In this document: positions 1 to 64,000 of the stretch, one piece after another
Layout: each line of letters starts with the position of its first letter
Numbering within the stretch: the stretch's first letter is position 1
Origin: Flavivirga rizhaonensis
GTDB lineage: Bacteria > Bacteroidota > Bacteroidia > Flavobacteriales > Flavobacteriaceae
Assembly: GCF_004791695.1 (NCBI RefSeq)
Contig: NZ_SRSO01000006.1
Location: forward strand, 124,001-188,000
Length of the DNA stretch: 64,000 bases
Reading direction: 5' to 3'
Position numbers and translations under genes: made by a program
The notes under the pieces: model-generated
What the model was told of the DNA's origin: nothing
The model's database searches: none
The model's input: only the letters and a program-made list of their open reading frames with translations

Positions 1-627
1 AGTGCGCAAAAAATTGAGGATGCAGGGGAAAAAGTGCGGATTAAGCGGGTCACAAATCAAACCAAGGGCGCAGAATTGTCCAAAATTGATAAGATCCGCT
101 CCGCTTCCCTTTCTGTATATGTCAATTCCCTATGGAAACTAGCCCGAAACACGCTATATGCCGATACACATCTTACAGAAAAGCAAAAAGAAATTGCCGA
201 AAAATTGATACTTCAATGGTATCTACCCGTTGCAGATAAAAACCTATCTAAAGTCCATCAGATTTATGTTGAGCGCATAGCTCTAGTCAAAAAATTTATT
301 GATAAAGACCCTGAAAACAGATATGTACAATTACCCAACAGGTATTTTGACCCTAAAAACACTGCTGGATTTACAGGTACAAGAATTTGGTGGAACAAAC
401 ATAAAAAACGGCAAGAAGAGATTAAAATGAAACTCATTCTTCATGCTCAAATTAAGCGTTTTCTTAACAATGAAAAGAAGGATACTTCTAAACAAAAGCC
501 AAGATTGGAGTTCTTTCGGGAGTGTGAAAACAGAATTGGTAAACTGGGGAAACCCTTATTGCTCAAAGAATTTCATGCCTCGATAATGAGTCCTTCCACC
601 CAACACTATTTATATACAAATACATAA
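1..627 (+). CDS. Hypothetical protein, 5' end outside window
   Basis: The reading frame is already open at base 1 and runs in frame through a GTG at 34, so the true start lies upstream and 34 is probably internal. At least 209 residues are visible. The product is basic and helical, rich in Lys and Arg, with a Trp pair at a WWNKHKKRQ stretch in the middle and no signal peptide or membrane helix. I do not recognise the family. It ends five bases before the next gene and is probably the upstream member of the same transcript as the next two genes. Confidence 0.75.
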   Translation, partial: SAQKIEDAGEKVRIKRVTNQTKGAELSKIDKIRSASLSVYVNSLWKLARNTLYADTHLTEKQKEIAEKLILQWYLPVADKNLSKVHQIYVERIALVKKFIDKDPENRYVQLPNRYFDPKNTAGFTGTRIWWNKHKKRQEEIKMKLILHAQIKRFLNNEKKDTSKQKPRLEFFRECENRIGKLGKPLLLKEFHASIMSPSTQHYLYTNT

Positions 628-632
628 AGAAT

Positions 633-1112
633 ATGTCTCAAGCACTTAATAAAAATATATCAATAAAACTTAAAGAAGCCTTAGCCGATTTATCCGTAGA
701 TATTTTTGGTTACGAAAAGAAAATCAGCAACAATATCATAAATCATACTCGCAAAGTTGCTGCACGAGAAAAAATAATACCAGAACAACTTTATGTAAGA
801 CTGTTTCAGCAAAATGATAAGCTAAGGGCATTTTTATATAGGCAAAATAGACCAATAAGGGCTATTGCTGTTGATGAGCTGGTCGACTTTTTTCTGGATC
901 AGGGAGCATCAACCTTTTTAGATGTTCAAAACAAAATAACAGTAAGTATTAAAGAGTATCTAAAAGATTTTTCAGCAGCGAACAAAGTCTATAAAGAAGA
1001 TACCAAAATCTGGATAAATGTCAAGGATGATCTGGTAGTTATCAGGGCATTCAACAACTCTAAATTCATAAAAGAAATTTCACTTTCATCACTAATTAAA
1101 TATTTTAAATAA
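633..1112 (+). CDS. Hypothetical protein, 159 aa
   Basis: A cytosolic protein with no membrane segment and no recognised domain. It begins five bases after the upstream stop and its stop codon overlaps the next start in a TAATG arrangement, which indicates translational coupling. The N-terminal half has alternating helix-like stretches rich in Lys and Ile. No function can be given; context places it in the left module of the mobile element. Confidence 0.75.
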   Translation: MSQALNKNISIKLKEALADLSVDIFGYEKKISNNIINHTRKVAAREKIIPEQLYVRLFQQNDKLRAFLYRQNRPIRAIAVDELVDFFLDQGASTFLDVQNKITVSIKEYLKDFSAANKVYKEDTKIWINVKDDLVVIRAFNNSKFIKEISLSSLIKYFK

Positions 1113-1393
1113 TGGAAAAAAATAAAAAAGGTTGGAAACTAGGGCAGGATTCCTTCAGCAAAATGATTGTCTGGTTCAAAGACGGAAATGTACGTACCAT
1201 GTATTCATTGGATTGGAAGCACAAGTATTCAAAAACTATTGATAAGCAGACTGGACTTTCCCGCTTCCATAAAAAAATCAAAGAATATGGTCCATTAGCA
1301 GGAACTATTGAAATTTATGATAAGGCAACGGGTACGTTGATTGATAAATATTATGAAGGAGTTCAAATAAGCATTGATCCAAAAACAGACTGA
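1112..1393 (+). CDS. Hypothetical protein, 93 aa
   Basis: Small, basic, probably beta-rich protein with many aromatic residues (several Trp and Tyr in the first 40 residues). Its ATG overlaps the previous stop by one base, so the two are co-translated. The next gene starts at an ATG one base after its TGA. I do not recognise it. Confidence 0.7.
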   Translation: MEKNKKGWKLGQDSFSKMIVWFKDGNVRTMYSLDWKHKYSKTIDKQTGLSRFHKKIKEYGPLAGTIEIYDKATGTLIDKYYEGVQISIDPKTD

Positions 1394-1394
1394 T

Positions 1395-2555
1395 ATGCAA
1401 ACTATAAAAGAGTTACAATCTTTTCTAAACTCAAAAACAAAATTTGAAGAACGCTACCCAAGATATAAACATAAGGATGATAAAATACACCTTTTATACG
1501 TTTCCCCCTGTTTAAATACTTCAGGTTTTTACCGAATGATATTGCCAGCATTAGAAATGAATAAGACAGCAACCCACTCTGCCATTATCACAAATATTGA
1601 AAATTGGGATTTCAATAAGAATTTTGAAAATTATGAAACACGTATCGATGAGAGACTTCTTCTTTGGGCGGATTATATCATTTTTCCACCTGTACTTTCC
1701 GATATCAGTTATTTGATAAAGGCGATACGGGCTTTAAATCCTAATATTCAATTGGTAATGGACTTAGATTATAATTACCACGAAATACCCAAAACTCATC
1801 CAAGGTCTGCAAAAATCACATCAACCCATAAAGAGTTTTTACTTATTTCTCTAGCACAAATGGATGTTGCTACAGGAGCAAACATCCATTTACTAGATTA
1901 CTACGCTACGCTTTTGGAAAAAAAATATGAAGACAGCAACGTTTATATGGAATGTTTGCCAAGTTTGGTATCCAGATTTGGTTATGAAGATATACTACCT
2001 ATGCCATCAAGAAAATCTGAAGTAATACGCATTGGAATTATAGGCAAACCAAGTTCTGCTATTTTAAGTCTCAAGGGAGTACTTCAAAAAATTAACAGCA
2101 CATATAAAGATAAAGTAGAATTTATCTTTTTTGGTTGGAATAAAAAACGCTCGGAAACCGAAACACTTTTTAAAGATATAGATTTTACCATTGAAAAGTC
2201 GGTGAGCTTTTTAAATTACTTTAATGTACTTCACAAACTTTCATTGGATATAGCACTACTTCCAACAGAAAAAAATATGTTTAATAAACATAAATCCTAT
2301 ACAAAGTTTCTGGAGCTTTCAGTTTTTGGTATCCCTGTTATTGCTTCGATAAACCATTCTGCTAAGCTAGTTCTTAAAGAAGGTGAAACAGGTCTCTTAG
2401 CAAATACAGAAGCTGAATGGCTTGAGGCTATTGAATTACTTATCAAAGATTCAGATTATAGAGAGCAATTGAGCAGGAATGCTTTAAAGAAGGTCTGGAG
2501 GTCACACGGTTTCAATATCCGTAATATAGAGCTTATAACAGACCTATTTATTTAA
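1395..2555 (+). CDS. Glycosyltransferase, GT-B fold, family 4-like
   Basis: About 386 residues, the usual size for a GT-B glycosyltransferase. The N-terminus starts with a strand and loop (LLYVSPCLNTSGFYR) typical of group 1 enzymes. The C-terminal part has the group 1 signature with FLELSVFGIPVIAS followed by a glycine/glutamate loop (KEGETGLLA) and a terminal helix. It would transfer a sugar from a nucleotide-sugar to an unknown acceptor. I use the ATG at 1395 rather than the TTG at 1374, because 1395 follows the previous TGA directly. In a mobile element such enzymes can modify surface glycans, DNA or virion proteins; which applies here is unknown. Confidence 0.8.
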   Translation: MQTIKELQSFLNSKTKFEERYPRYKHKDDKIHLLYVSPCLNTSGFYRMILPALEMNKTATHSAIITNIENWDFNKNFENYETRIDERLLLWADYIIFPPVLSDISYLIKAIRALNPNIQLVMDLDYNYHEIPKTHPRSAKITSTHKEFLLISLAQMDVATGANIHLLDYYATLLEKKYEDSNVYMECLPSLVSRFGYEDILPMPSRKSEVIRIGIIGKPSSAILSLKGVLQKINSTYKDKVEFIFFGWNKKRSETETLFKDIDFTIEKSVSFLNYFNVLHKLSLDIALLPTEKNMFNKHKSYTKFLELSVFGIPVIASINHSAKLVLKEGETGLLANTEAEWLEAIELLIKDSDYREQLSRNALKKVWRSHGFNIRNIELITDLFI

Positions 2556-2558
2556 ACA

Positions 2559-3152
2559 ATGAAAAAATTCATCTTAAACGAAGCCTTTGGTATTTTGGCA
2601 CTAACAGTCCTTTTGATCCCTCAAATAGCGCATACTATTTATGTGTTTAAAATAAACAGCCATTATGCTGACCCTTGGTTTGGATGGTGTTATGCCATTG
2701 GTGTAGATTTAGCTATTCTCATCTTTACCGTTAAGGGATGGACACGCACAGCATACGCCTATTTTGTTGGAACGCTTGCACACAATCTGGTATATCAATT
2801 TTACCCACAAAGTGTATGGAGTTCCGTCCTGATCTGTATCATGTTGTCTGCTACTATTTTTAGCTTTTCTCATTTGTTCTACCACAAAGACAAAGCGCAT
2901 AACCACAAAGATACCGCAGAGCAACCGCAAGCAACCGCAGAATCTTTGCGGATGAGCGCAGCCATAGAAGCGGGTATCCGCTTTGAAGCGCAACCCTATG
3001 TATGTCCCCAGTGCAGTGAGTCATTTGTTAATGCAAAAAAACTTAACGGACATATTAGCGGTCATAAGCAAAAGGGAGAATGGCAGCCCGACCAATATGA
3101 AGCGTCATGGGAACAAGAGAATAAGAGACGATTTGAAATGTCATACTCTTAA
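2559..3152 (+). CDS. Four-helix membrane protein with C-terminal C2H2 zinc finger
   Basis: The first 110 residues hold four hydrophobic segments (around residues 5-30, 42-62, 66-82 and 87-108). A short His/Lys/Gln-rich linker follows. Residues 149-169 then form a canonical classical zinc finger with spacing C-x2-C-x12-H-x3-H (C149, C152, H165, H169). A finger this regular on a multi-pass membrane protein is rare in bacteria. The finger would face the cytoplasm if the four helices leave both ends inside, and could bind DNA or a partner at the membrane. It sits three bases after the glycosyltransferase. Function unknown. Confidence 0.75.
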   Translation: MKKFILNEAFGILALTVLLIPQIAHTIYVFKINSHYADPWFGWCYAIGVDLAILIFTVKGWTRTAYAYFVGTLAHNLVYQFYPQSVWSSVLICIMLSATIFSFSHLFYHKDKAHNHKDTAEQPQATAESLRMSAAIEAGIRFEAQPYVCPQCSESFVNAKKLNGHISGHKQKGEWQPDQYEASWEQENKRRFEMSYS

Positions 3153-3206
3153 ATACTTCTGTTACACCACTAATTACAAGAGATTTAATTTATTAATTAC
3201 AGAATT

Positions 3207-3572
3207 ATGAACTATATAAAAGAAATTAAAAAAATGGATTCTTTTGAGCTAGGAACACCTGCTATCTATTTTGATGGGACAAGAGAAGTTACTGGTGAAA
3301 TAGGTATGAACAGAGAAGGTATTAAAGGAAGTGGCTATTCAAAACCGGGAACTGCAAAAGGAATTTTTCTTTATAAAGACAAAAACTATTCAGGAATACA
3401 TGACAGATTTATTATCCCTGATAACTGGTTTAATGTTCGCAAATTTACTACCAAAGAATACGTTAAAACCCATAGCAACATGAAAGCTTTAAATGCTCAT
3501 ATAAAAAAAATATCCGAAAGAGGTGGGGGTTATATGTTAAAAGATAATAAGACGATTAAGTATTGGTTTTGA
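3207..3572 (+). CDS. Hypothetical protein, 121 aa
   Basis: A basic, glycine- and aromatic-rich protein without signal or membrane segments. The central part (GTPAIYFDGTREVTGEIGM and on) suggests a small beta-barrel. It follows the zinc-finger gene by 54 bases and is the last gene of the first left-hand gene group. I do not recognise it. Confidence 0.65.
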   Translation: MNYIKEIKKMDSFELGTPAIYFDGTREVTGEIGMNREGIKGSGYSKPGTAKGIFLYKDKNYSGIHDRFIIPDNWFNVRKFTTKEYVKTHSNMKALNAHIKKISERGGGYMLKDNKTIKYWF

Positions 3573-3590
3573 AATTACAACCTTGTGGTG

Positions 3591-3695
3591 TTACTTAAAT
3601 GTTTTTTTTGCTTTAGAAATTAATAATATCTTTTTCAAATTCCTTGTAGCTTCTCTAGCTCATTGTTGCTCTATCTCCTTTTCTGATTTTGGCAT
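3591..3695 (-). pseudogene. Possible remnant of a small conserved protein with in-frame TGA
   Basis: Read on the - strand from an ATG at 3695, the frame gives 11 codons, a TGA at 3660-3662, then 22 more coding-like codons ending in TAA at 3591. The text around the TGA (EIEQQ-stop-AREATRNLKK) reads smoothly if the stop replaced a Trp codon. It is the only coding-like text in the 290-base gap between 3572 and 3865. This could be chance. Confidence 0.25.
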
Positions 3696-3757
3696 AGTCT
3701 TTTATTAAGAACCTAAAATTAAATACAGTTGTGTCGTAAAGGCATGTCGTTTTTCGT

Positions 3758-3777
3758 ACCGCACTACAATTCTATAC
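3758..3777 (+). promoter_or_regulatory. Shared upstream motif, copy 1
   Basis: The 20 bases ACCGCACTACAATTCTATAC lie 107 bases before the start of the methyltransferase operon. Related 20-mers occur at 12236-12255 (15 of 20 identical) and 48013-48032 (15 of 20 identical), each upstream of the first gene of a + strand operon. A common regulator or promoter element is inferred. Confidence 0.45.
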
Positions 3778-3823
3778 GCTTACACCCTTCCTTACTCCAC
3801 CTATATTTATCATTAATAAAGTC

Positions 3824-3852
3824 AAAAACACCTCTTTAAGAAGGCGTTTTTT
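3824..3852 (+). terminator. Terminator-like hairpin before the methyltransferase operon
   Basis: A ten-base stem (3824-3833 with 3842-3851, one A/C mismatch), loop of eight bases, ending in a run of T. It sits only 13 bases before the ATG at 3865, so it may act as an attenuator for the operon or end the upstream transcript. Confidence 0.45.
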
Positions 3853-3864
3853 CAAATACCGTAG

Positions 3865-6549
3865 ATGAGATTATCAATTGCGTATAACGGAGTAAAAAAT
3901 GGGATAGAATTACGCTTTAGCGAAGAGCCTATTAAAGAGTTGGCTCTCCTTATTAGGGAATTAGGCTTTAAGGAGTCTTTATCCAATCCAAAAATGTGGT
4001 ATGTAGCCAACCATCCAGCCTATAACCATTTTACCAAGTCCTTAAAGGAAGTTCTTGATAAAGGAGACGATTGGAGAACAGTTGAGATACAACCATCCTT
4101 TAGCCCTTCTTTAGAAAATATTGACACCGACAAATTCAGTGTTGTAACTATCTACTATAAGGGAGAAGAAAAAGCAGAAACTCAGGATTATGTACTGTTT
4201 GATTCCTATAAGAAGGTGGCTGCCGAAATAGCTTCGCGTTTTGCAATGGAAACCTATGGGGGTGATTTTAAACATTTGGAAGTATTTCCTAGAAACTATA
4301 AGCGAAAAGCTCGCTCCCTTTTTAAGGAAGGGAAAATAATTTCAGAAACTCCTTCTTTAGCAAACAGTCATAAACAAACAAAACTAATTCTTAACGAGGA
4401 AGTATCAGAGCCTGAAAACGAAGAGAAGTATACCCCCAAACAAGAAGAAAAACAGAAAATTGAAGAAAGTAAAACTCCTGAAACTACAGAGTTAAAAAAG
4501 CCCATTGTTAAGGAAGAAGAAATTGAAACCTTAAAATTAAGAGAAACACTTAATGAAGTCATTGGAGAATTACTAACTCTTGAAGAAACCTTAGAAGGCG
4601 AATCTGAAACTATCATTGGAACGACACTCTTTGATTTAGAAGAAGCAGCTGAAGAACAAAATGACATTCATTTCAAGACACTATTATTAAAATCCATCCA
4701 ACTCTTTAAAGATTGGGTTGACGATCTCGATGCACCCTCACGATTAATAGCCATTGCATCTATGAGTAAGTTAACCCAACTTTTGGATGGTACTACAATA
4801 CTAGAAACCAAAAAAAAACCAAAAGGTAAATCCATTGCCAAGGACATTTTTTCCAGAGATCATATAGTCAAAAATGTATTGGTTCCAGCCCAAGCTGGAG
4901 AACCATTTCAATCTGGAGGATTATATGTTAATGAGAGAGATTTTTTAAAGATTAAGTTTCCAGAATTATATAAAATTAGCGATGACAACATTAATAAAGC
5001 TTCTGGGCTAGAACTATTCCAATTATCACAAATGGCACATCCCAAAGACTTTGGTATTGATGTAAATCGCTCTACTGTATTACAAGAATGGGAAAGTCGT
5101 GGTCGTGAAGCTTTTAAAGACATAGGGTTTCCTACTGATCTCAATTATCCCTATGTAAACATTCATGTTGGATATAAAAGTGTTTCACCTTTGGGGGTAG
5201 AAGTTCAAGCACATGAAGACAAGCATAAATGGTGGGCAGTTGTTGAACACGCTAGACCTATTGCAGATCTGGCAAAAGGTATTGCTATTATAGATGAAAA
5301 GCTGATGGAGTTTGTGGAGCAACGTCTGGAGGTCATCAATTCAAAAACAGGAAAACCGAAGACCGATAAAAAATCTAAAGAAATTTATTCTGATATAAGT
5401 TGGCAAATAGAACGATTAGAAAAGTCTAAACAAGTGATTTTAGATTATCTCAATAAAGACGAAGTACCTGAAGAATCAAAGGAACAGACAAAAACCAAAA
5501 AGAAAAAAACAAAGAAGCAAAAAGATTATATAGACCGAGTCGTTGCGGTAATGCACATTGCTTATACGGAATCCAAACGCTTATCAAAGAAAAAAATTGA
5601 GATACTTAAGGAAGAAACAGGCGCTCCCAATTTAGGAATGTTGTGGGAAGCCGTCGAACTTTCATGGCTACTATGGTACAAAATGATTTACAGGGAACCT
5701 ATTCTATTCGAAGATCGTCTGCGTAAAATGGAACAATTTTGGAACAATGTACAACCTACCTATGCGTATTCAGACAGTAGCAAGGAACTTTATAAACAGT
5801 ATTCCACACCTTGTCCCATTGGGGCTATCATAGCCGAATATACCCAAATGAAAACTGCCGACTTCATTTTTGAACCAAGTGCGGGGAATGGCTTATTGGT
5901 CATGGGGGCAAATCCAAGAATTACCCACGTTAATGAGATCGACACCAATAGAAAGCACTCTTTGGAGTATCAGAAATTTGGTAGGATCACCACCGAAAAT
6001 GCAGCAGAACCATTTCCAGAAACTATGCATAAAGTACACGATGTTGTAGTGACTAATCCACCATTTGCTAAGTGGGAAGTATCAAAATTTGATAAAGAAC
6101 GTATCTCACAAAAGTATTTTCAAAACAATTTGGGTGTAGCAAACAATATTCGTCTGGAACACCTTATGTCGGGGTTTGCCCTTTACACCATGACAGATCA
6201 TGGTAGAGCAGCTATCATCATCATGGGGCATATTTATTTTGGTGCGGATGGTTTGCTTGCCAAATATCGCCCATTCTTTAATTGGCTCTACCGTCACTAT
6301 ATAGTGGATGATGTTATCAATATGAACAGTTACAAACTCTACAACAGGCAAGGTGCAGTAGAAAGAACAATGCTCATTCTTATTGGAGGACGTAAAACGC
6401 AACCAGGTGGCGTAGCACCCACCCAAGAGCAAGCACCATATTTAGAAACCATAGTAGAAACGTTTTCCGAACTCTGGAAGCGTGTAAAGTCACATATCAA
6501 ACCCACAATCAACACTATTATCCAACAACTTAAAATTGCAAAGACATGA
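3865..6549 (+). CDS. Large N6-adenine-type DNA methyltransferase
   Basis: A protein of 894 residues, much longer than a bare methyltransferase. The catalytic domain is near the C-terminus: AdoMet-binding motif I (FEPSAGNGLL, near residues 668-677) and catalytic motif IV NPPF (near 730), the form used for N6-adenine or N4-cytosine methylation. The first 165 residues form a separate domain. Residues 170-230 are a charged Glu/Lys/Thr-rich linker, and a middle domain of unknown role follows with a Lys-rich linker at about 545-560. The stop overlaps the next gene by ATGA. With the helicase two genes on, it forms the pair seen on plasmids and phages that protects DNA from host restriction; that role is inferred. 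Confidence 0.85.
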   Translation: MRLSIAYNGVKNGIELRFSEEPIKELALLIRELGFKESLSNPKMWYVANHPAYNHFTKSLKEVLDKGDDWRTVEIQPSFSPSLENIDTDKFSVVTIYYKGEEKAETQDYVLFDSYKKVAAEIASRFAMETYGGDFKHLEVFPRNYKRKARSLFKEGKIISETPSLANSHKQTKLILNEEVSEPENEEKYTPKQEEKQKIEESKTPETTELKKPIVKEEEIETLKLRETLNEVIGELLTLEETLEGESETIIGTTLFDLEEAAEEQNDIHFKTLLLKSIQLFKDWVDDLDAPSRLIAIASMSKLTQLLDGTTILETKKKPKGKSIAKDIFSRDHIVKNVLVPAQAGEPFQSGGLYVNERDFLKIKFPELYKISDDNINKASGLELFQLSQMAHPKDFGIDVNRSTVLQEWESRGREAFKDIGFPTDLNYPYVNIHVGYKSVSPLGVEVQAHEDKHKWWAVVEHARPIADLAKGIAIIDEKLMEFVEQRLEVINSKTGKPKTDKKSKEIYSDISWQIERLEKSKQVILDYLNKDEVPEESKEQTKTKKKKTKKQKDYIDRVVAVMHIAYTESKRLSKKKIEILKEETGAPNLGMLWEAVELSWLLWYKMIYREPILFEDRLRKMEQFWNNVQPTYAYSDSSKELYKQYSTPCPIGAIIAEYTQMKTADFIFEPSAGNGLLVMGANPRITHVNEIDTNRKHSLEYQKFGRITTENAAEPFPETMHKVHDVVVTNPPFAKWEVSKFDKERISQKYFQNNLGVANNIRLEHLMSGFALYTMTDHGRAAIIIMGHIYFGADGLLAKYRPFFNWLYRHYIVDDVINMNSYKLYNRQGAVERTMLILIGGRKTQPGGVAPTQEQAPYLETIVETFSELWKRVKSHIKPTINTIIQQLKIAKT

Positions 6550-6968
6550 TATATTACAACAATCAACTCATGCCCAATGATAACAGTGCCAAACTGTTTA
6601 TGGTCACAAATTCGGTCCCTTTTGAGCGGTTTGAAGATCATGAAGCAGCCATTTACTTTGAAATAGATCAACTTGTTGACCATGCCGTAGGGAGTGGTGA
6701 AAATACCATTGCTCTCATTGAAAACTATTTGGAAATCACCTATACGGATGGTAGAACAATCGAAGAAATTGTAGCCTTTTTAATCCACACGGATAAACTG
6801 CAATGCGCTTTATGGACATTAAAAGAAAGTTGGGATAAATTCGATAAAACCTTGCCTGAAGATTCCTTGATGCATGGCGGTATTAGTAAAGATGAAGCCA
6901 TACAAATTTATTCAGAAACCACGCTTCGTAGTTACTTAGAAGCACTAGCACAATTCAAAAATGACTGA
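6546..6968 (+). CDS. Small acidic protein between methyltransferase and helicase
   Basis: A protein of 140 residues, acidic and mainly helical, without recognised domain. Its ATG overlaps the methyltransferase stop (ATGA) and its end overlaps the helicase start by eight bases, so it is translationally coupled to both. It is probably an accessory subunit of the methyltransferase/helicase pair, judged only from position. Confidence 0.75.
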   Translation: MIYYNNQLMPNDNSAKLFMVTNSVPFERFEDHEAAIYFEIDQLVDHAVGSGENTIALIENYLEITYTDGRTIEEIVAFLIHTDKLQCALWTLKESWDKFDKTLPEDSLMHGGISKDEAIQIYSETTLRSYLEALAQFKND

Positions 6969-9900
6969 TACAGTAATAGAGATAGAAGAGGATGAATTTA
7001 AACAAAGCGCAGAAGAAGTGGCTAAGTTAGCCGAACAAGAAACAGCGCTTGTACCATATATCCCTAAGTCCAAAGCACCCTATGTGATGGATACCCTTAT
7101 TCCAAGAAACATGGCGTTTGAGGTACAAAAATCCCTAAATCGTATTGTAAAGGAAAAAGGAAACATCGATAATTATGTGCGTAACGCACTTAAATACGAA
7201 TCGACCAAAAAACTATGGAAAGGACTAGGCGCAGAACAAGTGGATGCCGTGGGGCTTTATTTAAAACAGTTTGAGAACGAACAAGGACTAATAATAGCAG
7301 ATCAAACGGGAATCGGTAAAGGTCGGCAGGCTGCTGCGGTGATACGACATGCGGTTATGCAGGGTTACCTTCCCGTTTTCTTTACAAAAAAGCCTGACCT
7401 TTTTACAGATATGTATCGGGATTTAAAGGCTATTGGTTTTTCGAATATCAATCCATTTATTGTAAATACCGACACGGATGCTAAAATCAAAGATGCCAAT
7501 GGGCATGTAGTCTTTTCACCTATGAGTAGTAAAGCGCAATTTGAGCTTCTTGTAAATGAGGTAGCATATTCAACTGAAAGTCGTGAATCTATAGAATGGC
7601 ATAAAAAAATTGGTAAGAAACTACCTGACCCAGAAAAAGTACCATTCATAAAAATTCCAGAAACGTTAGATCACTTACCTATAGGCTATGATATGATCTT
7701 CTGTACCTATTCTCAAATACAATCAGCACATCCTTATAAGCGAAGATGGTTAGAGGATATAACTGCCAATGGCATGGAAGGAAGTAAGCGCTATAAGAAA
7801 GTTATATTTATTTTGGACGAATCACACATGGCTGGTGGTTATAATTCCATTATAGGAAAATGGATGCGAGAAGTACTTCCACAAACAAAAGCCTGCTGTT
7901 TTTTAAGTGCCACATTTGCTAAATATCCAGAGGTCATGCCTTTTTATGCTAAAAAAACTGCCATTGCAGAAACAGGTCTGAAAGACGACCATTTTGTAAG
8001 AGCAATGATTAGCGGTGGTTTGGCACTGCAAGAGATAGTAGCCTCCAATCTTTCTGAAAGTGGGCAACTCATTCGCAGACAACGCTCAAATGAGGGTATT
8101 AAAGTGGATTACATTGTATTGGGTCAGGAACCCCAACGGAGCAAGAACCGAGAAAGTGTTAACCGTATTATTGCTTTGATGAACGAAGTGGTACAGTTTG
8201 AACAGGAATTTATCACACCAATACTAAAAGACGTTCATCACGAAGCAAAATCACAAGGAGAGCGTGTAAAACAAAAACCGCGAGGTTTAGGCGTAAAGCA
8301 GTCCCCCTATTTCTCAAGGGTGTTCAATATTGTTGACCAAATGTTGTTCGCTCTCAAGGTTAAAGAGGTGGCAGAACACACCATTAAGCTTCTCAAAGAA
8401 GATAAAAAAGTGGTCATTGCCTTTAAATCCACTATGGGTGCATTTCTTAAGGAAATGAACTTGGTTAGTGGGGATATTGTACCTAATGATGAAACGGATT
8501 TTGTTCGGACATTGGTTAGAGGGCTTGACAGTCTTTTCTATTACAGTCATACAGCTATCGACGGGAGCAAGACAAGGGAACGTGTCCTATTACATGAACT
8601 ACCACAGAATGGGATCGATATTTATGAGGACATCAAAAAAAAGATGTTAATGGAAAGCACCGGGCTTAATATTTCCCCAATAGATGAACTTATCCATCTT
8701 ATCGAGCAGTCAAGAAAACCAAAGCATTTAGGAGGTCATAAGGATAACTATTTTAAAGTAGCTGAAGTTACTGGTCGTAATCAACGACTTCGTTTTGAAG
8801 ATGATGAAACCGTTGTGCAGGCGTTCCGAAGTAATGCGGAAAGGTCTTTCAGGTTGTTTAACAATGGTGATTATGATGTATTACTTATAAACCAAAGTGG
8901 TAGTACAGGGTCTTCCGCACATGCAAGTAAAGATTTTAAGGATCAAAGGCAACGTGCCATGATCGTACATCAATTTGAATTAGATATCAATACAGAAGTC
9001 CAGAAGCGAGGGCGTATCAATAGAACTGGGCAAATGGTGTTGCCAGAATATTATTATATCACAAGCGATATTCCTATGGAAAAACGTTTAATGACTATGC
9101 TCAAGGCAAAACTAAAATCATTGGATGCTAATACCACAGGGTCGCAAAAAACCAATGACGACACGCTTAAAAGTGCCGATTTTCTTAACAAGTATGGCGA
9201 TGTGGTTGCTTGGAGTTGGATTGACGAAAACCCCGAAATGTTGGAGACACTAGGCTATCCGTCCTATCATAAAAATTGGGACGGTGACCGTGACCGCAAC
9301 GAGTCTAAAGAAGGAACCATACGACAACTTACAGGACGTGCGGGACTCTTAAAGGTAGAAGATCAGGACGCTTTATACAACGAACTGTTAGAACGTTATG
9401 ATGCTCAAATAAAACTGGAAAAACAACAAGGTACTTACGATTTGGAAACTGAGTTTTTGCCTTTAGATGCCGAAATTAAAAAACGGTTTCTGTTTCAAAA
9501 GGGACAAGGAGGTGTAACCCCCTTCGGAAAAGATACGGTGAGAGACGTAACCGTTATAAACAATCTAAAGCGCCCTTTTACCAAACAGGAAATTGATGCC
9601 CGACTACAGGATGTGCTTGGAGGTGAAAAGCCCGTAGAGGTGCGTAATAGACTGGAAGACCAGATCAGTGAAGCCTATCCAAAACTCATAGAGCAGCGAA
9701 AGGCAAAGCGTATGGAAACCATTGAGAAGCTTAAAAAAGATCGTGACGGGCTACCTGAACGTGGAAGTGGTGAGACAGAAAAAGAGAATGAAAAAATTAC
9801 GTCTGATTGGACAAAGCTAGAGGAACTTATCAATGAGAAGGTGTCCCAAACGGCAACCTATATTGCAGGGCTTGAAAATATAAATAGCACCATACTACGC

Positions 9901-11202
9901 TATATCAATTTCTGGCATATAGGCGATGTGGTTAAAGTACCATTTATAGGGACTTCCCTAGAAGCCTCTTGGGGGATTTTTATTGGAGTAAGTATCGGGA
10001 AATCCAAAAACCCCTATACCCTAAGTAATATAAGTTTAAAATTTGCAGTTACAGATTCCCGTAAGGTTATAACCTATAGTCTGCAACCAGCGGAGCAGAG
10101 CTTTATCAGTCTCATTTTTACGGAAAGTAAGGAGGTCAAAGTGGAAGATGTACAAATGGTCAATTTGGAATGGAATGCACTTATCAAAAAAGCATCATCA
10201 AAAAGGGAAAGACGACATATTTTAACTGAAAATATAGTAAGTGCTTCTAATCAAATAGGCACTGAGAACAAACTCATTAAATACAATACCAAGGACGGCA
10301 CTATCAAAAGCGGCATTCTTATGTCACGTAGTTATGGAAAAGACGGCGAGAATAGTGCTGTACTTCCCATTTCAGAAGCTTATACCATTATTGATAAACT
10401 TCAGGTGGATGACCAATTTGATGACCATAAGTTACAGTTTCGCATCAAGCGGATAAGCGAAAATTATTTTCAGGTATTCCTAGTTAAAAAAGAATTATAT
10501 GGAGCGATCATCGATGAGAGCTTACGTCGTTTTTTAAAGCATGATGAAGGTCAATCCCCAGATGAATTACCAAACTTTGTACAAAATGCAGGAGACATGA
10601 CTGGAGCCTTGCACACAGATAATTTACAGTTGTTTTTAAACAGATTGGATGCTTTTGGGGTGCAATTTTTGGGGACAGCTCGTGAACTGGAAGATTGGGA
10701 AGTCGAAAATCAAGATGACTGGAAAGCAAAGACCAAACAGCAAAAGGGAACTTTTAAATACCAATTAGGTAGGGTGTATGGACAAGGTAGCAATCCAACG
10801 ACTGGATTTGTTAGTTATGATGAGCCAAATGACACCTACGAATTTGGTGTTGTCATTTATAACAGGGCACTTACAGATAAAGAAAAGTATAATTATTCGT
10901 TAATCCCCATTTTTAAAAACGTTGAGGAGCCGTACCAAATTTGGAAAGAGATTATTGTACAAACCGAACTAAAAAATGATTTCAATAAGGTTGTAGAACG
11001 AAGCAGGAAATTGCCACTACATGAGGCGATAGAGACTTTGGGCTATTTTATCACAAACAATCCTCATGAGGATGGTAATTCCGAGTTTGTTTTTGGAACG
11101 TATACACCACAAGCATTGGGGCGTGTTTTCTATGAAGATGCCATAGCAGATATAACTGTAATTGATGAATTGATTGCTCAACTACAAATTGCCAAAATAT
11201 GA
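6961..11202 (+). CDS. Strawberry-notch-type superfamily 2 helicase/ATPase
   Basis: A protein of 1413 residues with all main SF2 motifs. Motif I is in an ADQTGIGKGRQ stretch (about residues 113-122), where the GIGKGR form is typical of Strawberry-notch proteins. The DESH form of motif II lies at about 285-289 and LSAT (motif III) soon after. The C-terminal helicase half has a GSTGSSAHAS loop and motif VI QKRGRINRTGQ near 680-690. The remaining 700 residues are a large C-terminal extension. Such proteins pair with DNA methyltransferases on phages and plasmids and are thought to remodel or protect DNA. It is coupled to genes on both sides by overlapping starts. Confidence 0.9.
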   Translation: MTDTVIEIEEDEFKQSAEEVAKLAEQETALVPYIPKSKAPYVMDTLIPRNMAFEVQKSLNRIVKEKGNIDNYVRNALKYESTKKLWKGLGAEQVDAVGLYLKQFENEQGLIIADQTGIGKGRQAAAVIRHAVMQGYLPVFFTKKPDLFTDMYRDLKAIGFSNINPFIVNTDTDAKIKDANGHVVFSPMSSKAQFELLVNEVAYSTESRESIEWHKKIGKKLPDPEKVPFIKIPETLDHLPIGYDMIFCTYSQIQSAHPYKRRWLEDITANGMEGSKRYKKVIFILDESHMAGGYNSIIGKWMREVLPQTKACCFLSATFAKYPEVMPFYAKKTAIAETGLKDDHFVRAMISGGLALQEIVASNLSESGQLIRRQRSNEGIKVDYIVLGQEPQRSKNRESVNRIIALMNEVVQFEQEFITPILKDVHHEAKSQGERVKQKPRGLGVKQSPYFSRVFNIVDQMLFALKVKEVAEHTIKLLKEDKKVVIAFKSTMGAFLKEMNLVSGDIVPNDETDFVRTLVRGLDSLFYYSHTAIDGSKTRERVLLHELPQNGIDIYEDIKKKMLMESTGLNISPIDELIHLIEQSRKPKHLGGHKDNYFKVAEVTGRNQRLRFEDDETVVQAFRSNAERSFRLFNNGDYDVLLINQSGSTGSSAHASKDFKDQRQRAMIVHQFELDINTEVQKRGRINRTGQMVLPEYYYITSDIPMEKRLMTMLKAKLKSLDANTTGSQKTNDDTLKSADFLNKYGDVVAWSWIDENPEMLETLGYPSYHKNWDGDRDRNESKEGTIRQLTGRAGLLKVEDQDALYNELLERYDAQIKLEKQQGTYDLETEFLPLDAEIKKRFLFQKGQGGVTPFGKDTVRDVTVINNLKRPFTKQEIDARLQDVLGGEKPVEVRNRLEDQISEAYPKLIEQRKAKRMETIEKLKKDRDGLPERGSGETEKENEKITSDWTKLEELINEKVSQTATYIAGLENINSTILRYINFWHIGDVVKVPFIGTSLEASWGIFIGVSIGKSKNPYTLSNISLKFAVTDSRKVITYSLQPAEQSFISLIFTESKEVKVEDVQMVNLEWNALIKKASSKRERRHILTENIVSASNQIGTENKLIKYNTKDGTIKSGILMSRSYGKDGENSAVLPISEAYTIIDKLQVDDQFDDHKLQFRIKRISENYFQVFLVKKELYGAIIDESLRRFLKHDEGQSPDELPNFVQNAGDMTGALHTDNLQLFLNRLDAFGVQFLGTARELEDWEVENQDDWKAKTKQQKGTFKYQLGRVYGQGSNPTTGFVSYDEPNDTYEFGVVIYNRALTDKEKYNYSLIPIFKNVEEPYQIWKEIIVQTELKNDFNKVVERSRKLPLHEAIETLGYFITNNPHEDGNSEFVFGTYTPQALGRVFYEDAIADITVIDELIAQLQIAKI

Positions 11203-12152
11203 TAAACAATATGAAACTTGATGTTCCTGAAGCACAACAAATCCCACAGTTTATGAAGATTATTGATGATCTCAGTGTTGGCAACAATCCATATCTTGTA
11301 GGGAGTGCAGGAACTGGGAAAACAACTTTGGGAGAAAAGATTGCCTATGCCTTATTTGGTCGTGCAGAAAATGATGGAAAAGAATTACCTTTTACTATTG
11401 TTAATTGCAACCAGTGGACATCTCCAATTGACATCAAAGGAGGGCAAACCATTTCAGGATATAAAGAAGGCGCATTGATAGAAGCATGGAGAGATGGGAA
11501 AATCTTAATCCTTGACGAGATGCCGAAATTGGATGCCAATACCGCAGGACTTCTTAACGATGCACTGGCTAAGAGCGCCAAAGAAGATGCCATTATTTTT
11601 AATGGTAAAAATGACCCCATTGTAAAGCATAAAAACTTTGGCTGTATTGCTACGGGTAACGTGATAGGAAAAGGAGCTAGTGGAAATTACGTAGGGAACA
11701 ATAAACAGGATGCCTCTCTTTTAGATAGATTTAGTGGTTCTATTTATCGCATCGGGTTTAATGAATCATTGGAGCGTCAATTAGTCTATCCAGTCGTTGT
11801 AAATATCTGCTTAGATATCCGTAAATCCATTCTGAAATACGAAGGGAAAGAAGCTGGTGACGACGATACTGAAGATATTATGACACTTCGTACCATGCTG
11901 AACTTGGAACGTGCCTATGAACTGGAGATGAAGCGAGAAACAGGAATGAAAGATGAGTTTGGAAAAACTTTACATAAAATCCCAAATGGAAAGACTCTGA
12001 AAGATGCTTTAGAAAGCTATTTTTTAGCAATGAACCGTGAGAAAGCAGAACACATCAAGAGTGAAGTCAATCTTGAAGGCTTAATGAACAAATACAAGGG
12101 CAGTGTGATGAAACCAGAATTTATAAAGGAATATAAAAGACGGATTGGATAA
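11199..12152 (+). CDS. MoxR-type AAA+ ATPase
   Basis: A protein of 317 residues starting in an ATGA overlap with the helicase stop. The Walker A motif GSAGTGKT is at residues 35-42, Walker B (ILILDEMPKLD) near residue 105, and a sensor-like region ATGNVIGKG and a DRF motif follow. This is the order seen in the MoxR/CbbQ/AAA_5 group, which act as hexameric chaperones that remodel or load partner proteins. MoxR ATPases usually work with a VWA-fold partner; the gene beginning 134 bases downstream is the candidate. Confidence 0.85.
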   Translation: MINNMKLDVPEAQQIPQFMKIIDDLSVGNNPYLVGSAGTGKTTLGEKIAYALFGRAENDGKELPFTIVNCNQWTSPIDIKGGQTISGYKEGALIEAWRDGKILILDEMPKLDANTAGLLNDALAKSAKEDAIIFNGKNDPIVKHKNFGCIATGNVIGKGASGNYVGNNKQDASLLDRFSGSIYRIGFNESLERQLVYPVVVNICLDIRKSILKYEGKEAGDDDTEDIMTLRTMLNLERAYELEMKRETGMKDEFGKTLHKIPNGKTLKDALESYFLAMNREKAEHIKSEVNLEGLMNKYKGSVMKPEFIKEYKRRIG

Positions 12153-12235
12153 TGAAGTCCAAAAAAATTACGAAAAAACCATATACTCATAATACCAACC
12201 TCTTAAAATGACTTGTCACCTCTCAAAGGTAACGT

Positions 12236-12255
12236 ACCGAACCACAATTTTGAAC
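12236..12255 (+). promoter_or_regulatory. Shared upstream motif, copy 2
   Basis: ACCGAACCACAATTTTGAAC lies 51 bases before the ATG at 12287 and matches copy 1 (3758) at 15 of 20 positions and copy 3 (48013) at 14 of 20. It sits in the only sizeable gap between 3865 and 15328, where a new transcript would be expected to begin. Confidence 0.45.
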
Positions 12256-12286
12256 CCTAACAATCAGAAGCTCATAAATTACTTTT

Positions 12287-13306
12287 ATGAAGTACATGGG
12301 ACTCCCTAAGAAACATAATAGCACTTCTCTCTCAAAAGGCAAGTACAACTATCTTTTATTTGATAGTGTGCTTGCCTTTAATAAGTTTGTAGATGAAGAA
12401 ACACTAAGGCTATCCGTCGAGAACAAATCCCGATGGGTAACAGTGAAAGAGGGTTCGCAGCACTATATAAATTCCAATTCAGATTGGTTCGGAACACCTA
12501 CCCCGAAAAGTATTGAAGCATTAGACAATCACCGCACGTTTTTGGGAATGCCATTACTTCGTAAGATACAACCCAAAATCAAAGACAAACTCACAAAATA
12601 TTTAGAACATTTACAAGATGCCGTATTGCCAAAGCCAAAAATAGCATATAATGATCGTGGCTTAGGTGTTTTTTCGTTTGAACGTGCTTCAATGGCCATG
12701 TTCAAAAATTTTCCCATTAATACAAATACACCTATTGATACTAACGTGAGCCAGATGAATATCGAACTTCAAAATCATCAAATTCAAACGTCGGTCAAGA
12801 GTGTGTATGCCTATTTCAAGGACAAGCAAATGTCCTACCCGTCCTTGCAGCTCTATATTATGGCGGGAGCAAATGCCCGTATAAAAGGCGACGAGCTTTT
12901 GTATGTGGGACTTGCATGTTCTGAATTAGTAGCGTTTATGGAACTACGAGGTATTTCGGTAGAAGTGAATGTTCTTTTAGGAACATCATTCTTAAATCAA
13001 GCAACAATGGCTTGCATACGTGTAAAACGGTTCCAGGACAAACTGGACAAGAACCAGTTGTTGCTTATCAGTTCAGACCCTCGCTATTTTAGGTATCGCG
13101 GCTTTAAAGCACTCATAGCATTGAGCAATTATTTTGGTCTGACCATTCCGAGTGGATTGGGGCGTATCACCGCAGATATGGGCAATGGATTTGTTGCTAC
13201 TCTAAACCCGAAAGGTTTTGTGTTTGAGCAAAGTTACGCAATGGATTCAGCCGTAAAGGAAGTTGCACAGATTATCGTGAATTATAAAAAACAGTTGGCT
13301 GCCTGA
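12287..13306 (+). CDS. Probable partner of the MoxR ATPase (VWA/DUF7192-like)
   Basis: A cytosolic protein of 339 residues. The C-terminal half has the alternating strand/helix pattern of a VWA-like fold (a GLACSELVAFMELRG helix followed by a strand VEVNVLLG), but no clear MIDAS motif DxSxS is present. The N-terminus resembles the phage-associated DUF7192 type. Together with the preceding AAA ATPase it would form a MoxR/VWA-like chaperone pair. Its stop shares a base with the next start. The family assignment is from memory of the pattern and is moderate. Confidence 0.5.
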   Translation: MKYMGLPKKHNSTSLSKGKYNYLLFDSVLAFNKFVDEETLRLSVENKSRWVTVKEGSQHYINSNSDWFGTPTPKSIEALDNHRTFLGMPLLRKIQPKIKDKLTKYLEHLQDAVLPKPKIAYNDRGLGVFSFERASMAMFKNFPINTNTPIDTNVSQMNIELQNHQIQTSVKSVYAYFKDKQMSYPSLQLYIMAGANARIKGDELLYVGLACSELVAFMELRGISVEVNVLLGTSFLNQATMACIRVKRFQDKLDKNQLLLISSDPRYFRYRGFKALIALSNYFGLTIPSGLGRITADMGNGFVATLNPKGFVFEQSYAMDSAVKEVAQIIVNYKKQLAA

Positions 13307-13632
13307 TGAAGAAAAAAGTACTAAAATCAAACGTAATCCAAAACATCATGGATAGGGCTATTGAAATAAACAGAGGATGTCAGGAAAATTGCAGGGATTT
13401 TCAAATTATGGTATCTCCAATGCGAGAAAACACACTAATCTTACGTTGGACAACCATTGACATTTCCAACATCGACAAGCCTTTGCAATATTATCGCTAC
13501 GAATGCTTTAAAATAGACGGCACGCCTCAGTTATGTTCAATACACTATTCAAATCAAGAGGAAGCAAACGCCTTTTTTTGGAGTTTAGAATCACTTTACA
13601 ATCAGCAATTTGCAATCGACCATAAACTATAA
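13306..13632 (+). CDS. Hypothetical protein, 108 aa
   Basis: Starts on the last base of the previous stop (TGATG), so it is coupled to the MoxR-partner gene. Basic N-terminus, three Cys in the first half (CQENC and one later), no membrane segment. The middle resembles a short beta sheet. Not recognised. Confidence 0.65.
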   Translation: MKKKVLKSNVIQNIMDRAIEINRGCQENCRDFQIMVSPMRENTLILRWTTIDISNIDKPLQYYRYECFKIDGTPQLCSIHYSNQEEANAFFWSLESLYNQQFAIDHKL

Positions 13633-13641
13633 ATTAAGATT

Positions 13642-13989
13642 ATGTATAAAACAAAAGACATCGAACCAAAGGAACTTAACACATTTGCCATAAAAAATCA
13701 AGATGAAATCCTGCAACACACAGGAAGCAAATTAGATTTAGTCAAAGCATGGGAAGTCATTAAAAACACCTCGAACAACTATACAAAATCTGATGAAAAA
13801 GTACAGGAAGCAGATACGCTTCTGTATCAAATCTTAAATCGAAAACAAGAATCAGCAGCACCTAAACAAACTAACTCAAAGAAACAGAAAGTATCTTCTT
13901 CTGAAGAAACTTTAGAGATTCAAGAAAAGGAACGATCAAGAGCCTTGGCACTTTTGGAACTGGAACTTGAATTATTAATTGCAGCTTAA
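13642..13989 (+). CDS. Hypothetical helical protein, 115 aa
   Basis: A charged, fully helical protein: a Lys/Ser-rich linker around residues 75-90 and a C-terminal amphipathic helix with leucine repeats. No signal or membrane segment. It lies nine bases after the previous gene and nine before the next, in one transcript. Not recognised. Confidence 0.65.
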   Translation: MYKTKDIEPKELNTFAIKNQDEILQHTGSKLDLVKAWEVIKNTSNNYTKSDEKVQEADTLLYQILNRKQESAAPKQTNSKKQKVSSSEETLEIQEKERSRALALLELELELLIAA

Positions 13990-13998
13990 TACTAGATC

Positions 13999-14580
13999 AT
14001 GACAATAGAAAAACTACAAAAACTTAAACTGGATGCAGTAAAACCAGAAACACTTCAAAAAGCGGTCAAAGATTTATTAGAAGACTATAATGAAGCTACG
14101 GATAAAGAGACTTTTAACAAAATAGCAAAAGACAACATTGAAAAGGTGTTTTCATTGGTAGAAAAACTGGCTCCAGATGCTATTGTTAAAGAGAAAAAAA
14201 ATCCTGAACCAAAACCAAAGGGAAAAGAGGAAAAAAAGCTATCCAAGGACACAAAAAAAGAACTTGATGCGCTAAGTGAGGGGATTAAACAATGCCGAAT
14301 CAAAATACGTAAGTACAATGAGGAAAAGCGAAAAGGTAAACCCCAAAAACCAAAGCCCAAACGTCACGAAAAAATCAAAAAACACTTTATTTCTATTGGC
14401 AATTTAATTCCACCAAACCTTAAAGAAAATTTGGAGGTTCAAAAAGAAGCTGAGAAGATATTACTTCGTGGTTATCGTGAAATTATAAACGCCTTTAGAA
14501 TTAATACCATTCATGTTAAAGAAGGTGTAGAAGCTATTAAGGACAAGTACGATGAAATTGAAGAAAAAATCAAAAAATAA
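13999..14580 (+). CDS. Lysine-rich coiled-coil protein, 193 aa
   Basis: Very rich in Lys and Glu with a helix-linker-helix layout. The central part carries runs of basic residues (KPKPKGKEEKK and KPQKPKPKRHEK), which suggests nucleic acid contact. No known domain. It directly precedes a two-helix membrane protein by two bases. Confidence 0.65.
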   Translation: MTIEKLQKLKLDAVKPETLQKAVKDLLEDYNEATDKETFNKIAKDNIEKVFSLVEKLAPDAIVKEKKNPEPKPKGKEEKKLSKDTKKELDALSEGIKQCRIKIRKYNEEKRKGKPQKPKPKRHEKIKKHFISIGNLIPPNLKENLEVQKEAEKILLRGYREIINAFRINTIHVKEGVEAIKDKYDEIEEKIKK

Positions 14581-14582
14581 CT

Positions 14583-14828
14583 ATGAATAAAAAAGTCCTA
14601 ATTATCACAAGTGCTGGGCTAATTATAGGTTTTGCTGAAGCCTTCCTTTATTACAACTTAGGCAAGAATGATAAAAATGAGAAGTTTAAGTTTCAAGTGC
14701 CTAAAGGAGCCGAACTCATGAAAACTATGGGCATCATCATTGTAACATCACTTGCCACAGCAGCATTATCAAATATTGTGGAAAACTCGCTTGCAAAGCA
14801 CTCAAAAAAAAGTCCAATAACGGCATAA
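14583..14828 (+). CDS. Small membrane protein with two helices, 81 aa
   Basis: Two predicted membrane segments (residues about 4-27 and 47-67) joined by a charged loop, with a Lys-rich C-terminus. Its size and two-helix hairpin would also fit a holin, but the gene is in the replication/packaging side of the element, far from the lysis genes. Function unknown. Confidence 0.65.
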   Translation: MNKKVLIITSAGLIIGFAEAFLYYNLGKNDKNEKFKFQVPKGAELMKTMGIIIVTSLATAALSNIVENSLAKHSKKSPITA

Positions 14829-14832
14829 CACT

Positions 14833-15327
14833 ATGAAAAAAATTGAACACCATATATTTCTCTACAAGAATAATCTCATAATAAAATCACTTTTACAACC
14901 TATCCAAGAAAAGATTGCCATTTTTGACCGCATGTATAAATTGCTTGAAACTGTTTCAGATTGTGAAAAGGATGAGTTACTAGAGCAACTAGAGGCACTG
15001 GATTTGGAGATTATGGAAGATCTTGATGAGGAGTATGCCGATACGCTCAGTAACAATGAGCTAGTTGATGAAGCCAATGAAGAATCTCCCACAACGGAAA
15101 AGGTCGAAGAAGTAAACATTAAGATAAAATCTAAAAAGTCCAAAAAATTAAGCGATGAATCAATATTGGACGAACTCGTACAAAAGGGGCTTACCGATAC
15201 TATAGGACGTACCACTTTGCGTGATTTGGGATTACAAGCACCATTAGGTTGGGATACCGTCATAGGCAAGTATCGTGTTATAAGAATTTCTACATTCAAG
15301 TATCGATATAGAATTGAGTTAAAGTAA
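14833..15327 (+). CDS. Hypothetical acidic protein, 164 aa
   Basis: Helical N-terminal half, a very acidic middle (Glu/Asp-rich, about residues 50-95), a short Lys-rich linker, and a basic, beta-like C-terminal domain ending in a RYRIELK tail. The last 50 residues read like a small DNA-binding or RNA-binding module (GRTTLRDLGL). Last gene before a 150-base gap. Not recognised. Confidence 0.65.
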   Translation: MKKIEHHIFLYKNNLIIKSLLQPIQEKIAIFDRMYKLLETVSDCEKDELLEQLEALDLEIMEDLDEEYADTLSNNELVDEANEESPTTEKVEEVNIKIKSKKSKKLSDESILDELVQKGLTDTIGRTTLRDLGLQAPLGWDTVIGKYRVIRISTFKYRYRIELK

Positions 15328-15334
15328 ATACCAA

Positions 15335-15365
15335 ATTAATTATAATGCGCCATTTTATAATTAAT
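15335..15365. repeat. Perfect 11-bp inverted repeat in intergenic gap
   Basis: ATTAATTATAA at 15335-15345 and its exact complement at 15355-15365, with a nine-base spacer. It lies seven bases after the stop at 15327 and about 140 bases before the DnaA-like gene. It has no T run, so an operator or replication-related site is more likely than a terminator. Confidence 0.5.
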
Positions 15366-15505
15366 GGAATTGGTATAACACTAATTTCATTTAATGGCAC
15401 ATATTGGAAATATAAACATTCTGAAAACATAGCATGAAACAATTGTAAAATTACTGTAAGCCTATATTCATTAGCTTGGCACAGAACAAATTATGCACAT
15501 GCCAA

Positions 15506-15958
15506 ATGAAGCGAACAGTATACGATTATCACGACTTACAGCAGAGTATCGATACCTTGATAGGCAAGTTTGGTCTGAACAAAACCATAGAAGTAATTGA
15601 CAATCTTTCTGGTAATACCGAACTACAGTCAAAGGATTCAGAAAAGGTAAAACTACTTCTGGTATTTATCATTTCTCAAGCTATAGAAGTTTTCAATCTA
15701 CAGGAAGAACACTTTTATTCAAGTACCATTCAGGAATACAGAGAGGCACGTATGGCTTGCTATTATTTACTCAAGAAATACACCAAAACTAGCTATGCCA
15801 AAATTGGCGAGAATTTCAAACAATCCAAAAGAGCCATTCTTTATAACTACCATAAATGTGATGAAATTTTATCGATTCCCCAGTACTACAAAACTTTTGT
15901 AGAAAAGTTCAAAACCTTGGAAAACAATACGATCAATTTTATTGCAAAATTAAACTAG
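15506..15958 (+). CDS. DnaA domain IV-like DNA-binding protein
   Basis: A protein of 150 residues from the ATG at 15506 (a TTG at 15476 is in frame but less likely). The last 60 residues look like the C-terminal DNA-binding domain of DnaA: a helix, then SYAKIGENFKQSKRAILYNY in the place of the DnaA signature helix-turn-helix, then a final helix. There is no ATPase domain. Such orphan domain IV proteins occur on phages and conjugative elements of Bacteroidota and may bind origin boxes. Five bases separate it from the next gene. Confidence 0.6.
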   Translation: MKRTVYDYHDLQQSIDTLIGKFGLNKTIEVIDNLSGNTELQSKDSEKVKLLLVFIISQAIEVFNLQEEHFYSSTIQEYREARMACYYLLKKYTKTSYAKIGENFKQSKRAILYNYHKCDEILSIPQYYKTFVEKFKTLENNTINFIAKLN

Positions 15959-15962
15959 CACC

Positions 15963-16907
15963 ATGCAGAACCAAACAACTGAAGAAATAAAAGAAGCATT
16001 GACCACAAGTTCTGATGACATCCCATTTGAACAAATACAAAAGGAGAACGATAGCCCGCTTAACCGACCCGTAATCGAAAAAGATATAGGTGGTGAAAGT
16101 GTTAATGAGGAGCCTAAGAACTGGAATGTATGGAAACCTGAAAAAGAGCCTAAGACCATTGACGATTTAAATGCTAACAATACCACTGATTTTCGCAGCG
16201 AAGTGGAAGCATCTGTTGAACAGGAAAAAGCTAATGAGCCTTTGGATGCTCCAGAGCAGGACATTAATGGAGAAGGCTATGAAAATGAGGAGCCAATAAC
16301 TGACCAAGATTTTGAAGTACCATTGGCACAAGCTAATCAAGCTGCCAATGCCATTTTGGGGATGACCAATAATATGTTGGCTGTTGGAGGTGGTTTCTTT
16401 GTAAAAATCACCAAGCATAAAGAATTTTACGAGTTCGAGGAGATCGTAAAGGTTATAGACGACCAAAATGAGAAGAATGTCAAACGCATAAAACTCGATG
16501 CAGAGGATATGGCGTTATTACGCCCATTGCTTGCCCAAGTGCTGCGTAAAAAAGCAAAGAAGCTAACCCCAGAACAACAACTGCTAGGTGCAATTGCTTC
16601 CATACTTATCAAAAAAGGGCAAGTGGTCATGGAGGTTCGGGCAGAAAACAATCTTTTGGAACAGCGCATATTGGATATCATCAGAGCAGAAAAGGGATAT
16701 TCTGAACCTTTAGAGGAAAAAGTAGAGGAAGCAATAGATGAAGAAGTAGAGGAAGTTGTCGAGGCGAAACCTGAACCTATTAAAACACCTAAACCCAAAC
16801 CCATCATAGAAGATGTTGAAGTTGAAGAAGTGGATGATGAATTTTCCAATGTTTCGATACTTGAGGTTGCTGAAGACAAAAAAACGGACACGAATGAAGA
16901 AAAGTAA
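15963..16907 (+). CDS. Acidic hypothetical protein upstream of the packaging-type ATPase
   Basis: A protein of 314 residues with disordered acidic ends (N-terminal 120 residues and a C-terminal Glu/Val/Pro-rich tail with repeated KPKP and EVEEV stretches) around a helical core. The core has one hydrophobic segment (about residues 125-145, containing MLAVGGGFF) and a basic helical region. Its last bases overlap the ATPase start, so the two proteins are probably made in fixed ratio. It could be a scaffold or adaptor of the ATPase; this is inferred from position only. Confidence 0.65.
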   Translation: MQNQTTEEIKEALTTSSDDIPFEQIQKENDSPLNRPVIEKDIGGESVNEEPKNWNVWKPEKEPKTIDDLNANNTTDFRSEVEASVEQEKANEPLDAPEQDINGEGYENEEPITDQDFEVPLAQANQAANAILGMTNNMLAVGGGFFVKITKHKEFYEFEEIVKVIDDQNEKNVKRIKLDAEDMALLRPLLAQVLRKKAKKLTPEQQLLGAIASILIKKGQVVMEVRAENNLLEQRILDIIRAEKGYSEPLEEKVEEAIDEEVEEVVEAKPEPIKTPKPKPIIEDVEVEEVDDEFSNVSILEVAEDKKTDTNEEK

Positions 16908-17817
16908 ATCTAATCCTGGCGCGATTCATATAAAGGAAGATCAGGAACGCCAACCCATGATTATGCTTGTTTGTGGTGAGACAGGTGTTGGAAAAACATA
17001 TCGAAACAAGCTGGAGATCAAACACTATATGATGAATCACCTTGCAGTTGGAAAAAAAGGGCGTAAAGTTTTGGCTTTTGATACAAACGACGACGATTAC
17101 CCGAAGTTTAGAACGGTAAGCCCAGATCATCTAAAAGCCTTTACAAAAGTCTCATCCCGTAGAATACGTCCGTTCAATCCCGATGGTTCACCAATGGATA
17201 ACGACCAAAAAAAAGAAGTCATAACTAAAATAATGAAGCATTTTAAAAATGGTCTGGTTGTCCTTGACGACATCGACCATTATATGACAGGTGCAAAAGG
17301 ACAGTCGATGATAGGTGCCTTGTGTACCGTGCGTCACAAGGGTATCGATATTCTGCTAACGCATCAATCGGTAGCAAAAATAACAACCTCAGAGTGGCAA
17401 AACTGCACCTGGTTACGCTTACATCATCAGGTGGATGATGTTACGCGCTATCGTGATCGTATTCCCAAGTACGAAATGGTTCGTATTGCCCAACTCATAG
17501 TGGACGAGCAATACGAATTGTGTTCAAATGCTTTTGCAAATGGAAAAATTACGGAACAACAATACAAAATCCAAAAGAGTTTTTTCGTGTACATTAATAT
17601 GCGCGAGCAAAGCATACTCGGATGTAGTCGTTCAGCTTTTATTCGGGCTGCGAAGCGCTATATCGACCAAGAAGAAAGTCGCAAAATTAAAATGCTAATG
17701 AATGAGCAGGATTTTGAAGGAAACTGTATTTATCAAACCAAAAATGAAGCCATAATAAAAATGATTTCTGATAAACTAAGGTTTCACAAAAATGGGAACA
17801 TTAGCCCTTTTATTTGA
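16894..17817 (+). CDS. P-loop ATPase of packaging/assembly type (HerA/FtsK or Zot-like)
   Basis: A protein of 307 residues from the ATG at 16894, which overlaps the upstream stop. Walker A GETGVGKT lies at about residues 28-35 and Walker B LVVLDDID at about 120-127. The ATPase core is short, with HKGIDILLTHQS after Walker B in the place of the sensor strand and glutamine of HerA/FtsK ATPases. There is no membrane helix. This layout matches both genome-packaging ATPases of tailless membrane-containing viruses and Zot/pI proteins of filamentous phages. With the capsid-like genes at 48 kb, a DNA-packaging role is the better guess; it remains inference. Confidence 0.65.
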   Translation: MKKSKSNPGAIHIKEDQERQPMIMLVCGETGVGKTYRNKLEIKHYMMNHLAVGKKGRKVLAFDTNDDDYPKFRTVSPDHLKAFTKVSSRRIRPFNPDGSPMDNDQKKEVITKIMKHFKNGLVVLDDIDHYMTGAKGQSMIGALCTVRHKGIDILLTHQSVAKITTSEWQNCTWLRLHHQVDDVTRYRDRIPKYEMVRIAQLIVDEQYELCSNAFANGKITEQQYKIQKSFFVYINMREQSILGCSRSAFIRAAKRYIDQEESRKIKMLMNEQDFEGNCIYQTKNEAIIKMISDKLRFHKNGNISPFI

Positions 17818-17854
17818 TTTTATATGTTAAATTACTCTCACTTTCAAGGTTGTA

Positions 17855-18133
17855 TTAAATAATGCCGTAAAGCTTTTCCCAAACCACATTATCTAATGCT
17901 CCATCTATAAAATCATCTATGTATATCCATCTATAATTGAATGAATAAAGTACTTTAAATCGTCTATGAAATGCATCGGGATTTTCACTTTCAATTTTAA
18001 TGATAAGACTTTCACTTTGCATGCTATGACCAACGGTTTGTCCTCCTGCTTTTCTTATAATTCTTAATATACATAGAAAGGATTCAAAAGCCCTGTCATC
18101 TTGAAAAATAATAACGCATAACATAGTGTCCAT
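17855..18133 (-). CDS. Hypothetical protein, 92 aa
   Basis: Convergent with the ATPase gene, 37 bases apart. A cytosolic protein with mixed helix and strand, no recognised domain. Its strand and composition fit the following host-like segment rather than the left module, so the change from mobile to host-like DNA may lie near 17.82 kb. Moderate confidence that it is a gene. Confidence 0.5.
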   Translation of the reverse strand: MDTMLCVIIFQDDRAFESFLCILRIIRKAGGQTVGHSMQSESLIIKIESENPDAFHRRFKVLYSFNYRWIYIDDFIDGALDNVVWEKLYGII

Positions 18134-18665
18134 TTGGTTTTTTAACTTTTTTGGATGGAAACGGTTTCTAATTATTATTTCTACCTACGCATCAGAGCAA
18201 TATTAACCACCCAATTATTATTTTTCTTGACGTTTACAATTATATATTCGCATGAAGTTATACGTAGTGTTTTTATAGGAATAATAAAAAACCAATCAAA
18301 TACGCAGTTCCGGCATCACTGATGAGAGTCAGCGTATATCCGGAACTTTGTATAGGAAGGCTTCAACTATTAATTAATTCGCTCCCATGATTTTTTTATA
18401 ATGATATTCTCACTATTTTGCTGTACTGCTTTAACCTATACCTGATTCTGGCATGTCCCCCCGACATGATTTTTCGGAATCGTTGTATGGGTTGTTATCC
18501 GTCCTTAATCGTCTCAATTATATAAGGCTTGCTTGTGTTACCCATGTAAAATATAACGTGATTGCCATTGCTATTTAACAAACACCAATTTACAGAAACA
18601 AGGAGCGCCTATAATGTAACGGATTAACGTTTATCGTCTTTGGCAGATGCGTTAATTATTGAACG
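18134..18665. other. Gene-free stretch with two strong hairpins
   Basis: No coding frame is convincing here. An eight-base perfect stem (AGTTCCGG at 18306-18313 with 18340-18347) encloses a smaller CTGA/TCAG stem. A second hairpin (CATGTC at 18452-18457 with 18463-18468, loop of five C) is followed by a T run. A TTG box near 18229 and TATATTCG near 18242 could be a promoter. Together they could make a small RNA of about 200 bases on the + strand; this is weakly supported. Confidence 0.3.
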
Positions 18666-19034
18666 TCATTTATGACTATAAGGGATTATATGTTGTGTTT
18701 TTGGTAAAAAGTAAGGTTCGACAGAGCTGTTAAAACAGATCTGTACATCACTAGCACTGCGTTTATCTTTTGGATATAGCTTCTTAAACGTATCAAATAA
18801 TTGCGATACCTCTTTTATGAGGTCATCATTATAAGATACTACGCCTGAGGTTATCAGCCTTTGAGTAGGTTGATTTTTATAGGCATCCGTTAACAAGTTG
18901 GTCATTGCATATTCTAAACTCTCCCAATCACGGTCAGCTTGAACTTTTTTTGTTATTTGCGTAGAATCAATTAACGTTTGGGAATAAGCGCTTGCAAAGA
19001 TTAATGTGAATAGCATAAAAATTTTTATTTTCAT
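18666..19034 (-). pseudogene. Truncated copy of the TlpA-like protein N-terminal domain
   Basis: A protein of 122 residues with a signal peptide. After the signal it matches the start of the TlpA-like protein encoded at 26959-28308: both have a DRDWESLEY / EKDWEHLNY stretch followed by a helix, a LYPKDKRS / KYPNNSHY stretch and FNSSVEPYFLP / FLSSPFRPLFI. The thioredoxin domain and the rest are absent. It is either a decayed paralogue or a gene reduced to the N-terminal domain. Confidence 0.55.
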
Positions 19035-19089
19035 AATGTCAAGTTGTTTTTATAATACGTTTTTTAATAGACACGAAACTATTTTAGAA

Positions 19090-19281
19090 TTATTGAATGT
19101 AAACTGGATTAGGAACCCCTGAAGCAGACACCACATTATTACTTGAATCAATTTTAGTAATTTTTAGCTTTCCTTCTTCCATTTCAATTCTAAATTTGAA
19201 GCCTCCTTCTACAATCATTAAGTAGTTTGTTTGATAAAACCCTCCGTTTTTTTCTAGCTTAAATCTAATTGTATCATCCAT
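19090..19281 (-). CDS. Small hypothetical protein, 63 aa
   Basis: A short, beta-rich protein without signal peptide, ending in a PNPVYIQ tail. It lies upstream of the truncated TlpA-like gene on the same strand with a 55-base gap. Not recognised. The reading frame is clean, and a strong terminator hairpin lies upstream at 19395-19439. Confidence 0.45.
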   Translation of the reverse strand: MDDTIRFKLEKNGGFYQTNYLMIVEGGFKFRIEMEEGKLKITKIDSSNNVVSASGVPNPVYIQ

Positions 19282-19394
19282 TCACTAATGTGTTTGTTCG
19301 GTTTTGTAATTAACGACACTTGTTGTAATAACAAGAAAAAGTATTTAGTGGGTGGGTTTAGAATCGGTATTTAAAAAAAACATGGCAATTCACA

Positions 19395-19439
19395 AAAAAG
19401 AGGTCACCTAAAAAGTAATTTTCTAGGCGACCTCTTTTT
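19395..19439. terminator. Strong bidirectional terminator
   Basis: A 16-base stem (19395-19410 with 19424-19439, one A/C mismatch) around a 13-base loop. A-rich on one side and T-rich on the other, so it can stop transcripts in both directions. Confidence 0.8.
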
Positions 19440-19497
19440 GATTGTTTATGGGTTTTCTTTTTGAATTTGTGAGGATATGGATGTTTTTTGCTATTTT

Positions 19498-19602
19498 TTA
19501 CTCATAATCTTCTATACTTCGCCTTATAGCATCGGCTTTTTCTTTTGGAAAATTACTTAATAAAATTTCTATGATCTCAGAGGGGGTATTTTCAATGGCT
19601 AC
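19498..19602 (-). pseudogene. Short coding-like remnant without start
   Basis: A - strand frame of 34 codons, bounded upstream by TAA and lacking ATG, reads as a natural-looking C-terminus (ENTPSEIIEILLSNFPKEK and a further acidic helix). It may be the tail of a deleted gene. Low confidence. Confidence 0.25.
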
Positions 19603-19630
19603 TTATTAGGTTTAGTAAATGATATAGAGC

Positions 19631-20107
19631 TTATATCTGTTTCTCTTTTATAGTGTTAACACATGTATTTACCACAACATCATAAAAGAAAACTGTTTTA
19701 TCGTTTTCATCATCAAATTCGGAGTAATCAGCCCATGCATTGAGGAATACTTCCTGCACAATTTCTTTAGCCACCACGAAATCCTTAACATATTGATATG
19801 CAATGGCACTTAGCTGTGGATGTAGGATTTTAAAAAGCTCTCTATAACTTTTAAATTTTGACTTTTGTTCATCTTTTATAGTGTCTACACATGCATTTAT
19901 AACGGCATCATAAAAGAAATCTGTCATATCGTGTTCATTTTCTAACCCTGAGTAATCAGCCCATGCGTTAAGAAATACATCCTGTACAATTTCATTAGAT
20001 TCCTCTATATTATTAACATAATGATTTGCAACTGCACTAAGTTGAGGATATAAGATTCTATAAAGATTTTTGTAATTTTTAAATTTTGATTTTGGTTCAC
20101 TTGTCAT
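19631..20107 (-). CDS. Tandem-duplicated sigma-70 region 2 protein without region 4
   Basis: A protein of 158 residues from the ATG at 20107. It holds two copies, 76 residues apart, of the core-binding and -10-recognition part of an ECF sigma factor: each has LYPQLSAVANHYV or LHPQLSAIAYQYV, then IVQDVFLNAWADYS or IVQEVFLNAWADYS. These match region 2 of the ECF factor at 35901-36428. The -35-binding region 4 is absent from both copies. It therefore cannot act as a normal ECF sigma factor and may instead compete for core polymerase or bind an anti-sigma factor. The copies remain similar at DNA level (period 228 bases), so the duplication is fairly recent. Confidence 0.7.
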   Translation of the reverse strand: MTSEPKSKFKNYKNLYRILYPQLSAVANHYVNNIEESNEIVQDVFLNAWADYSGLENEHDMTDFFYDAVINACVDTIKDEQKSKFKSYRELFKILHPQLSAIAYQYVKDFVVAKEIVQEVFLNAWADYSEFDDENDKTVFFYDVVVNTCVNTIKEKQI

Positions 20108-20196
20108 GATATTGGGAGTTAATTTAACTAAAAGCACCCTAAATATAAGTGAATTATTATATAAAATGTAGGATTTTTAGTAAATGTAATTATAAA

Positions 20197-20314
20197 ATCC
20201 CTCTAAGATAAGTTTTCATCCCTTAGAGGTAAATTTTACAATCCCATTAAAAGCGTTTTATCCCTTAGAGATAAGTTTTTATCCTTTAAAACTAATTTTA
20301 ATCTACAATCTTTG
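20197..20314 (+). promoter_or_regulatory. 21-bp repeat array A with promoter
   Basis: Five units in a 21-base register at 20197, 20218, 20239 (degenerate), 20260 and 20281. The best unit begins ATCCCTTAGAGATAAGTTTT. A -7 box AATCTTTG ends at 20314, exactly 33 bases after the start of the last unit. Direct repeats at two helical turns are what AraC-type activators bind; the two AraC-type genes nearby are the candidates. It points to the gene at 20610. Confidence 0.6.
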
Positions 20315-20381
20315 TAGTTGGGAAAATGATAAATAAGGAATTGCAGTATTCCGTATTGTTTTCTTATTATAGATATTTACT

Positions 20382-20415
20382 AAAGAGGCATCTTAAATGG
20401 TTGCCTCTTTTTTTT
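20382..20415 (+). terminator. Terminator in leader A
   Basis: Perfect nine-base stem AAAGAGGCA / TGCCTCTTT with a T run, about 95 bases after the predicted start of transcription of array A and 195 bases before the gene at 20610. It is either an attenuator or the end of a short RNA. Confidence 0.65.
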
Positions 20416-20609
20416 GTGCCCTGTACATAACAGTTATCTTAACTATGTGATTGTTAGAAGCTATTTATATGGCTACATCTTATAAGTTTTTTGGTTAGAT
20501 TAATACGTGTCTATTTTAATATTCCTAATTATATAGAATATGAAATACTAACCCACCCATTTTTTTAATTTTCTTGTTACTATTTATAGTAAACAAATAT
20601 ATTTTAAAA

Positions 20610-21527
20610 ATGAAAAAACTTATCTATATATTATTGGTGCTTATGGCTAATAATAAGTCTTTTTCGCAAATAGAAGTTAATCAGATCTGGTTCACTGATT
20701 ATGATAATTTTAATAAACCCGAACGCATACAAACGAAATTTTTCGATACTAATGGAAGAATAACACAAGATATAAGGTACGGATTTCCTACTTGTGTTTT
20801 TAATTTTAAATCGAGCATTTTAGTATCTAAAAAGAGTTACAGAAATGAAGAAGACTATGCCAACAATCTTGTGCGCTATTATTGGAATTATAAATACCAA
20901 AAACATGACAAATCAAAAATAACAAAAGTAGAGAGCAACCATACCAACTGTAATTATTTTTACGACAACAATAATAACCTCTATAAATTTGAATGGCTAC
21001 GGCTTCATGATTCGACAAAAGCAACAAATCTACTTAAATACAATAAGCATAATGAAGTTATAGAACAAGAATATTTGGGTAATTGGAAAGACGTAATTTC
21101 AAGGCAAAAAGATACAGTGACTACGTTGCATTATTTATTTAATTATCCAAAACCTAACGATACAACTGTGAGTGTTTTAAAGGAAGTTTTTAAAAAAAAT
21201 AAAATAATTTACAGCCAAAATATTGATGGGGAGGTTAAAACTACTAAACGATACATGTATGCTATAAAAAGGGATATAAAACAGCAGTTAGACGCTGTTT
21301 ATACTAAAATGAAAAGAAACAATGATTTAAAGGAATTTATCACCGAACTAGCATATACTAACAACGGATTATTACAAAATATTCAAAAATTTGAGAAAAT
21401 AAAAAACAATTGGACTTTAAAAATAAGAACCATTTTTGAGATTAAAGGAAAAACTTTAAATTTTAACCAAAAAGAAAAAGAAAAAATCAACTCATTTTTA
21501 ATCACTGAATGTAAGGGCTGGTTATAA
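20610..21527 (+). CDS. Secreted hypothetical protein, 305 aa
   Basis: Starts at the ATG at 20610, which gives a clear signal peptide (about 20 residues, ending in SFSQ, a typical flavobacterial signal peptidase site). The mature protein is Lys/Asn/Tyr-rich with repeated short beta hairpins, like proteins made of YD-type or MORN-like strands, but no definite repeat is seen. It lies downstream of array A and its leader terminator. Probably exported to the periplasm or cell surface; function unknown. Confidence 0.65.
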   Translation: MKKLIYILLVLMANNKSFSQIEVNQIWFTDYDNFNKPERIQTKFFDTNGRITQDIRYGFPTCVFNFKSSILVSKKSYRNEEDYANNLVRYYWNYKYQKHDKSKITKVESNHTNCNYFYDNNNNLYKFEWLRLHDSTKATNLLKYNKHNEVIEQEYLGNWKDVISRQKDTVTTLHYLFNYPKPNDTTVSVLKEVFKKNKIIYSQNIDGEVKTTKRYMYAIKRDIKQQLDAVYTKMKRNNDLKEFITELAYTNNGLLQNIQKFEKIKNNWTLKIRTIFEIKGKTLNFNQKEKEKINSFLITECKGWL

Positions 21528-21657
21528 TTATATTATGAGTTTATAGTCTTCTTATATAGAATAACAAGGAAATTAAAAAAATGCGTGGATGGTGCTTAAA
21601 ATTAAAGGTATAGAAATAGAATATCAGATTATTTAACAAAAAAGCGAACCAACTTTA

Positions 21658-21712
21658 ATCCTTTAGAGACAATTATTTATACGTTAGAAATAATTTTTAT
21701 TAGTAACCTTTG
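21658..21712 (+). promoter_or_regulatory. 21-bp repeat array B with promoter
   Basis: Two units at 21658 and 21679 (the first begins ATCCTTTAGAGACAATTATT) and a -7 box AACCTTTG ending at 21712, again 33 bases after the start of the last unit. It lies before the AraC-type gene at 21856, so this regulator probably controls itself. Confidence 0.55.
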
Positions 21713-21770
21713 TAATAAGAAATGATAAAGAAACTTAGCAGATCTATGTTGTTAAAATTCATTATTCTTA

Positions 21771-21806
21771 AAAAAGAGACATCCATTTAAGGTGTCTCTT
21801 TTTTTA
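21771..21806 (+). terminator. Terminator in leader B
   Basis: Perfect 11-base stem AAAAAGAGACA / TGTCTCTTTTT plus T run, about 60 bases after the predicted transcription start and 50 bases before the AraC-type gene. Same layout as leaders A and C. Confidence 0.7.
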
Positions 21807-21855
21807 GTTCCAAACACCTTTTTTAAAAGTTTCATAAAACAGATAAATAAAAATT

Positions 21856-22854
21856 ATGCATACTGATTATGATAAAAAGAAATTAACCCATATTTATAAT
21901 GCGCTTATGGAGTTTGCCAGTGGTAATTTAACGATAAGATTGAAAACAACACATAGGAAAGATGAGATAGAAACCCTTGCTCGGCTTATTAATGTAACTT
22001 TGGATAAAGTAAGCACTTTTTTTTACCATGACGGTTTTGTAAACCAAACGGAAACCTATAACTACCGAATTCAATCAATTTTTATATTGGATTGGGATGA
22101 TAGTATGGTAGCGTTTAACCCTAGTGTAAAAAAAATTTTGGCTTTTAATGAAAATGAGCTAAAGGCTAAACCTTTTAATTCGTTACTAACCGATAAATCA
22201 AAATTAGAATGGGACTATTTAAAGTCTGAGCTGTCAAAAAAGGGTAAACTCCACAATGAATTTATAGAACTATCCTTTAAAACCAAACAAGATTCCATTA
22301 TTATAATGAACTGCTTGGTTGATAAACTACTTGGTGAGAATGGTTCAGATGAAAAAATATTTATTACATCTGTAGAAATTGAGAAGGATAGCGAAAAAAA
22401 GAAAGGGGAACTGTATAAAAAAATAACTACCAGCACTATAAATAATGCTGCCCCAAAGCGTAAAAACTATAAATATCAGATAACTTTAAAGCCAGGAGAC
22501 CTAGAAAAAATTAATCAAGTCCATGAATACATCCAAGAAAATCTTAGTGATCCACTTCCATCATTAAAGAAGTTGGCTGAATCTATTGGCACAAATGAAT
22601 CAAGGCTTAGACACGGGTTTAAGTTCATATACGGAGAAAGCCCCTATGGTTTTTTTAAAAGCGAACGCTTAAACAAGGCACTTCAACTTGTGAAAAATAG
22701 CGATGTCCCTATTAAAAAAATCGCAACCCTTACCGGATTTAAACACGTCTCCCATTTTACAATAGCGTTTAAGAATAAATATAACTACACCCCAAGAGAT
22801 ATAAGAAAACAATCTCATATTAATAAAGTAGAGAAGGGGTTTAAAAACGTATAA
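21856..22854 (+). CDS. HAMP-PAS-AraC-type transcriptional regulator
   Basis: A protein of 332 residues with three parts. Residues 8-55 resemble a HAMP segment (MEFASGNLTIRLK, then DEIETLARLINVTLD). Residues 60-165 are a PAS-like sensor. Residues 225-322 are an AraC-type double helix-turn-helix, with LKKLAESIGTNESRLRHGF in the first and IKKIATLTGFKHVSHFTIAF in the second. There is no membrane helix, so the HAMP part is probably a cytosolic signalling coil. It should bind direct repeats such as the 21-bp arrays. The regulator at 38577 is a paralogue. It precedes the MauE-like gene and four small secreted proteins. Confidence 0.85.
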   Translation: MHTDYDKKKLTHIYNALMEFASGNLTIRLKTTHRKDEIETLARLINVTLDKVSTFFYHDGFVNQTETYNYRIQSIFILDWDDSMVAFNPSVKKILAFNENELKAKPFNSLLTDKSKLEWDYLKSELSKKGKLHNEFIELSFKTKQDSIIIMNCLVDKLLGENGSDEKIFITSVEIEKDSEKKKGELYKKITTSTINNAAPKRKNYKYQITLKPGDLEKINQVHEYIQENLSDPLPSLKKLAESIGTNESRLRHGFKFIYGESPYGFFKSERLNKALQLVKNSDVPIKKIATLTGFKHVSHFTIAFKNKYNYTPRDIRKQSHINKVEKGFKNV

Positions 22855-22887
22855 TACGTTTTTAAAATATTCATTTCAAGTATCAGA

Positions 22888-22984
22888 ATCCCTCTCGGGT
22901 AAGTTGTTTTTCATTATAGATAAGCATTTCTCCCTCTCGTACAATTTTCTATCCCTTACAGAAAAGTTTTGTTTCCTAATTTTG
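22888..22984 (+). promoter_or_regulatory. 21-bp repeat array C with consensus promoter
   Basis: Four units in perfect 21-base register at 22888, 22909, 22930 and 22951; the last begins ATCCCTTACAGAAAAGTTTT. A perfect -7 box TAATTTTG lies at 22977-22984 and its last base is 33 bases from the start of the last unit, as in arrays A and B. Transcription should start near 22991 and read into the MauE-like gene at 23059. Confidence 0.65.
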
Positions 22985-23058
22985 AATCATTGATAATCAA
23001 GTGATTATTTCGTGATTTTAAAATTAGTACAAACGGAAAAATAAATATTATTAATTAA

Positions 23059-23508
23059 ATGAAAACTAAAAATATACTACTGGAAATTATTTGTCTGCTA
23101 CTTGTTGTATTATTTGTATATGCAGCTACCAACAAAATGTTCGATTTTGTTAATTTTAAACGACAGTTAGGAGAAAGCCCCTTATTAGGTGATTTTTCAA
23201 ATGTGGTGGCTTGGTTTATTCCAACTATAGAAATTATTATCGCCTTCCTTTTGGTTATCCCAAAATTTAAAGCGTGGGGGCTTTATGCTTCCTTAATTCT
23301 TATGTCACTATTTACAATTTATCTTTTTATCATATTAAATTTTGTGCCACGAGAAGATATTCCTTGTTCCTGTGGTGGGATCTTAAATAAAATGGGATGG
23401 AAAGCACATATCTATTTTAACCTATTTTTTGTTATAATGGCAGCTACGGGTATTAAAGTTCATTCCTATCAAAAAAAACATAAAATCATTTATCCAACAA
23501 CAGGATAA
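23059..23508 (+). CDS. MauE/DoxX-type membrane protein
   Basis: A protein of 149 residues with four membrane helices and the layout of the MauE/DoxX family: a first helix followed by ATNKMFDFVNFKRQL, a second after WFIPTIEIIIAFLLV, and a CSCGG motif in the loop before the last helix. Members are linked to thiol-disulfide chemistry in the periplasm. It is the first gene after array C and precedes four secreted Cys-bearing small proteins, so it may help them to fold or to be exported. This pairing is common in flavobacteria. Confidence 0.75.
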   Translation: MKTKNILLEIICLLLVVLFVYAATNKMFDFVNFKRQLGESPLLGDFSNVVAWFIPTIEIIIAFLLVIPKFKAWGLYASLILMSLFTIYLFIILNFVPREDIPCSCGGILNKMGWKAHIYFNLFFVIMAATGIKVHSYQKKHKIIYPTTG

Positions 23509-23518
23509 AACACCATAT

Positions 23519-23534
23519 ATCATTGCGCAATGAT
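23519..23534. repeat. Perfect 16-bp palindrome
   Basis: ATCATTGCGCAATGAT, a perfect palindrome ten bases after the MauE-like stop and 60 bases before the first small secreted gene. A smaller inverted repeat (TATTATC, five bases, GATAATA) lies before the second. Possibly an operator. Confidence 0.4.
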
Positions 23535-23593
23535 CTCAGGGGCATCCGAAAACCTGTAAAATAGAGTAGGAACAAATTATTAAAATCTATATT

Positions 23594-23866
23594 ATGAAAT
23601 CTAAATTTTTAAAAATCGGTTTACCTTTATTTGCCTTTATGTTTGCAATCCTATTATCTTCATTTACTGTTAATGATGTAACGATAACTGGATATTATGA
23701 TAATCCAAATATTACTGGGATTGAAACTCAAGAAACTGAATGTGCTTTAACTGGAACTGGTGCTTTATGTCTTAAAGTTATAGGTCCTTTCGAGTCTTAT
23801 CAATTATATGCAACTGATGAACTTGATACTATCGAAGATAATGAATTGAAAGTGGTTATTCCTTAA
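23594..23866 (+). CDS. Small secreted protein, DUF6520/NVEALA-like, paralogue 1
   Basis: A protein of 90 residues with a typical N-terminal signal (MKSKFLKIGLPLFAFMFAIL) and a mature part of about 65 residues. It shares with three neighbours the pattern GYYDNP-I, two Cys flanking a GTG motif, a VGPF-YQLY core and a final LD-I-NNEL. This is the look of the flavobacterial DUF6520 and the Bacteroides NVEALA peptides, whose role is not known. A strong terminator follows at 23881. Confidence 0.7.
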   Translation: MKSKFLKIGLPLFAFMFAILLSSFTVNDVTITGYYDNPNITGIETQETECALTGTGALCLKVIGPFESYQLYATDELDTIEDNELKVVIP

Positions 23867-23880
23867 TAGATTAATTAGAA

Positions 23881-23909
23881 AAGGTGTCCGCTTTGCGGAC
23901 ACTTTTTTT
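23881..23909 (+). terminator. Terminator after paralogue 1
   Basis: Stem of 11 pairs (23881-23891 with 23895-23905, one G/T pair), loop of three, seven T at the end. A classic intrinsic terminator, 14 bases after the stop codon. Confidence 0.85.
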
Positions 23910-24105
23910 GTTATTGAACCACTATTTTGAAATAAAAAAAGGGAATTTATACATTAGTGTTGTTTAAATACATCAGTGTTTATAGGGTATATGAATACTG
24001 ACCCCATAAAGTGTATTATCAGTACGATAATATATGGCATATCTTCGTTTAATGATGTTAGAGGAATTCGAAAACCCGTAAAAAAAATTATTAAAAATCC
24101 ATATT

Positions 24106-24366
24106 ATGAAGTCTAAATTTTTATTAAAGGTATATGTTTTTGTATTTGCCCTCATATTGTCTTCATTTACTAAAAATAGAGATAATTTAATAACAGGTTA
24201 TTATTATAATCCCTTTGTGTCTGAAGTTCATGAAGTATTAACAGATTGTTCATTAACTGGAGTTGGTCAGTACTGTTTAGTAACAGTTGGGCCATATAGA
24301 TACCAGTTGTACCTAACGAATGATCTTGATTTAATCCCAGACAATGAATTAAAAAAGGTTTATTGA
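24106..24366 (+). CDS. Small secreted protein, DUF6520/NVEALA-like, paralogue 2
   Basis: Signal peptide beginning MKSKFLLKVYVFVFALIL, then the family core: GYYYNP, a Cys, TGVGQYC, VGPYRYQLY and DNELKK. The 40 bases before its start resemble those of paralogues 1 and 4 (GAAAACC box, then AATTATTAAAA before ATG). It has 86 residues and is separated from paralogue 1 by a terminator and a new leader. Confidence 0.65.
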   Translation: MKSKFLLKVYVFVFALILSSFTKNRDNLITGYYYNPFVSEVHEVLTDCSLTGVGQYCLVTVGPYRYQLYLTNDLDLIPDNELKKVY

Positions 24367-24422
24367 GAGCAAGTACTAATGCAAAAAAGAGTAGAAATAA
24401 ATTATTCAAAAATCAAAAAATT

Positions 24423-24707
24423 ATGAAATCTAAAAAAAAGAAAGTCATTGTACATGTGTTTGCGATTATGCTAGCTATCTCATTATGTTCTTTTACTACT
24501 AATCGTGATGTTACTAAAACAGCTTATTATGACGATCCTTATATCCCTGAAATACAATCTACAACAATAGATTGTGAACTTTGTTCGGTAACTGGTACTG
24601 GAGATTTATGTACCATACAAGTGGGGCCATTCCAATTTCAATTGTATTGTACTCCTGATCTTGATACTATTCCAAATAATGAATTAAGGAGAATTGATCC
24701 CTGTTAA
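24423..24707 (+). CDS. Small secreted protein, DUF6520/NVEALA-like, paralogue 3
   Basis: The ATG at 24423 gives the family signal peptide (MKSKKKKVIVHVFAIMLAIS); an in-frame TTG at 24363 lies inside the leader. The mature part has YYDDP, a C-x2-C pair before TGTGDLC, VGPFQFQLY and NNELRR, so this copy has an extra Cys compared with paralogues 1 and 2. It has 94 residues. Confidence 0.65.
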   Translation: MKSKKKKVIVHVFAIMLAISLCSFTTNRDVTKTAYYDDPYIPEIQSTTIDCELCSVTGTGDLCTIQVGPFQFQLYCTPDLDTIPNNELRRIDPC

Positions 24708-24837
24708 ATTATTCTATAAAATATCCGTTTAAAGTGATTTCTCTATTAATTAAATTCTATTTAGAAACCAAAGTAAAATAACAGGGAGTCTGAAAACCTG
24801 AACAAAAGAGTAGGAAAAATTATTAAAATCTATAATT

Positions 24838-25119
24838 ATGAAATTAAAGATGTTTAAAGTGATTTTACCAGTAGTTGTGTTTATTTTTGCCAGTGCATTA
24901 TGCTCTTTTACTGTTAATAGTGATATCCCTAGAGTAGCCTATTATGACGATCCAAATATCGCAGGAGTTCAAGAAGTAACAATAACATGTTTAACTTGTT
25001 CGATAACTGGAACTGGTGATTTATGTAAAATACAAGTAGGACCATTCCATTATCAATTGTATTCAACTTCCGATCTTGATTTGGTACAAAATAATGAATT
25101 AAAACTTATTGTTAACTAA
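24838..25119 (+). CDS. Small secreted protein, DUF6520/NVEALA-like, paralogue 4
   Basis: A protein of 93 residues, closest to paralogue 3: same C-x2-C pair, TGTGDLC, VGPFHYQLY and NNELKL. The leader of about 50 bases is nearly the same as that of paralogue 1 (GAAAACCTG, then AGAGTAGGAA, then AATTATTAAAATCTATA before ATG). Last intact gene of the cluster. Confidence 0.65.
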   Translation: MKLKMFKVILPVVVFIFASALCSFTVNSDIPRVAYYDDPNIAGVQEVTITCLTCSITGTGDLCKIQVGPFHYQLYSTSDLDLVQNNELKLIVN

Positions 25120-25420
25120 ATTCTCTTGGTATCAGACAAGTATAAAACATCAAAGACAAAAAATCTGTTATTATTCTACACCTTGTTAAATTATCTCATT
25201 TACAATGTATCGTGGGTTAATTCAATTTGAAATTCACTTTCTCTTTAAAGGATAAGCATTTTTTCTGTACATGGTGCATAAAACAGTTCCCTCTTTTAAA
25301 GTAATGGGATGTGTATATATTTTTACTTCTTATACAATATCTAATACTGTAGAATAATAACAGGTTTTCGCATTGTACTCCTTATTAAATTCTTCTCTAA
25401 ATATGCCTACTTCTTTAGGG

Positions 25421-25582
25421 TTACCAATAAATTAATTGGATAGAAGGATTATTATCGAAACTCACAAACACTGGAGCTGAACCTTCCAATGCAGATTCAT
25501 CAGCATATAGACGCCAAGGATGTGAAGTTAGGGCAGTGATATGTACTTTAAATTTGTTGAAACCTCCTTTTTCGCTATGTAT
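25421..25582 (-). pseudogene. C-terminal remnant of an unknown gene
   Basis: An open frame of about 53 codons on the - strand, without start codon, reading as a coding-like tail (LTSHPWRLYADESALEGSA, then a strand, ending in IQLIYW and a stop). No homologous full gene was found in the window. Confidence 0.3.
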
Positions 25583-25673
25583 TTACATTTTATGGAGTTT
25601 GGAGTGGATATTTTGACACCTAAAAGTTTAAATAATGGATTTTTGTTTTAATATTCATTGTTTATATTTCTTT

Positions 25674-25768
25674 TGTCATGTCGAAATGAGGAACAATTGA
25701 GATATCTCATCACATTTCTATTAGGGTTTCAATAATGATGTGATTTCTCTCTCTGGGTCGAAATGACC
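25674..25768. repeat. REP-like dispersed repeat
   Basis: Imperfect inverted repeat with GTCGAAATGA near one end and TCGAAATGACC at the other, and GAGATATCTCATCACA facing TGTGATTTCTC inside. Sequences of this kind (GTCATTTCGACC...) occur in many copies between genes in flavobacterial genomes. Confidence 0.45.
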
Positions 25769-26184
25769 ACTATCACGTTAGTTAAAAGCTTTTAGCACAA
25801 ACTAATATTATTGAGATTCACGTTTTATTCATTGTTTTTTATTTTATAATAATGAATTCATGAATCTTTCGATTTTACGGGAATGACAAAAAGATTAATA
25901 AAAATGCACGACATCCATTGACACTAATAAAAAAATGCCGTGCAACTTAAAATAATTCTTTGTATAAGTGACTAATTCAAAGACATTATTATGAAAAAAA
26001 TAAGTTTGTTATTATTTTATATAACTTTTTTCGTCCATCTGTTAAAAGGGAAAAGATGATTTTAAATTTTTAACTACTCTAACCTAATTAATCTTAAAAA
26101 CCATATCTATTCCCTTTTTGACATTGCATTGTTATATTGCGCTCATTTAAATCTTGTTGTTTTTTTATTGTTTAAAAATTCAGT

Positions 26185-26457
26185 CTAAACCGCGCTTCGA
26201 CTTACTTCGGCTACGCTCAGCACAGGTCGCTCAGTGTGATTAATATTTAAAAAATATACTGATTCTTGGGGTTTATCGTTTTTCAGCACTATGTCTGTAT
26301 CTTCAATCATATGATGACTACTATGTTCTTTTTTGATCCTAAAATCACTGTAAAGAAAAGTCTTGGTATCCAACCTTGTTTCTCTATTTACTGAAAACAG
26401 AAGTAATAGTATATTGATACCCAACAAAATGGTGATTACTATGATTACATCTTGCAT
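26185..26457 (-). CDS. Small membrane protein, C-terminus altered by a repeat
   Basis: Begins with one hydrophobic helix (MQDVIIVITILLGINILLLL) followed by a charged cytosolic part; 90 residues. The last 18 residues are encoded by a repeat-like sequence (CGCTTCGACTTACTTCGGCT and onward at 26192-26232), so the natural end was probably replaced by insertion of that repeat. The N-terminal helix resembles the 34-residue peptide at 39980. It is the last gene of the SusC/SusD cluster. Confidence 0.5.
   Translation of the reverse strand: MQDVIIVITILLGINILLLLFSVNRETRLDTKTFLYSDFRIKKEHSSHHMIEDTDIVLKNDKPQESVYFLNINHTERPVLSVAEVSRSAV
26192..26236. repeat. GC-rich dispersed repeat inside coding end
   Basis: A short GC-rich block in AT-rich surroundings, containing CTTCGACTTACTTCGGCTAC and CTCAGCACAGGTCGCTCAG. 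This is a common intergenic repeat type in flavobacteria; here it forms the 3' end of the gene at 26185. Confidence 0.45.
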
Positions 26458-26465
26458 ATTTGCGT

Positions 26466-26945
26466 CTATTTATAGTTCGTATTAATTTTAAACTCAAACT
26501 CATCGTCTCCTAAAATGCATTTACCATCTACAATGCTACATACTTGATATTCATAATACCCCTTAATCACTGGACTTACAGAAAGTATTTTTACTTTTTG
26601 TCGAAATTCTGCGCTATGTTCAAAATAATTCACATGAACTTCAAACACCTTATCATATTCCTTTTTGGTATCAATGGGTATTACTTCCCCTATAAGCTGA
26701 TAACTACCATTCGGTTCAAACTCAAAAGTTGTGGGCAAAGGACCGATTTTATAATTTTGAATATTACTATATAAATGCCAGGTAGTATCTAGTTTAATGT
26801 TAAAGATTAGTTCGACAATATCTCCTTGTTTTATATTTTGTTTTGATAGGTTACATTGCCATTTGGCGGGTTCCAAAATTTGAGCGGTTGCCGTTATACA
26901 AACTAACAAGGAACAGTACAGTACTATTTGTTTTAATATATTCAT
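26466..26945 (-). CDS. DsbD N-terminal-domain periplasmic protein
   Basis: A protein of 159 residues with a signal peptide ending TATA. The mature part is the immunoglobulin-like DsbD-N domain: W in the AKWQCNLSK region, WHLYS, then YEYQVCSIVDGKCILGDDEF, which matches the Cys-x-Cys-loop end of the family. DsbD-N takes electrons from the membrane part and passes them to periplasmic thioredoxins; here the membrane part is absent. It lies 13 bases after the TlpA-like gene, its likely redox partner. Confidence 0.7.
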   Translation of the reverse strand: MNILKQIVLYCSLLVCITATAQILEPAKWQCNLSKQNIKQGDIVELIFNIKLDTTWHLYSNIQNYKIGPLPTTFEFEPNGSYQLIGEVIPIDTKKEYDKVFEVHVNYFEHSAEFRQKVKILSVSPVIKGYYEYQVCSIVDGKCILGDDEFEFKINTNYK

Positions 26946-26958
26946 AGGTGTTTATTTT

Positions 26959-28308
26959 TTAATTCTCTAAACCTAAGTATTTACGGATTAAGGGCTCTAA
27001 TCGTTCACCTCTTGCATTTCTATCTACAATCTTCCCCTCCTTGTCTAACAACCAAACTGTAGGCAATGCTGTAATGTTATATAAAGCGTGAAAGCTTACC
27101 AATGCATCTGCTCCATTATCTAAACGCTGTGGCCAAGTGGCATTCTTTTTCTTTATAATTTCTTCTACAAGTTCCTTAGCTTTATCCCCATGTGCTACAA
27201 TCCCAATCACTTCAAACCCTTGGTTACGATACTTGTCATACAACGATTTTAAATGCGGCATTTCTTTAAGACAAGGCGCACAGTTAATGGACCAAAAATC
27301 GATTAATACGACTTTACCTCTCAAATTGTTTAGGTTTATTTCTTTACCACCCATTGATGTAAATACCATTTCCAACGGTTCTTCAGAAGATTTTTTCTCT
27401 AATGTTTCCTCTGCTTCCAAATTATTCGCTAAAACTTTATGTAAAGCCTTAACCCCCAAACGATCAGACAGAGGACTACTATTACCTGTTTTTATAAAAA
27501 ACTCCTTCATATAGGTTCTTGCTAGTTTAGGCGAAACCTGTTTAAGGTTATTCAAAAAAGACGGGATATATCTTGACAAACGCTCAGAGTTTGGGTAGGT
27601 GTCTATAAGTTTATAGAGGCGTTGCCGAAAAGAAGCCCAGTAATAGGTATCAATAGACTCCCAATAATCAGATTCCATAGGTTCTTTTGGTAGACAAAAA
27701 TACCTTTCTTTTGCTAACATATAATCTCGGCTTATAAGACCCATAGATACAAGTAATTTACGATCTATTGATGCGTTGGAAGCTAAAGTTATTTCTATCA
27801 ATTTATTTCCATATTGTAACCATCGTTCTTTAGCTTGTTCGTCTATAGGTAACGCACGACGTGCCTGAGCCCATTCTTTTGATGAACTTGTTCTTTGAAA
27901 TTTTAAAAGAAATTGGGATTGGTCTTCGGGCATATTTTCTGCAATAAACAAAGGTCTAAAAGGAGAACTTAAAAAAAACCTTAAGGCTTTTTCATAATGT
28001 GAATTATTAGGGTACTTGTTCAAAAAATCTTCTACTAACCTATTTCTGTTTAACTTAAGTTCGTCCACATATTTTAAATACTCAAAAACATTTGCTTTTT
28101 TAACGATCTCAGCTTCTTCATAAGTTGAAGTAAACATGTTTTTTATGTAATTCAAATGCTCCCAATCTTTTTCAACTTGTGTTTTTTCATCAGCTATGTT
28201 TTCCAGTGGAGTTTTTGTATTAGTATTATTGTTTTGTGAGCAAACACTATTTGTAAACCCAACGTATGATAGCAACATAAGAAAACTTGTTATTGTTTTT
28301 AAATTCAT
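26959..28308 (-). CDS. TlpA-family thioredoxin-like protein
   Basis: A protein of 449 residues with a signal peptide (about 25 residues). The first 300 residues are a helical domain of the type found with flavobacterial TlpA proteins. The thioredoxin fold fills the end: FWSINCAPCLKEMPHL with the C-x2-C centre near residue 343, the cis-proline loop NITALPTVWLLD later. Such proteins reduce disulfides in the periplasm. It lies between SusD and DsbD-N genes on the same strand. A truncated paralogue of its N-terminal part is at 18666-19034. Confidence 0.85.
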   Translation of the reverse strand: MNLKTITSFLMLLSYVGFTNSVCSQNNNTNTKTPLENIADEKTQVEKDWEHLNYIKNMFTSTYEEAEIVKKANVFEYLKYVDELKLNRNRLVEDFLNKYPNNSHYEKALRFFLSSPFRPLFIAENMPEDQSQFLLKFQRTSSSKEWAQARRALPIDEQAKERWLQYGNKLIEITLASNASIDRKLLVSMGLISRDYMLAKERYFCLPKEPMESDYWESIDTYYWASFRQRLYKLIDTYPNSERLSRYIPSFLNNLKQVSPKLARTYMKEFFIKTGNSSPLSDRLGVKALHKVLANNLEAEETLEKKSSEEPLEMVFTSMGGKEINLNNLRGKVVLIDFWSINCAPCLKEMPHLKSLYDKYRNQGFEVIGIVAHGDKAKELVEEIIKKKNATWPQRLDNGADALVSFHALYNITALPTVWLLDKEGKIVDRNARGERLEPLIRKYLGLEN

Positions 28309-28387
28309 TTTTTATGTTTTTGTTTGTTTTTCAGTAAGCTCAGGATAATAATATTTGTCTGGTTGGACATCTTATTAGTTTTAAATC

Positions 28388-29821
28388 TTAGTATCCTAAA
28401 TTTTGTGGTTTAAGGTATGGGTTGGCTAATAACTCTGTATCTGGAATAGGGAATAATATATGTGTATTTAGCCAGTTCGCTTTTAAAGGTGTTAGTGCTT
28501 CGATGGCTTTTTTCATTCGTTTTAAATCAAACCAACGCTGCCCGTGTTCGGTAAACAATTCTACTTGACGTTCCTGAAGGATAGCATCTAATAAATTATT
28601 CAGGGTGGTAGCCGTCGTATTGCCTAAACCTGCTCTATTTCTTATGATGTTGAGATCTTCCTGTGCTCCGTCAATATCACCCATATGTGCCCTAGCCTCC
28701 GCACGTATTAAATATTGCTCTGCCAAACGAAAAATAATAGAATATTCTAATGAGGCTTGGGTGGTACTAATAAGAGTTTCTTTGTATTTATGTGCAAAAT
28801 ACAATGTGGTAAGACCATCGGTACTAGTAACGCTTCCAACCCAATTCGATTGTCGTAAATCACCAAGCTCAAAAGTAGCCAATAGGTTATCGGTAAGCGT
28901 GTAACCTTCAGTGGTAGGGGCAACCTTAATAACTAATTGTTGTCCCTCTTGGGTATTTCTTGGACTATCTCCAGGTTTAAACTGCCAAAGGGTTTCTGGT
29001 GAATCCTTAAGAAATACTTTACTTAAATCTGCCTCTAATACATGTGAATCAATAACATTAGTCGCTATGGTTTCTGCTAAGGTCCAATTTTCAGTATACA
29101 GATAGATTCTTGATAATAAAGCGTTGGCGGCTGATTTGTTGGGATATATCCGTTCTCCACTGGCATCGTCCAACAAACTTAAAGATAAAGTAAGATCTGC
29201 TATAATATTTTCATAAACTAAATTCACAGGCATACGAGCAACTGTATTGTTTTCTATATAATTAGTTGTAGTGATATACGGGACATCCCCATACAATCCT
29301 ACCAATAAACTATGTAAATAGCCGCGAACAAACAATGCTTCTCCTTTAAACTTTTGTTGGTCATCCACGTTTAAAGCACTGGAATTTTCTACCCCTTTAA
29401 TAATATCATTGGCTGCATAAATTAGATTATAAGCATGGCTCCACCAACTGGATATAGTCTCATTTGATGCAGTAATATTGTGGTTATAAATTTTTAAATA
29501 ATCTTCATTAGTTCCAATATAGTCCAACTCATCTGAATATGTGCCCATTAAAATACTTAGCCCAGAACTACCTGACACCATGCCCTGTGCTTGCATTTTA
29601 TAATAGATATTTGCCAAAGCAGATTCTACCGTTGCAGAATCTTCAAATACGGTTTCCGATACCAATTTGTTTATAGGCGGATCTATTTCCAAAAATGACT
29701 CACAAGACACCAAATAGAAAGACAAAAAAGAAAACATTAATATTTTAATGGTACCTAGTATTTTGCAAAAGGTATTGTATTCTAATCCCTTTGTGTACTT
29801 ACTGCTTTTTTTAAGCTTCAT
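28388..29821 (-). CDS. susD: SusD/RagB-type outer-membrane lipoprotein
   Basis: A protein of 477 residues. The signal region ends in LVSC, a lipobox-like cysteine, followed by ESFLEIDPP, the typical start of SusD proteins. The tetratricopeptide-type helical core and the C-terminal RNRAGL, LQERQVELFTEHGQRWFDLKR motif are all present. It captures substrate at the cell surface and acts as the lid of the SusC pore encoded just upstream. The substrate cannot be told; no glycosidase or peptidase gene lies next to it. Confidence 0.9.
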   Translation of the reverse strand: MKLKKSSKYTKGLEYNTFCKILGTIKILMFSFLSFYLVSCESFLEIDPPINKLVSETVFEDSATVESALANIYYKMQAQGMVSGSSGLSILMGTYSDELDYIGTNEDYLKIYNHNITASNETISSWWSHAYNLIYAANDIIKGVENSSALNVDDQQKFKGEALFVRGYLHSLLVGLYGDVPYITTTNYIENNTVARMPVNLVYENIIADLTLSLSLLDDASGERIYPNKSAANALLSRIYLYTENWTLAETIATNVIDSHVLEADLSKVFLKDSPETLWQFKPGDSPRNTQEGQQLVIKVAPTTEGYTLTDNLLATFELGDLRQSNWVGSVTSTDGLTTLYFAHKYKETLISTTQASLEYSIIFRLAEQYLIRAEARAHMGDIDGAQEDLNIIRNRAGLGNTTATTLNNLLDAILQERQVELFTEHGQRWFDLKRMKKAIEALTPLKANWLNTHILFPIPDTELLANPYLKPQNLGY

Positions 29822-29839
29822 GATATGTTTTTTTAAAAA

Positions 29840-32800
29840 TTAAAAACCTAGCCTTGCCCCTAAAGAGATTTGTTTTAATGGTGGTAGAACTCTATTCACA
29901 GGTTGTTCTGGGTCTGCTCCCTCATAGTTAGTAATGGTTAATAAATTTTGTCCTTGCAAATAAAGATCTATATCCATACCATAGCTCCATGTTGTGGGTA
30001 CTTTATAATTTAATGCTATATTTCGTAGTCGAATAAAGGAAGCATCGGATATGATTGCGCTACTTGCGCTTTGATTTTCACTATAAAAACCTGCAATCTG
30101 TATCGGCGCAATGTCTCCAGGTTCTTGCCAGCGATTTAAGAGCTGTATTGGACCATTAAATCTAAACCCAGCAGCTGGACTTGCTGCCAAATAATTCCTA
30201 CCCTTTTGCTTTTTAAACTGAAAGAAAAAATTTAGAGATACATTTTTATACGTTAGCGTGTTACCTAGTCCTCCGTAAAATTTAGGAGCCAAATCTTCAA
30301 ACCAATTTTTATCATCCAAAGTTGTTATGCTACCGTCATTATTATAATCTTCAAATTCGTAGAACCCTGTATCTGGATTGACGCCTAAAGCGTGGAAGAA
30401 CCGTGTTTCTGTTAAAGGTTTTCCTATTCTATATGTATTAGCAAAGGCCGAATTCTCTATATTTGGAAATTTTAATAGTTTGTTTTTAGGTACGGTTAGG
30501 TTAAACGTCGTTGACCAATTAAAATGCTTTTTTTGGATATTTATGGTACGTACATCTAACTCAAACCCTGTGTTTTCTACAGTCGCATCAAAATTACCTG
30601 TTAAACTATTAAAACCCGTTGTGGTTGCTAAAGGAATTCCAACCAATTGGTTTGAGGAACGGTTTTGATACCATGCTGGGTTTAGCAGTATTCGGTCCTT
30701 AAAAAAGCCTAGTTCCAAAGCAAATTCTAGTTTTTTATTTTCTTCCCAACCATAGTTTGGGTTAAAAATTCCAGTTGGCTCCAGTGCATTAATTCCATTG
30801 TAATCATAACCAATAACATCATAGGTGTCTAAAAATTTATAGTCTCCTATATTGTCACTGCCTGTAGTGCCATAACTACCTCTTATTTTTCCAAAACTTA
30901 TTATACTATTGTCATTAAACAAAACTTCCTCTGAAAAAATCCAAGCTCCTCCAATAGCCCCAAAATTTCCAAACAGTTTGTTTGAACCAAAACGAGAAGA
31001 CCCATCTCTTCTCCCTGTTAAGTTTAAAATGTATTTGTCTTTAAAATTAAAATTAATTCTTCCAAAAAAGGCTTGATAACGGTATTCGCTGTTGTTATTT
31101 TGAAGCACTTCAATGGTCTCTGCTGCAGAAAAATTGAGTATAAGGTTGTTGCTCGAAAAACCTGTTCCCCGTTGTACTAATTGTTCGGTAGTCTGTTTTT
31201 GAAAGGTACTTCCAATTAATATTTTTAGGTCTATGTCCCCCCATTGTTTCTGCCAATTAAGCTGTGGTTCTATGATCCATGATTGACGATCACTGCTATT
31301 AGTGGTGTGGGATGATAAACTTGAATCAAATCCTCTGCTCGGATTAAATGCAGTACTTGGATAAGTAATATAAGATTCCAACTGGTAGTTATTATAACCT
31401 AAATTCGTTTTTAGCTCCAAATTTGTATGTAGTTGATAGGATAATACTGTATTTGCTATGAGCGTATTAGTCTTTGCCCGATATTCTCGTTCTAAAGATG
31501 CAAGAGGATTATTAAAGGTGTTGTTCTCCCAATTAAGGTTTCCTTCATTATCATATAAGGCTGGGGCATTTGGTTCAAGCGTATTGGCTAAATAAGTAAA
31601 ATCTGCTAAAGGAAGTTGGTTATTTTCAATAGAATAACTCGTCGACAGATTGATTTTAAAAAGCTGGTTGCTGGATTGGTGGTTTATATTGCTACGCAAC
31701 GATGCTTTTTTATAGTTGGCATCTCCAGGAAACACTGTGGTTTCTTTTTGATATGCACCACTGAATAAAAATTGGGTTTGTTCGCTACCACCCGAAAGAG
31801 ATAATTGTATATTGTTACGATAGGCAGTATTACCAATTAACACCTTTTGCCAATTGGTATAGCGATTTTGATCCCAAAGATTAACTTCTGGAATTTCAGA
31901 ATTGAAATCAGGGTTGTTAATTGCAAAACCAAATCCAATGTTATTAAGTGCCTCTTTGCGTAGTTCTAAATACTGTTCTGTGTTTAATAAATCCATTAAA
32001 CGGGTGACTTTGCTAAAAGTGTTAATTACATTTACCATCACCTTTGTTTTACCAGAGGTTCCTTTTTTAGTGGTAATAAGTACTACGCCATTAGCCCCAC
32101 GAGACCCATAAATAGCTGTAGCATCTGCATCTTTAAGCACTTCTATACTTTTTATATCCGCCGGATTAATAGCATTTAAAGGGCTGACATTTTTATCGTG
32201 AGTTAAAGACCCTATAGCTTCTAAAGATAGTGATCCGTAAGGCACACCATCTATTATAAATAAAGGGGTAGTACCACCGTTTAAAAAATTTTTTCCTCTG
32301 ATTTCGATGTCAAAACCACTCCCAGGTACTCCTGATGTCTGCCTAATATTAACACCCGCCATATGCCCTTGCATGGCTGCTATAGGGTTATTTACGGGTT
32401 GTTTTTCGATGGTCTTTGCTGATATTTTGGCAATGCTTCCAGTCGTTTCCCTTTTAGAAGTATTGTAATACCCTGCATTAATAGTGACTTCTTCGAGCTG
32501 ACTTATACTTTCTTTTAAAGTTATATTAATAGTGGTTTGATTACCTACTGTCACTTCTTGATTTTCAAAACCTAAAGATGAAAATACTAATACATTGGCA
32601 GGGTCGGGTACTAATAAGCTGTAGAATCCGTTAAAATCCGATGCTGTACCTGTTTTTGTACCTTTTATTAATATTGTTGTGCCTGGTATTGGAAGCCCTT
32701 TTTCGTCGATAATTTTACCAGATATTTTTTTTTGAAGCCGCTTATTGGCCCTTGTGATTTCTTTGATTATAATATTATTGTTAGCTGTTACTATAATAGT

Positions 32801-33124
32801 ATAATCACCACCTGATAAACTTTCTTGAAGTAATTTATAAGTACGAATATTTCCTTTTTTAACGTTTATTTTTTGGGATTTATTAAAGATCCCTTCTTCA
32901 TATACAAAACTATAGTTAGTTTGCTTCATAATAAGGTCAAAGACTTCATCTACTGTTAAAACTTTATCTGTATCAATTGTAATTTTAGAACTTTGAGATA
33001 TAAGATTGTTAGGCGCTAAACCAAATACGGACACACAACATAATAACATAAGAGCTCTCATAAGGTATAATATTAATCGCCTTTTTCTAATAAAGAAATG
33101 AGCGAGCTTTAATTTTATTTCCAT
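29840..33124 (-). CDS. susC: SusC/RagA-type TonB-dependent transporter with STN domain
   Basis: A protein of 1094 residues. An N-terminal signal is followed by an STN domain (about residues 45-125) that receives signals for a FecR/sigma pair, a carboxypeptidase-regulatory-like beta domain (about 133-215), a plug domain (containing GVNIRQTSGVPGSG and FIIDGVPYG, then ATAIYGSRGANGVVLITTKKG), and a beta barrel to the end. It imports the SusD-bound substrate with energy from TonB. The STN domain ties it to the FecR and ECF sigma genes upstream. Confidence 0.92.
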   Translation of the reverse strand: MEIKLKLAHFFIRKRRLILYLMRALMLLCCVSVFGLAPNNLISQSSKITIDTDKVLTVDEVFDLIMKQTNYSFVYEEGIFNKSQKINVKKGNIRTYKLLQESLSGGDYTIIVTANNNIIIKEITRANKRLQKKISGKIIDEKGLPIPGTTILIKGTKTGTASDFNGFYSLLVPDPANVLVFSSLGFENQEVTVGNQTTINITLKESISQLEEVTINAGYYNTSKRETTGSIAKISAKTIEKQPVNNPIAAMQGHMAGVNIRQTSGVPGSGFDIEIRGKNFLNGGTTPLFIIDGVPYGSLSLEAIGSLTHDKNVSPLNAINPADIKSIEVLKDADATAIYGSRGANGVVLITTKKGTSGKTKVMVNVINTFSKVTRLMDLLNTEQYLELRKEALNNIGFGFAINNPDFNSEIPEVNLWDQNRYTNWQKVLIGNTAYRNNIQLSLSGGSEQTQFLFSGAYQKETTVFPGDANYKKASLRSNINHQSSNQLFKINLSTSYSIENNQLPLADFTYLANTLEPNAPALYDNEGNLNWENNTFNNPLASLEREYRAKTNTLIANTVLSYQLHTNLELKTNLGYNNYQLESYITYPSTAFNPSRGFDSSLSSHTTNSSDRQSWIIEPQLNWQKQWGDIDLKILIGSTFQKQTTEQLVQRGTGFSSNNLILNFSAAETIEVLQNNNSEYRYQAFFGRINFNFKDKYILNLTGRRDGSSRFGSNKLFGNFGAIGGAWIFSEEVLFNDNSIISFGKIRGSYGTTGSDNIGDYKFLDTYDVIGYDYNGINALEPTGIFNPNYGWEENKKLEFALELGFFKDRILLNPAWYQNRSSNQLVGIPLATTTGFNSLTGNFDATVENTGFELDVRTINIQKKHFNWSTTFNLTVPKNKLLKFPNIENSAFANTYRIGKPLTETRFFHALGVNPDTGFYEFEDYNNDGSITTLDDKNWFEDLAPKFYGGLGNTLTYKNVSLNFFFQFKKQKGRNYLAASPAAGFRFNGPIQLLNRWQEPGDIAPIQIAGFYSENQSASSAIISDASFIRLRNIALNYKVPTTWSYGMDIDLYLQGQNLLTITNYEGADPEQPVNRVLPPLKQISLGARLGF

Positions 33125-33301
33125 AAATTAGTGTAATATTAATTAGTTAGTAGTTTTGATTAATTAATACAGATAAGGGGAATTCAGTTTCTAACTTTGC
33201 AAGGTGCGAACTGTTTTTCTCCTTTTTTAAATGAAACCCAATGTTGGTAATCACCTTCATCGGGATTTCATTTTATATGTAGTTTTTTTAAAAGCTCTAT
33301 C

Positions 33302-34489
33302 CTAATTTTTAATAATCCGTTTGGTTTCTGTGCTATGGTCTGTTTGTATTTGTAAAAAATAAAGTCCTTTTGACAGGCTGCTAACATCAATATTTTGGCT
33401 TTTAGTTTGTATTATTAATTGTCCTAAATTATTATATAAGTTGATGGATTTTAAATCAGAAACATTTTTAATAGTTAATATATTCTGTACTGGATTAGGA
33501 TACACTAATGCTTTTTGTTGAGTTATATAATCTTTAGGGGTTGATAAAGTTATAAAAGAATTTACCGATAAATGGTCAAACCCCATTGACGAAGCCGAAG
33601 CAGTTACCGTAAAGGACGTGACGTTAATCCAATTTAAGTCAACCGTTCCCCCTGCTGGTGCCGCGCCACCAACTAGTGATACTGTTTTCGCTGTATTAAC
33701 CCCTAAAGGTGAGGGGGTAAACGTATAGTCTACATTTTGAGTAGAAACCTCTATAGGTAAAATAGAATTAACCACAACAGGTTGATTAAATGCAAATGTA
33801 ACTGAAGTGGTGCTTCCACCAGTATAAACAAGGTTGTCTATTGTGCCCATCCAACCTCCCCAATTGGTAGGAATGACTAAACCATTTCCATCATCATTAG
33901 TAGTAGTCAAAACAATACCATCAATAGTTTCAGTAGTGCTTTGTTCATCGACACTACGAACAGCGTCTTCCCAATCAAAAACGGTTTGTGCATTAATAGG
34001 GAAAACCGATAAATGGTCAAACCCCATTGACGAAGCCGAAGCAGTTACCGTAAAGGACGTGACGTTAATCCAATTTAAGTCAACCGTTCCCCCTGCTGGT
34101 GCCGCGCCACCAACTAGTGATACTGTTTTCGCTGTATTAACCCCTAAAGGTGAGGGGGTAAACGTATAGTCTACATTTTGAGTAGAAACCTCTATAGGTA
34201 AAATAGAATTAACCACAACAGGTTGATTAAATGCAAATGTAACTGAAGTGGTGCTTCCACCAGTATAAACAAGGTTGTCTATTGTGCCCATCCAACCTCC
34301 CCAATTGGTAGGAATGACTAAACCATTTCCATCATCATTAGTAGTAGTCAAAACAATACCATCAATAGTTTCAGTAGTGCTTTGTTCATCGACACTACGA
34401 ACAGCGTCTTCCCAATCAAAAATGGTTTGTGCATTAATAATATTAAGGCATAGTGTTAGTGTGACTATTAAAATTGTAATTTTTTTCAT
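33302..34489 (-). CDS. Secreted T9SS protein with two near-identical domains
   Basis: A protein of 395 residues: signal peptide (20 residues), two beta-sandwich domains of 147 residues each that are almost identical in sequence, then a 70-residue C-terminal type A sorting domain (ALVYPNPVQNILTIKN and GKLY-like GLYFLQIQT) that directs export by the type IX system. The domain begins at a FDWEDAVRS stretch and contains GLVIPTNWGGWMGT. It may be the surface-bound partner of the SusC/SusD system, between FecR and SusC. Function of the domain unknown. Confidence 0.8.
   Translation of the reverse strand: MKKITILIVTLTLCLNIINAQTIFDWEDAVRSVDEQSTTETIDGIVLTTTNDDGNGLVIPTNWGGWMGTIDNLVYTGGSTTSVTFAFNQPVVVNSILPIEVSTQNVDYTFTPSPLGVNTAKTVSLVGGAAPAGGTVDLNWINVTSFTVTASASSMGFDHLSVFPINAQTVFDWEDAVRSVDEQSTTETIDGIVLTTTNDDGNGLVIPTNWGGWMGTIDNLVYTGGSTTSVTFAFNQPVVVNSILPIEVSTQNVDYTFTPSPLGVNTAKTVSLVGGAAPAGGTVDLNWINVTSFTVTASASSMGFDHLSVNSFITLSTPKDYITQQKALVYPNPVQNILTIKNVSDLKSINLYNNLGQLIIQTKSQNIDVSSLSKGLYFLQIQTDHSTETKRIIKN
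33564..34439. repeat. Near-perfect 441-bp tandem duplication
   Basis: The blocks at about 33564-33998 and 34005-34439 are identical at nearly every base; one clear difference is ACGG versus ATGG near the end. The period of 441 bases is 147 codons, so the reading frame is kept. Such identity without synonymous changes points to a very recent duplication or gene conversion, or to an assembly-sensitive region. Confidence 0.9.
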
Positions 34490-34660
34490 GATTAAATTTT
34501 TTTGGATTAATTAGTTATTATTAGAATTGTCAGTTGTTCAATTTATGGTGTTCTTTCCTTCCGTACCTTTTGGCACGTTTTTTAAATACAATATTTATTA
34601 TTATAATTGGGGTCTTCGTTCTAGCGATACACAAGGTCATGTGTTAACGCTTAGCTCTAC

Positions 34661-35836
34661 TTATTTAATTGTAATCGTTTTATTGTTGATAGCATAATTG
34701 TTGATAGACGTTGACTCGATAATTGACATCACTTCTTCAATGCTTTGGCTTTTCTTTAAGACTCCTTTAAATTTTATATTTTTGTGAGCTTCTTTTTCAA
34801 ATATAACCTCCATATCATACCAACGTGCCAATACCTTCATCAAATCCTCTAAACGCTTACCTTGAAATCTGAAAATACCATCTTTCCAAGAAATTTCATT
34901 ATACGTGTCTACTTCTGATATAGCTATTGTATTGTTCTGTGTATTTAAAACAGACTGTTCCCCAGGCACCAATGTTTTATTCGAATACTGTGTGTTTACA
35001 GCTACCGAGCCTTCAATAAGTGTTGTATAAATATGGGCTTCATCTTTGTAAGCTTTAATGTTGAATTCTGTACCAAGCACTTCAATTTCTTGTTCTTTAT
35101 GAAACACCTTAAATTTAGCACCATTATGCTCTGTACTTGGTGAGACATCAAAATAAGCTTCACCATAAACAAGCTCGACTTGTCTGGTTTCGCCTTTAAC
35201 GAAGGCAACTGGATATTTTAATTGGGATTCGGAATTTAACCAAACTTTAGTACCGTCTGATAATTGTATATGAAACTGCCCGCCTCTAGGAATGGCTAAC
35301 GTATTATACATCATATCTTTGATAGCTTTGGCTTTTGTGCTATACACTATTTCTTCGCCATTACTGTTTGCATTTGATGTTTGGTAAGTTGTCCCTTTTT
35401 CTAACGCAACTTTAGAACCATCTTCCAAAATAAGTGTTGCCTTATCTGTTCCTGTTTCGATATTGTTGTCGACAATGATTGTTTCATTACTTTGCAGACT
35501 CCCAATATTATCATTTAAGAAAAACGTGATACCCAATAAAACCGCTATAGATGCCGCTGCTGCATAATACCGATACATTGGTTTAACCTTAGGCTTAGTT
35601 TTAGTTTTTTGCTTGGTGCTTTCCATGAAGTTCTCCCAAGCTCTTTGTTTATTTAATTTGCTTGTAAACTCAAAACGTTCTTGCTTTTTATTTTTATCGA
35701 GAATATTTGAGAGAACATAATTTTTTTCATCATCTGTAAGATCTTTAGATTTTTCTAATTCCTCAATTTTTTCTCCTTTAAATATGGAGTCGGCAACTTT
35801 ACTCGAGAGTAATTTGATTTTATCAAAACTGGACAT
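34661..35836 (-). CDS. FecR-family anti-sigma factor
   Basis: A protein of 391 residues with an N-terminal cytosolic anti-sigma part, one membrane helix near residues 92-110 (YYAAAASIAVLLGITFFL), a periplasmic FecR domain (PRGGQFHIQLSDGTKVWLNS and GEAYFDVSP) and a C-terminal DUF4974-type domain. It holds the ECF sigma factor encoded upstream until the STN domain of the SusC protein signals substrate. The order sigma, FecR, SusC, SusD on one strand is the classical one. Confidence 0.9.
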   Translation of the reverse strand: MSSFDKIKLLSSKVADSIFKGEKIEELEKSKDLTDDEKNYVLSNILDKNKKQERFEFTSKLNKQRAWENFMESTKQKTKTKPKVKPMYRYYAAAASIAVLLGITFFLNDNIGSLQSNETIIVDNNIETGTDKATLILEDGSKVALEKGTTYQTSNANSNGEEIVYSTKAKAIKDMMYNTLAIPRGGQFHIQLSDGTKVWLNSESQLKYPVAFVKGETRQVELVYGEAYFDVSPSTEHNGAKFKVFHKEQEIEVLGTEFNIKAYKDEAHIYTTLIEGSVAVNTQYSNKTLVPGEQSVLNTQNNTIAISEVDTYNEISWKDGIFRFQGKRLEDLMKVLARWYDMEVIFEKEAHKNIKFKGVLKKSQSIEEVMSIIESTSINNYAINNKTITIK

Positions 35837-35900
35837 AAAATGTTTTTGTATACTATAATAACAATTGGAAATACAAATCGGGGGTAGTGGAACTAAAAAA

Positions 35901-36428
35901 TTATTTAATTCTTAAGTGAGCTAAGTCTTTTCTGAGTTTTTTATAGGCGTCACTTTTATACGATTTTACCGTTTCAAAGCTTATACCTAATTTATTCGCT
36001 ATTTCTTGATTAGTGAGGCCCTCAAAGCTTAATTTCATTACCTCTCGACATTTAGGAGGTAATGCCTCAATTGCTTTTTCAACTAAAGCAGATGCTTCTA
36101 GGATAACAGTTTCTTTAATAAAGTAATTTTCAGTTTGTAATATTTCTAAATTTTCAGGAGGATGAGCTTTAACAGATTTTGAATAATGACTCTTCAAAAA
36201 GTTTAATGATGCATTTTTTACAGCAACATAAAAAAAGCCTTTTGCTTTGTCTAAATCTTCAAAATAGAGTCCCTTTTCCCACGCTTTTACAAAAACCTCT
36301 TGAACAATATCCTCTGAATAATTCACATCATTAACATATTTGTTAGCAAAGAGACATAGAGGTGAATATAAGCGATTGAAAATTTTTTCAAATACTCCTA
36401 AACTTAGTCTGTCATTTTCCTCTATCAT
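35901..36428 (-). CDS. ECF-type RNA polymerase sigma-70 factor
   Basis: A protein of 175 residues with region 2 (residues about 15-80, including LFANKYVNDVNYSEDIVQEV) and region 4 (about 120-170, with LPPKCREVMKLSFEGLTNQE and a helix-turn-helix). It should direct transcription of the FecR, SusC, SusD genes downstream under control of FecR. It is an intact relative of the region-2-only protein at 19631. Confidence 0.9.
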   Translation of the reverse strand: MIEENDRLSLGVFEKIFNRLYSPLCLFANKYVNDVNYSEDIVQEVFVKAWEKGLYFEDLDKAKGFFYVAVKNASLNFLKSHYSKSVKAHPPENLEILQTENYFIKETVILEASALVEKAIEALPPKCREVMKLSFEGLTNQEIANKLGISFETVKSYKSDAYKKLRKDLAHLRIK

Positions 36429-36464
36429 ACTTCTATTTTAGTCTATAATTTTCTATGTTAATGT

Positions 36465-36659
36465 CTACTTGCAATATGAAAATTTAGAATTAAATATAAC
36501 TATTTGTAAATCAATCTCTAATTTTAATACTCTTTTATGGTATAGAAATTGAGCGTTACCAATGCGGAAATTTTGAGCGAAATATTTGCGTTTATCCTCT
36601 GGGAGTTTTGCTAGAAACTCGGTTTGATTTTTTATTTGTTCTTCGTTTGTATGCTTCAT
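36465..36659 (-). CDS. Small basic hypothetical protein, 64 aa
   Basis: A short charged protein beginning MKHTNEEQIKNQTEFLAKLP. No membrane segment. Possibly a small regulator; position 37 bases upstream of the sigma gene on the same strand. Not recognised, and the coding nature is not certain. Confidence 0.4.
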   Translation of the reverse strand: MKHTNEEQIKNQTEFLAKLPEDKRKYFAQNFRIGNAQFLYHKRVLKLEIDLQIVIFNSKFSYCK

Positions 36660-36684
36660 GCTAAAAGTTTAAACCAATAGTTCA

Positions 36685-37056
36685 CTATAAAAACTCATCT
36701 AAATAAATTAATGCCATAGGAATTTCTTCGAATAACTTGGTTGGAATGAGCGGCTTGCTAGTTCTTAAATAGAACTCTGATAATAACTCTGATACTGGCG
36801 GTTCAATAATTAATGCCACCGTTTTTACTAAAGTAGAACCTTCATTTGCCAAGTAATCTCTAGCCGATTTACTAATTTCTTTAATACCGCGAATATCACA
36901 TAATACAGGTAAAAATTCATCTCGGTGAAGCTTTAGCCTATCTTTTACTATTTGAATCCCACCATTCAAGTCAATTGTAACATCCTTTTTATAAGTAATG
37001 TGTACTATTTTGTTTTTAAGCCAGTATTGGACGTATTCATTTTCATAATGTAACAT
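36685..37056 (-). CDS. DUF7793-like STAS-fold protein
   Basis: A protein of 123 residues with the alternate strand/helix pattern of STAS or SpoIIAA-like folds: a strand with VTIDLNGGIQIVKDR, then PVLCDIRGIKEISKSARDYL, then a final SEFYLRTSKPLIPTKLF. This form is frequent in flavobacterial genomes. Function unknown; it may bind a nucleotide or a partner in stress signalling. Confidence 0.6.
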   Translation of the reverse strand: MLHYENEYVQYWLKNKIVHITYKKDVTIDLNGGIQIVKDRLKLHRDEFLPVLCDIRGIKEISKSARDYLANEGSTLVKTVALIIEPPVSELLSEFYLRTSKPLIPTKLFEEIPMALIYLDEFL

Positions 37057-37348
37057 AATTTGTAGGTTTATTTTATGTTTGGAAATGAGGCTAAACTCTC
37101 TAGTGAGAGGCGAAAAATAGTAAATATTTTTTTAACTAAATATTTTTTTATGCTTTGTAGTATCGTTATGGCGTAATAAAAAAAGCAAAAAAAGCTTGCT
37201 AGGTGTTTTGGTATAAGGATAAAAGAGTATTATGAATTTAATAAAAAAAAACTTAATTAAATCATTTTATTATGGCAAGCCCCTTTAAACCTTATGATTT
37301 TCGTAAGTTTTGAATGTCTTTATTTTGTAGGTCTATTTGTCTTTTTCG

Positions 37349-37567
37349 TTAAGTGAAAAAGAGTTTTTGCATGTCATCTAAATAAAAATCTTCCTCCATT
37401 GAAATAAGATTTTTAGCAAATTCCAATACCATTTTTATATCTAATTCTCTGTTTTTAATATTTAGTGTGCTCTCTACTTCTCCATCTAATGCGAGAATGC
37501 ATACATGTGGTGTTGATTTTAAAGTGCCGAACAATTCCGTATACCTGTTAATTCGGGCGTCATTCAA
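37349..37567 (-). CDS. Small hypothetical protein, 72 aa
   Basis: A small acidic protein (MNDARINRYTELFGTLKS start). The mid part looks like a strand followed by a helix. Not recognised. About 290 bases without gene separate it from the DUF7793-like gene. Confidence 0.4.
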   Translation of the reverse strand: MNDARINRYTELFGTLKSTPHVCILALDGEVESTLNIKNRELDIKMVLEFAKNLISMEEDFYLDDMQKLFFT

Positions 37568-37735
37568 GTACTATCCTTCGTTAATACCGTCAATTGGTGT
37601 CAATATATCAAAGTTTTATTGGTCTCAAATGGAGTTAAAACTATGTACTTTAGTGCATGTCGCTTTCAGCTTCTATAAACTTTTGACACGAATTTCACGA
37701 ATTCACACTAATTCAGTTTTACCATATTTCACGAA

Positions 37736-37783
37736 GCAGACTTTCAGTCTGCCAAAACGAACCTATGGACTTCCAGTCCATAG
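37736..37783. repeat. Two adjacent perfect hairpins (REP-like)
   Basis: GCAGACTTTCAGTCTGC at 37736-37752 (seven-base stem) and CTATGGACT with AGTCCATAG at 37763-37783 (nine-base stem), both with a three-base loop and the shared ACTTNCAGT core. Pairs of this kind are usually genome-wide repeats. They fill the gap between 37567 and 38031 together with a 12-base inverted repeat at 37900-37932. Confidence 0.6.
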
Positions 37784-37962
37784 TGGTTTATTTGTTTAAT
37801 TTCTTAACCTTTTTTAAAGTTAATTATTCACTATCGCTTATTTTTTCAGGGCTTTCAGTCATTTGTTGTGTTTAAATTAAGAATTGTTTCCATTCATAAA
37901 CTATTGTTTTTCTATAAAATAAAAACAATAGTCCAATGTATTCAACCAAAAGGACTTATATC

Positions 37963-38026
37963 ATACTAATGTTAGTATTGTTTTTACATGCTATAAAAAA
38001 TTGTATTAAAAAACTTATTATATTTG
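37963..38026 (+). promoter_or_regulatory. Operator and promoter of the XRE gene
   Basis: A perfect 16-base inverted repeat ATACTAATGTTAGTAT at 37963-37978 is followed by TTG (38001-38003) and a consensus -7 box TATATTTG at 38019-38026. The box ends four bases before the ATG at 38031, so the message would be leaderless or nearly so. The palindrome is a likely binding site of the XRE protein itself. Confidence 0.55.
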
Positions 38027-38030
38027 AGAT

Positions 38031-38402
38031 ATGGAAACAGCAACAAAACTCAATAATATACGTAGTAAAGTAATTCGTATCAAGGGATTACGAGGTATGA
38101 AACAAGAAATTTTAGTAGAGAGGCTTGGTGTAAGCCAACAATCTATTTCTATTTTAGAGCAGAGCGAAACTATTGAAGATGAAAAATTAGAACAGAGCCC
38201 CCAAGCTTTGGGGTAACCAAAGAAGCCATTGAAAATTTTTTGGATGAAGCTGTTTTTAATATAATGAGCAATACCTTCCAAGATCATAGCTGTAATAACA
38301 ACATTATCTTTGTGCTATAAACCCCATTGAAAAAAACTGCAGAACTATATAAGCGCCTTGTACAAGCGAAAAAAAACAAAGTTGCTTATTTAGAAAATTA
38401 AT
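38031..38402 (+). pseudogene. Frameshifted XRE-family regulator
   Basis: The first 61 codons encode a normal helix-turn-helix (MKQEILVERLGVSQQSISIL) and stop at 38216. Reading on in another frame gives VTKEAIENFLDEAVFN and, after a further shift near 38325, EKTAELYKRLVQAKKNKVAY with its own stop at about 38402. Both are the expected continuation of this family. At least two indels therefore broke the gene; the first looks like loss of one G in a run of four. Confidence 0.65.
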
Positions 38403-38440
38403 TAATGACAAATAATAGCTTTTTGAGCAAAAAAAATATT

Positions 38441-38476
38441 AAAAGAGAACAGATTTAAAAAGGGTTCTCTTTTTTT
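38441..38476 (+). terminator. Terminator before the second AraC-type gene (leader C)
   Basis: Perfect ten-base stem AAAAGAGAAC / GTTCTCTTTT with a T run, about 40 bases after the XRE pseudogene and 104 bases before the ATG at 38577. It may simply end the XRE transcript, but its position matches terminators A and B. Confidence 0.7.
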
Positions 38477-38576
38477 CTCTCCTATTTGCCCTATTGGAAA
38501 CATGACTGTAGTTGCATAAAAAAAAACAACTATAACTTAAACAGGAATCTGGTTAATACACATATAAAATAAAAAA

Positions 38577-39521
38577 ATGTGTGCAAAAAATAAGAACGAA
38601 CGAATAGGGCAGATAAATAAAATGCTACTGGAAATGGCTAGTGGCAATCTCTTTTGTCGATTGGAACTCTCTTCAGAAAATGACGATATAGAAGCGTTGA
38701 CTCTTGCGTTAAATATGTTGGCAGAAGAAATACAGGAGTCTTTTTTGCATCAAGGCTATGTAAACAGGACTGGTGTTATTAAACATATTGTGCAGATGAG
38801 TTTTCTCTTAGATCATGAGGGTGTTATCCAAATGGTCAATAAAAATGCCTGTACCATATTATCCCTTCTCTATGCTGACATTATTGAAAAATCCTTTGAT
38901 ACTTTTTTAACAAAAGCGTCTAAAGCTGAGTGGCAAGATACCTGGAGAGAATTACAACAAAAAGGGTTTTGTGATACCTCTTTGAAACTGGATTTTAAAA
39001 TATCACAAAGCCTACTGCTTCCTGCTTGTTGCTATGTAACTACTTATAAGAACGACATAGCAGAAAAAAGAAAAACACTGGTTACCATTGTCCTGCATTC
39101 CAGAGAGCAAAACGAACTGGAGGATGAGCAAAAACTGACTGTGGTTAAAAACAAAACTACACCTAAAAAGCAAAGGCTTATAATAAGTTATCAGGATATT
39201 AAAAAAATACAAAAGGGTCGTGATATCATTGTTAATAATCTGGAAAAAGAGCTTCCTTCCTTAAAGGAATTTGCCAGTCAATTAAATACTAATGAATTCA
39301 AATTAAAATATGGCTTTAAACAATTGTATGGGGTTAGTGTATATCGTTTTTTAAAACGGGAACGTTTAAGAAATGCCTATGTGTTAGTGCAACATAGTAA
39401 AATATCTATAAAAACCATAGCTTATACGTATGGGTTTAAAAGCGCTTCTCATTTTTCCAGAGCTTTTAAAAAGAGGTATGGATCTTCGCCAAATATATTC
39501 CGAAAACAATCCTCAAAATAG
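38577..39521 (+). CDS. HAMP-PAS-AraC-type regulator, paralogue
   Basis: A protein of 314 residues with the same three parts as the regulator at 21856: HAMP-like start (MLLEMASGNLFCRLE), PAS-like middle (about 60-165) and AraC-type helix-turn-helix (LKEFASQLNTNEFKLKYGFK and IKTIAYTYGFKSASHFSRAF). It lies upstream of array D and of the 34-residue membrane peptide, as the first copy lies upstream of array C. Gene duplication with matched targets is likely. Confidence 0.85.
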   Translation: MCAKNKNERIGQINKMLLEMASGNLFCRLELSSENDDIEALTLALNMLAEEIQESFLHQGYVNRTGVIKHIVQMSFLLDHEGVIQMVNKNACTILSLLYADIIEKSFDTFLTKASKAEWQDTWRELQQKGFCDTSLKLDFKISQSLLLPACCYVTTYKNDIAEKRKTLVTIVLHSREQNELEDEQKLTVVKNKTTPKKQRLIISYQDIKKIQKGRDIIVNNLEKELPSLKEFASQLNTNEFKLKYGFKQLYGVSVYRFLKRERLRNAYVLVQHSKISIKTIAYTYGFKSASHFSRAFKKRYGSSPNIFRKQSSK

Positions 39522-39845
39522 GGGAAATAGTCTTTTGTACAATGAAGTGATTTAAACTTTTTCCATTTGTATTAAATTAAATCCTCCATTGTTATTGCTT
39601 ACGCAGATTGGGTGAGCTAGGGAATTTTTGTAATAGAACTAATACCAAATGAACCATAAGATGTCGTATTATATAATTAAATTGATATAAGCTACACTTC
39701 TCCTTTTTATAAGATTACTGCTATTTGTGTTTTATACCTTTTCTATCTTTTAATGGGTAACAGTTTTTGAGAGCTAACAGTTTTGTACGATTCTTATAAG
39801 TCTCAAGGCTCTTTATTAATCAATTACGAAGTTTTAGTGAGTTAA

Positions 39846-39910
39846 ATCCCTTACGGTCATGTCTTAATCCCTTACGGTTATGTTTTAATTTATTTTATTA
39901 TTCAGCTTTG
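39846..39910 (+). promoter_or_regulatory. 21-bp repeat array D
   Basis: Two very similar units at 39846 and 39867 (ATCCCTTACGGTCATGTCTT and ATCCCTTACGGTTATGTTTT). A -7-like box CAGCTTTG ends at 39910, that is 43 bases after the start of the last unit, ten more than in arrays A to C, about one helical turn. It should drive the small peptide gene at 39980. Confidence 0.5.
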
Positions 39911-39979
39911 TTTTTCTAAAGCAAATGGTAGAACAATTCTATTAAAAAAACAAATACTAACCACTAAAAAACTAACCAA

Positions 39980-40084
39980 ATGAGTACATTTATGTTATTG
40001 GGTATTTTGATCGTATTAACGATGTTCAATATGATAATGATTGTTTTAATTCAGAGGATATTAATTTTAGTAGATTTGTTGTAG
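39980..40084 (+). CDS. Membrane peptide, 34 aa
   Basis: MSTFMLLGILIVLTMFNMIM followed by a short second hydrophobic part; almost the whole peptide is one membrane helix. It follows array D by about 70 bases, which supports its being expressed. Similar in style to the N-terminal helix of the protein at 26185. Role unknown; small membrane peptides of this kind often modulate a membrane partner. Confidence 0.5.
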   Translation: MSTFMLLGILIVLTMFNMIMIVLIQRILILVDLL

Positions 40085-40209
40085 TTTTTAGAGACGGTTT
40101 GTATAAAAAAATATTTATAACAAAGTTAGATTTTTATTTTTCTTGTAAACGCTGAATTTTATGGTTGGCGAGTTTCTAAATAAAAACAGACCTTTGGTTA
40201 GTATAAATG

Positions 40210-41166
40210 TTAACCACTGTACTTTTTTGTTAGATTTTCCAATGCTTTTAGAGGTGCATCTTTAATTCCATTCAGCTCATATTGTTTAATAAGTCTTGTT
40301 ATTTCTAACAAATTTTCATCGTAAGGTTTTTGGTTTAGACCACAAAGTTTCTTTGTTCCGTTTGTGGCAAAATCTGTTCCTAAGATATGTGACATGTGCA
40401 AAGTCAAGTCGTTGTAAAAATCTTCTGGACCAACGATTAATTTACATTTTGCTTCTCGAATTGAATTTATACATCCATTGAATAAAAATTTGGCTTTATC
40501 TAACATTTCTTCTGTAAAAAGTTGAACTATGACTTCACAGAAAAAGAAAATGTATGGATTGGAAAACTCATTCGAAGAACATAAATAGGAGCCTTTATCC
40601 GAATATTTATTAAAGACAAGAACTAATTTGAAGTTAGAAACGGAATGATAATCATTATCAATTTCGTAAAGAAAACCATGAACAAATTCCTTAATCAGTA
40701 ACAATTCATTTTCAAGAAGAAATTTATAGCCATTGTTGATTTCTGTATCTCTACAAAATCGAAGAATTATTGAGTATATGTAAGCGTGAATTTCAAGATT
40801 TGTTAATTTGTTTGGCTCAAGTATTTCAAACTCTGTTGCAAGTTTATAACTTTCAAAGTTATTTTTGAATTTATCAATTCTAAATTTCTGTAAAAACTCT
40901 CTGGAAAATTTTGATTCTAATTCCGCTAGTTTATCCTCACATTTTTGGCATAAAATATTATCTTCTTTGTGATGATGCTTTTTTATTTCTGGATTTGTGT
41001 TTTTAAGATTATCTCTCCCATAATACACATCTACTGTAGCATTTTTAGAGTCTATTTCATAGGATTCTTCTGAATAGTGTTTTCCTATACAATTTTGAAT
41101 TAAACTTGCAGGAACGATATGTGAACCTTTCGCATTAGCATCTTTTTCGCAAATTATACACTTCAT
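40210..41166 (-). CDS. HNH-type zinc-binding protein
   Basis: A protein of 318 residues from the ATG at 41166; an in-frame ATG at 41232 lies in the repeat-like spacer. The N-terminal part has C-x2-C (CIICEK), then SHIVPASL, then C-x2-C (LCQKCEDKL), the arrangement of HNH/ββα-metal nucleases with two Cys pairs around the His. The rest is helical and unknown. Such proteins occur in defence islands and integron cassettes. It is the last gene of the cassette-like array. Confidence 0.6.
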   Translation of the reverse strand: MKCIICEKDANAKGSHIVPASLIQNCIGKHYSEESYEIDSKNATVDVYYGRDNLKNTNPEIKKHHHKEDNILCQKCEDKLAELESKFSREFLQKFRIDKFKNNFESYKLATEFEILEPNKLTNLEIHAYIYSIILRFCRDTEINNGYKFLLENELLLIKEFVHGFLYEIDNDYHSVSNFKLVLVFNKYSDKGSYLCSSNEFSNPYIFFFCEVIVQLFTEEMLDKAKFLFNGCINSIREAKCKLIVGPEDFYNDLTLHMSHILGTDFATNGTKKLCGLNQKPYDENLLEITRLIKQYELNGIKDAPLKALENLTKKYSG

Positions 41167-41190
41167 TTCGGGTTTCTTATGGTTAATGTG

Positions 41191-41209
41191 TTTGCCTAAC
41201 GGTTTTGTA
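41191..41209 (-). repeat. Cassette-junction motif, copy 1
   Basis: TTTGCCTAACGGTTTTGTA, identical over 19 bases to 42884-42902. Read on the - strand it contains GTTAGGC, which fits the integron attC core GTTRRRY. It lies just upstream of the HNH gene start. Confidence 0.55.
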
Positions 41210-41437
41210 TTATTAGTTGCGTGTTTAAGCACCTAATTTAGTAAATACAAACCGAATAGAAATGCGCGAGGATTTTTGTAAGTAAGAAAGAACCAAGCAA
41301 TTAATTGGACACGGTGTAGCCAGTTTTTTGTTATTTCTTGTTTTTAGATAAAAATAGTATAATTTTAAAATTCCAAAATCATTATTTTTGGAAATTACTT
41401 TTAACTTTTAATCAATCTATTTAAAGGATAATTAATT

Positions 41438-42247
41438 ATGGATTATAAGGTATTGTTGGTTATTCTATCGGTTACAGCCGCAATTTTGGCGATTGCTAAT
41501 AATATTTTTAACATCAGGGAAAAAATTAAGAAGTGGAGAGAAAAAAATAAGAAAAAAAAATTTAAATCTTCTTTTGTTGAAAATAATCCAGATTTTGAAT
41601 TTAGAACAGGATATATTTCAAATTCTGCACCCGGAGTTTGCAAGTTGACTATTTCAATTATTAATCGTTCTCAAGAAATCAAATACATTAATATGGTTTC
41701 TTATAATTTTCAAATTCCAAATGATAACAGATATTTACCTCCCTGTCAAATTTTAAGACAAGGTCAATTTCCAAAGCGATTAGAAAATGGCGAACCATTC
41801 CATATTCAAGAAGATTTTCAAAATATTTTATTTAATACTCTGTATGAATATTGGCAGAAAAACGTAAAAGTATATGCTACTTGCAGAAGTACTGTTGAAG
41901 ACCATTTAATGTCTAATTTTGTAGAGTATGATGAATTAGTAAAACGTCTTATCCCCTTGAGAGTGGAATATGAAAATTTGGCACATGATTTAGCAAAAAA
42001 ATTTAATGCATTGAATAGGGATATTGAAGTTTCTTTGTGGCAATTACAGCATTTTGATAGGATTACGGTTCATTTGACAAAACAATTGCAGCAAAATAAT
42101 ATTCCCGTATTGCAATTTTTAATTCAAAATCATGGAATTACGTGGAAAGACAATAGTTCTTGGCCTCAAATTTATAGAGAATTAGAAACAAAAAAAATCC
42201 CTCCTAAAATTCTTATAGGATATCTTAAAAATTTAGTTGATAATTAA
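41438..42247 (+). CDS. Membrane-anchored hypothetical protein, 269 aa
   Basis: One N-terminal membrane helix (VLLVILSVTAAILAIANNIF) followed by a Lys-rich stretch and a soluble cytosolic domain: a beta-like part (residues 45-125) and a helical C-terminal part. No recognised family. It is the only + strand gene of the cassette region and overlaps the end of the following convergent gene by four bases. Very AT-rich. Confidence 0.6.
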   Translation: MDYKVLLVILSVTAAILAIANNIFNIREKIKKWREKNKKKKFKSSFVENNPDFEFRTGYISNSAPGVCKLTISIINRSQEIKYINMVSYNFQIPNDNRYLPPCQILRQGQFPKRLENGEPFHIQEDFQNILFNTLYEYWQKNVKVYATCRSTVEDHLMSNFVEYDELVKRLIPLRVEYENLAHDLAKKFNALNRDIEVSLWQLQHFDRITVHLTKQLQQNNIPVLQFLIQNHGITWKDNSSWPQIYRELETKKIPPKILIGYLKNLVDN

Positions 42248-42879
42248 TTATGCACGTCTTTGTTAGGTAAAGTAACTTCCTCAATTATTTTCATTGTTCC
42301 AGTAAATAAGATTTCATCTTGAATATTTCCAGAATTTGTTCCTTTCCAATAATTATGTGCAAGATAGCTCCATTCATTCACTGATATTGTGCCTCCAATA
42401 AGCCACTCTTGAGAAGCTCTATGAATTTTTCCATCAACGTGTACCTTGAATATTTTACTTTGAATTTTTGAATTTAAAATTTTATTCCAAAATAGCAGTG
42501 AGTCATTATTATAAGGTATTAACCAAATACATTTCTCTCTACTTGGACTTTCGGGATAGAACTCTTTTCTAATGGACTCAAAAATTAATTCACGATTTAG
42601 TTTTATAGAATTGCCTAGACTGTCAATTGATTCTTTTAAGGAATTCAAAATATTAAAATGATAACCATTCATTTTTAAAGGAGCAGGATGTATCTTTGCA
42701 TAAGCTTCGTAAGCGGCTTTAGTAACTTTAAAAACTTCATGATTTTCGCCATTTATTTCTATTAGGTCGCTTTTTTTTACAAATGATTTCCAGTAATTAT
42801 TTGTTTTATTGCCAACGAATATCATATCATTTTTTCTCCAATTATGACCTAAAGTGTCTATGTGAAAATATGTTTCCAT
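42244..42879 (-). CDS. DUF2441-like protein, 211 aa
   Basis: Cytosolic. The start (YFHIDTLGHNWRKNDMIF), the middle (FYPESPSREKCIWLI) and the end (LAHNYWKG, then ILFTGTMKIIEEV) follow the pattern of DUF2441 proteins, which resemble ADP-ribosyltransferase folds. Reaction and target are not known. It begins five bases after the copy-2 junction motif, as expected for a cassette gene. Family call is from memory of the pattern. Confidence 0.5.
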   Translation of the reverse strand: METYFHIDTLGHNWRKNDMIFVGNKTNNYWKSFVKKSDLIEINGENHEVFKVTKAAYEAYAKIHPAPLKMNGYHFNILNSLKESIDSLGNSIKLNRELIFESIRKEFYPESPSREKCIWLIPYNNDSLLFWNKILNSKIQSKIFKVHVDGKIHRASQEWLIGGTISVNEWSYLAHNYWKGTNSGNIQDEILFTGTMKIIEEVTLPNKDVHN

Positions 42880-42883
42880 GAGT

Positions 42884-42902
42884 TTTGCCTAACGGTTTTG
42901 TA
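42884..42902 (-). repeat. Cassette-junction motif, copy 2
   Basis: TTTGCCTAACGGTTTTGTA, the same 19 bases as at 41191-41209. It fills most of the 44-base gap between two - strand genes. On the - strand it gives GTTAGGC, an attC-type core. Confidence 0.55.
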
Positions 42903-42923
42903 CCAATTTTAATTATACACGCC

Positions 42924-43757
42924 TTATATACTGCCTTCTAATTCCTTCGAGATAGATTTCCTCACCCTATTTATTATTGAAGAACTTAGTGTGAAAATGA
43001 CAATTCCAATTATCGCAAAGATTGATATAATTACATGACTTGCTTTAATTTCTTGTTTTATCTGAGAAAATTCGCTTACTAAGAAATAAATAGAAAAAAA
43101 TAATATAATTAATAATGCAATTCGTAATATAAATAAAACAGTTTTAAAAATCTTATTATGTATTTCATTGGAATCACTATTTAGTATGGACAATTTTAAT
43201 ACTTCATAAATTAAGTAAAATCCAAATGGGATAATTAAGTAAGCACCAAACCCGAATGGAAGTAATGTTCCAAATAGAACTACTAAAGCAATGAAAATTA
43301 TAATTCTGTCTCTTGTTTTGTTTTTCAACTCATTAGAGTAATATTTTGGATATAAATCACTAAGAACATAATTCTTGATTGTGGGACTTAAATTCTCTCT
43401 ATTAAGTGAATCGTTATCAAGTTTTAATTTAATATTTTTAAGTTCATTATAATTTTCAGCAACAATTTTTTCATAAAATTCCATTTGTTCTTCAAGGATT
43501 GCTCTCTTGCCTAATCCAGGAATTTTCTCATTAATTTCACTTTCAAGATTTATTTTAGTTTTTTCCAATTCTATTATCGCCTGTTTATTGTTCTCATTTT
43601 TGACAAAATCAAGAATTTCACTTTGCTTTTTATTTGTTGATTTCTGATCTAAATATGCTATAAGAGTAATTATTCCGAAGACAAATCCGGCTCCAGTAAA
43701 AAAGTTCTGCCAAGTTAAAAATTCAATAAATTTTTCCATTGTTTTATTTAGATTCAT
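42924..43757 (-). CDS. Multi-pass membrane protein with coiled coil, 277 aa
   Basis: One membrane helix near the N-terminus (NFFTGAGFVFGIITLIAYL), a coiled coil of about 75 residues (from KKQSEILDFVKNENNKQAI on), then four more helices in the C-terminal 140 residues. No recognised family. Membrane proteins with a cytosolic coiled coil are frequent in phage-defence and toxin cassettes, but no function can be given. Confidence 0.6.
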   Translation of the reverse strand: MNLNKTMEKFIEFLTWQNFFTGAGFVFGIITLIAYLDQKSTNKKQSEILDFVKNENNKQAIIELEKTKINLESEINEKIPGLGKRAILEEQMEFYEKIVAENYNELKNIKLKLDNDSLNRENLSPTIKNYVLSDLYPKYYSNELKNKTRDRIIIFIALVVLFGTLLPFGFGAYLIIPFGFYLIYEVLKLSILNSDSNEIHNKIFKTVLFILRIALLIILFFSIYFLVSEFSQIKQEIKASHVIISIFAIIGIVIFTLSSSIINRVRKSISKELEGSI

Positions 43758-43905
43758 ATAACGTTTGGCTATGCGTAGTATGGGATTTAAAAGAATTGAA
43801 CTTTCAAATTAGCACTTAGCCAAATCTTTTGATTTGGCTAACCTAGTTTTAAGCCCCAAGCTTTGAGTTAAGCACTAAAACCCATATTAACTATAGCCAT
43901 TATTA
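43758..43905. repeat. Long attC-like palindromic spacer
   Basis: A 148-base spacer with outer arms 43758-43787 and 43877-43905 that pair in two blocks (GGCTAT with ATAGCC, and ATGGG with CCCAT). Inside is a perfect 11-base hairpin (TTAGCCAAATC at 43816-43826 with 43831-43841, loop TTTT). This folding is what integron attC sites do. No integrase is present in the window. Confidence 0.5.
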
Positions 43906-43914
43906 ACCATAGAT

Positions 43915-44757
43915 TTATTCGACATTTAATTCAACTACTTTAGAGTCCGCTCCTTTATGCTCAATTGGTTTATAGATTCCAGCAAAGAATGGGATATTAA
44001 CCTTCTTTTTAATACCCGTATATTCAAGAACAACTGTATTCATAAATGATTCCTTCGGTTTTAACTTTCTAAATCCATAATCATTAGAAATTTTTAACCC
44101 TTCTTCATGCATTACAGTAAAGTAAGATGCTACAACATTTTCAATTGTGAGGTTTCCGTATTTAAACTTAATTTGAAATTTGTTTTTTGATAATTTATCT
44201 ATGGTGAGAACTTCAATTTTAATATTCCTTTCAGGATATGCTGTTACTTCACAATAATCAAAATATAGGTTTAAAGAATTATTTTTTGACAATTTGAATT
44301 TTGAACTTTGACTCTTTTCATCAAGTGTAAATACTGACTCATGAGTTGGTGGAATATCAAATACAATTGCTGAATTAATTATGGGGTCAATATTTGACAT
44401 TTTCAAGTTGAATAGTCTTGGAAAATTAAAGTCAAAATAGAAATGGTTAGTATTAATTGCTTGAGTTCTATTATTTACAACTTTTGAATTGTCTAGTAGT
44501 CCAAATGATTGATTGTTTTTATTCAATGTGATTTTAAACTTTCCCAATAGCCAGTGTTTTCCAATGAATGTATTTGAAGCCCAAACCATTCGATATAATT
44601 TGTTTTTTTCTAGTTTCTTAAAGTCTAAATCTTCATCGAATATAGAAGTTCCAGACCCCATGAAATTTAGATTAAACTTTAAGAATTTTAATGGTGAAAT
44701 TGAAAACTTTAAATCACCTGATCTTTTTGCTGAACAACTACTTGGCATGTTTGTCAA
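43915..44757 (-). CDS. Hypothetical protein, 280 aa
   Basis: A soluble protein with mixed strands and no recognised domain, signal or membrane segment. The first ATG (44757) lies close to the spacer motif at 44761, and the first 33 residues may be non-coding or a weak start; an internal ATG near residue 33 (MGSGTSIFDEDL) is the alternative. It is flanked on both sides by attC-like spacers. Confidence 0.5.
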   Translation of the reverse strand: MTNMPSSCSAKRSGDLKFSISPLKFLKFNLNFMGSGTSIFDEDLDFKKLEKNKLYRMVWASNTFIGKHWLLGKFKITLNKNNQSFGLLDNSKVVNNRTQAINTNHFYFDFNFPRLFNLKMSNIDPIINSAIVFDIPPTHESVFTLDEKSQSSKFKLSKNNSLNLYFDYCEVTAYPERNIKIEVLTIDKLSKNKFQIKFKYGNLTIENVVASYFTVMHEEGLKISNDYGFRKLKPKESFMNTVVLEYTGIKKKVNIPFFAGIYKPIEHKGADSKVVELNVE

Positions 44758-44760
44758 ATT

Positions 44761-44779
44761 TAAGGCTAACAGTCTTGTA
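44761..44779 (-). repeat. Cassette-junction motif, copy 3 (degenerate)
   Basis: TAAGGCTAACAGTCTTGTA aligns with copies 1 and 2 (the CTAAC and TTGTA parts are kept). A shorter match, GCTAACAGTTTTGTA, is at 39773-39787. Confidence 0.4.
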
Positions 44780-44853
44780 TGGAAAGCGCACGGACTCTTT
44801 ATTAAGCACTAAACTAAGCATTATTTTTATACGGCTTGTTGTGCAACGTAATA

Positions 44854-45738
44854 TTAGTTGCTGTAGAGTACATCAAAATCTTCATTTTCGTAAACATCTA
44901 ATACTCTGTTACCAACAAATTTATTTTTCCATAAAATATTAGTGTTGGTAAAATCGTCATCATAATAATCAAGTCCAGAAGTAACTTTTCCGATAGCGTG
45001 AATTAATATATTATTATTTATATGTTGATTCAAATGCTCACTAATCAAATCATCTAAGTATTCAGATTCAAAATCATCCATTGAGCCTTGATAGCTATCC
45101 AATAGCATTTCAAACTGTGTGTCGGATAAACAACTTTCGATTGTCGAGTATTCATTACATTCGTTACAAAATTTTATTATATCAGCATTTGTCTCAAAAT
45201 ACTTGCTCGACTTTTCACTTAACACAAGAATATTTAGCATTTCTCCTGAACATTCTTTTTCAGTACATTTTACTTTTTTGCGTAGACTTCGAATTGTTTC
45301 TTTTCCAATTAACTCCAATTTTTTAAATTCATCTCTAAATTCTTTTGCGATAGTTTTATTATCATTAATTACAATTAGATTCTCAAAACTTCTTGTAGCA
45401 TTTGGTGACCAATTAAAAGAACCATTAATTATGTTTTTTCTATCAATTATAGCGAATTTATGATGCATATAATTTGACGTATTTGGCATTTCAAGAAGTT
45501 GTATTGATGCTCCTTTTTTTCTTAATTCAATGATTTCTTTTATATGAGATTTATTTTGTCGATTGTCAGAGCAAAGTATTTTAAGTTTACAATCGTTTTT
45601 TAAAATTGTCTCAAATAATGAATAGTATTCTTTAAAATTAATCCAAGCTACGGCTATCAAAACCTCACTTTTCGCAGTAGAAGTTTCAAATTCAATTACA
45701 TCTTTATGATTCTCAAAATGTGCTGTAATTTTTGTCAT
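44854..45738 (-). CDS. Phospholipase-D-like nuclease
   Basis: A protein of 294 residues from the ATG at 45738 (one further in-frame ATG at 45780). It has one catalytic motif H-x-K-x4-D (HHKFAIID), followed by GSFNWSPNA, the standard continuation in PLD-type nucleases. With one motif the enzyme would work as a dimer. The C-terminal half has a C-x4-C (CTEKEC) and a later CNEC pair, maybe a zinc site, and an acidic end. PLD nucleases of this size occur in restriction and defence loci. Confidence 0.7.
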   Translation of the reverse strand: MTKITAHFENHKDVIEFETSTAKSEVLIAVAWINFKEYYSLFETILKNDCKLKILCSDNRQNKSHIKEIIELRKKGASIQLLEMPNTSNYMHHKFAIIDRKNIINGSFNWSPNATRSFENLIVINDNKTIAKEFRDEFKKLELIGKETIRSLRKKVKCTEKECSGEMLNILVLSEKSSKYFETNADIIKFCNECNEYSTIESCLSDTQFEMLLDSYQGSMDDFESEYLDDLISEHLNQHINNNILIHAIGKVTSGLDYYDDDFTNTNILWKNKFVGNRVLDVYENEDFDVLYSN

Positions 45739-46190
45739 TTCTCGTTTGTTTTCGTAATCGTGGTTTATGTCGCACAACAACTATACAACTACAACTTTTC
45801 CATAAGAAGCTACAGCTATAGCTTTTATAACTGCAATATATTATTTTTTAGTAGAATCAAATAGGTTTATAATCCAAACCCGTTTATAACTCCCTAACTT
45901 TTATAATAAGTAGTTGCCACTGATTGAAAAACTCATACAGTTACTAGGTTAAGTTAGATATTTAAAAATCAATAATAACGCTTAATTTTTATTATTGCAA
46001 AGTATTGTCCTTTAAGAGTCGTAAAATATGATTGGTTAGGAGCAAAGAGATAAAGCTATTAGACCATTGTACGACTAAATGTTTAATATTTGTAATATTT
46101 AAAAGGTAATTAATTTTATAGGGGTTTATGCCTCCCAAGTTGGAGTGCATACATTATTAATCATGCGGTTAATTATCATAAAAAGTTTTC
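45739..46190. other. Gene-free AT-rich spacer
   Basis: About 450 bases with stop codons in all frames. It has a CGCACAACAACTATACAAC stretch at the start that resembles an attC end and may be the outer limit of the cassette-like array. Nothing else is recognised. Confidence 0.4.
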
Positions 46191-46262
46191 GGTTCGACTT
46201 TCGGTTCATTTTTGCGAAAATCCGCAGTATATAAGGATTTTTACGGTCCACTTTACGGTCCA
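46191..46262. repeat. Paired CGGTYC boxes around an inverted repeat
   Basis: Four six-base boxes in two pairs: CGGTTC at 46191 and 46203, CGGTCC at 46245 and 46257, each pair 12 bases apart. Between the pairs is an inverted repeat AAAATCC / GGATTTT. Read on the - strand, part of it resembles the shared motif at 48013 (ACCG, then CC-TT, then TATACTGCGG). It lies against the 3' end of the AlbA_2 gene. It may be an operator, origin or attachment site. Confidence 0.45.
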
Positions 46263-46265
46263 TTA

Positions 46266-47603
46266 TTAACTCCTATAACCCTCTGCGCATATAAAATATT
46301 TTGTAGCCTTACCGATACCTTCACTTTTTATAATCTTTAGTTCTAAAAGTTCATCAATATCTCTTCTTGTTGTACTTTTTGGAACATCAAGCTTATCTTG
46401 GTATAAGCCACTAGTAATAAACCCATTCTCTTTTATGTACTGAATAGCATTTTTTTGCCTTTCATTTAAATCTAATTTAGAAAGATATTTATCATTATAA
46501 ATATCCTTAAATATAGTTACTGAAACTCCTCCACCTTTTTCTTCAATGTGTGGTTCAGAAAGCCCATGTCTTTTACATTCCTCAATGATTTTAATGGTTC
46601 CTCTCCCCCAAGACTCAATAAGCCCACCTTTGTAAAATACTTGAGCTATAAGCGGGTTTCTAGGATATGAGTTGTGTGTAGTTTTTAAATCCTCAGTAGA
46701 TAATTGTTCTGGTAATTCTCCTATATTCCATATTTCTAACCTGTCTTCAAAAATTCTTACAGTGATAGCAGAGGTTTCATAAACTCGATGAGCAATGGCG
46801 TTTAATAAAATTTCACGGATAGCAGCATAAGGATATTCAGGAGTTTCTATTCTTTGGTTTCCTTCATAACTAATTGATTTAGTGAAATATTTTTTATCCA
46901 AAACCTCCAAGACTTTATCTGCTTGTTCAAATGCATTTCCTTCAACTTCATCTTGATTTAATAATTCGGAGCCTGTATCTCCAAACTTACCAATTTTAAT
47001 AAACGCTGGAGTACAAAAAGCTAAAGGGTCTTTTCCAAATAATAATATAGCAGCTCTTTTATAGTTACCATCATTATCTATAAGGCGAAGATTTTTTAAA
47101 ATAGCTTCAGTATCCGTATCACTTTTTGAAAAAAATAATCTATTACTTGAAGTAGCACTCTTTTTAAATACTTCAACTGCATTTAAATCGATATCTTTAA
47201 TTGAAGCTTTAGGTTCTATAACTTCATCCCAATTAACACCTGCTTTTTTTAGTAAAAAATCATTAAGCGTAGCGCCGTTTAGAGTTTGTGTTGTACTACC
47301 ACTTCTAATATAATATTTGCCTTTATATGAAATTGGTACAGAATAAGCATTTATAACTATTTCTATATAATTTAAGTCATCCTTACTATGATGGTTTACT
47401 TCACAAATAACACCTAGCAGGTCTCTAATTTGGTTTGGTAAATTTACAAGTAGTTTTTCATAATCATCAACACCAACAACCTCTCCTTTATCATTTATGC
47501 CTATAAATAGCTTTCCACCTTCTGCATTAGCAAAAGCAGAAATCCATTCAAAATATTCATTTCTCCAAGATTCTTTCCACTCTATGTTTTGTTTTTCAAG
47601 CAT
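46266..47603 (-). CDS. AlbA_2/HATPase-type ATP-binding regulator
   Basis: A protein of 445 residues. Residues about 5-120 form an AlbA_2 (Schlafen-related) domain (IEWKESW at the start, FANAEGGKLFIGINDKGEVV). Residues about 265-370 hold the HATPase_c_4 part (AIREILLNAIAHRVY, then GRGTIKIIEECKRHGL). The last 60 residues are a winged helix (PKSTTRRDIDELLELKII). Such proteins are ATP-binding transcription regulators, frequent near mobile and defence genes. It is divergent from the structural module and could control it. Confidence 0.85.
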   Translation of the reverse strand: MLEKQNIEWKESWRNEYFEWISAFANAEGGKLFIGINDKGEVVGVDDYEKLLVNLPNQIRDLLGVICEVNHHSKDDLNYIEIVINAYSVPISYKGKYYIRSGSTTQTLNGATLNDFLLKKAGVNWDEVIEPKASIKDIDLNAVEVFKKSATSSNRLFFSKSDTDTEAILKNLRLIDNDGNYKRAAILLFGKDPLAFCTPAFIKIGKFGDTGSELLNQDEVEGNAFEQADKVLEVLDKKYFTKSISYEGNQRIETPEYPYAAIREILLNAIAHRVYETSAITVRIFEDRLEIWNIGELPEQLSTEDLKTTHNSYPRNPLIAQVFYKGGLIESWGRGTIKIIEECKRHGLSEPHIEEKGGGVSVTIFKDIYNDKYLSKLDLNERQKNAIQYIKENGFITSGLYQDKLDVPKSTTRRDIDELLELKIIKSEGIGKATKYFICAEGYRS

Positions 47604-47740
47604 ACCTATATTATTGTTAAATATACCTCAAAGGTAATTATTATTTTAAAGATTTAAAGGTTCAATGGAGTGATGAAATTCCAGTTTCTTTTGTTTTCAT
47701 TCTGGTATAATTATTATTTCTGAAATGTATAAGCCTAAAT

Positions 47741-47903
47741 AGTGTCTGGTCGGAAACACAGCAAAATTAAAAAAGTTTCTTTTTGCAATCTTTGCATTTA
47801 TTTTTAATCGCCTGATGCTAAGGCATCACCTTATAAAAAGTAAATACAAATCTTATCAAAAATAACTCTTTTTATAAAACTCACCTGTTTCCGACCAGGC
47901 ACT
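47741..47903. mobile_element. MITE, 163 bp
   Basis: Terminal inverted repeats of 18 bases, AGTGTCTGGTCGGAAACA at 47741-47758 and its complement at 47886-47903 with one mismatch. An AAAT flanks both sides, a likely 4-bp target duplication. No coding frame inside; a small central hairpin (TGATGC / GCATCA). It should be mobilised by a transposase with the same ends elsewhere in the genome. Confidence 0.75.
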
Positions 47904-48012
47904 AAATAAAAAATAGTTTATGTTTTGAGTTACTCAAGGGTAGTATTTTACTCCCTTATACTAACATGCAACATAACGTTATGTTTAGCTCTTATTTAAA
48001 AAACATTCGTGA

Positions 48013-48032
48013 ACCGAACTCCCTTTTTATAC
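48013..48032 (+). promoter_or_regulatory. Shared upstream motif, copy 3
   Basis: ACCGAACTCCCTTTTTATAC lies 123 bases before the first gene of the structural module. It matches copy 1 (3758) at 15 of 20 and copy 2 (12236) at 14 of 20. It links the right module to the two left operons. Confidence 0.45.
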
Positions 48033-48135
48033 TGCGGTCTACTTACTAATATTATAGAAATTCGTCATCGAACAAGGTTCAAGGTTTAGAGACCTAGCCA
48101 GATTAACAAGTTTTAAGAATAAACAAACAACACTA

Positions 48136-48309
48136 ATGGCAAAAGAAAATGACATCGCCTGGACACCCATTTTATATTGTGTAGGAGCCGGAATTGCTGG
48201 TATCGCACTAGGAACTTTTTTGGTAGCTCCAATGGTTCAAAAAATGAAGGCAAAAAAGATAGCTGAAAAACAAAAGAAAGCTGTCGCCCCGACAACTAAG
48301 AAAGTATAG
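48136..48309 (+). CDS. Small membrane protein, 57 aa
   Basis: One membrane helix (residues about 10-33, with GAGIAGIALGTFLVAP) followed by a Lys-rich tail. It opens the structural module, 61 bases before the candidate capsid gene. Small proteins with a single helix and a basic tail are typical of the inner membrane of membrane-containing viruses. Confidence 0.7.
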   Translation: MAKENDIAWTPILYCVGAGIAGIALGTFLVAPMVQKMKAKKIAEKQKKAVAPTTKKV

Positions 48310-48369
48310 TATTTAGAGATACAAAAATGTGCTTTCAAAATTTTATAAATCATTTTAAAAGACAAAAAA

Positions 48370-49287
48370 ATGAGCGATTATAATGACGAATTGATGCGTT
48401 ACGAAGATGCTGCTGAAGACCAGTATGATGACTTTGATAACGATGAAGATATGTATGATGATGAGGAAGACGATTTCGAGACTGGATTTGACGGTTTAGA
48501 AGACGGCTATGATGAGGAGTACGAAGACGAGTATGATGGTTTTATAGACGAAGGAGGATATGATGAAGATATGTATGACGATTATTCAAAAACGTCTATC
48601 GGTAAAATCGACCCTAACGACAGGACACTTACCGTGGTCGTTGCCAATACATCTGGTGCAGCAGCCGAAGCTGTTGTTTTTGGTGGTAATGCCGAATCGG
48701 CACAACCAGCAGGAGTTACAGTAGTAGTTGAAGAATCTAGTCATAAGGAGGTTAGAGAAGAAAGTAAATCAAATCCGTTTAAAATTGCGGGAATGAAATA
48801 CTCCGTAAGTAATCCGTTGCAATTTGATAATGTACTGCGTATTGATCGCAGAACCGCATCGGGTTCAAAAACTACTAGGGTTTACCAGCCTCGTAATGCA
48901 ACATCACCTCAAAACTTCTCACAATCTCTGATTGATGATGATAACTTTGAGATGGATGTTACTGGACAGGATTCACTACGTTTAATGATTGAAGATGGCG
49001 TTACTGCCGTATTCACCTTTACAATCAAAGCAAGAGCAAACATTGGAAACCTTCTTAAAGGGGGTAATGTTGCTGAGTTATCACGTGCTCCAAGAACAAC
49101 GGGGCTACCTCAATTGGATTTGCTTAGACGTAGTCGTCCCACGGCTCTTGGGCTTCGTCCCAAACGACCCGTGAGACGTTTTAGAAAACGCACTCGACCA
49201 ACTAGGAATCGTCGAAGAATTGTACGTCGACCAGCATCAACTTCAAGAAGACCCGTTTCTCGACTTGTGAGACGAAGAAGACGTTAA
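48370..49287 (+). CDS. Candidate capsid protein: acidic head, beta domain, Arg-rich tail
   Basis: A protein of 305 residues in three parts. Residues 1-75 are extremely acidic, rich in Asp, Glu, Tyr and Gly. Residues about 78-245 are beta-rich (TLTVVVANTSGAAAEAVVFG, PAGVTVVVEE, then MKYSVSNPLQFDNVLRI and VTAVFTFTIKAR), compatible with a jelly-roll. The last 55 residues hold about 25 Arg, a nucleic acid or membrane contact tail. No signal peptide or membrane helix. A strong terminator follows directly, which suits a highly made product. I do not recognise a family; major capsid protein is my best inference. Confidence 0.6.
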   Translation: MSDYNDELMRYEDAAEDQYDDFDNDEDMYDDEEDDFETGFDGLEDGYDEEYEDEYDGFIDEGGYDEDMYDDYSKTSIGKIDPNDRTLTVVVANTSGAAAEAVVFGGNAESAQPAGVTVVVEESSHKEVREESKSNPFKIAGMKYSVSNPLQFDNVLRIDRRTASGSKTTRVYQPRNATSPQNFSQSLIDDDNFEMDVTGQDSLRLMIEDGVTAVFTFTIKARANIGNLLKGGNVAELSRAPRTTGLPQLDLLRRSRPTALGLRPKRPVRRFRKRTRPTRNRRRIVRRPASTSRRPVSRLVRRRRR

Positions 49288-49326
49288 GCCCAAACAGGCA
49301 GACTGACTTTGCTTACCTAATTCCAG

Positions 49327-49370
49327 ACAGCCAGAGTCGAGGTTTTTTTAACCAAGCTCTGGCTGTTTTT
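49327..49370 (+). terminator. Strong terminator after the candidate capsid gene
   Basis: Perfect ten-base stem ACAGCCAGAG / CTCTGGCTGT with a 20-base loop and a T run, 39 bases after the stop. The following genes lack an obvious new promoter, so partial read-through may set the ratio of capsid to other products. Confidence 0.8.
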
Positions 49371-49387
49371 ATGACAGCCAAGTTACT

Positions 49388-50029
49388 ATGAAACATACAA
49401 AAAGAAATATACCACTTGCACAAAACAGGATAGACTACATCGTATTTCACAATAAGGATGAAGCTGCAAAACTGCTTTATAATTACGGATTTGAACCTCC
49501 TAAAAATCCACAGCATTTAGTTACAGCTATTAAAGAGCTTGTGCAAAAGAAGGGACGTAAAGTCATCAAAGAATTAATTCATATACATCCTGATAAGTCA
49601 GTTATTCTTAAGCTTAATCTTCCTAAAGAAGACAACTTTTGTGAAGCGTGCAACAACAATTCTTATAACGACGAGCAAAATTATTGTGCTTCTTGTGGGC
49701 ATTCTAATTATACTGGTTCAGGGGATAAAGCTACTTTTTTGAGTCAATTAAATACTTATAATGATACTGAGCTAGAAAAGTACTATCAAGGGATTGTAGA
49801 CAAATCGAATAAAGAACCAGACAATAAAATCTTATCTCAAGAAGTACAGATGGTTTGGAACGAGTTGCGTAATCGTAAAGAAATATCAAAAAAAGAAGAA
49901 GATCAACCCAAAGAATCGTCCGAAGATTTCAGAATCACTAAAAATGAACTACTCCTTTTGGGAGCAGTCTTTGTTGCTGGTGCTTTGGTTGGACATGGTT
50001 TAAAATTCAATTTTAATAATGGCAAATAA
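49388..50029 (+). CDS. Zinc-ribbon protein with C-terminal membrane helix
   Basis: A protein of 213 residues. The N-terminal 70 residues form a helical domain also found at the start of the next protein. Residues about 80-100 hold two C-x2-C pairs (FCEACNN and YCASCGH), a zinc ribbon. A charged helical stretch follows and the C-terminus ends in one membrane helix (LLLLGAVFVAGALVGHGL). Eleven bases overlap with the next gene. Probably a membrane-anchored structural or assembly protein. Confidence 0.7.
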   Translation: MKHTKRNIPLAQNRIDYIVFHNKDEAAKLLYNYGFEPPKNPQHLVTAIKELVQKKGRKVIKELIHIHPDKSVILKLNLPKEDNFCEACNNNSYNDEQNYCASCGHSNYTGSGDKATFLSQLNTYNDTELEKYYQGIVDKSNKEPDNKILSQEVQMVWNELRNRKEISKKEEDQPKESSEDFRITKNELLLLGAVFVAGALVGHGLKFNFNNGK

Positions 50030-50651
50030 AACAGATCAAATCAAATACAATCAAGCAATCGATAATATAAGTTACTTGATTCTTAACCATTCTAAACCCT
50101 TAGAGGATTTACTTACAGAATATAACATCATTTTTCAAGTAAAACCAACAAAAGGGCAACTTATCAATGAAGTTGTAAGGCAATTGAAAGCAGGGAATGC
50201 TGCTTTTTCAAAAGATTTAGAAAGTCTAATTAATAAACTCACATCACAACAAGAGGATCAATTTTTTGGAAGTCTTTTAAAAATTGGAGGGAGCTTGATA
50301 GGTGGACTCTTTAAAAAGAAAAGGCGTCCTGCTAGCGGATCGAACACTGGAGCAGCACAAGCACAAGCAGCAGCACAAGCAGCGGCAGTTAAAAGAGATA
50401 TGGAAATGCGTATGCAACGTATGCGTGAAGAACAAGCACGTAAAGAAGAAGAACGCAAGCGTAGAGAAGAAGAAGAACGTCGTCGTCGTGAAGCTGAAGC
50501 ACGTAAAAAAGAAGCGGAAGCCAAGAAAAAGACTAATATGATGCTTGTAATAGGTGGTGCAGTAGTAGTTATAGGTTTAGTAGCAGTTGTAACGATGAAG
50601 TCTAGCAGTTCAAACCAAAGGTTTCGAGATTCAAACCAACGGCTTCAATAG
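50019..50651 (+). CDS. Coiled-coil protein with C-terminal membrane helix
   Basis: A protein of 210 residues. The first 70 residues resemble the N-terminal domain of the previous protein (PLEDLLTEYNIIF and KGQLINEVVRQLK). Then come a Gly-rich hydrophobic loop (GSLIGGLFKKKRR), an Ala/Gln stretch, a long highly charged coiled coil of Arg, Glu and Lys (about residues 122-172), and a membrane helix (MMLVIGGAVVVIGLVAVV). This architecture recalls DNA- or membrane-binding structural proteins. No family recognised. Confidence 0.7.
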   Translation: MANKTDQIKYNQAIDNISYLILNHSKPLEDLLTEYNIIFQVKPTKGQLINEVVRQLKAGNAAFSKDLESLINKLTSQQEDQFFGSLLKIGGSLIGGLFKKKRRPASGSNTGAAQAQAAAQAAAVKRDMEMRMQRMREEQARKEEERKRREEEERRRREAEARKKEAEAKKKTNMMLVIGGAVVVIGLVAVVTMKSSSSNQRFRDSNQRLQ

Positions 50652-50652
50652 T

Positions 50653-51408
50653 ATGATAAACACATACGCGCTTACCGATTATGATGTTTATAACGAAGGA
50701 GCGTTTGATGATTACAGACGCTCATTTCGTAGAAATACAGTTAGAAGAAGAGTGCCACCACGAAGATTTACTACAAAAAAGTCAGGTAGGTATAGGGCTA
50801 CTGGTATTCCTAAACGAATAGGGTATCCAAGAGTCGCACGTAAAGTTGTCAAAAGAAAAAGAGTCGTATACAAACCACCAATAGGGCAATTTAAAGGTTC
50901 TCGCAAAATTCCGACAAATGTTTTGCGCTCAAAGAGTTTGCTCAAACAGAAGCAATACCCAAGAATTGTTCGTAGCATTCCCAAAAAAAAACATCCAACA
51001 TATAGACCCATATTAAAACGAAGCAAAACGTCTCCAAAAATTCCAGTAAATGTTTTGCGTCCGATGCCTAAAACTGTGTCTCGTCCTCAAAATAGAAAAG
51101 TATTGGTTAGACAAAAACCGCAGGTTAAAAGGTTTACAAAACCCATCATTCCTAATGTGGATCATATTACAACAAAAAATAGTGCCATTAAGAAAATGGA
51201 CCTGTCAAAAAATAATCTTAATACAGACGTTCAGAAAAAACCTAAAACCAGACAAACTGAAATGTCACGTCATGCAAAATTATGGCGAGCTACTAAAATT
51301 TATGGAGGCGTTGTTTTAGGGATCGGAGCATTATATGGAATTTACAAATTAGTCAAGAACAAAAGAGGCAATGGACATATTAGCACAAATACAGGAACAG
51401 GACTTTAA
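50653..51408 (+). CDS. Very basic protein with internal repeats and membrane helix
   Basis: A protein of 251 residues, extremely rich in Arg, Lys and Pro, with two copies of a unit containing KIPTNVLR or KIPVNVLR, about 44 residues apart. The last 30 residues form a membrane helix (YGGVVLGIGALYGIYKLV). The charge points to binding of the genome to a membrane or condensation of DNA. It starts one base after the previous stop and overlaps the next gene by 38 bases. Confidence 0.7.
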   Translation: MINTYALTDYDVYNEGAFDDYRRSFRRNTVRRRVPPRRFTTKKSGRYRATGIPKRIGYPRVARKVVKRKRVVYKPPIGQFKGSRKIPTNVLRSKSLLKQKQYPRIVRSIPKKKHPTYRPILKRSKTSPKIPVNVLRPMPKTVSRPQNRKVLVRQKPQVKRFTKPIIPNVDHITTKNSAIKKMDLSKNNLNTDVQKKPKTRQTEMSRHAKLWRATKIYGGVVLGIGALYGIYKLVKNKRGNGHISTNTGTGL

Positions 51409-51598
51409 TCAAATTGGACAACTGGAAGCAGGATTTTTATACGGTTCCGTAAAAAATGTAGGGGCTGTGCCTGCCATAGTCAATGGTGTTACACTTGCTC
51501 CTGGAGAAGCAAAAGGTTATCCGTTTGTCGGTAAAGGGTATCAAGCTGTTTCGTTTGATCCCAACGGTAGCACATTGCGAGTATTAGTGATAATCTAA
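51371..51598 (+). CDS. Small beta-rich protein, 75 aa
   Basis: Starts inside the previous gene, in another frame. The sequence is beta-rich with turns (GSVKNVGAVPAIVNGVTLAP, then GEAKGYPFVGKG). It has no membrane helix and no charged tail, unlike its neighbours. It could be a minor capsid or spike-base protein. Not recognised. Confidence 0.65.
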   Translation: MDILAQIQEQDFNQIGQLEAGFLYGSVKNVGAVPAIVNGVTLAPGEAKGYPFVGKGYQAVSFDPNGSTLRVLVII

Positions 51599-51608
51599 AT
51601 AAAAATAA

Positions 51609-52076
51609 ATGATTACAGGAGAAACAGAAGCTATAATCCAAAGACAATTGGGAGAAGAGGACTATGATGAATTCTTTGGAAGCAGGAAAAAACGTAAGGC
51701 TCGTAGAGCAAAAAGGGCTGCCAAAAAAGTAGAAAGGCGTTCTGCTCCAAAACGTATTGAAAGGAAAGCGAAGCGAAAAGTTTTCTTTTCAAAACTTGGT
51801 CAGGCATATCAGGGTCTTGGAGGAGCAACGGCATTGGGAGCAGCTATAGATACCATTACAAAACCAACTACTGTTTCAAAATATCCCTTAACAAACAACG
51901 AAGTATCGGAAGATTACTCTATTTCTGTTGGGGCTTCAAACGATGATCCACTTCCAGATAAAAAACAATTCCCTATCAAGTATATAATTGTAGGTAGTGT
52001 GGTATTTATAGGAATTATTGGAGTAATAGTTTACGCCAATAAAAAGAAGAAACTCAGAATGCAACAATATAGGTAA
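51609..52076 (+). CDS. Basic protein with C-terminal membrane helix, 155 aa
   Basis: The first 25 residues are acidic, then a strongly basic stretch (KKRKARRAKRAAKKVERR), a linker and a membrane helix near the end (KYIIVGSVVFIGIIGVIVYA). It shares this design with the proteins at 50653 and 50019. The stop overlaps the next ATG. A membrane-anchored DNA contact protein is a reasonable guess. Confidence 0.65.
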   Translation: MITGETEAIIQRQLGEEDYDEFFGSRKKRKARRAKRAAKKVERRSAPKRIERKAKRKVFFSKLGQAYQGLGGATALGAAIDTITKPTTVSKYPLTNNEVSEDYSISVGASNDDPLPDKKQFPIKYIIVGSVVFIGIIGVIVYANKKKKLRMQQYR

Positions 52077-52834
52077 TGATTATTCCAATTCCATCAAATA
52101 AAGAGAGGCTCACTATTACACTTAATATCGAGGCATACCATCCGTTTCAATTGGGAATGCGGGTGTACGATCCCGATCACCCAAACACGTATTATTTTAG
52201 ACGTAAATCCACTTTTATAGAAGGAAAACTAAAACGTGAACTAAAAATTCCGTTACCAGTATCTCCGCAGTTATTGGAACTGGAACTTTATAATAAAGAT
52301 ACAGGTGATGATTATGATTTCAAAATTCAAAATTTTGAAATTGAAAAAATGCCTTCTGGGAAAGTTTGGGCAACTGACGAACAGCACCGTTTTCTGGAAT
52401 TTGCCATTCAGTTTGCTCAAAAAGCGGGATACGTGCCAACTGGATTTTATGATAGTCCTAATCACGAATTTTTGTTTCAATACTTGCCCTCTATCACAGA
52501 TGCTTTTGGAAAGGAGTTGATTACGCCCGCAAGAACACATCGTAAAATGCCTAGAGTGCAGATTTCTCAACGCATGTTCAAATCTTATTCTATTCCTATA
52601 AGGGTAGCAATTTTGGCACATGAAGGATGCCATTGGTTTTTAAATACGCGAAGTCAAAAAACGGCTGATTTATGCGGTATTAAACAATATCTCGATTATG
52701 GTTTTCCAACCATTGAAGCTGTTTATGCCGTGACCAAAGTTTTTGGTCAACATCCTGAAGTTGTAGGGGAATCTCAAATACAACGTACCAAGGATGTTAT
52801 TGCATTTATTGATAAATATAAAGCGGATGCGTAA
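52076..52834 (+). CDS. HExxH zinc metalloprotease
   Basis: A protein of 252 residues. The zinc motif HEGCH is at residues 182-186 (in ILAHEGCHWFLNT), and an Asp in KTADLCG twelve residues on is a likely third ligand. The first 90 residues are a beta sandwich. There is no signal peptide, so it works in the cytosol or the particle. In a capsid gene cluster a maturation protease or a host-wall protein is the natural role; neither is proven. The last eight bases overlap the next gene. Confidence 0.6.
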   Translation: MIIPIPSNKERLTITLNIEAYHPFQLGMRVYDPDHPNTYYFRRKSTFIEGKLKRELKIPLPVSPQLLELELYNKDTGDDYDFKIQNFEIEKMPSGKVWATDEQHRFLEFAIQFAQKAGYVPTGFYDSPNHEFLFQYLPSITDAFGKELITPARTHRKMPRVQISQRMFKSYSIPIRVAILAHEGCHWFLNTRSQKTADLCGIKQYLDYGFPTIEAVYAVTKVFGQHPEVVGESQIQRTKDVIAFIDKYKADA

Positions 52835-54953
52835 AGGAATATACATAGGCTTAGCCACACTAACAGTTATTTCTATTGGAACAGTTCTCTTTATAAAATC
52901 TAAAAAGAAGAAGAAGAAAGATATTGAGACAAATAGTATAAAAAAAGTCATTCAAGGAAAAGAGGACAATTTTATGAGTGCTAGAAGCTCATCTGAACAC
53001 AAAACTCCTGAATTTAAAAAATCACTTCATCGGTGGGGAACTAAACAAGGCGTTATAGATGTTGCCTACCCAAGTGTAAAACACCAGAACACTTCAAAAC
53101 ATAAATCTCTACTAGAACGTTGGGGAACTGAAGAAGGCATTATTGATGTTGCCGATGATAAGACAAGACATGGGAATACATCAGAACAAAATACGCTTAC
53201 ATATAAAAAATTACTTCATCAATGGGGAACTGAACAGGGTATTATTGATGTTGCCGACCATGAGACAAAATATAAGAACTCATCAAAACAAAAAACACCT
53301 ACATATAAAAAATCCCTTCTACGTTGGGGAACAAAAGAAGGTGTTATAGATGTTGCCCTTGAAACAACAAAACGGCAGAAAACCAAAAAATTAAACGCTA
53401 TAAAAATTACAGGGGATTCGATTACAAAAAGTCATCAAATAGATCCTGAAAAAAAAGATAACAGTGAAAATCTTAATGATTATTATAAGATACTGCAAAA
53501 TGACTTCGACGTAACACAAGTAACAGTTAAAAATAGTTCAAATGAAGAACGCACTATTAAACTTTGGAACGCAAGTACTAATGAGCCAATAACTGAAGAA
53601 TTTCCGACTGATATTGATGTTACACAATTTGAAAAAAACTCGGTAGAAGTTGGCGTACATCCCCAAGGTGTGATAAGTAATCCCGCTAATGGCTTTATTT
53701 ATGTCGCTAATCAACTTTCGGACTCCGTTTCCGTTTTGGATATTAACGGCAATACAATAACTACCATTCAACTTGATGCAATCGACTTACCAGGAAGTAC
53801 TTCGCCAGTAGCCATTACTGTCAATACCATTCAATCTAGTTCCAACTATGGTCTGATCTATGTTGTGGGTTCTGTCTCAAATACAGTTACGATAATTGGG
53901 CTTAATCATGAAATAGTGACTGTTATAAATGTTGGTATTCGTCCCCTTGATATAGCCTTCAATCCAATTAATGAATATATATATGTTGCCAATTTTCTAT
54001 CCGACACTATATCTGTAATTGATATCAACGGAATTATTGTTGACTCAATTTTACCAGTTTCAAAGCCAGTTAATATGGCTATCAATTACGAGAATGGGGA
54101 TGTGTTTATCATTAATTCAGGAAATGATAGTGTTGGTGTTTTTAATAAGGATCATGTTCTCATTATTCAATTAAATTACGGATTTAAGCTTGGATCTATT
54201 GTGTATCACCCCATCACTAAAAATATGTATGCCAGTGCTTTAATATTTGGGACTATATTGGTTATAAATCCTTACGATTTTCAAGACGAAAGTATTAATG
54301 TTGGAAACCAACCTTATGGGATAACATACAATGCTAAAAGCCAATTACTATATGTGGGAAATCGAGCCGACGAAACCTATTCCATAATTAATAGTGAAAA
54401 CGTAGTTATTGACACACTCAATTACAGTGATATAAATATTGGACTAGCCTCTCACACCACAGAGAATTTTATTTTCAATACCGATACTTCAAAGAACCTT
54501 TTGCATTTGATTGGTTTCAGGTATGAAACAAACATATCCGTCAATGAAGAATATTATGAATCCCAAGAAAACTTTCAACATAATCCCGCAATTCTCAAGC
54601 ACCTAAAGGTCATTGCTTCAGGCGAAGAAAGGTTTAAAGTTCTTCAATTATTGGATGCATCCATTTCAGGAAAGCAAAGCTGCAAATCATTGTCTTTCGG
54701 CAACTATCATAACCCAAAAAATTTCGACAATATATCTGAAGTATTCGACATCGAAGGCGTTGTTATAGATCGGAAACATGGATGGTGCTTCAAGATCGCT
54801 TCAAACCAGACCATAAGCCTCTTACTGTATTACAAGCAATTTGAAATGTACAATCTGTTACCTGAAAAATCGAGAAAATCATTTGGGGTAAAAATGAGTA
54901 AAGGCATTCCAAAAAGTTGGTTAAAAACTAAACAAGAACCCTCTAAACTATGA
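52827..54953 (+). CDS. Membrane-anchored protein with WGT repeats and YVTN beta-propeller
   Basis: A protein of 708 residues from the ATG at 52827. One N-terminal membrane helix, then four repeats with W69, W99, W133 and W167, each RWGT-(K/E)-x-G-(V/I)-I-D-V-A. A beta-propeller follows (about residues 240-560) with YVTN-type blades (GFIYVANQLSDSVSVLDING, YIYVANFLSDTISVID, LLYVGNRADETYSIIN). The last 150 residues are a separate domain with two Cys. It could be the receptor-binding or spike protein of the particle. It overlaps genes on both sides. Confidence 0.75.
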   Translation: MRKGIYIGLATLTVISIGTVLFIKSKKKKKKDIETNSIKKVIQGKEDNFMSARSSSEHKTPEFKKSLHRWGTKQGVIDVAYPSVKHQNTSKHKSLLERWGTEEGIIDVADDKTRHGNTSEQNTLTYKKLLHQWGTEQGIIDVADHETKYKNSSKQKTPTYKKSLLRWGTKEGVIDVALETTKRQKTKKLNAIKITGDSITKSHQIDPEKKDNSENLNDYYKILQNDFDVTQVTVKNSSNEERTIKLWNASTNEPITEEFPTDIDVTQFEKNSVEVGVHPQGVISNPANGFIYVANQLSDSVSVLDINGNTITTIQLDAIDLPGSTSPVAITVNTIQSSSNYGLIYVVGSVSNTVTIIGLNHEIVTVINVGIRPLDIAFNPINEYIYVANFLSDTISVIDINGIIVDSILPVSKPVNMAINYENGDVFIINSGNDSVGVFNKDHVLIIQLNYGFKLGSIVYHPITKNMYASALIFGTILVINPYDFQDESINVGNQPYGITYNAKSQLLYVGNRADETYSIINSENVVIDTLNYSDINIGLASHTTENFIFNTDTSKNLLHLIGFRYETNISVNEEYYESQENFQHNPAILKHLKVIASGEERFKVLQLLDASISGKQSCKSLSFGNYHNPKNFDNISEVFDIEGVVIDRKHGWCFKIASNQTISLLLYYKQFEMYNLLPEKSRKSFGVKMSKGIPKSWLKTKQEPSKL

Positions 54954-55384
54954 ATAATAACATGATTAATATCGCTTTAAGTCAATATGGAGTTACTGAA
55001 ATTATTGGAGGTAACCACAATCCAATAATCCTAAACTATTTTAAAGAAATTGGTCATACATGGGTAGTTACAGATGAGACTGCTTGGTGTTCGGCTTTTA
55101 TCAATTGGGTAGCCCTAAAGGCTAACAAAGAACGAAGCGGAAAGTTAACAGCCCGTTCTTGGCTCACCGTAGGTCTTAAAACAAGTGAACCCAAGATTGG
55201 GGATGTCGTTGTCTTTTGGAGAGGCAGTAAGAATAGCTGGAAAGGACACGTAGGTTTTTTTATTGGTTTTTCAGAGGACAAAAAGGAAATTTTTTGTCTA
55301 AGTGGCAATCAAAATAATCAAGTTAATATTCAAAAATACCCCAGTTATCGGTTACTGGAATTCAGACAATTAAAAACAATTTAA
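54950..55384 (+). CDS. CHAP/NlpC-type peptidoglycan hydrolase (TIGR02594-like)
   Basis: A protein of 144 residues, single domain. Catalytic Cys47 in AWCSAFINWVA, His100 in KGHVGFFIG, and a polar residue in GNQNN near 120 complete the papain-like site. This is the layout of the TIGR02594 phage and secreted endopeptidases or amidases. No signal peptide, so it needs a holin, a membrane-protein partner or a place in the particle. The start overlaps the previous stop (ATGA). Confidence 0.8.
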   Translation: MNNNMINIALSQYGVTEIIGGNHNPIILNYFKEIGHTWVVTDETAWCSAFINWVALKANKERSGKLTARSWLTVGLKTSEPKIGDVVVFWRGSKNSWKGHVGFFIGFSEDKKEIFCLSGNQNNQVNIQKYPSYRLLEFRQLKTI

Positions 55385-55399
55385 TAAAAAAGAGAAAAA

Positions 55400-55891
55400 A
55401 TGAAAAAAGCAGATTATTTAATCATTCAAAGTACCAACACCAGCGAAGTCAAAGTTTTTGGAAAAGAGGAAATCATTAAAAAACACACATCATCGATTAG
55501 AGATGGTGGATTTGGTTGGAACCGTCCTGGTTTCGATTATCTGGTATTACATGATGGAACATTGCAAACTATCCTTAATGAAGTTAGCCCAACATCAGTT
55601 GATCTATGGGGAATTTCTGAAGGAAAAGGCGGCATTATAGGAACTTCAAAACATATAGCTTACGTAGGTGGTAGAACGCTAAAAGAAACTTGGAGTAAAG
55701 ATTCACGTACCGAACACCAAATTAGCACTCTTGAAGCAGTAGTTAAATTCTATATACTGCGGTTTCCAAATATTATTGTTCTAGGCATGGATGAAATCGA
55801 ATCAAAAAGTATGGAGGAAAACCCAGGGTTTAATGTAGCGGAATGGTTAGAGAAAATGGGCGTTCCTGAACAAAACATTTTTAAGAAATAG
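55400..55891 (+). CDS. Amidase-fold protein without zinc ligands
   Basis: A protein of 163 residues that follows the outline of T7-lysozyme-type N-acetylmuramoyl-L-alanine amidases: first strand, GWNRPGFDYLVLHDGT, IAYVGG, and LGMDEIESKSMEENPGFNV. All three zinc ligands appear replaced: Gln10 in place of the first His, Met130 in GMDE in place of His in GHRD, and Asn141 in ENPGF in place of Cys in CPGF. It should not be catalytic. A structural or peptidoglycan-binding role is likely. Confidence 0.65.
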   Translation: MKKADYLIIQSTNTSEVKVFGKEEIIKKHTSSIRDGGFGWNRPGFDYLVLHDGTLQTILNEVSPTSVDLWGISEGKGGIIGTSKHIAYVGGRTLKETWSKDSRTEHQISTLEAVVKFYILRFPNIIVLGMDEIESKSMEENPGFNVAEWLEKMGVPEQNIFKK

Positions 55892-55892
55892 A

Positions 55893-56078
55893 ATGAAAAC
55901 GATAATCACATTAGGTATTGGTTTCTGGCTTGGTAGACAAATATATATCAACTATGACAAGAAAGAATCCAGACAAAAAGAAGCCAGATTAAAGAAAAGA
56001 TTGCTTGATTTTCTTGAGGTGAACAATTTTTCAAAAACAGAAAGCAAAAAACAGGCAAAAAAAATTTTAGAAAGCTAA
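55893..56078 (+). CDS. Small helical protein, 61 aa
   Basis: A short N-terminal hydrophobic stretch (ITLGIGFWLGRQIYI) followed by a highly charged helix. It lies one base after the amidase-fold gene and stops just before the next start. Probably a membrane-associated component. Not recognised. Confidence 0.6.
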   Translation: MKTIITLGIGFWLGRQIYINYDKKESRQKEARLKKRLLDFLEVNNFSKTESKKQAKKILES

Positions 56079-56534
56079 ATGGCTATACAAGTTGAAGTAG
56101 ATAATCGAAGTTTTTTAATTCCAGAGGCAACAGATCCTTGTGATTTTTGGACGAGCTATTTTAAAGAATTAAAAAGAGAAGTTGACCAAGATAATGCAAA
56201 AATGTTATGGCTTTTAACTTGGAAAAGTACTGGTTCCGCTACATGTACAACGAGTCCTAATTTTAATAAATGGATGCTTAAAAATAACCTAGATGTATCT
56301 AATATGGCTACCAGAAGTATTGCAGACATTTCAGAAATAGGTGGAAATCTTTTTGGTTTAGGAAAAAATTTAACAAAGGTACTATTTATAGGAATTCCAA
56401 TAGTTCTAGTGGTTGTGCTCATTGTCTTTTTAGTAATGCTTCGAAATACTACTAAAAATGCTGATATCACAGATTTAACACAATTGACACCAATAGGTAG
56501 ACTAGGTCATACAGCAAAACTTTTGAGCAAATGA
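56079..56534 (+). CDS. Membrane protein, 151 aa
   Basis: A soluble N-terminal 90 residues with several Trp (FWTSYFKEL, MLWLLTWKS) and one membrane helix (residues about 105-127, VLFIGIPIVLVVVLIVFLVML), then a short tail. The last four bases overlap the next start (ATGA). No recognised domain. Confidence 0.65.
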   Translation: MAIQVEVDNRSFLIPEATDPCDFWTSYFKELKREVDQDNAKMLWLLTWKSTGSATCTTSPNFNKWMLKNNLDVSNMATRSIADISEIGGNLFGLGKNLTKVLFIGIPIVLVVVLIVFLVMLRNTTKNADITDLTQLTPIGRLGHTAKLLSK

Positions 56535-57025
56535 AGGCAACAATGATATATAAAATAGCTGGTTCAGGTGTTGGACTATTACTTGTTGGCAGCACCTATT
56601 TTTCTTTGCGTAAGCGAAAACGAGATAAAATAGCCAGTGCCTTGTTTAAAATTATTCAAACTAAAATGAATCCCGCAACAAATGGTCTGCTGTCTGAAAA
56701 TGCATTTGATATTCATTATTTATCAAAGGTGTTACAGAAAGTAAATAAAGAAGTTTTAGTCTTGAAAACAAGTACGGCATCTAAGTATGCAGACGAAATT
56801 AACAAGGCTTGGGGCGCTTGGTATCAGGGAGGTGATGATGAGGATAAAGTGTACGGTATTTTTAGAAAGTTAAAGGATAAAGTACAGGTATCTCAAGTAG
56901 CAAAATCGTATCAAGACAACCATTCTAAAAATTTAATAGATACGCTTAAAGATCGGTTTGATGCAGCAGAGATAAAGGAAGTATTGAAGATTGTTCAACA
57001 GCTACCCAATTACAGAACGGTATAA
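56531..57025 (+). CDS. Membrane-anchored protein, annexin-like domain, paralogue a
   Basis: N-terminal membrane helix (residues 6-25), basic stop-transfer, then a helical domain of about 110 residues with FDIHYL, GGDDEDKVYGIFRKL, VSQVAKSYQ and a closing LPNYRT. The neighbour at 57036 has the same plan and the same domain (FDMNYV, NDDEDAVKDIFSKKL, VASLSRAFW, LPNYQT). The four-helix pattern with an acidic DDED loop resembles one annexin repeat; this is only a resemblance. Confidence 0.65.
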   Translation: MKATMIYKIAGSGVGLLLVGSTYFSLRKRKRDKIASALFKIIQTKMNPATNGLLSENAFDIHYLSKVLQKVNKEVLVLKTSTASKYADEINKAWGAWYQGGDDEDKVYGIFRKLKDKVQVSQVAKSYQDNHSKNLIDTLKDRFDAAEIKEVLKIVQQLPNYRTV

Positions 57026-57035
57026 ACTTATAATT

Positions 57036-57563
57036 ATGACAATTTCAAAAACAGGATGGTGGATGATAGGCGGTGCAGGATTTGCCGTATTGGGAGTAAG
57101 TGTGTTTTTTATGCTTTCGCGGAAGCGAAAAAAGAATACTTCAAGAACCACCATAAGCCAAGGGAGTGATTTAGGAAATGGCGTGCAAGTTGGTCAAGGG
57201 AATGTGGGTACAACTAAGTCCGAACCTAATTGGGACAACCCGTTTGATATGAATTATGTGAAGGACGTTCAAAAGTGGATCGCTCCTAAAAGAATTGTTT
57301 TACTTGATTCTAATACAGCTAAAAAGTATGCCAAAATCTTAAAAAATGCCAAAGGTATAATCAACGATGATGAAGATGCTGTAAAAGATATTTTTTCAAA
57401 AAAACTGAGAGACAAAACACAAGTAGCTAGTCTATCCAGAGCTTTTTGGGGCTCCTATAAAATGGATATGTGGCAATATTTATCCAGCTTTTTAAGTCAA
57501 AGTGAGATAAACAAATATGTGGATCGTTTTGTAAAGCGCCTACCCAATTACCAAACTCAATAA
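57036..57563 (+). CDS. Membrane-anchored protein, annexin-like domain, paralogue b
   Basis: From the ATG at 57036 (175 residues): an N-terminal membrane helix with WWMIGGAGFAVLGVSVFFML, basic residues, a Gly-rich linker, then the same domain as paralogue a with the acidic DDEDAV loop and the closing LPNYQT. An in-frame upstream codon at 56991 lies inside the previous gene and is less likely. Confidence 0.65.
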   Translation: MTISKTGWWMIGGAGFAVLGVSVFFMLSRKRKKNTSRTTISQGSDLGNGVQVGQGNVGTTKSEPNWDNPFDMNYVKDVQKWIAPKRIVLLDSNTAKKYAKILKNAKGIINDDEDAVKDIFSKKLRDKTQVASLSRAFWGSYKMDMWQYLSSFLSQSEINKYVDRFVKRLPNYQTQ

Positions 57564-57572
57564 CTCTAAACA

Positions 57573-58049
57573 ATGAAAACAACCACTCAAAATCCGCAGA
57601 GTTTCTTTGTGAAAAATAAAGACCTAATCATTGTTGGTGGCACAATAGTGGTTATTGTTGGTGCAGGATTAACATGGTACTATTTAAAAAAGAAAAAGGA
57701 TACTACTAGCGACAATGTTATTTCAGATCCCATTACGCTATCAGGTACTACGGCATCTAAATATACAAAACAACAATTGTCACGAACAGGAATATCTACT
57801 AAGCCAAAATACTCCAATTCTGGTTATCCTATTAAATATGGTAGTCAGCATCGGGATGTGATAATATTACAGCGTTATCTCAAAATCTATAAGGAAAATC
57901 TAGGGAAAACTGGAACTAATAAAGATGGTGTAGACGGAAAATTTGGGGCACTGACATTAAAGGCTGCTAAAAAGAGATTGGGAAAATCTGTGTTTACAGA
58001 AAATGATATCAATGGAATGCGTAAAGCTACAAAAACAATTAAGAGATGA
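57573..58049 (+). CDS. Membrane-anchored peptidoglycan-binding protein 1
   Basis: A protein of 158 residues. One membrane helix (about residues 16-37), a flexible linker, then a PG_binding_1-type domain (YPIKYGSQHRDVIILQRYLK, then GVDGKFGALTLKAAKK). The DG-KFG-T motif is typical. It would tether the membrane or particle to the cell wall, so that the hydrolases act locally. Overlaps the next gene by four bases. Confidence 0.75.
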   Translation: MKTTTQNPQSFFVKNKDLIIVGGTIVVIVGAGLTWYYLKKKKDTTSDNVISDPITLSGTTASKYTKQQLSRTGISTKPKYSNSGYPIKYGSQHRDVIILQRYLKIYKENLGKTGTNKDGVDGKFGALTLKAAKKRLGKSVFTENDINGMRKATKTIKR

Positions 58050-58528
58050 TAAGCAGAAAGACTATTGTTCGCACTGGGTTTTTTTTAGGAAGTTTTTTAA
58101 GCATTGGAATTATAGCTTATCATTTGTTTAAAGATAAAAAGCATACAATAAGTGAAACGGAAATTGAACTCCCTAAAACAAAAGATATTGATAACAGTAC
58201 TAAAAATAAGGATACTAGAAAGCCGTCTCCTAAGACTGTGGTTTCAGAAAAGAAGGCAGTATCGAAAGTAATAGCATTACAAGTATCAAGCCCTGTGATA
58301 CAACCTATTGCAGATGAATTTCCATTACGATTAGGAAGCCAAGGAAAACGAGTGGAAAGATTACAGATCTACTTATTGAGAAACTATGGATGGGCGGGTA
58401 TTGTAACAGGGAAGTTTGATGCCAAAACAGAAGAACGTGTAAAAAAACACCTAAAGGTCGAAGAAGTAGATCAAGCGCTTTTTGAAAATTTAAAATTGAA
58501 TGAATCATCAAGCCCAAAAAACCCATAA
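58046..58528 (+). CDS. Membrane-anchored peptidoglycan-binding-like protein 2
   Basis: A protein of 160 residues with the same plan as the previous one: N-terminal membrane helix (TGFFLGSFLSIGIIAYHLF), long charged linker, then a PG_binding_1-like domain (FPLRLGSQGKRVERLQIYLL, GIVTGKFDAKTEERVKKHL). The two domains are clearly related. Shared operon with overlap of four bases upstream. Confidence 0.7.
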   Translation: MISRKTIVRTGFFLGSFLSIGIIAYHLFKDKKHTISETEIELPKTKDIDNSTKNKDTRKPSPKTVVSEKKAVSKVIALQVSSPVIQPIADEFPLRLGSQGKRVERLQIYLLRNYGWAGIVTGKFDAKTEERVKKHLKVEEVDQALFENLKLNESSSPKNP

Positions 58529-58530
58529 TA

Positions 58531-58779
58531 ATGGCAGTTAAGAAAAACCTTAAAAGTTACCTAGATGCATTGGTTGATGATGAAGGTCTTAAAACCGAAG
58601 TAACTATAAATATCACAAACCAAACATTAATCAAAGTTGCCTTGGTGGTTCTGGCATCTGGAGCTGCAATTGTTCTCGCAGCTCATTTAACAAAAAATTG
58701 GTTTCCTAACCATCAACTTTCATTACTCAATGCAGACGTAACAAACATTAAAGAAACCCTAAAAAAACAAATCAAATGA
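58531..58779 (+). CDS. Small membrane protein, 82 aa
   Basis: A charged N-terminal 35 residues, one membrane helix (LIKVALVVLASGAAIVLAAHL) and a short C-terminal tail. Its end overlaps the next gene by four bases. Not recognised. Confidence 0.6.
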   Translation: MAVKKNLKSYLDALVDDEGLKTEVTINITNQTLIKVALVVLASGAAIVLAAHLTKNWFPNHQLSLLNADVTNIKETLKKQIK

Positions 58780-59099
58780 CAGACATTTCACAACAAATTT
58801 TGGATTATCTAAGCAGTTTAGATTGGGCTTATATCTTAACCTTTATTCTTATTGCCTACAGTATAAATCAATACAAAATAACAGATTGGTTATCTAAAGT
58901 TTTAAAAATAAAAATACAGACAAGATACCGAGTTTTATTAATCGGATTAATCTACGGAATTTTCTTGTTTTTCATAAGAGGATATACCATCGAAAAGGTA
59001 GAACGCTTATTGCAATCCTTTGTGTTTTCAATGGTATTTCACAAACTTATTTTAGAGACAATTCTCAATAAATTCTTTAACCCTAATAAATCCATATAA
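58776..59099 (+). CDS. Holin-like membrane protein, 107 aa
   Basis: Three hydrophobic segments (about residues 16-32, 50-68 and 80-97) and a charged C-terminus. Size, number of helices and position just before the spanin-like pair suggest a holin. No family is recognised, so this is inferred from place and shape. Confidence 0.5.
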   Translation: MTDISQQILDYLSSLDWAYILTFILIAYSINQYKITDWLSKVLKIKIQTRYRVLLIGLIYGIFLFFIRGYTIEKVERLLQSFVFSMVFHKLILETILNKFFNPNKSI

Positions 59100-59101
59100 A
59101 A

Positions 59102-59446
59102 ATGAAATACTTGAAACTTATAATAATGTTGATTACGGTTATCGGAGGCTTTTTGATTTTGATATTCGTCATAGTACCGTCTGAAGAAAAATATAACTTA
59201 AGACACCTGAATAGTCTTCAAAAGACTAATAAACTATTATTGAAAGACAATGAAGAACTCGATCTAAAATTGGACAGCCTCCAGTATGAAGTGGACAGCC
59301 TTTCTAATTTAATTCTTCAGGATAAACAGACCATTTTAAACTTAAACCAAAACCTGAATGAAAAAATTACGACTATTCATCATTTTTCTGATGATGAGCT
59401 ATATGTGTTTTTCTCAAAATTTAAAACCGATAGTACAGCAAATTAA
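59102..59446 (+). CDS. Inner-membrane spanin-like protein
   Basis: A protein of 114 residues: N-terminal membrane helix (residues about 4-26) followed by a periplasmic coiled coil with heptads (LQKTNKLLLKDNEELDLKLD). This is the shape of an i-spanin (Rz-like). The next gene starts 89 bases before its end, in a different frame, as in Rz/Rz1 pairs. Spanins join inner and outer membranes in the last step of lysis. Confidence 0.6.
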   Translation: MKYLKLIIMLITVIGGFLILIFVIVPSEEKYNLRHLNSLQKTNKLLLKDNEELDLKLDSLQYEVDSLSNLILQDKQTILNLNQNLNEKITTIHHFSDDELYVFFSKFKTDSTAN

Positions 59447-59777
59447 GACGGACAAGCGTTTTTGTTTTTCAATAGAGCAATCTCGTTTTATTGCTAAAAA
59501 ATTGCAGATAAATATCTATCAAGATTCAATCATTGATAGATTGACGATTGAAAATAAGCGTTGGCAATCATTGTTGTTCAAAAAAGACAGTATTGATATC
59601 TCCTTTACCAAAAAAGTTCATAATCTGGAGCTAATCAATGAAAATAAAAACGAAGCATTGAACTTGTTAAACGAATCGTTAAAAACAAAGGACAAAGAAA
59701 TAAAACGAGGTAAGTTCCATAAACTTTTATTGGGAAGTGGGCTTTTAATTATGACAGGAATTTTAATAACAAAGTAA
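59358..59777 (+). CDS. Exported spanin-partner-like protein, embedded start
   Basis: A protein of 139 residues starting within the i-spanin-like gene. The signal peptide is clear (MKKLRLFIIFLMMSYMCFSQ), with a flavobacterial SFSQ-type cleavage site rather than a lipobox. A coiled coil follows, and a hydrophobic segment ends the protein (LLLGSGLLIMTGILI). It is not a standard lipoprotein o-spanin, but the overlap with the previous gene and the coiled coil make it its natural partner. Confidence 0.55.
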   Translation: MKKLRLFIIFLMMSYMCFSQNLKPIVQQIKTDKRFCFSIEQSRFIAKKLQINIYQDSIIDRLTIENKRWQSLLFKKDSIDISFTKKVHNLELINENKNEALNLLNESLKTKDKEIKRGKFHKLLLGSGLLIMTGILITK

Positions 59778-60203
59778 ATGGGACACATAGCAGGATATCA
59801 AAGTGACATTACAAATGGGGATGGTAATACAGAAGAAATTTTATTTATACTACCAGAACATATACACCCGGGTATTTTTTATACTCCAGGAAGAAACGTT
59901 TATACTTCGATCAATAAAAACCTTATTGTTTGCAAAGATATTCGCTTAAAAAAAACTAGTGGTCCTGGTGAATTTTCAAACTGGCTACTTAATTTGCCTA
60001 AACCACTCTACCAAGCTGGTTTAAGTTCCCCTGGGACGCTTTTAAGTTTGCAAGGAGAATCTTTTTTCTATTCAATGGATTTAGAAGGAAGGGTTACTAT
60101 TCAAGGTGCTTTGATTGACCCTAACGATGAAATAATTTTTAACATAAATCCATATTTAGCTGAGTTACCATTGCAGTTTAGCTCTTCTCCAAATATTTCG
60201 TAA
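59778..60203 (+). CDS. Beta-rich protein, 141 aa
   Basis: No signal, no membrane helix, no charged tail. Many turns with Pro and Gly (HIHPGIFYTPGRNVYTSI, SSPGTLLSLQG) and alternate hydrophobic residues suggest a beta-sandwich, perhaps a minor capsid or spike protein. It starts right at the stop of the previous gene. Not recognised. Confidence 0.65.
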   Translation: MGHIAGYQSDITNGDGNTEEILFILPEHIHPGIFYTPGRNVYTSINKNLIVCKDIRLKKTSGPGEFSNWLLNLPKPLYQAGLSSPGTLLSLQGESFFYSMDLEGRVTIQGALIDPNDEIIFNINPYLAELPLQFSSSPNIS

Positions 60204-60233
60204 AAACTTTAGACCCTATAAAATAAAAAGACT

Positions 60234-60545
60234 ATGGATATGATGAAGATCGCTGTAATCATTCTTGGAGCGACAGGCTTCTGGAAAATCATTGAATTGC
60301 TAATAAAATTCAGGTTTGAACAACGCCTAAAAAAAGCTGAAATACGAAGCTTGGATATTCAAGCCAATAGTCAGGTTGTAGAAAATTGGGTGCAGTGGTC
60401 TGAAAAAATGGAAAAACGCATTTCTGAACTTGAAGCCAAAAACAAGGAATTGATGGTCACTATTGGCAACCAAAGAAAGCGTATTACTGATTTGAACAAA
60501 TACGTGGGACAACTGGAAAAAGAAATCAATGACTTCAAAAAATAA
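60234..60545 (+). CDS. Membrane-anchored coiled-coil protein, 103 aa
   Basis: N-terminal membrane helix (IAVIILGATGFWKIIELLI), then a long coiled coil (SEKMEKRISELEAKNKELMV and on). A similar helix-plus-coil protein often lies next to the lysis enzymes in flavobacterial phages. It may take part in lysis or in the spanin system. Confidence 0.65.
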   Translation: MDMMKIAVIILGATGFWKIIELLIKFRFEQRLKKAEIRSLDIQANSQVVENWVQWSEKMEKRISELEAKNKELMVTIGNQRKRITDLNKYVGQLEKEINDFKK

Positions 60546-60548
60546 ACA

Positions 60549-60695
60549 ATGAAAAGGGACAAAGGAAGTATAACTATGAATGTAATTTTCGGGGCATTTC
60601 TACTAGTTAGTATTGCTAGAATAAGCATTGATATTTACGGTCGTTATCAAAAAAAGGAGCAGAAAAAGTCTTGTACTTGTAGTAAAGTAAATTAA
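60549..60695 (+). CDS. Tiny membrane protein, 48 aa
   Basis: MKRDKGSITMNVIFGAFLLV followed by IARISIDIYG: one short helix, then a basic tail ending in CTCSK. It begins three bases after the previous stop, and its own stop overlaps the next start (TAATG), which supports its being translated. Confidence 0.6.
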   Translation: MKRDKGSITMNVIFGAFLLVSIARISIDIYGRYQKKEQKKSCTCSKVN

Positions 60696-61207
60696 TGGGT
60701 TTTAAAGAAAATAAACATATCTATTTAGGATTTGGAACTGCTATTTTTATTTTTATCGGTATTGCTTTTGTACATCATTTAAGTAAAAAGGGGAAGGTAA
60801 AAAAAACAGCTCCTATTGATCTATCTGTTTTTGATAGTCCTGATACACCTGGTTCTGGTAATTGTATTGATAAGCAATTATTGTTGATGCTTCAGCAACT
60901 TGCTATAAAAACAGGCTATCCCATATTCGATTGGATTAACTCTGGAGTCCGCAGCAACTACTGGAATACTAAAGTTGGCGGTGTATCTAATTCATCCCAT
61001 AAAATCCCTAGCTGCAAAGCTGTTGATATTAAAGCGCCAACAAAATCTATTCGTAATACATTGGTTTTAGCAGCAAAGGAAATTGGTTTTAAGCGTATTG
61101 GCGTTGGTAAAACCTTTGTTCATTTGGATATTGATGCTTTAAAATCCCAAAACGTAGCTTGGGGGTATCCTTCAGGTAGTAAGCCTGAGATAAACCCTTT
61201 TGTGTGA
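60695..61207 (+). CDS. Membrane-anchored M15-type peptidase
   Basis: A protein of 170 residues. An N-terminal membrane helix (residues about 9-28), linker, then an M15A-like domain. Zinc ligands are present: His102 in SSHKIPSC, Asp111 in KAVDIK, and His143 in FVHLD. These enzymes cut D-Ala or peptide bonds in peptidoglycan. With its N-terminal anchor it would work as a membrane-tethered endolysin. Last gene of the module. Confidence 0.8.
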   Translation: MGFKENKHIYLGFGTAIFIFIGIAFVHHLSKKGKVKKTAPIDLSVFDSPDTPGSGNCIDKQLLLMLQQLAIKTGYPIFDWINSGVRSNYWNTKVGGVSNSSHKIPSCKAVDIKAPTKSIRNTLVLAAKEIGFKRIGVGKTFVHLDIDALKSQNVAWGYPSGSKPEINPFV

Positions 61208-61448
61208 GTTTTGAAATTTTTAAGCGTCTATCTTTTTTGAGTTATAGACTTAGGTGAAAATACTATGATATTTGTGCTTTTACCAAATTATCCAGAAAAT
61301 AAAAATTTTCATTCGAGAAAGTTTTTTCGTAAAACTAATTAATATAAATATCCTACATTTTAGTTGGTTATCTTTTTATATATATCTATTTTTAGAAAAT
61401 AAGATTAGCAACCCTCCCCACTTAGCTAATTGAAAATTAAATTTTACT

Positions 61449-64000
61449 ATGCCTTATAAGTTTCTTTCTAAGTTTTCTGAAAAGAATATTGACTCTTTTG
61501 TTAGTTATATATACAATAATATAATTTCAAGTCCAGAAAAGACTTACCTGTTCGATTTAAGCAATACTGAACGAATTTCAAATCAAAATTTATTATTACT
61601 AACAAGTGTTTGGAAATATTTCATAGAGAAAAACATAGAATTTAAGGTTAAACTTTTTAAAGATGATTTTAATCAAATAACCAAAAGGGCAGTTGAAAAT
61701 ATAGTTCAATTAATCGAAGTGTGGAAAGTATATCAAATATTACCCGATGGTAAAACGATTGATAATTATTTTTTAATAGAGAGTAATAACAAACTAAAAA
61801 GATTAAAAGATAAACATGGTATAGAGTTAAATAATGATTTGTATGGTAGATACGGAATAACTCCCTTTATCACTTTAAATAAAATTGAAGGTTTTAAAGA
61901 CTACAAAATACTAAAAAATGAAATTTCTCCAATTTATGAACTAAATGATGCTATTACAAAAAAAGTAAAAGAATATGGTTGTGATCATCCATTTACAAGT
62001 AAAACAATTAGTGCAATAATAACAAAAGAACTCTATGAAAACTTCTTAGACCATTTTGGAAGTTCTTTTTTTAAAACAGAAAAAAATTGGGCTTTTTTAA
62101 GTTTAGCACTTCGTTATAAAGTTGCAAAAGACTCTCAGTATTTACTTGAAAAGAACTTCAATGAAGAAGAATTAGAAGAATCCAAAGCTTTTTTTATAAA
62201 CGAGAAAGGAGAGTTTAAAAATGAAAATCACATTCAGTTTTCCTTTTTAGATTTTGGAAATGGTATTGTAAACACTATTAAAAACGAATATCTAAAAGGT
62301 AAAAAAGAAAGTGAGTTATTTGAGGACGAAAACGAAATTTTAAAATATGCATTTAAGCACAATACTTCAAAATTTCCTATTTACGATAAATATAAAAATA
62401 TAGAAAAACTTATTCCAAGAGGATTATTTGATATTTTATCCATTGTTAAAAGATATAACGGACTCATTATTATTAGGAGCAACTATGGAAGAATAGGGTA
62501 TGATTTTTCGAAAAATAAGGACTTTGAAGAAGCCTTTTTTACTTTTGGAAATGGAACATTGTTTTTCCCAGGAACCTTTATAACCATTTACATACCAGAA
62601 TTAAAAGATAAAAAAACCTATGATACAACTTCTATAAAACCAATTACAGAAAGTTTAAATTATTCTTCAAAAATTCCTCAAGACTATTTAAGTCTATTTT
62701 CTATAATTAATGAAATATCAGATAAAAACTATTCTAAAAGTGTACTCTATCAAAAAAGTATAGAAAAGCTAAAAGAGAAATTACTAAATAATGAGAAGAA
62801 ATTATTTTTTATTGATTTTCAAGGATGGGAGATAGATTCAAGAATTTCCAAGGTATTAATTTTTTATCTCGCATCAGATTATGATATTAATTTGGGTAAA
62901 AATGTTATCATACTTAACCCTCCAAATATTCATTATCTAACTAATTTAAAAAATGAATTATATGATATTTTAAAAGAAATGGACTCCTATCAAACCCACC
63001 CCTTGCCATTTGTCTCATATAACAAAAGTAGTGATGAAGTCTCTATTTTTTGGTTGGGAGTCTATAATGAAGAAGATATTGTAAAACTTGATAAACTATT
63101 ATTTAAAGATTATGAAATTGACTTAAGAAGAACAGACTTTAAAGAACCCGACAGCGTAGTAGGAAACTTGAGTGATTATGATGAAAATGGAAATGTAATA
63201 TCAATTTTCCCAGAACAGAGTAGGATAGCCAAGTTCTATAATGAAGCAAAACCTACCTTCCAAGATGGGCAAATTGAAAGTCTATTAAAACCTATAATAG
63301 ACCAATCCTCTAATAGCGTAAAAAAACAAAATGATTTTTTTCTATGTGGCGGTAATTATTATACCAAAGAATACTTAAAGCTAGATGCTATTTTAACAAA
63401 TGAACTTAAAAGGAATTTACTGTCAAATTTTTTATTTAAGAAGATACAACAAGAAGTAGATGCTATTGATGATTACAAATTTATTGCAGTTACCTCAAGT
63501 AGTAATCAGATTTTAAAATCGTTTATTAATCAAGGATTGATAAGTGATAACAAGTCTATTTTTATTGAAAACTATCATAAAAATCTTTCAGAACACGACA
63601 ATCAAGAGCAACTTATAAAAAACGAAAAATACATTCTAGTATGCGATGTTATCGCTACAGGATACTTAACCAATAAAATTATAACCGAACTAAAAGAAAG
63701 TTACAATTCTAATTTATCTACAGTTGCCGTTTTTGTAAACTCTATAGACGAAAGTTTTTCAGTTATAAATAGCAATGTAAAATACAAAGTACTTTCTTTA
63801 AAAGAATACCCTATTAAAAAATATTTGAAAGGCGAGATTGAAAATGTAGAAGAATTAATTATTACAAGAATAAATCCGTTTAATAATCAACCCATACTAT
63901 TAGATAATGCCAAAGGAAATAAATCAACTCTAATATCTACAAATGAATTTATTGAATATTGTAATGATGATGATTTAAAAATTAAATACCTGAATTTTAA
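61449..64000 (+). CDS. GHKL ATPase / phosphoribosyltransferase fusion, cut by window end
   Basis: An ATG at 61449 opens a frame that stays open to the last base (at least 850 residues). Residues 1-70 resemble a STAS strand-helix unit (YLFDLSNTERISNQNLLLL). A GHKL ATPase domain follows: N box ITKELYENFLDHFG near residue 200, G1 box FLDFGNGI near 270, and a G2-like RGLFDILSIVKRYNGLIII. Near the end of the visible part a phosphoribosyltransferase loop, ILVCDVIATGYLTN (near residue 737), is present. GHKL and PRTase domains are both known in bacterial conflict systems. It lies 240 bases after the lysis genes. Confidence 0.7.
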   Translation, partial: MPYKFLSKFSEKNIDSFVSYIYNNIISSPEKTYLFDLSNTERISNQNLLLLTSVWKYFIEKNIEFKVKLFKDDFNQITKRAVENIVQLIEVWKVYQILPDGKTIDNYFLIESNNKLKRLKDKHGIELNNDLYGRYGITPFITLNKIEGFKDYKILKNEISPIYELNDAITKKVKEYGCDHPFTSKTISAIITKELYENFLDHFGSSFFKTEKNWAFLSLALRYKVAKDSQYLLEKNFNEEELEESKAFFINEKGEFKNENHIQFSFLDFGNGIVNTIKNEYLKGKKESELFEDENEILKYAFKHNTSKFPIYDKYKNIEKLIPRGLFDILSIVKRYNGLIIIRSNYGRIGYDFSKNKDFEEAFFTFGNGTLFFPGTFITIYIPELKDKKTYDTTSIKPITESLNYSSKIPQDYLSLFSIINEISDKNYSKSVLYQKSIEKLKEKLLNNEKKLFFIDFQGWEIDSRISKVLIFYLASDYDINLGKNVIILNPPNIHYLTNLKNELYDILKEMDSYQTHPLPFVSYNKSSDEVSIFWLGVYNEEDIVKLDKLLFKDYEIDLRRTDFKEPDSVVGNLSDYDENGNVISIFPEQSRIAKFYNEAKPTFQDGQIESLLKPIIDQSSNSVKKQNDFFLCGGNYYTKEYLKLDAILTNELKRNLLSNFLFKKIQQEVDAIDDYKFIAVTSSSNQILKSFINQGLISDNKSIFIENYHKNLSEHDNQEQLIKNEKYILVCDVIATGYLTNKIITELKESYNSNLSTVAVFVNSIDESFSVINSNVKYKVLSLKEYPIKKYLKGEIENVEELIITRINPFNNQPILLDNAKGNKSTLISTNEFIEYCNDDDLKIKYLNF

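What the first reader, a model, noticed from the sequence alone, without database searches (positions are those of the whole stretch)
48136..61207. Compact virion-and-lysis-like module with no tail, portal or large terminase
About 24 same-strand genes in 13 kb overlap or touch. At least 15 have one membrane helix, several with strongly basic tails. Within it are an HExxH protease, a CHAP hydrolase, a dead amidase fold, two wall-binding proteins, a holin-size protein, a spanin-like overlapping pair and an M15 enzyme. A lysis set argues for a virus; the absence of tail genes and the many membrane proteins argue for a tailless, membrane-containing type. The gene content does not match any element I know (known tectiviruses and FLiP-like phages are much smaller).
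Basis: partly seen in the sequence, partly recalled or inferred. Interest (0 to 1): 0.88.

Follow-up and report, generated by a model that had tools for sequence, protein, structure and literature searches.

The report
Large tailless provirus of marine Bacteroidota
This gene block is one end of a 78,000-base mobile element that sits in a tRNA gene of a flavobacterium and has relatives with a similar gene order in other families of the Bacteroidota; it is likely the dormant form of an undescribed tailless virus predicted to carry a membrane inside its shell, and it would be several times larger than known bacterial viruses of that kind.

The parts
1..627 (+). C-terminal part of a 425-aa winged-helix protein that starts left of the window (L043:19350), early operon
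   Evidence: HTH_24 E 9e-5 on the part in L043; found as gJ19350 in 4 of 6 scanned relatives
633..1112 (+). early protein g633
   Evidence: found in 5 of 6 scanned relatives
1374..2555 (+). glycosyltransferase-like early protein
   Evidence: Glycos_transf_1 E 4.5e-7; in 6 of 6 scanned relatives
3865..6549 (+). N6-adenine DNA methyltransferase; with the next helicase a DarB-like methylase-helicase pair
   Evidence: N6_Mtase E 7e-8; match in 6 of 6 relatives, in ORFs up to 1888 aa
6961..11202 (+). Strawberry-notch type SF2 ATPase
   Evidence: Helicase_C_4 E 8e-28, AAA_34 E 6e-16; found in 2 of 6 scanned relatives
11199..12152 (+). MoxR-like AAA ATPase
   Evidence: AAA_5 E 6e-12; 2 of 6 relatives
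12287..13306 (+). DUF7192 protein next to the AAA ATPase
   Evidence: PF23822 E 1e-7; 1 of 6 relatives
15476..15958 (+). DnaA C-terminal type HTH protein
   Evidence: Bac_DnaA_C E 3e-7, 30.9 bits, just under the cut-off of 31.5; 6 of 6 relatives
15963..16907 (+). conserved protein before the ATPase
   Evidence: 6 of 6 relatives
16813..17817 (+). A32/Zot-type P-loop ATPase, predicted genome-packaging motor
   Evidence: Zot in 22 of 23, Pox_A32 in 11 of 23 members; phrog_2666 in 22 of 23; hhalign to PM2 P9 88% over 55 columns; no TM in 27 sequences
17818..48135 (.). cargo region between ATPase and late operon (30.3 kb here, 0.2-20 kb in relatives), with defence-like genes at its right end
   Evidence: gap sizes; DrmC-like 44854 E 5e-10, AlbA-type 46266 E 1e-21 to a pAgo-labelled model
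48136..48309 (+). 57-aa single-TM protein with basic, predicted cytoplasmic tail; first gene of late operon
   Evidence: C-terminal flank more basic in 35 of 35; 5 of 6 scanned relatives
48370..49287 (+). candidate major capsid protein: acidic N-terminus, predicted jelly-roll core, Arg-rich C-terminus
49388..50029 (+). C-terminal-TM protein, soluble part predicted cytoplasmic
   Evidence: topology 32 against 2
50019..50651 (+). C-terminal-TM protein with a charged, low-complexity stretch
   Evidence: topology 38 against 0
50653..51408 (+). very basic protein (pI 11.7) with a weak TM near its C-terminus
51371..51598 (+). 75-aa protein, 75 aa in 33 of 34 homologues
51609..52076 (+). single-TM basic protein
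   Evidence: 39 of 39 with TM
52076..52834 (+). HExxH metalloprotease-like protein
   Evidence: HEGCH invariant in 40 of 40; 6 of 6 scanned relatives
52794..54953 (+). beta-propeller protein, possible receptor-binding part
   Evidence: Lactonase PF10282 E 7e-6; 35 of 35 loci
54950..55384 (+). CHAP wall hydrolase of phage type
   Evidence: CHAP E 3e-7; phrog_1259 E 1e-31; relatives in 502 phage records; 4 of 6 scanned relatives
55400..55891 (+). amidase-fold protein without its GH zinc ligand
   Evidence: phrog_822 E 6e-16; GH absent in 33 of 33
55893..56078 (+). small basic protein
   Evidence: 29 of 35 loci
56079..56534 (+). single-TM protein
   Evidence: 40 of 40 with TM
56531..57025 (+). 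N-terminal-TM protein (TM over threshold in half of 40), paralogue of the next
   Evidence: 28% identity, E 7e-17
56991..57563 (+). N-terminal-TM protein, soluble part predicted cytoplasmic
   Evidence: 31 against 0
57573..58049 (+). N-terminal-TM protein with weak peptidoglycan-binding match
58046..58528 (+). N-terminal-TM protein with a sub-threshold peptidoglycan-binding match
   Evidence: PG_binding_1 E 1.3e-4
58531..58779 (+). single-TM protein
58776..59099 (+). holin-size membrane protein
   Evidence: 0.97 of 39 with TM; 35 of 35 loci; 6 of 6 scanned relatives
59102..59446 (+). spanin-like inner-membrane partner (N-terminal TM, then a long charged part)
   Evidence: TM at residue 7, N-flank more basic 20 against 7; overlaps next gene by 89 bp
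59358..59777 (+). overlapping partner with a signal-like N-terminus and a C-terminal hydrophobic segment
59778..60203 (+). soluble acidic protein; matches in ORFs up to 448 aa in relatives
60234..60545 (+). single-TM protein with coiled-coil-like part
   Evidence: 28 against 0
60695..61207 (+). TM-anchored M15 wall peptidase, last backbone gene
   Evidence: Peptidase_M15_3 E 1.6e-9; C-in 34 against 0; 35 of 35 close loci but 2 of 6 scanned relatives; its Kordia homologue ends about 190 bp before the right repeat
61208..64000 (+). right-hand cargo, continuing past the window to the att copy at about 72831 (L044:8831)
   Evidence: PDC-M60C match in L044:2190-3395

Best explanation
The operon at 48136-61207 is the right-hand late block of a 77.9-kb element integrated in a tRNA-Met gene, and that element is likely the provirus of a temperate, tailless virus with an internal membrane, whose shell would be built by the predicted jelly-roll protein 48370 and filled by the predicted packaging ATPase 16813. 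SHOWN: att repeats, integrase, conserved gene order, the protein families cited and their conserved motifs. INFERRED: on induction the integrase excises the element at the 45-bp repeats and the early operon (winged-helix protein, methylase-helicase pair, AAA ATPase, DnaA-type HTH protein) runs replication and protects the DNA. INFERRED: late products with single membrane helices gather in the inner membrane with their soluble domains in the cytoplasm. The jelly-roll protein coats that face, so the patch becomes a vesicle inside a shell, and the ATPase pumps DNA into it. INFERRED: the anchored wall enzymes (M15, wall-binding proteins) end on the outer face of the vesicle and serve entry. The holin-size protein, the overlapping spanin-like pair and the CHAP enzyme would serve exit. 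The region between the ATPase and the late operon, and here also the right flank, carries cargo.
For: Integration: a 45-bp stretch with the 3' end of tRNA-Met repeated exactly 77.9 kb away, the integrase between. Partial tRNA repeats also flank the copies in Algibacter (70.6 kb) and Kordia copy 3 (53.2 kb); in the latter the M15 gene ends about 190 bp before the right repeat. One unit: the ATPase lies 175 bp to 5.7 kb upstream of the late operon in the 26 of 39 loci where both fall in the fetched stretch (in 13 they do not both fall in it), and the order from early genes to 59358 holds, for the genes found, in six elements, four of them diverged. Packaging: Zot 22 of 23, Pox_A32 11 of 23; PM2 P9 88%. 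The order ATPase, short TM protein, candidate capsid gene matches P9-P7-P2 in PM2. Shell: 9-strand core (pLDDT 70.7, pTM 0.65); 27 of the 50 best VIA rows are virus-particle proteins, several of them the same virus, including PRD1 and PR772 coat proteins and CCMV (my count). Membrane: 15 of 24 late genes with TM; soluble domains cytoplasmic in nine proteins, M15 34 to 0, while the spanin-like 59102 goes the other way. Phage-type lysins. Mobility: late blocks 93-96.5% identical in nucleotides between records of different genera. Portal, Terminase_6N and relaxase models absent from the genome; TraG/T4CP only on another contig.
Confidence: 0.62

Rival explanations
1. The element is a non-viral integrative element that moves DNA between cells in contact with a previously unknown membrane machine: the ATPase is a DNA translocase, the single-TM proteins its channel, the wall enzymes open the way.
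For: Methylase-helicase pairs occur in conjugative elements as well as phages (PMC5512222, passages read); defence-like cargo; no free virus found.
Against: No match to Relaxase PF03432 in the genome and TraG/T4CP only on contig C81; other relaxase families were not tested. A holin-size protein, an overlapping spanin-like pair and phage-type lysins point to release by lysis.
Confidence: 0.14
2. The late operon makes vesicles or capsid-free particles (a gene-transfer or vesicle-export system), and 48370 is a nucleoplasmin-like DNA-condensing protein rather than a shell protein.
For: Top Foldseek PDB rows are nucleoplasmin cores; 48370 has an acidic tract and an Arg-rich tail; other very basic late proteins.
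Confidence: 0.12
3. A filamentous (inovirus-like) element: the Zot-type ATPase extrudes DNA and the short TM protein with a basic tail (48136) is the coat.
For: Pfam Zot 22 of 23, phrog_197 Zot-like 11 of 23; 48136 has a coat-like layout.
Against: ATPase without a TM segment in 27 of 27, lysis-type genes present, element 53-78 kb.
Confidence: 0.05
4. A tailed phage with head and tail genes too diverged to recognise.
For: phrog_2666 'terminase large subunit' matches the ATPase in 22 of 23; the CHAP gene resembles baseplate or tail lysozymes.
Against: No portal or Terminase_6N match in the genome; no long tape-measure-like gene in the late block, whose longest ORF is the 719-aa beta-propeller; 15 of 24 genes are membrane proteins.
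Confidence: 0.05

Closest known systems
Corticoviridae (PM2), order Vinavirales
   Same: ATPase of similar type (hhalign 88% over 55 columns); order ATPase - short protein (P7, membrane protein as recalled) - capsid gene - small structural genes
   Different: Genome 10 kb against 53-78 kb; no P2-like capsid protein by sequence; the predicted core here is one jelly-roll, not two
Helvetiavirae (Thermus phage P23-77, Halopanivirales)
   Same: Single-jelly-roll capsid proteins (recalled), packaging ATPase gene near the capsid genes, many small structural proteins, virion lysozyme
   Different: Two capsid proteins against one candidate; no sequence link; 17 kb
Flavobacterium phages FLiP and PhiCjT23
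   Same: Tailless (recalled), lipid-containing, flavobacterial hosts; PhiCjT23 is temperate (PMC9719478, passages read)
   Different: PhiCjT23 has an ssDNA genome of 7.6 kb, dif-site integration, prophages of 6-8.4 kb (PMC9719478); FLiP has ssDNA and no packaging ATPase (PMC5894146, passages read)
Phage P1 DarB and other methylase-helicase polyvalent proteins
   Same: Adenine methylase beside a Strawberry-notch type ATPase, and a sub-threshold DarA_C match (PMC5512222 passages)
   Different: Two separate genes here; packaging of these proteins into a particle is untested

Membership tests
Integrated mobile genetic element | Site-specific integration with direct repeats and an integrase | tested here: met
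   45-bp exact repeat with the tRNA-Met 3' end, integrase adjacent; partial tRNA repeats in two relatives
Corticoviridae / Vinavirales | P9-type packaging ATPase | tested here: inconclusive
   hhalign 88%, but 55 columns around Walker A only
Corticoviridae / Vinavirales | Double-jelly-roll capsid protein | tested here: inconclusive
   Core of 48370 models as one 8-9 strand domain; no sequence match to P2
Corticoviridae / Vinavirales | Genome of about 10 kb | tested here: not met
   53.2, 70.6 and 77.9 kb by att repeats
Helvetiavirae | Two single-jelly-roll capsid proteins | tested here: inconclusive
   One candidate only; no sequence match to VP16 or VP17; 51371 and 59778 not folded
Finnlakeviridae (FLiP) | Small circular ssDNA genome without a packaging ATPase | tested here: not met
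   Element of 53-78 kb with an A32/Zot-type ATPase
Caudoviricetes | Portal and large terminase | tested here: not met
   PF04860 and PF03237 no match in the whole genome, controls ring; phrog_2666 label on the ATPase noted; other portal and terminase models not tested
Inoviridae | Zot/pI ATPase with a transmembrane segment (recalled) | tested here: not met
   0 of 27 ATPases with a TM segment
Integrative conjugative element | Relaxase and type IV coupling/ATPase genes inside the element | tested here: not met
   PF03432 none in genome; PF19044 and PF02534 only on C81; other relaxase families not tested
Membrane-containing tailless virus (as a working type) | Particles with internal lipid | not testable with these tools
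   Needs induction and particle analysis

The most novel reading that the evidence does not exclude
A new high-rank group (order or above) of temperate, tailless, membrane-containing dsDNA viruses spread through the Bacteroidota, with 53-78 kb genomes that carry up to 30 kb of cargo in a fixed hotspot, a single-jelly-roll shell protein with an acidic head and an Arg-rich tail, and a PM2/A32-type packaging motor, so far missed by virus catalogues because its shell protein matches nothing known.
Probability: 0.45. Interest if true: 0.92.

Novelty: new variant of a known kind. Interest (0 to 1): 0.82.

Why it matters
If true, tailless membrane viruses are not limited to small genomes, and a group of proviruses in marine and other Bacteroidota, able to carry tens of kilobases of cargo between genera, has been missing from virus databases. 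Kordia algicida OT-1 alone holds three copies, so the claim can be tested in a cultured, sequenced strain. It would also add a candidate single-jelly-roll capsid lineage to the question of how PRD1-type viruses arose.

Tried and rejected
A chance cluster of short ORFs: rejected, because the same 24 genes recur on one strand (8 of the 24 found in all 35 loci of 18 kb or more, the rest in 8 to 34 of 35) in rising order and motif residues are invariant.

A stand-alone module: rejected, because the ATPase operon lies directly upstream in relatives.

Low-confidence full-length fold of 48370 (pLDDT 55.6) and its searches: kept only as a pointer; the core was refolded with 83 sequences. Foldseek against BFVD and PDB gave no match at E 0.001 or better. 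Absence of a family from those lists excludes nothing.

PDB sequence searches with the ATPase and capsid profiles found nothing significant. An Rfam scan of one Kordia flank found nothing. The plasmid collection had no relative of the protease, the only query sent to it. INPHARED does hold relatives of the CHAP enzyme (502 records) and four weak ones of the M15 enzyme. Ten paper searches showed no title or abstract start describing this element; passages or an abstract were read for four papers only, and the library lacks most subscription journals, so a description elsewhere is possible. The Charybdis elements (PMC12324425, abstract read) are 4.6 kb and not the same.

The tandem Kordia copies (L061, L062) have no tRNA beside the integrase and their ends were not settled. 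No integrase homologue was detected in the stretches of G071, G303, G670 and G466 (the G670 contig ends inside the early block), so att sites there are unknown. Integrase homologues were found in 6 of 12 genomes asked, one of them weak.

Topology counts use ORFs from the first possible start codon, so some N-terminal flanks may be a few residues too long.


Full report
1. The observation. The 24 ORFs are there, on one strand, touching or nearly touching. Fifteen of 24 have a predicted membrane segment, against 1 of 18 in the early block of the same element and 6 of 35 on the upstream chromosome. The named enzymes check out: HExxH in 40 of 40 sequences; CHAP C47/H100/N120 and M15 H102/D111/H143 in at least 97% of 39; the amidase-like protein without its GH ligand in 33 of 33, so it is a conserved pseudo-enzyme. 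The wall-binding domains are weak Pfam matches, and holin and spanin are assignments by size, position and overlap only.

2. It is one end of a larger element. The window is C70:124001-188000 of a 4.9-Mb genome. About 5 kb left of the window, after host genes I recognise as aromatic-amino-acid genes (recalled from sequence), lies tRNA-Met, then a tyrosine integrase, a MerR-type protein and a protein I read as a repressor (no Pfam match) on the minus strand, then the early operon on the plus strand. A 45-bp stretch that takes in the tRNA's 3' end recurs exactly at window coordinate 72831, which gives an element of 77.9 kb. An Algibacter copy has tRNA-Met with a partial repeat 70.6 kb away. Kordia copy 3 has tRNA-His with a partial repeat 53.2 kb away. 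In both, the far repeat differs from the tRNA's own end in the T stem. In Kordia the last backbone gene before the right repeat is the M15 enzyme, which ends about 190 bp before it, so the late operon forms the right end of the element.

3. Relatives. A scan of genome contigs with the protease gave 39 loci whose titles name Flavobacteriaceae genera or MAGs of Flavobacteriaceae or Bacteroidia, 57-74% identical. The late genes lie on one strand in the 35 loci of 18 kb or more, in rising order. The ATPase gene lies 175 bp to 5.7 kb upstream of 48136 (or 48370 where 48136 was not found) in 26 of 39 loci; in the other 13 the two were not both in the stretch held, which says nothing. A profile of the 48370 protein matched 8 of 299 genomes of the family and 8 of 395 of the class, own genome included in both; the other seven of the latter lie in five other families. 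Six contigs chosen by me (Kordia copy 3, Algibacter, G071 of the same family, and G303, G670, G466 of two other families) keep the order for the genes found, with about 6-20 kb between ATPase and late operon. Found in all six: glycosyltransferase, methylase, DnaA-type HTH, 15963, ATPase, 48370, 49388, 50019, 52076, 52794, 55400, 58776, 59102, 59358. Not in all: gJ19350 4 of 6, 48136 5 of 6, CHAP 4 of 6, 56079 3 of 6, helicase 2 of 6, M15 2 of 6; some contigs or stretches end early. Protein searches found 355 ATPase and 368-369 capsid-candidate proteins at E 0.001; where a source names the organism among the 120 listed each time, it is a member of the Bacteroidota. Late blocks are 93-96.5% identical in nucleotides between records titled Winogradskyella, Ulvibacter and Patiriisocius, and between Aquimarina and Dokdonia, which points to recent transfer between genera; some of these are MAGs, so the titles rest on binning.

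4. Packaging motor. The ATPase has the highest median identity of the proteins compared (83%). Pfam Zot matches 22 of 23 members, Pox_A32 11 of 23. PHROGs gives phrog_2666, labelled terminase large subunit, in 22 of 23, and Zot-like in 11. Against single sequences, hhalign gave PM2 P9 88% over 55 columns, PRD1 P9 28%, P23-77 7%. It has no membrane segment in 27 sequences. I read it as an FtsK/HerA-type packaging ATPase; packaging itself is inferred.

6. Topology. By the positive-inside rule, 48136 (35 to 0), 56991 (31 to 0), 60234 (28 to 0), 60695 (34 to 0), 58046 (24 to 4), 57573 (21 to 5) and 56531 (19 to 1, TM in half of the sequences) have their larger parts in the cytoplasm, and 49388 (32 to 2) and 50019 (38 to 0), with C-terminal helices, likewise. 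59102 of the spanin-like pair goes the other way (20 to 7). 50653 (6 to 9), 51609 (11 to 11), 56079 (12 to 2 but near-equal means) and 58531 (7 to 14) show no clear or no such bias; 58776 and 59358 have more than one hydrophobic stretch by eye and were not interpreted. A wall enzyme anchored on the cytoplasmic side makes little sense in a cell but fits a membrane that ends inside a virion. This is an inference from charge counts.

7. What it is not. Portal and Terminase_6N models have no match in the genome, nor has the Relaxase model; TraG and coupling-protein models hit another contig only. The PM2 and FLiP types fail on genome size. I therefore file it under no known family, and say that it likely works like a membrane-containing tailless virus.

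8. Cargo. The 30 kb between ATPase and late operon hold, by eye, a SusC/SusD-like set, regulators and small secreted peptides (recalled, not searched), and at the right end defence-like genes. More defence-like genes lie right of the module.

9. Literature. PhiCjT23 is a 7.6-kb temperate ssDNA phage of Flavobacterium (PMC9719478, passages). FLiP lacks a packaging ATPase (PMC5894146, passages). Methylase-SWI2/SNF2 pairs and DarB in P1 heads are from PMC5512222 (passages). Tailless Vibrio prophages under 16 kb are from the listing of PMC11630473 only. None of the titles and abstract starts in the ten searches describes this element.

Noticed in passing
window 33302-34489: One ORF made of two nearly identical tandem halves of about 150 residues each.
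   Followed up: no
window 23594-25119: Three look-alike small secreted-looking peptides in a row.
   Followed up: no
window 21856-22854 and 38577-39521: Two look-alike regulators with an AraC-like C-terminus in the cargo (family recalled).
   Followed up: no
L066:6710-14512: In Kordia algicida a second copy of the tRNA-His repeat lies 7.8 kb beyond the element, leaving a separate short segment that may be another passenger.
   Followed up: partly
L068:1352 / L070:12057 and L065:1999 / L066:6710: The far att copies differ from the tRNA's own end in the T stem on both arms, as if they bring a replacement tRNA end.
   Followed up: partly
window 56531-57563: Two adjacent late genes are paralogues (28% identity, E 7e-17), as are 57573 and 58046 (29%, E 6e-7).
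   Followed up: yes
window 51371-51598: A late protein that is exactly 75 aa in 33 of 34 homologues; not folded.
   Followed up: no
G000:C81:45748-76066: A TraG-type ATPase and a coupling-protein match on another contig suggest a separate conjugative element in the same genome.
   Followed up: no
G685:C1:423348 and 4344646: Two more full-length homologous integrases in Kordia algicida, away from the three late modules found.
   Followed up: no
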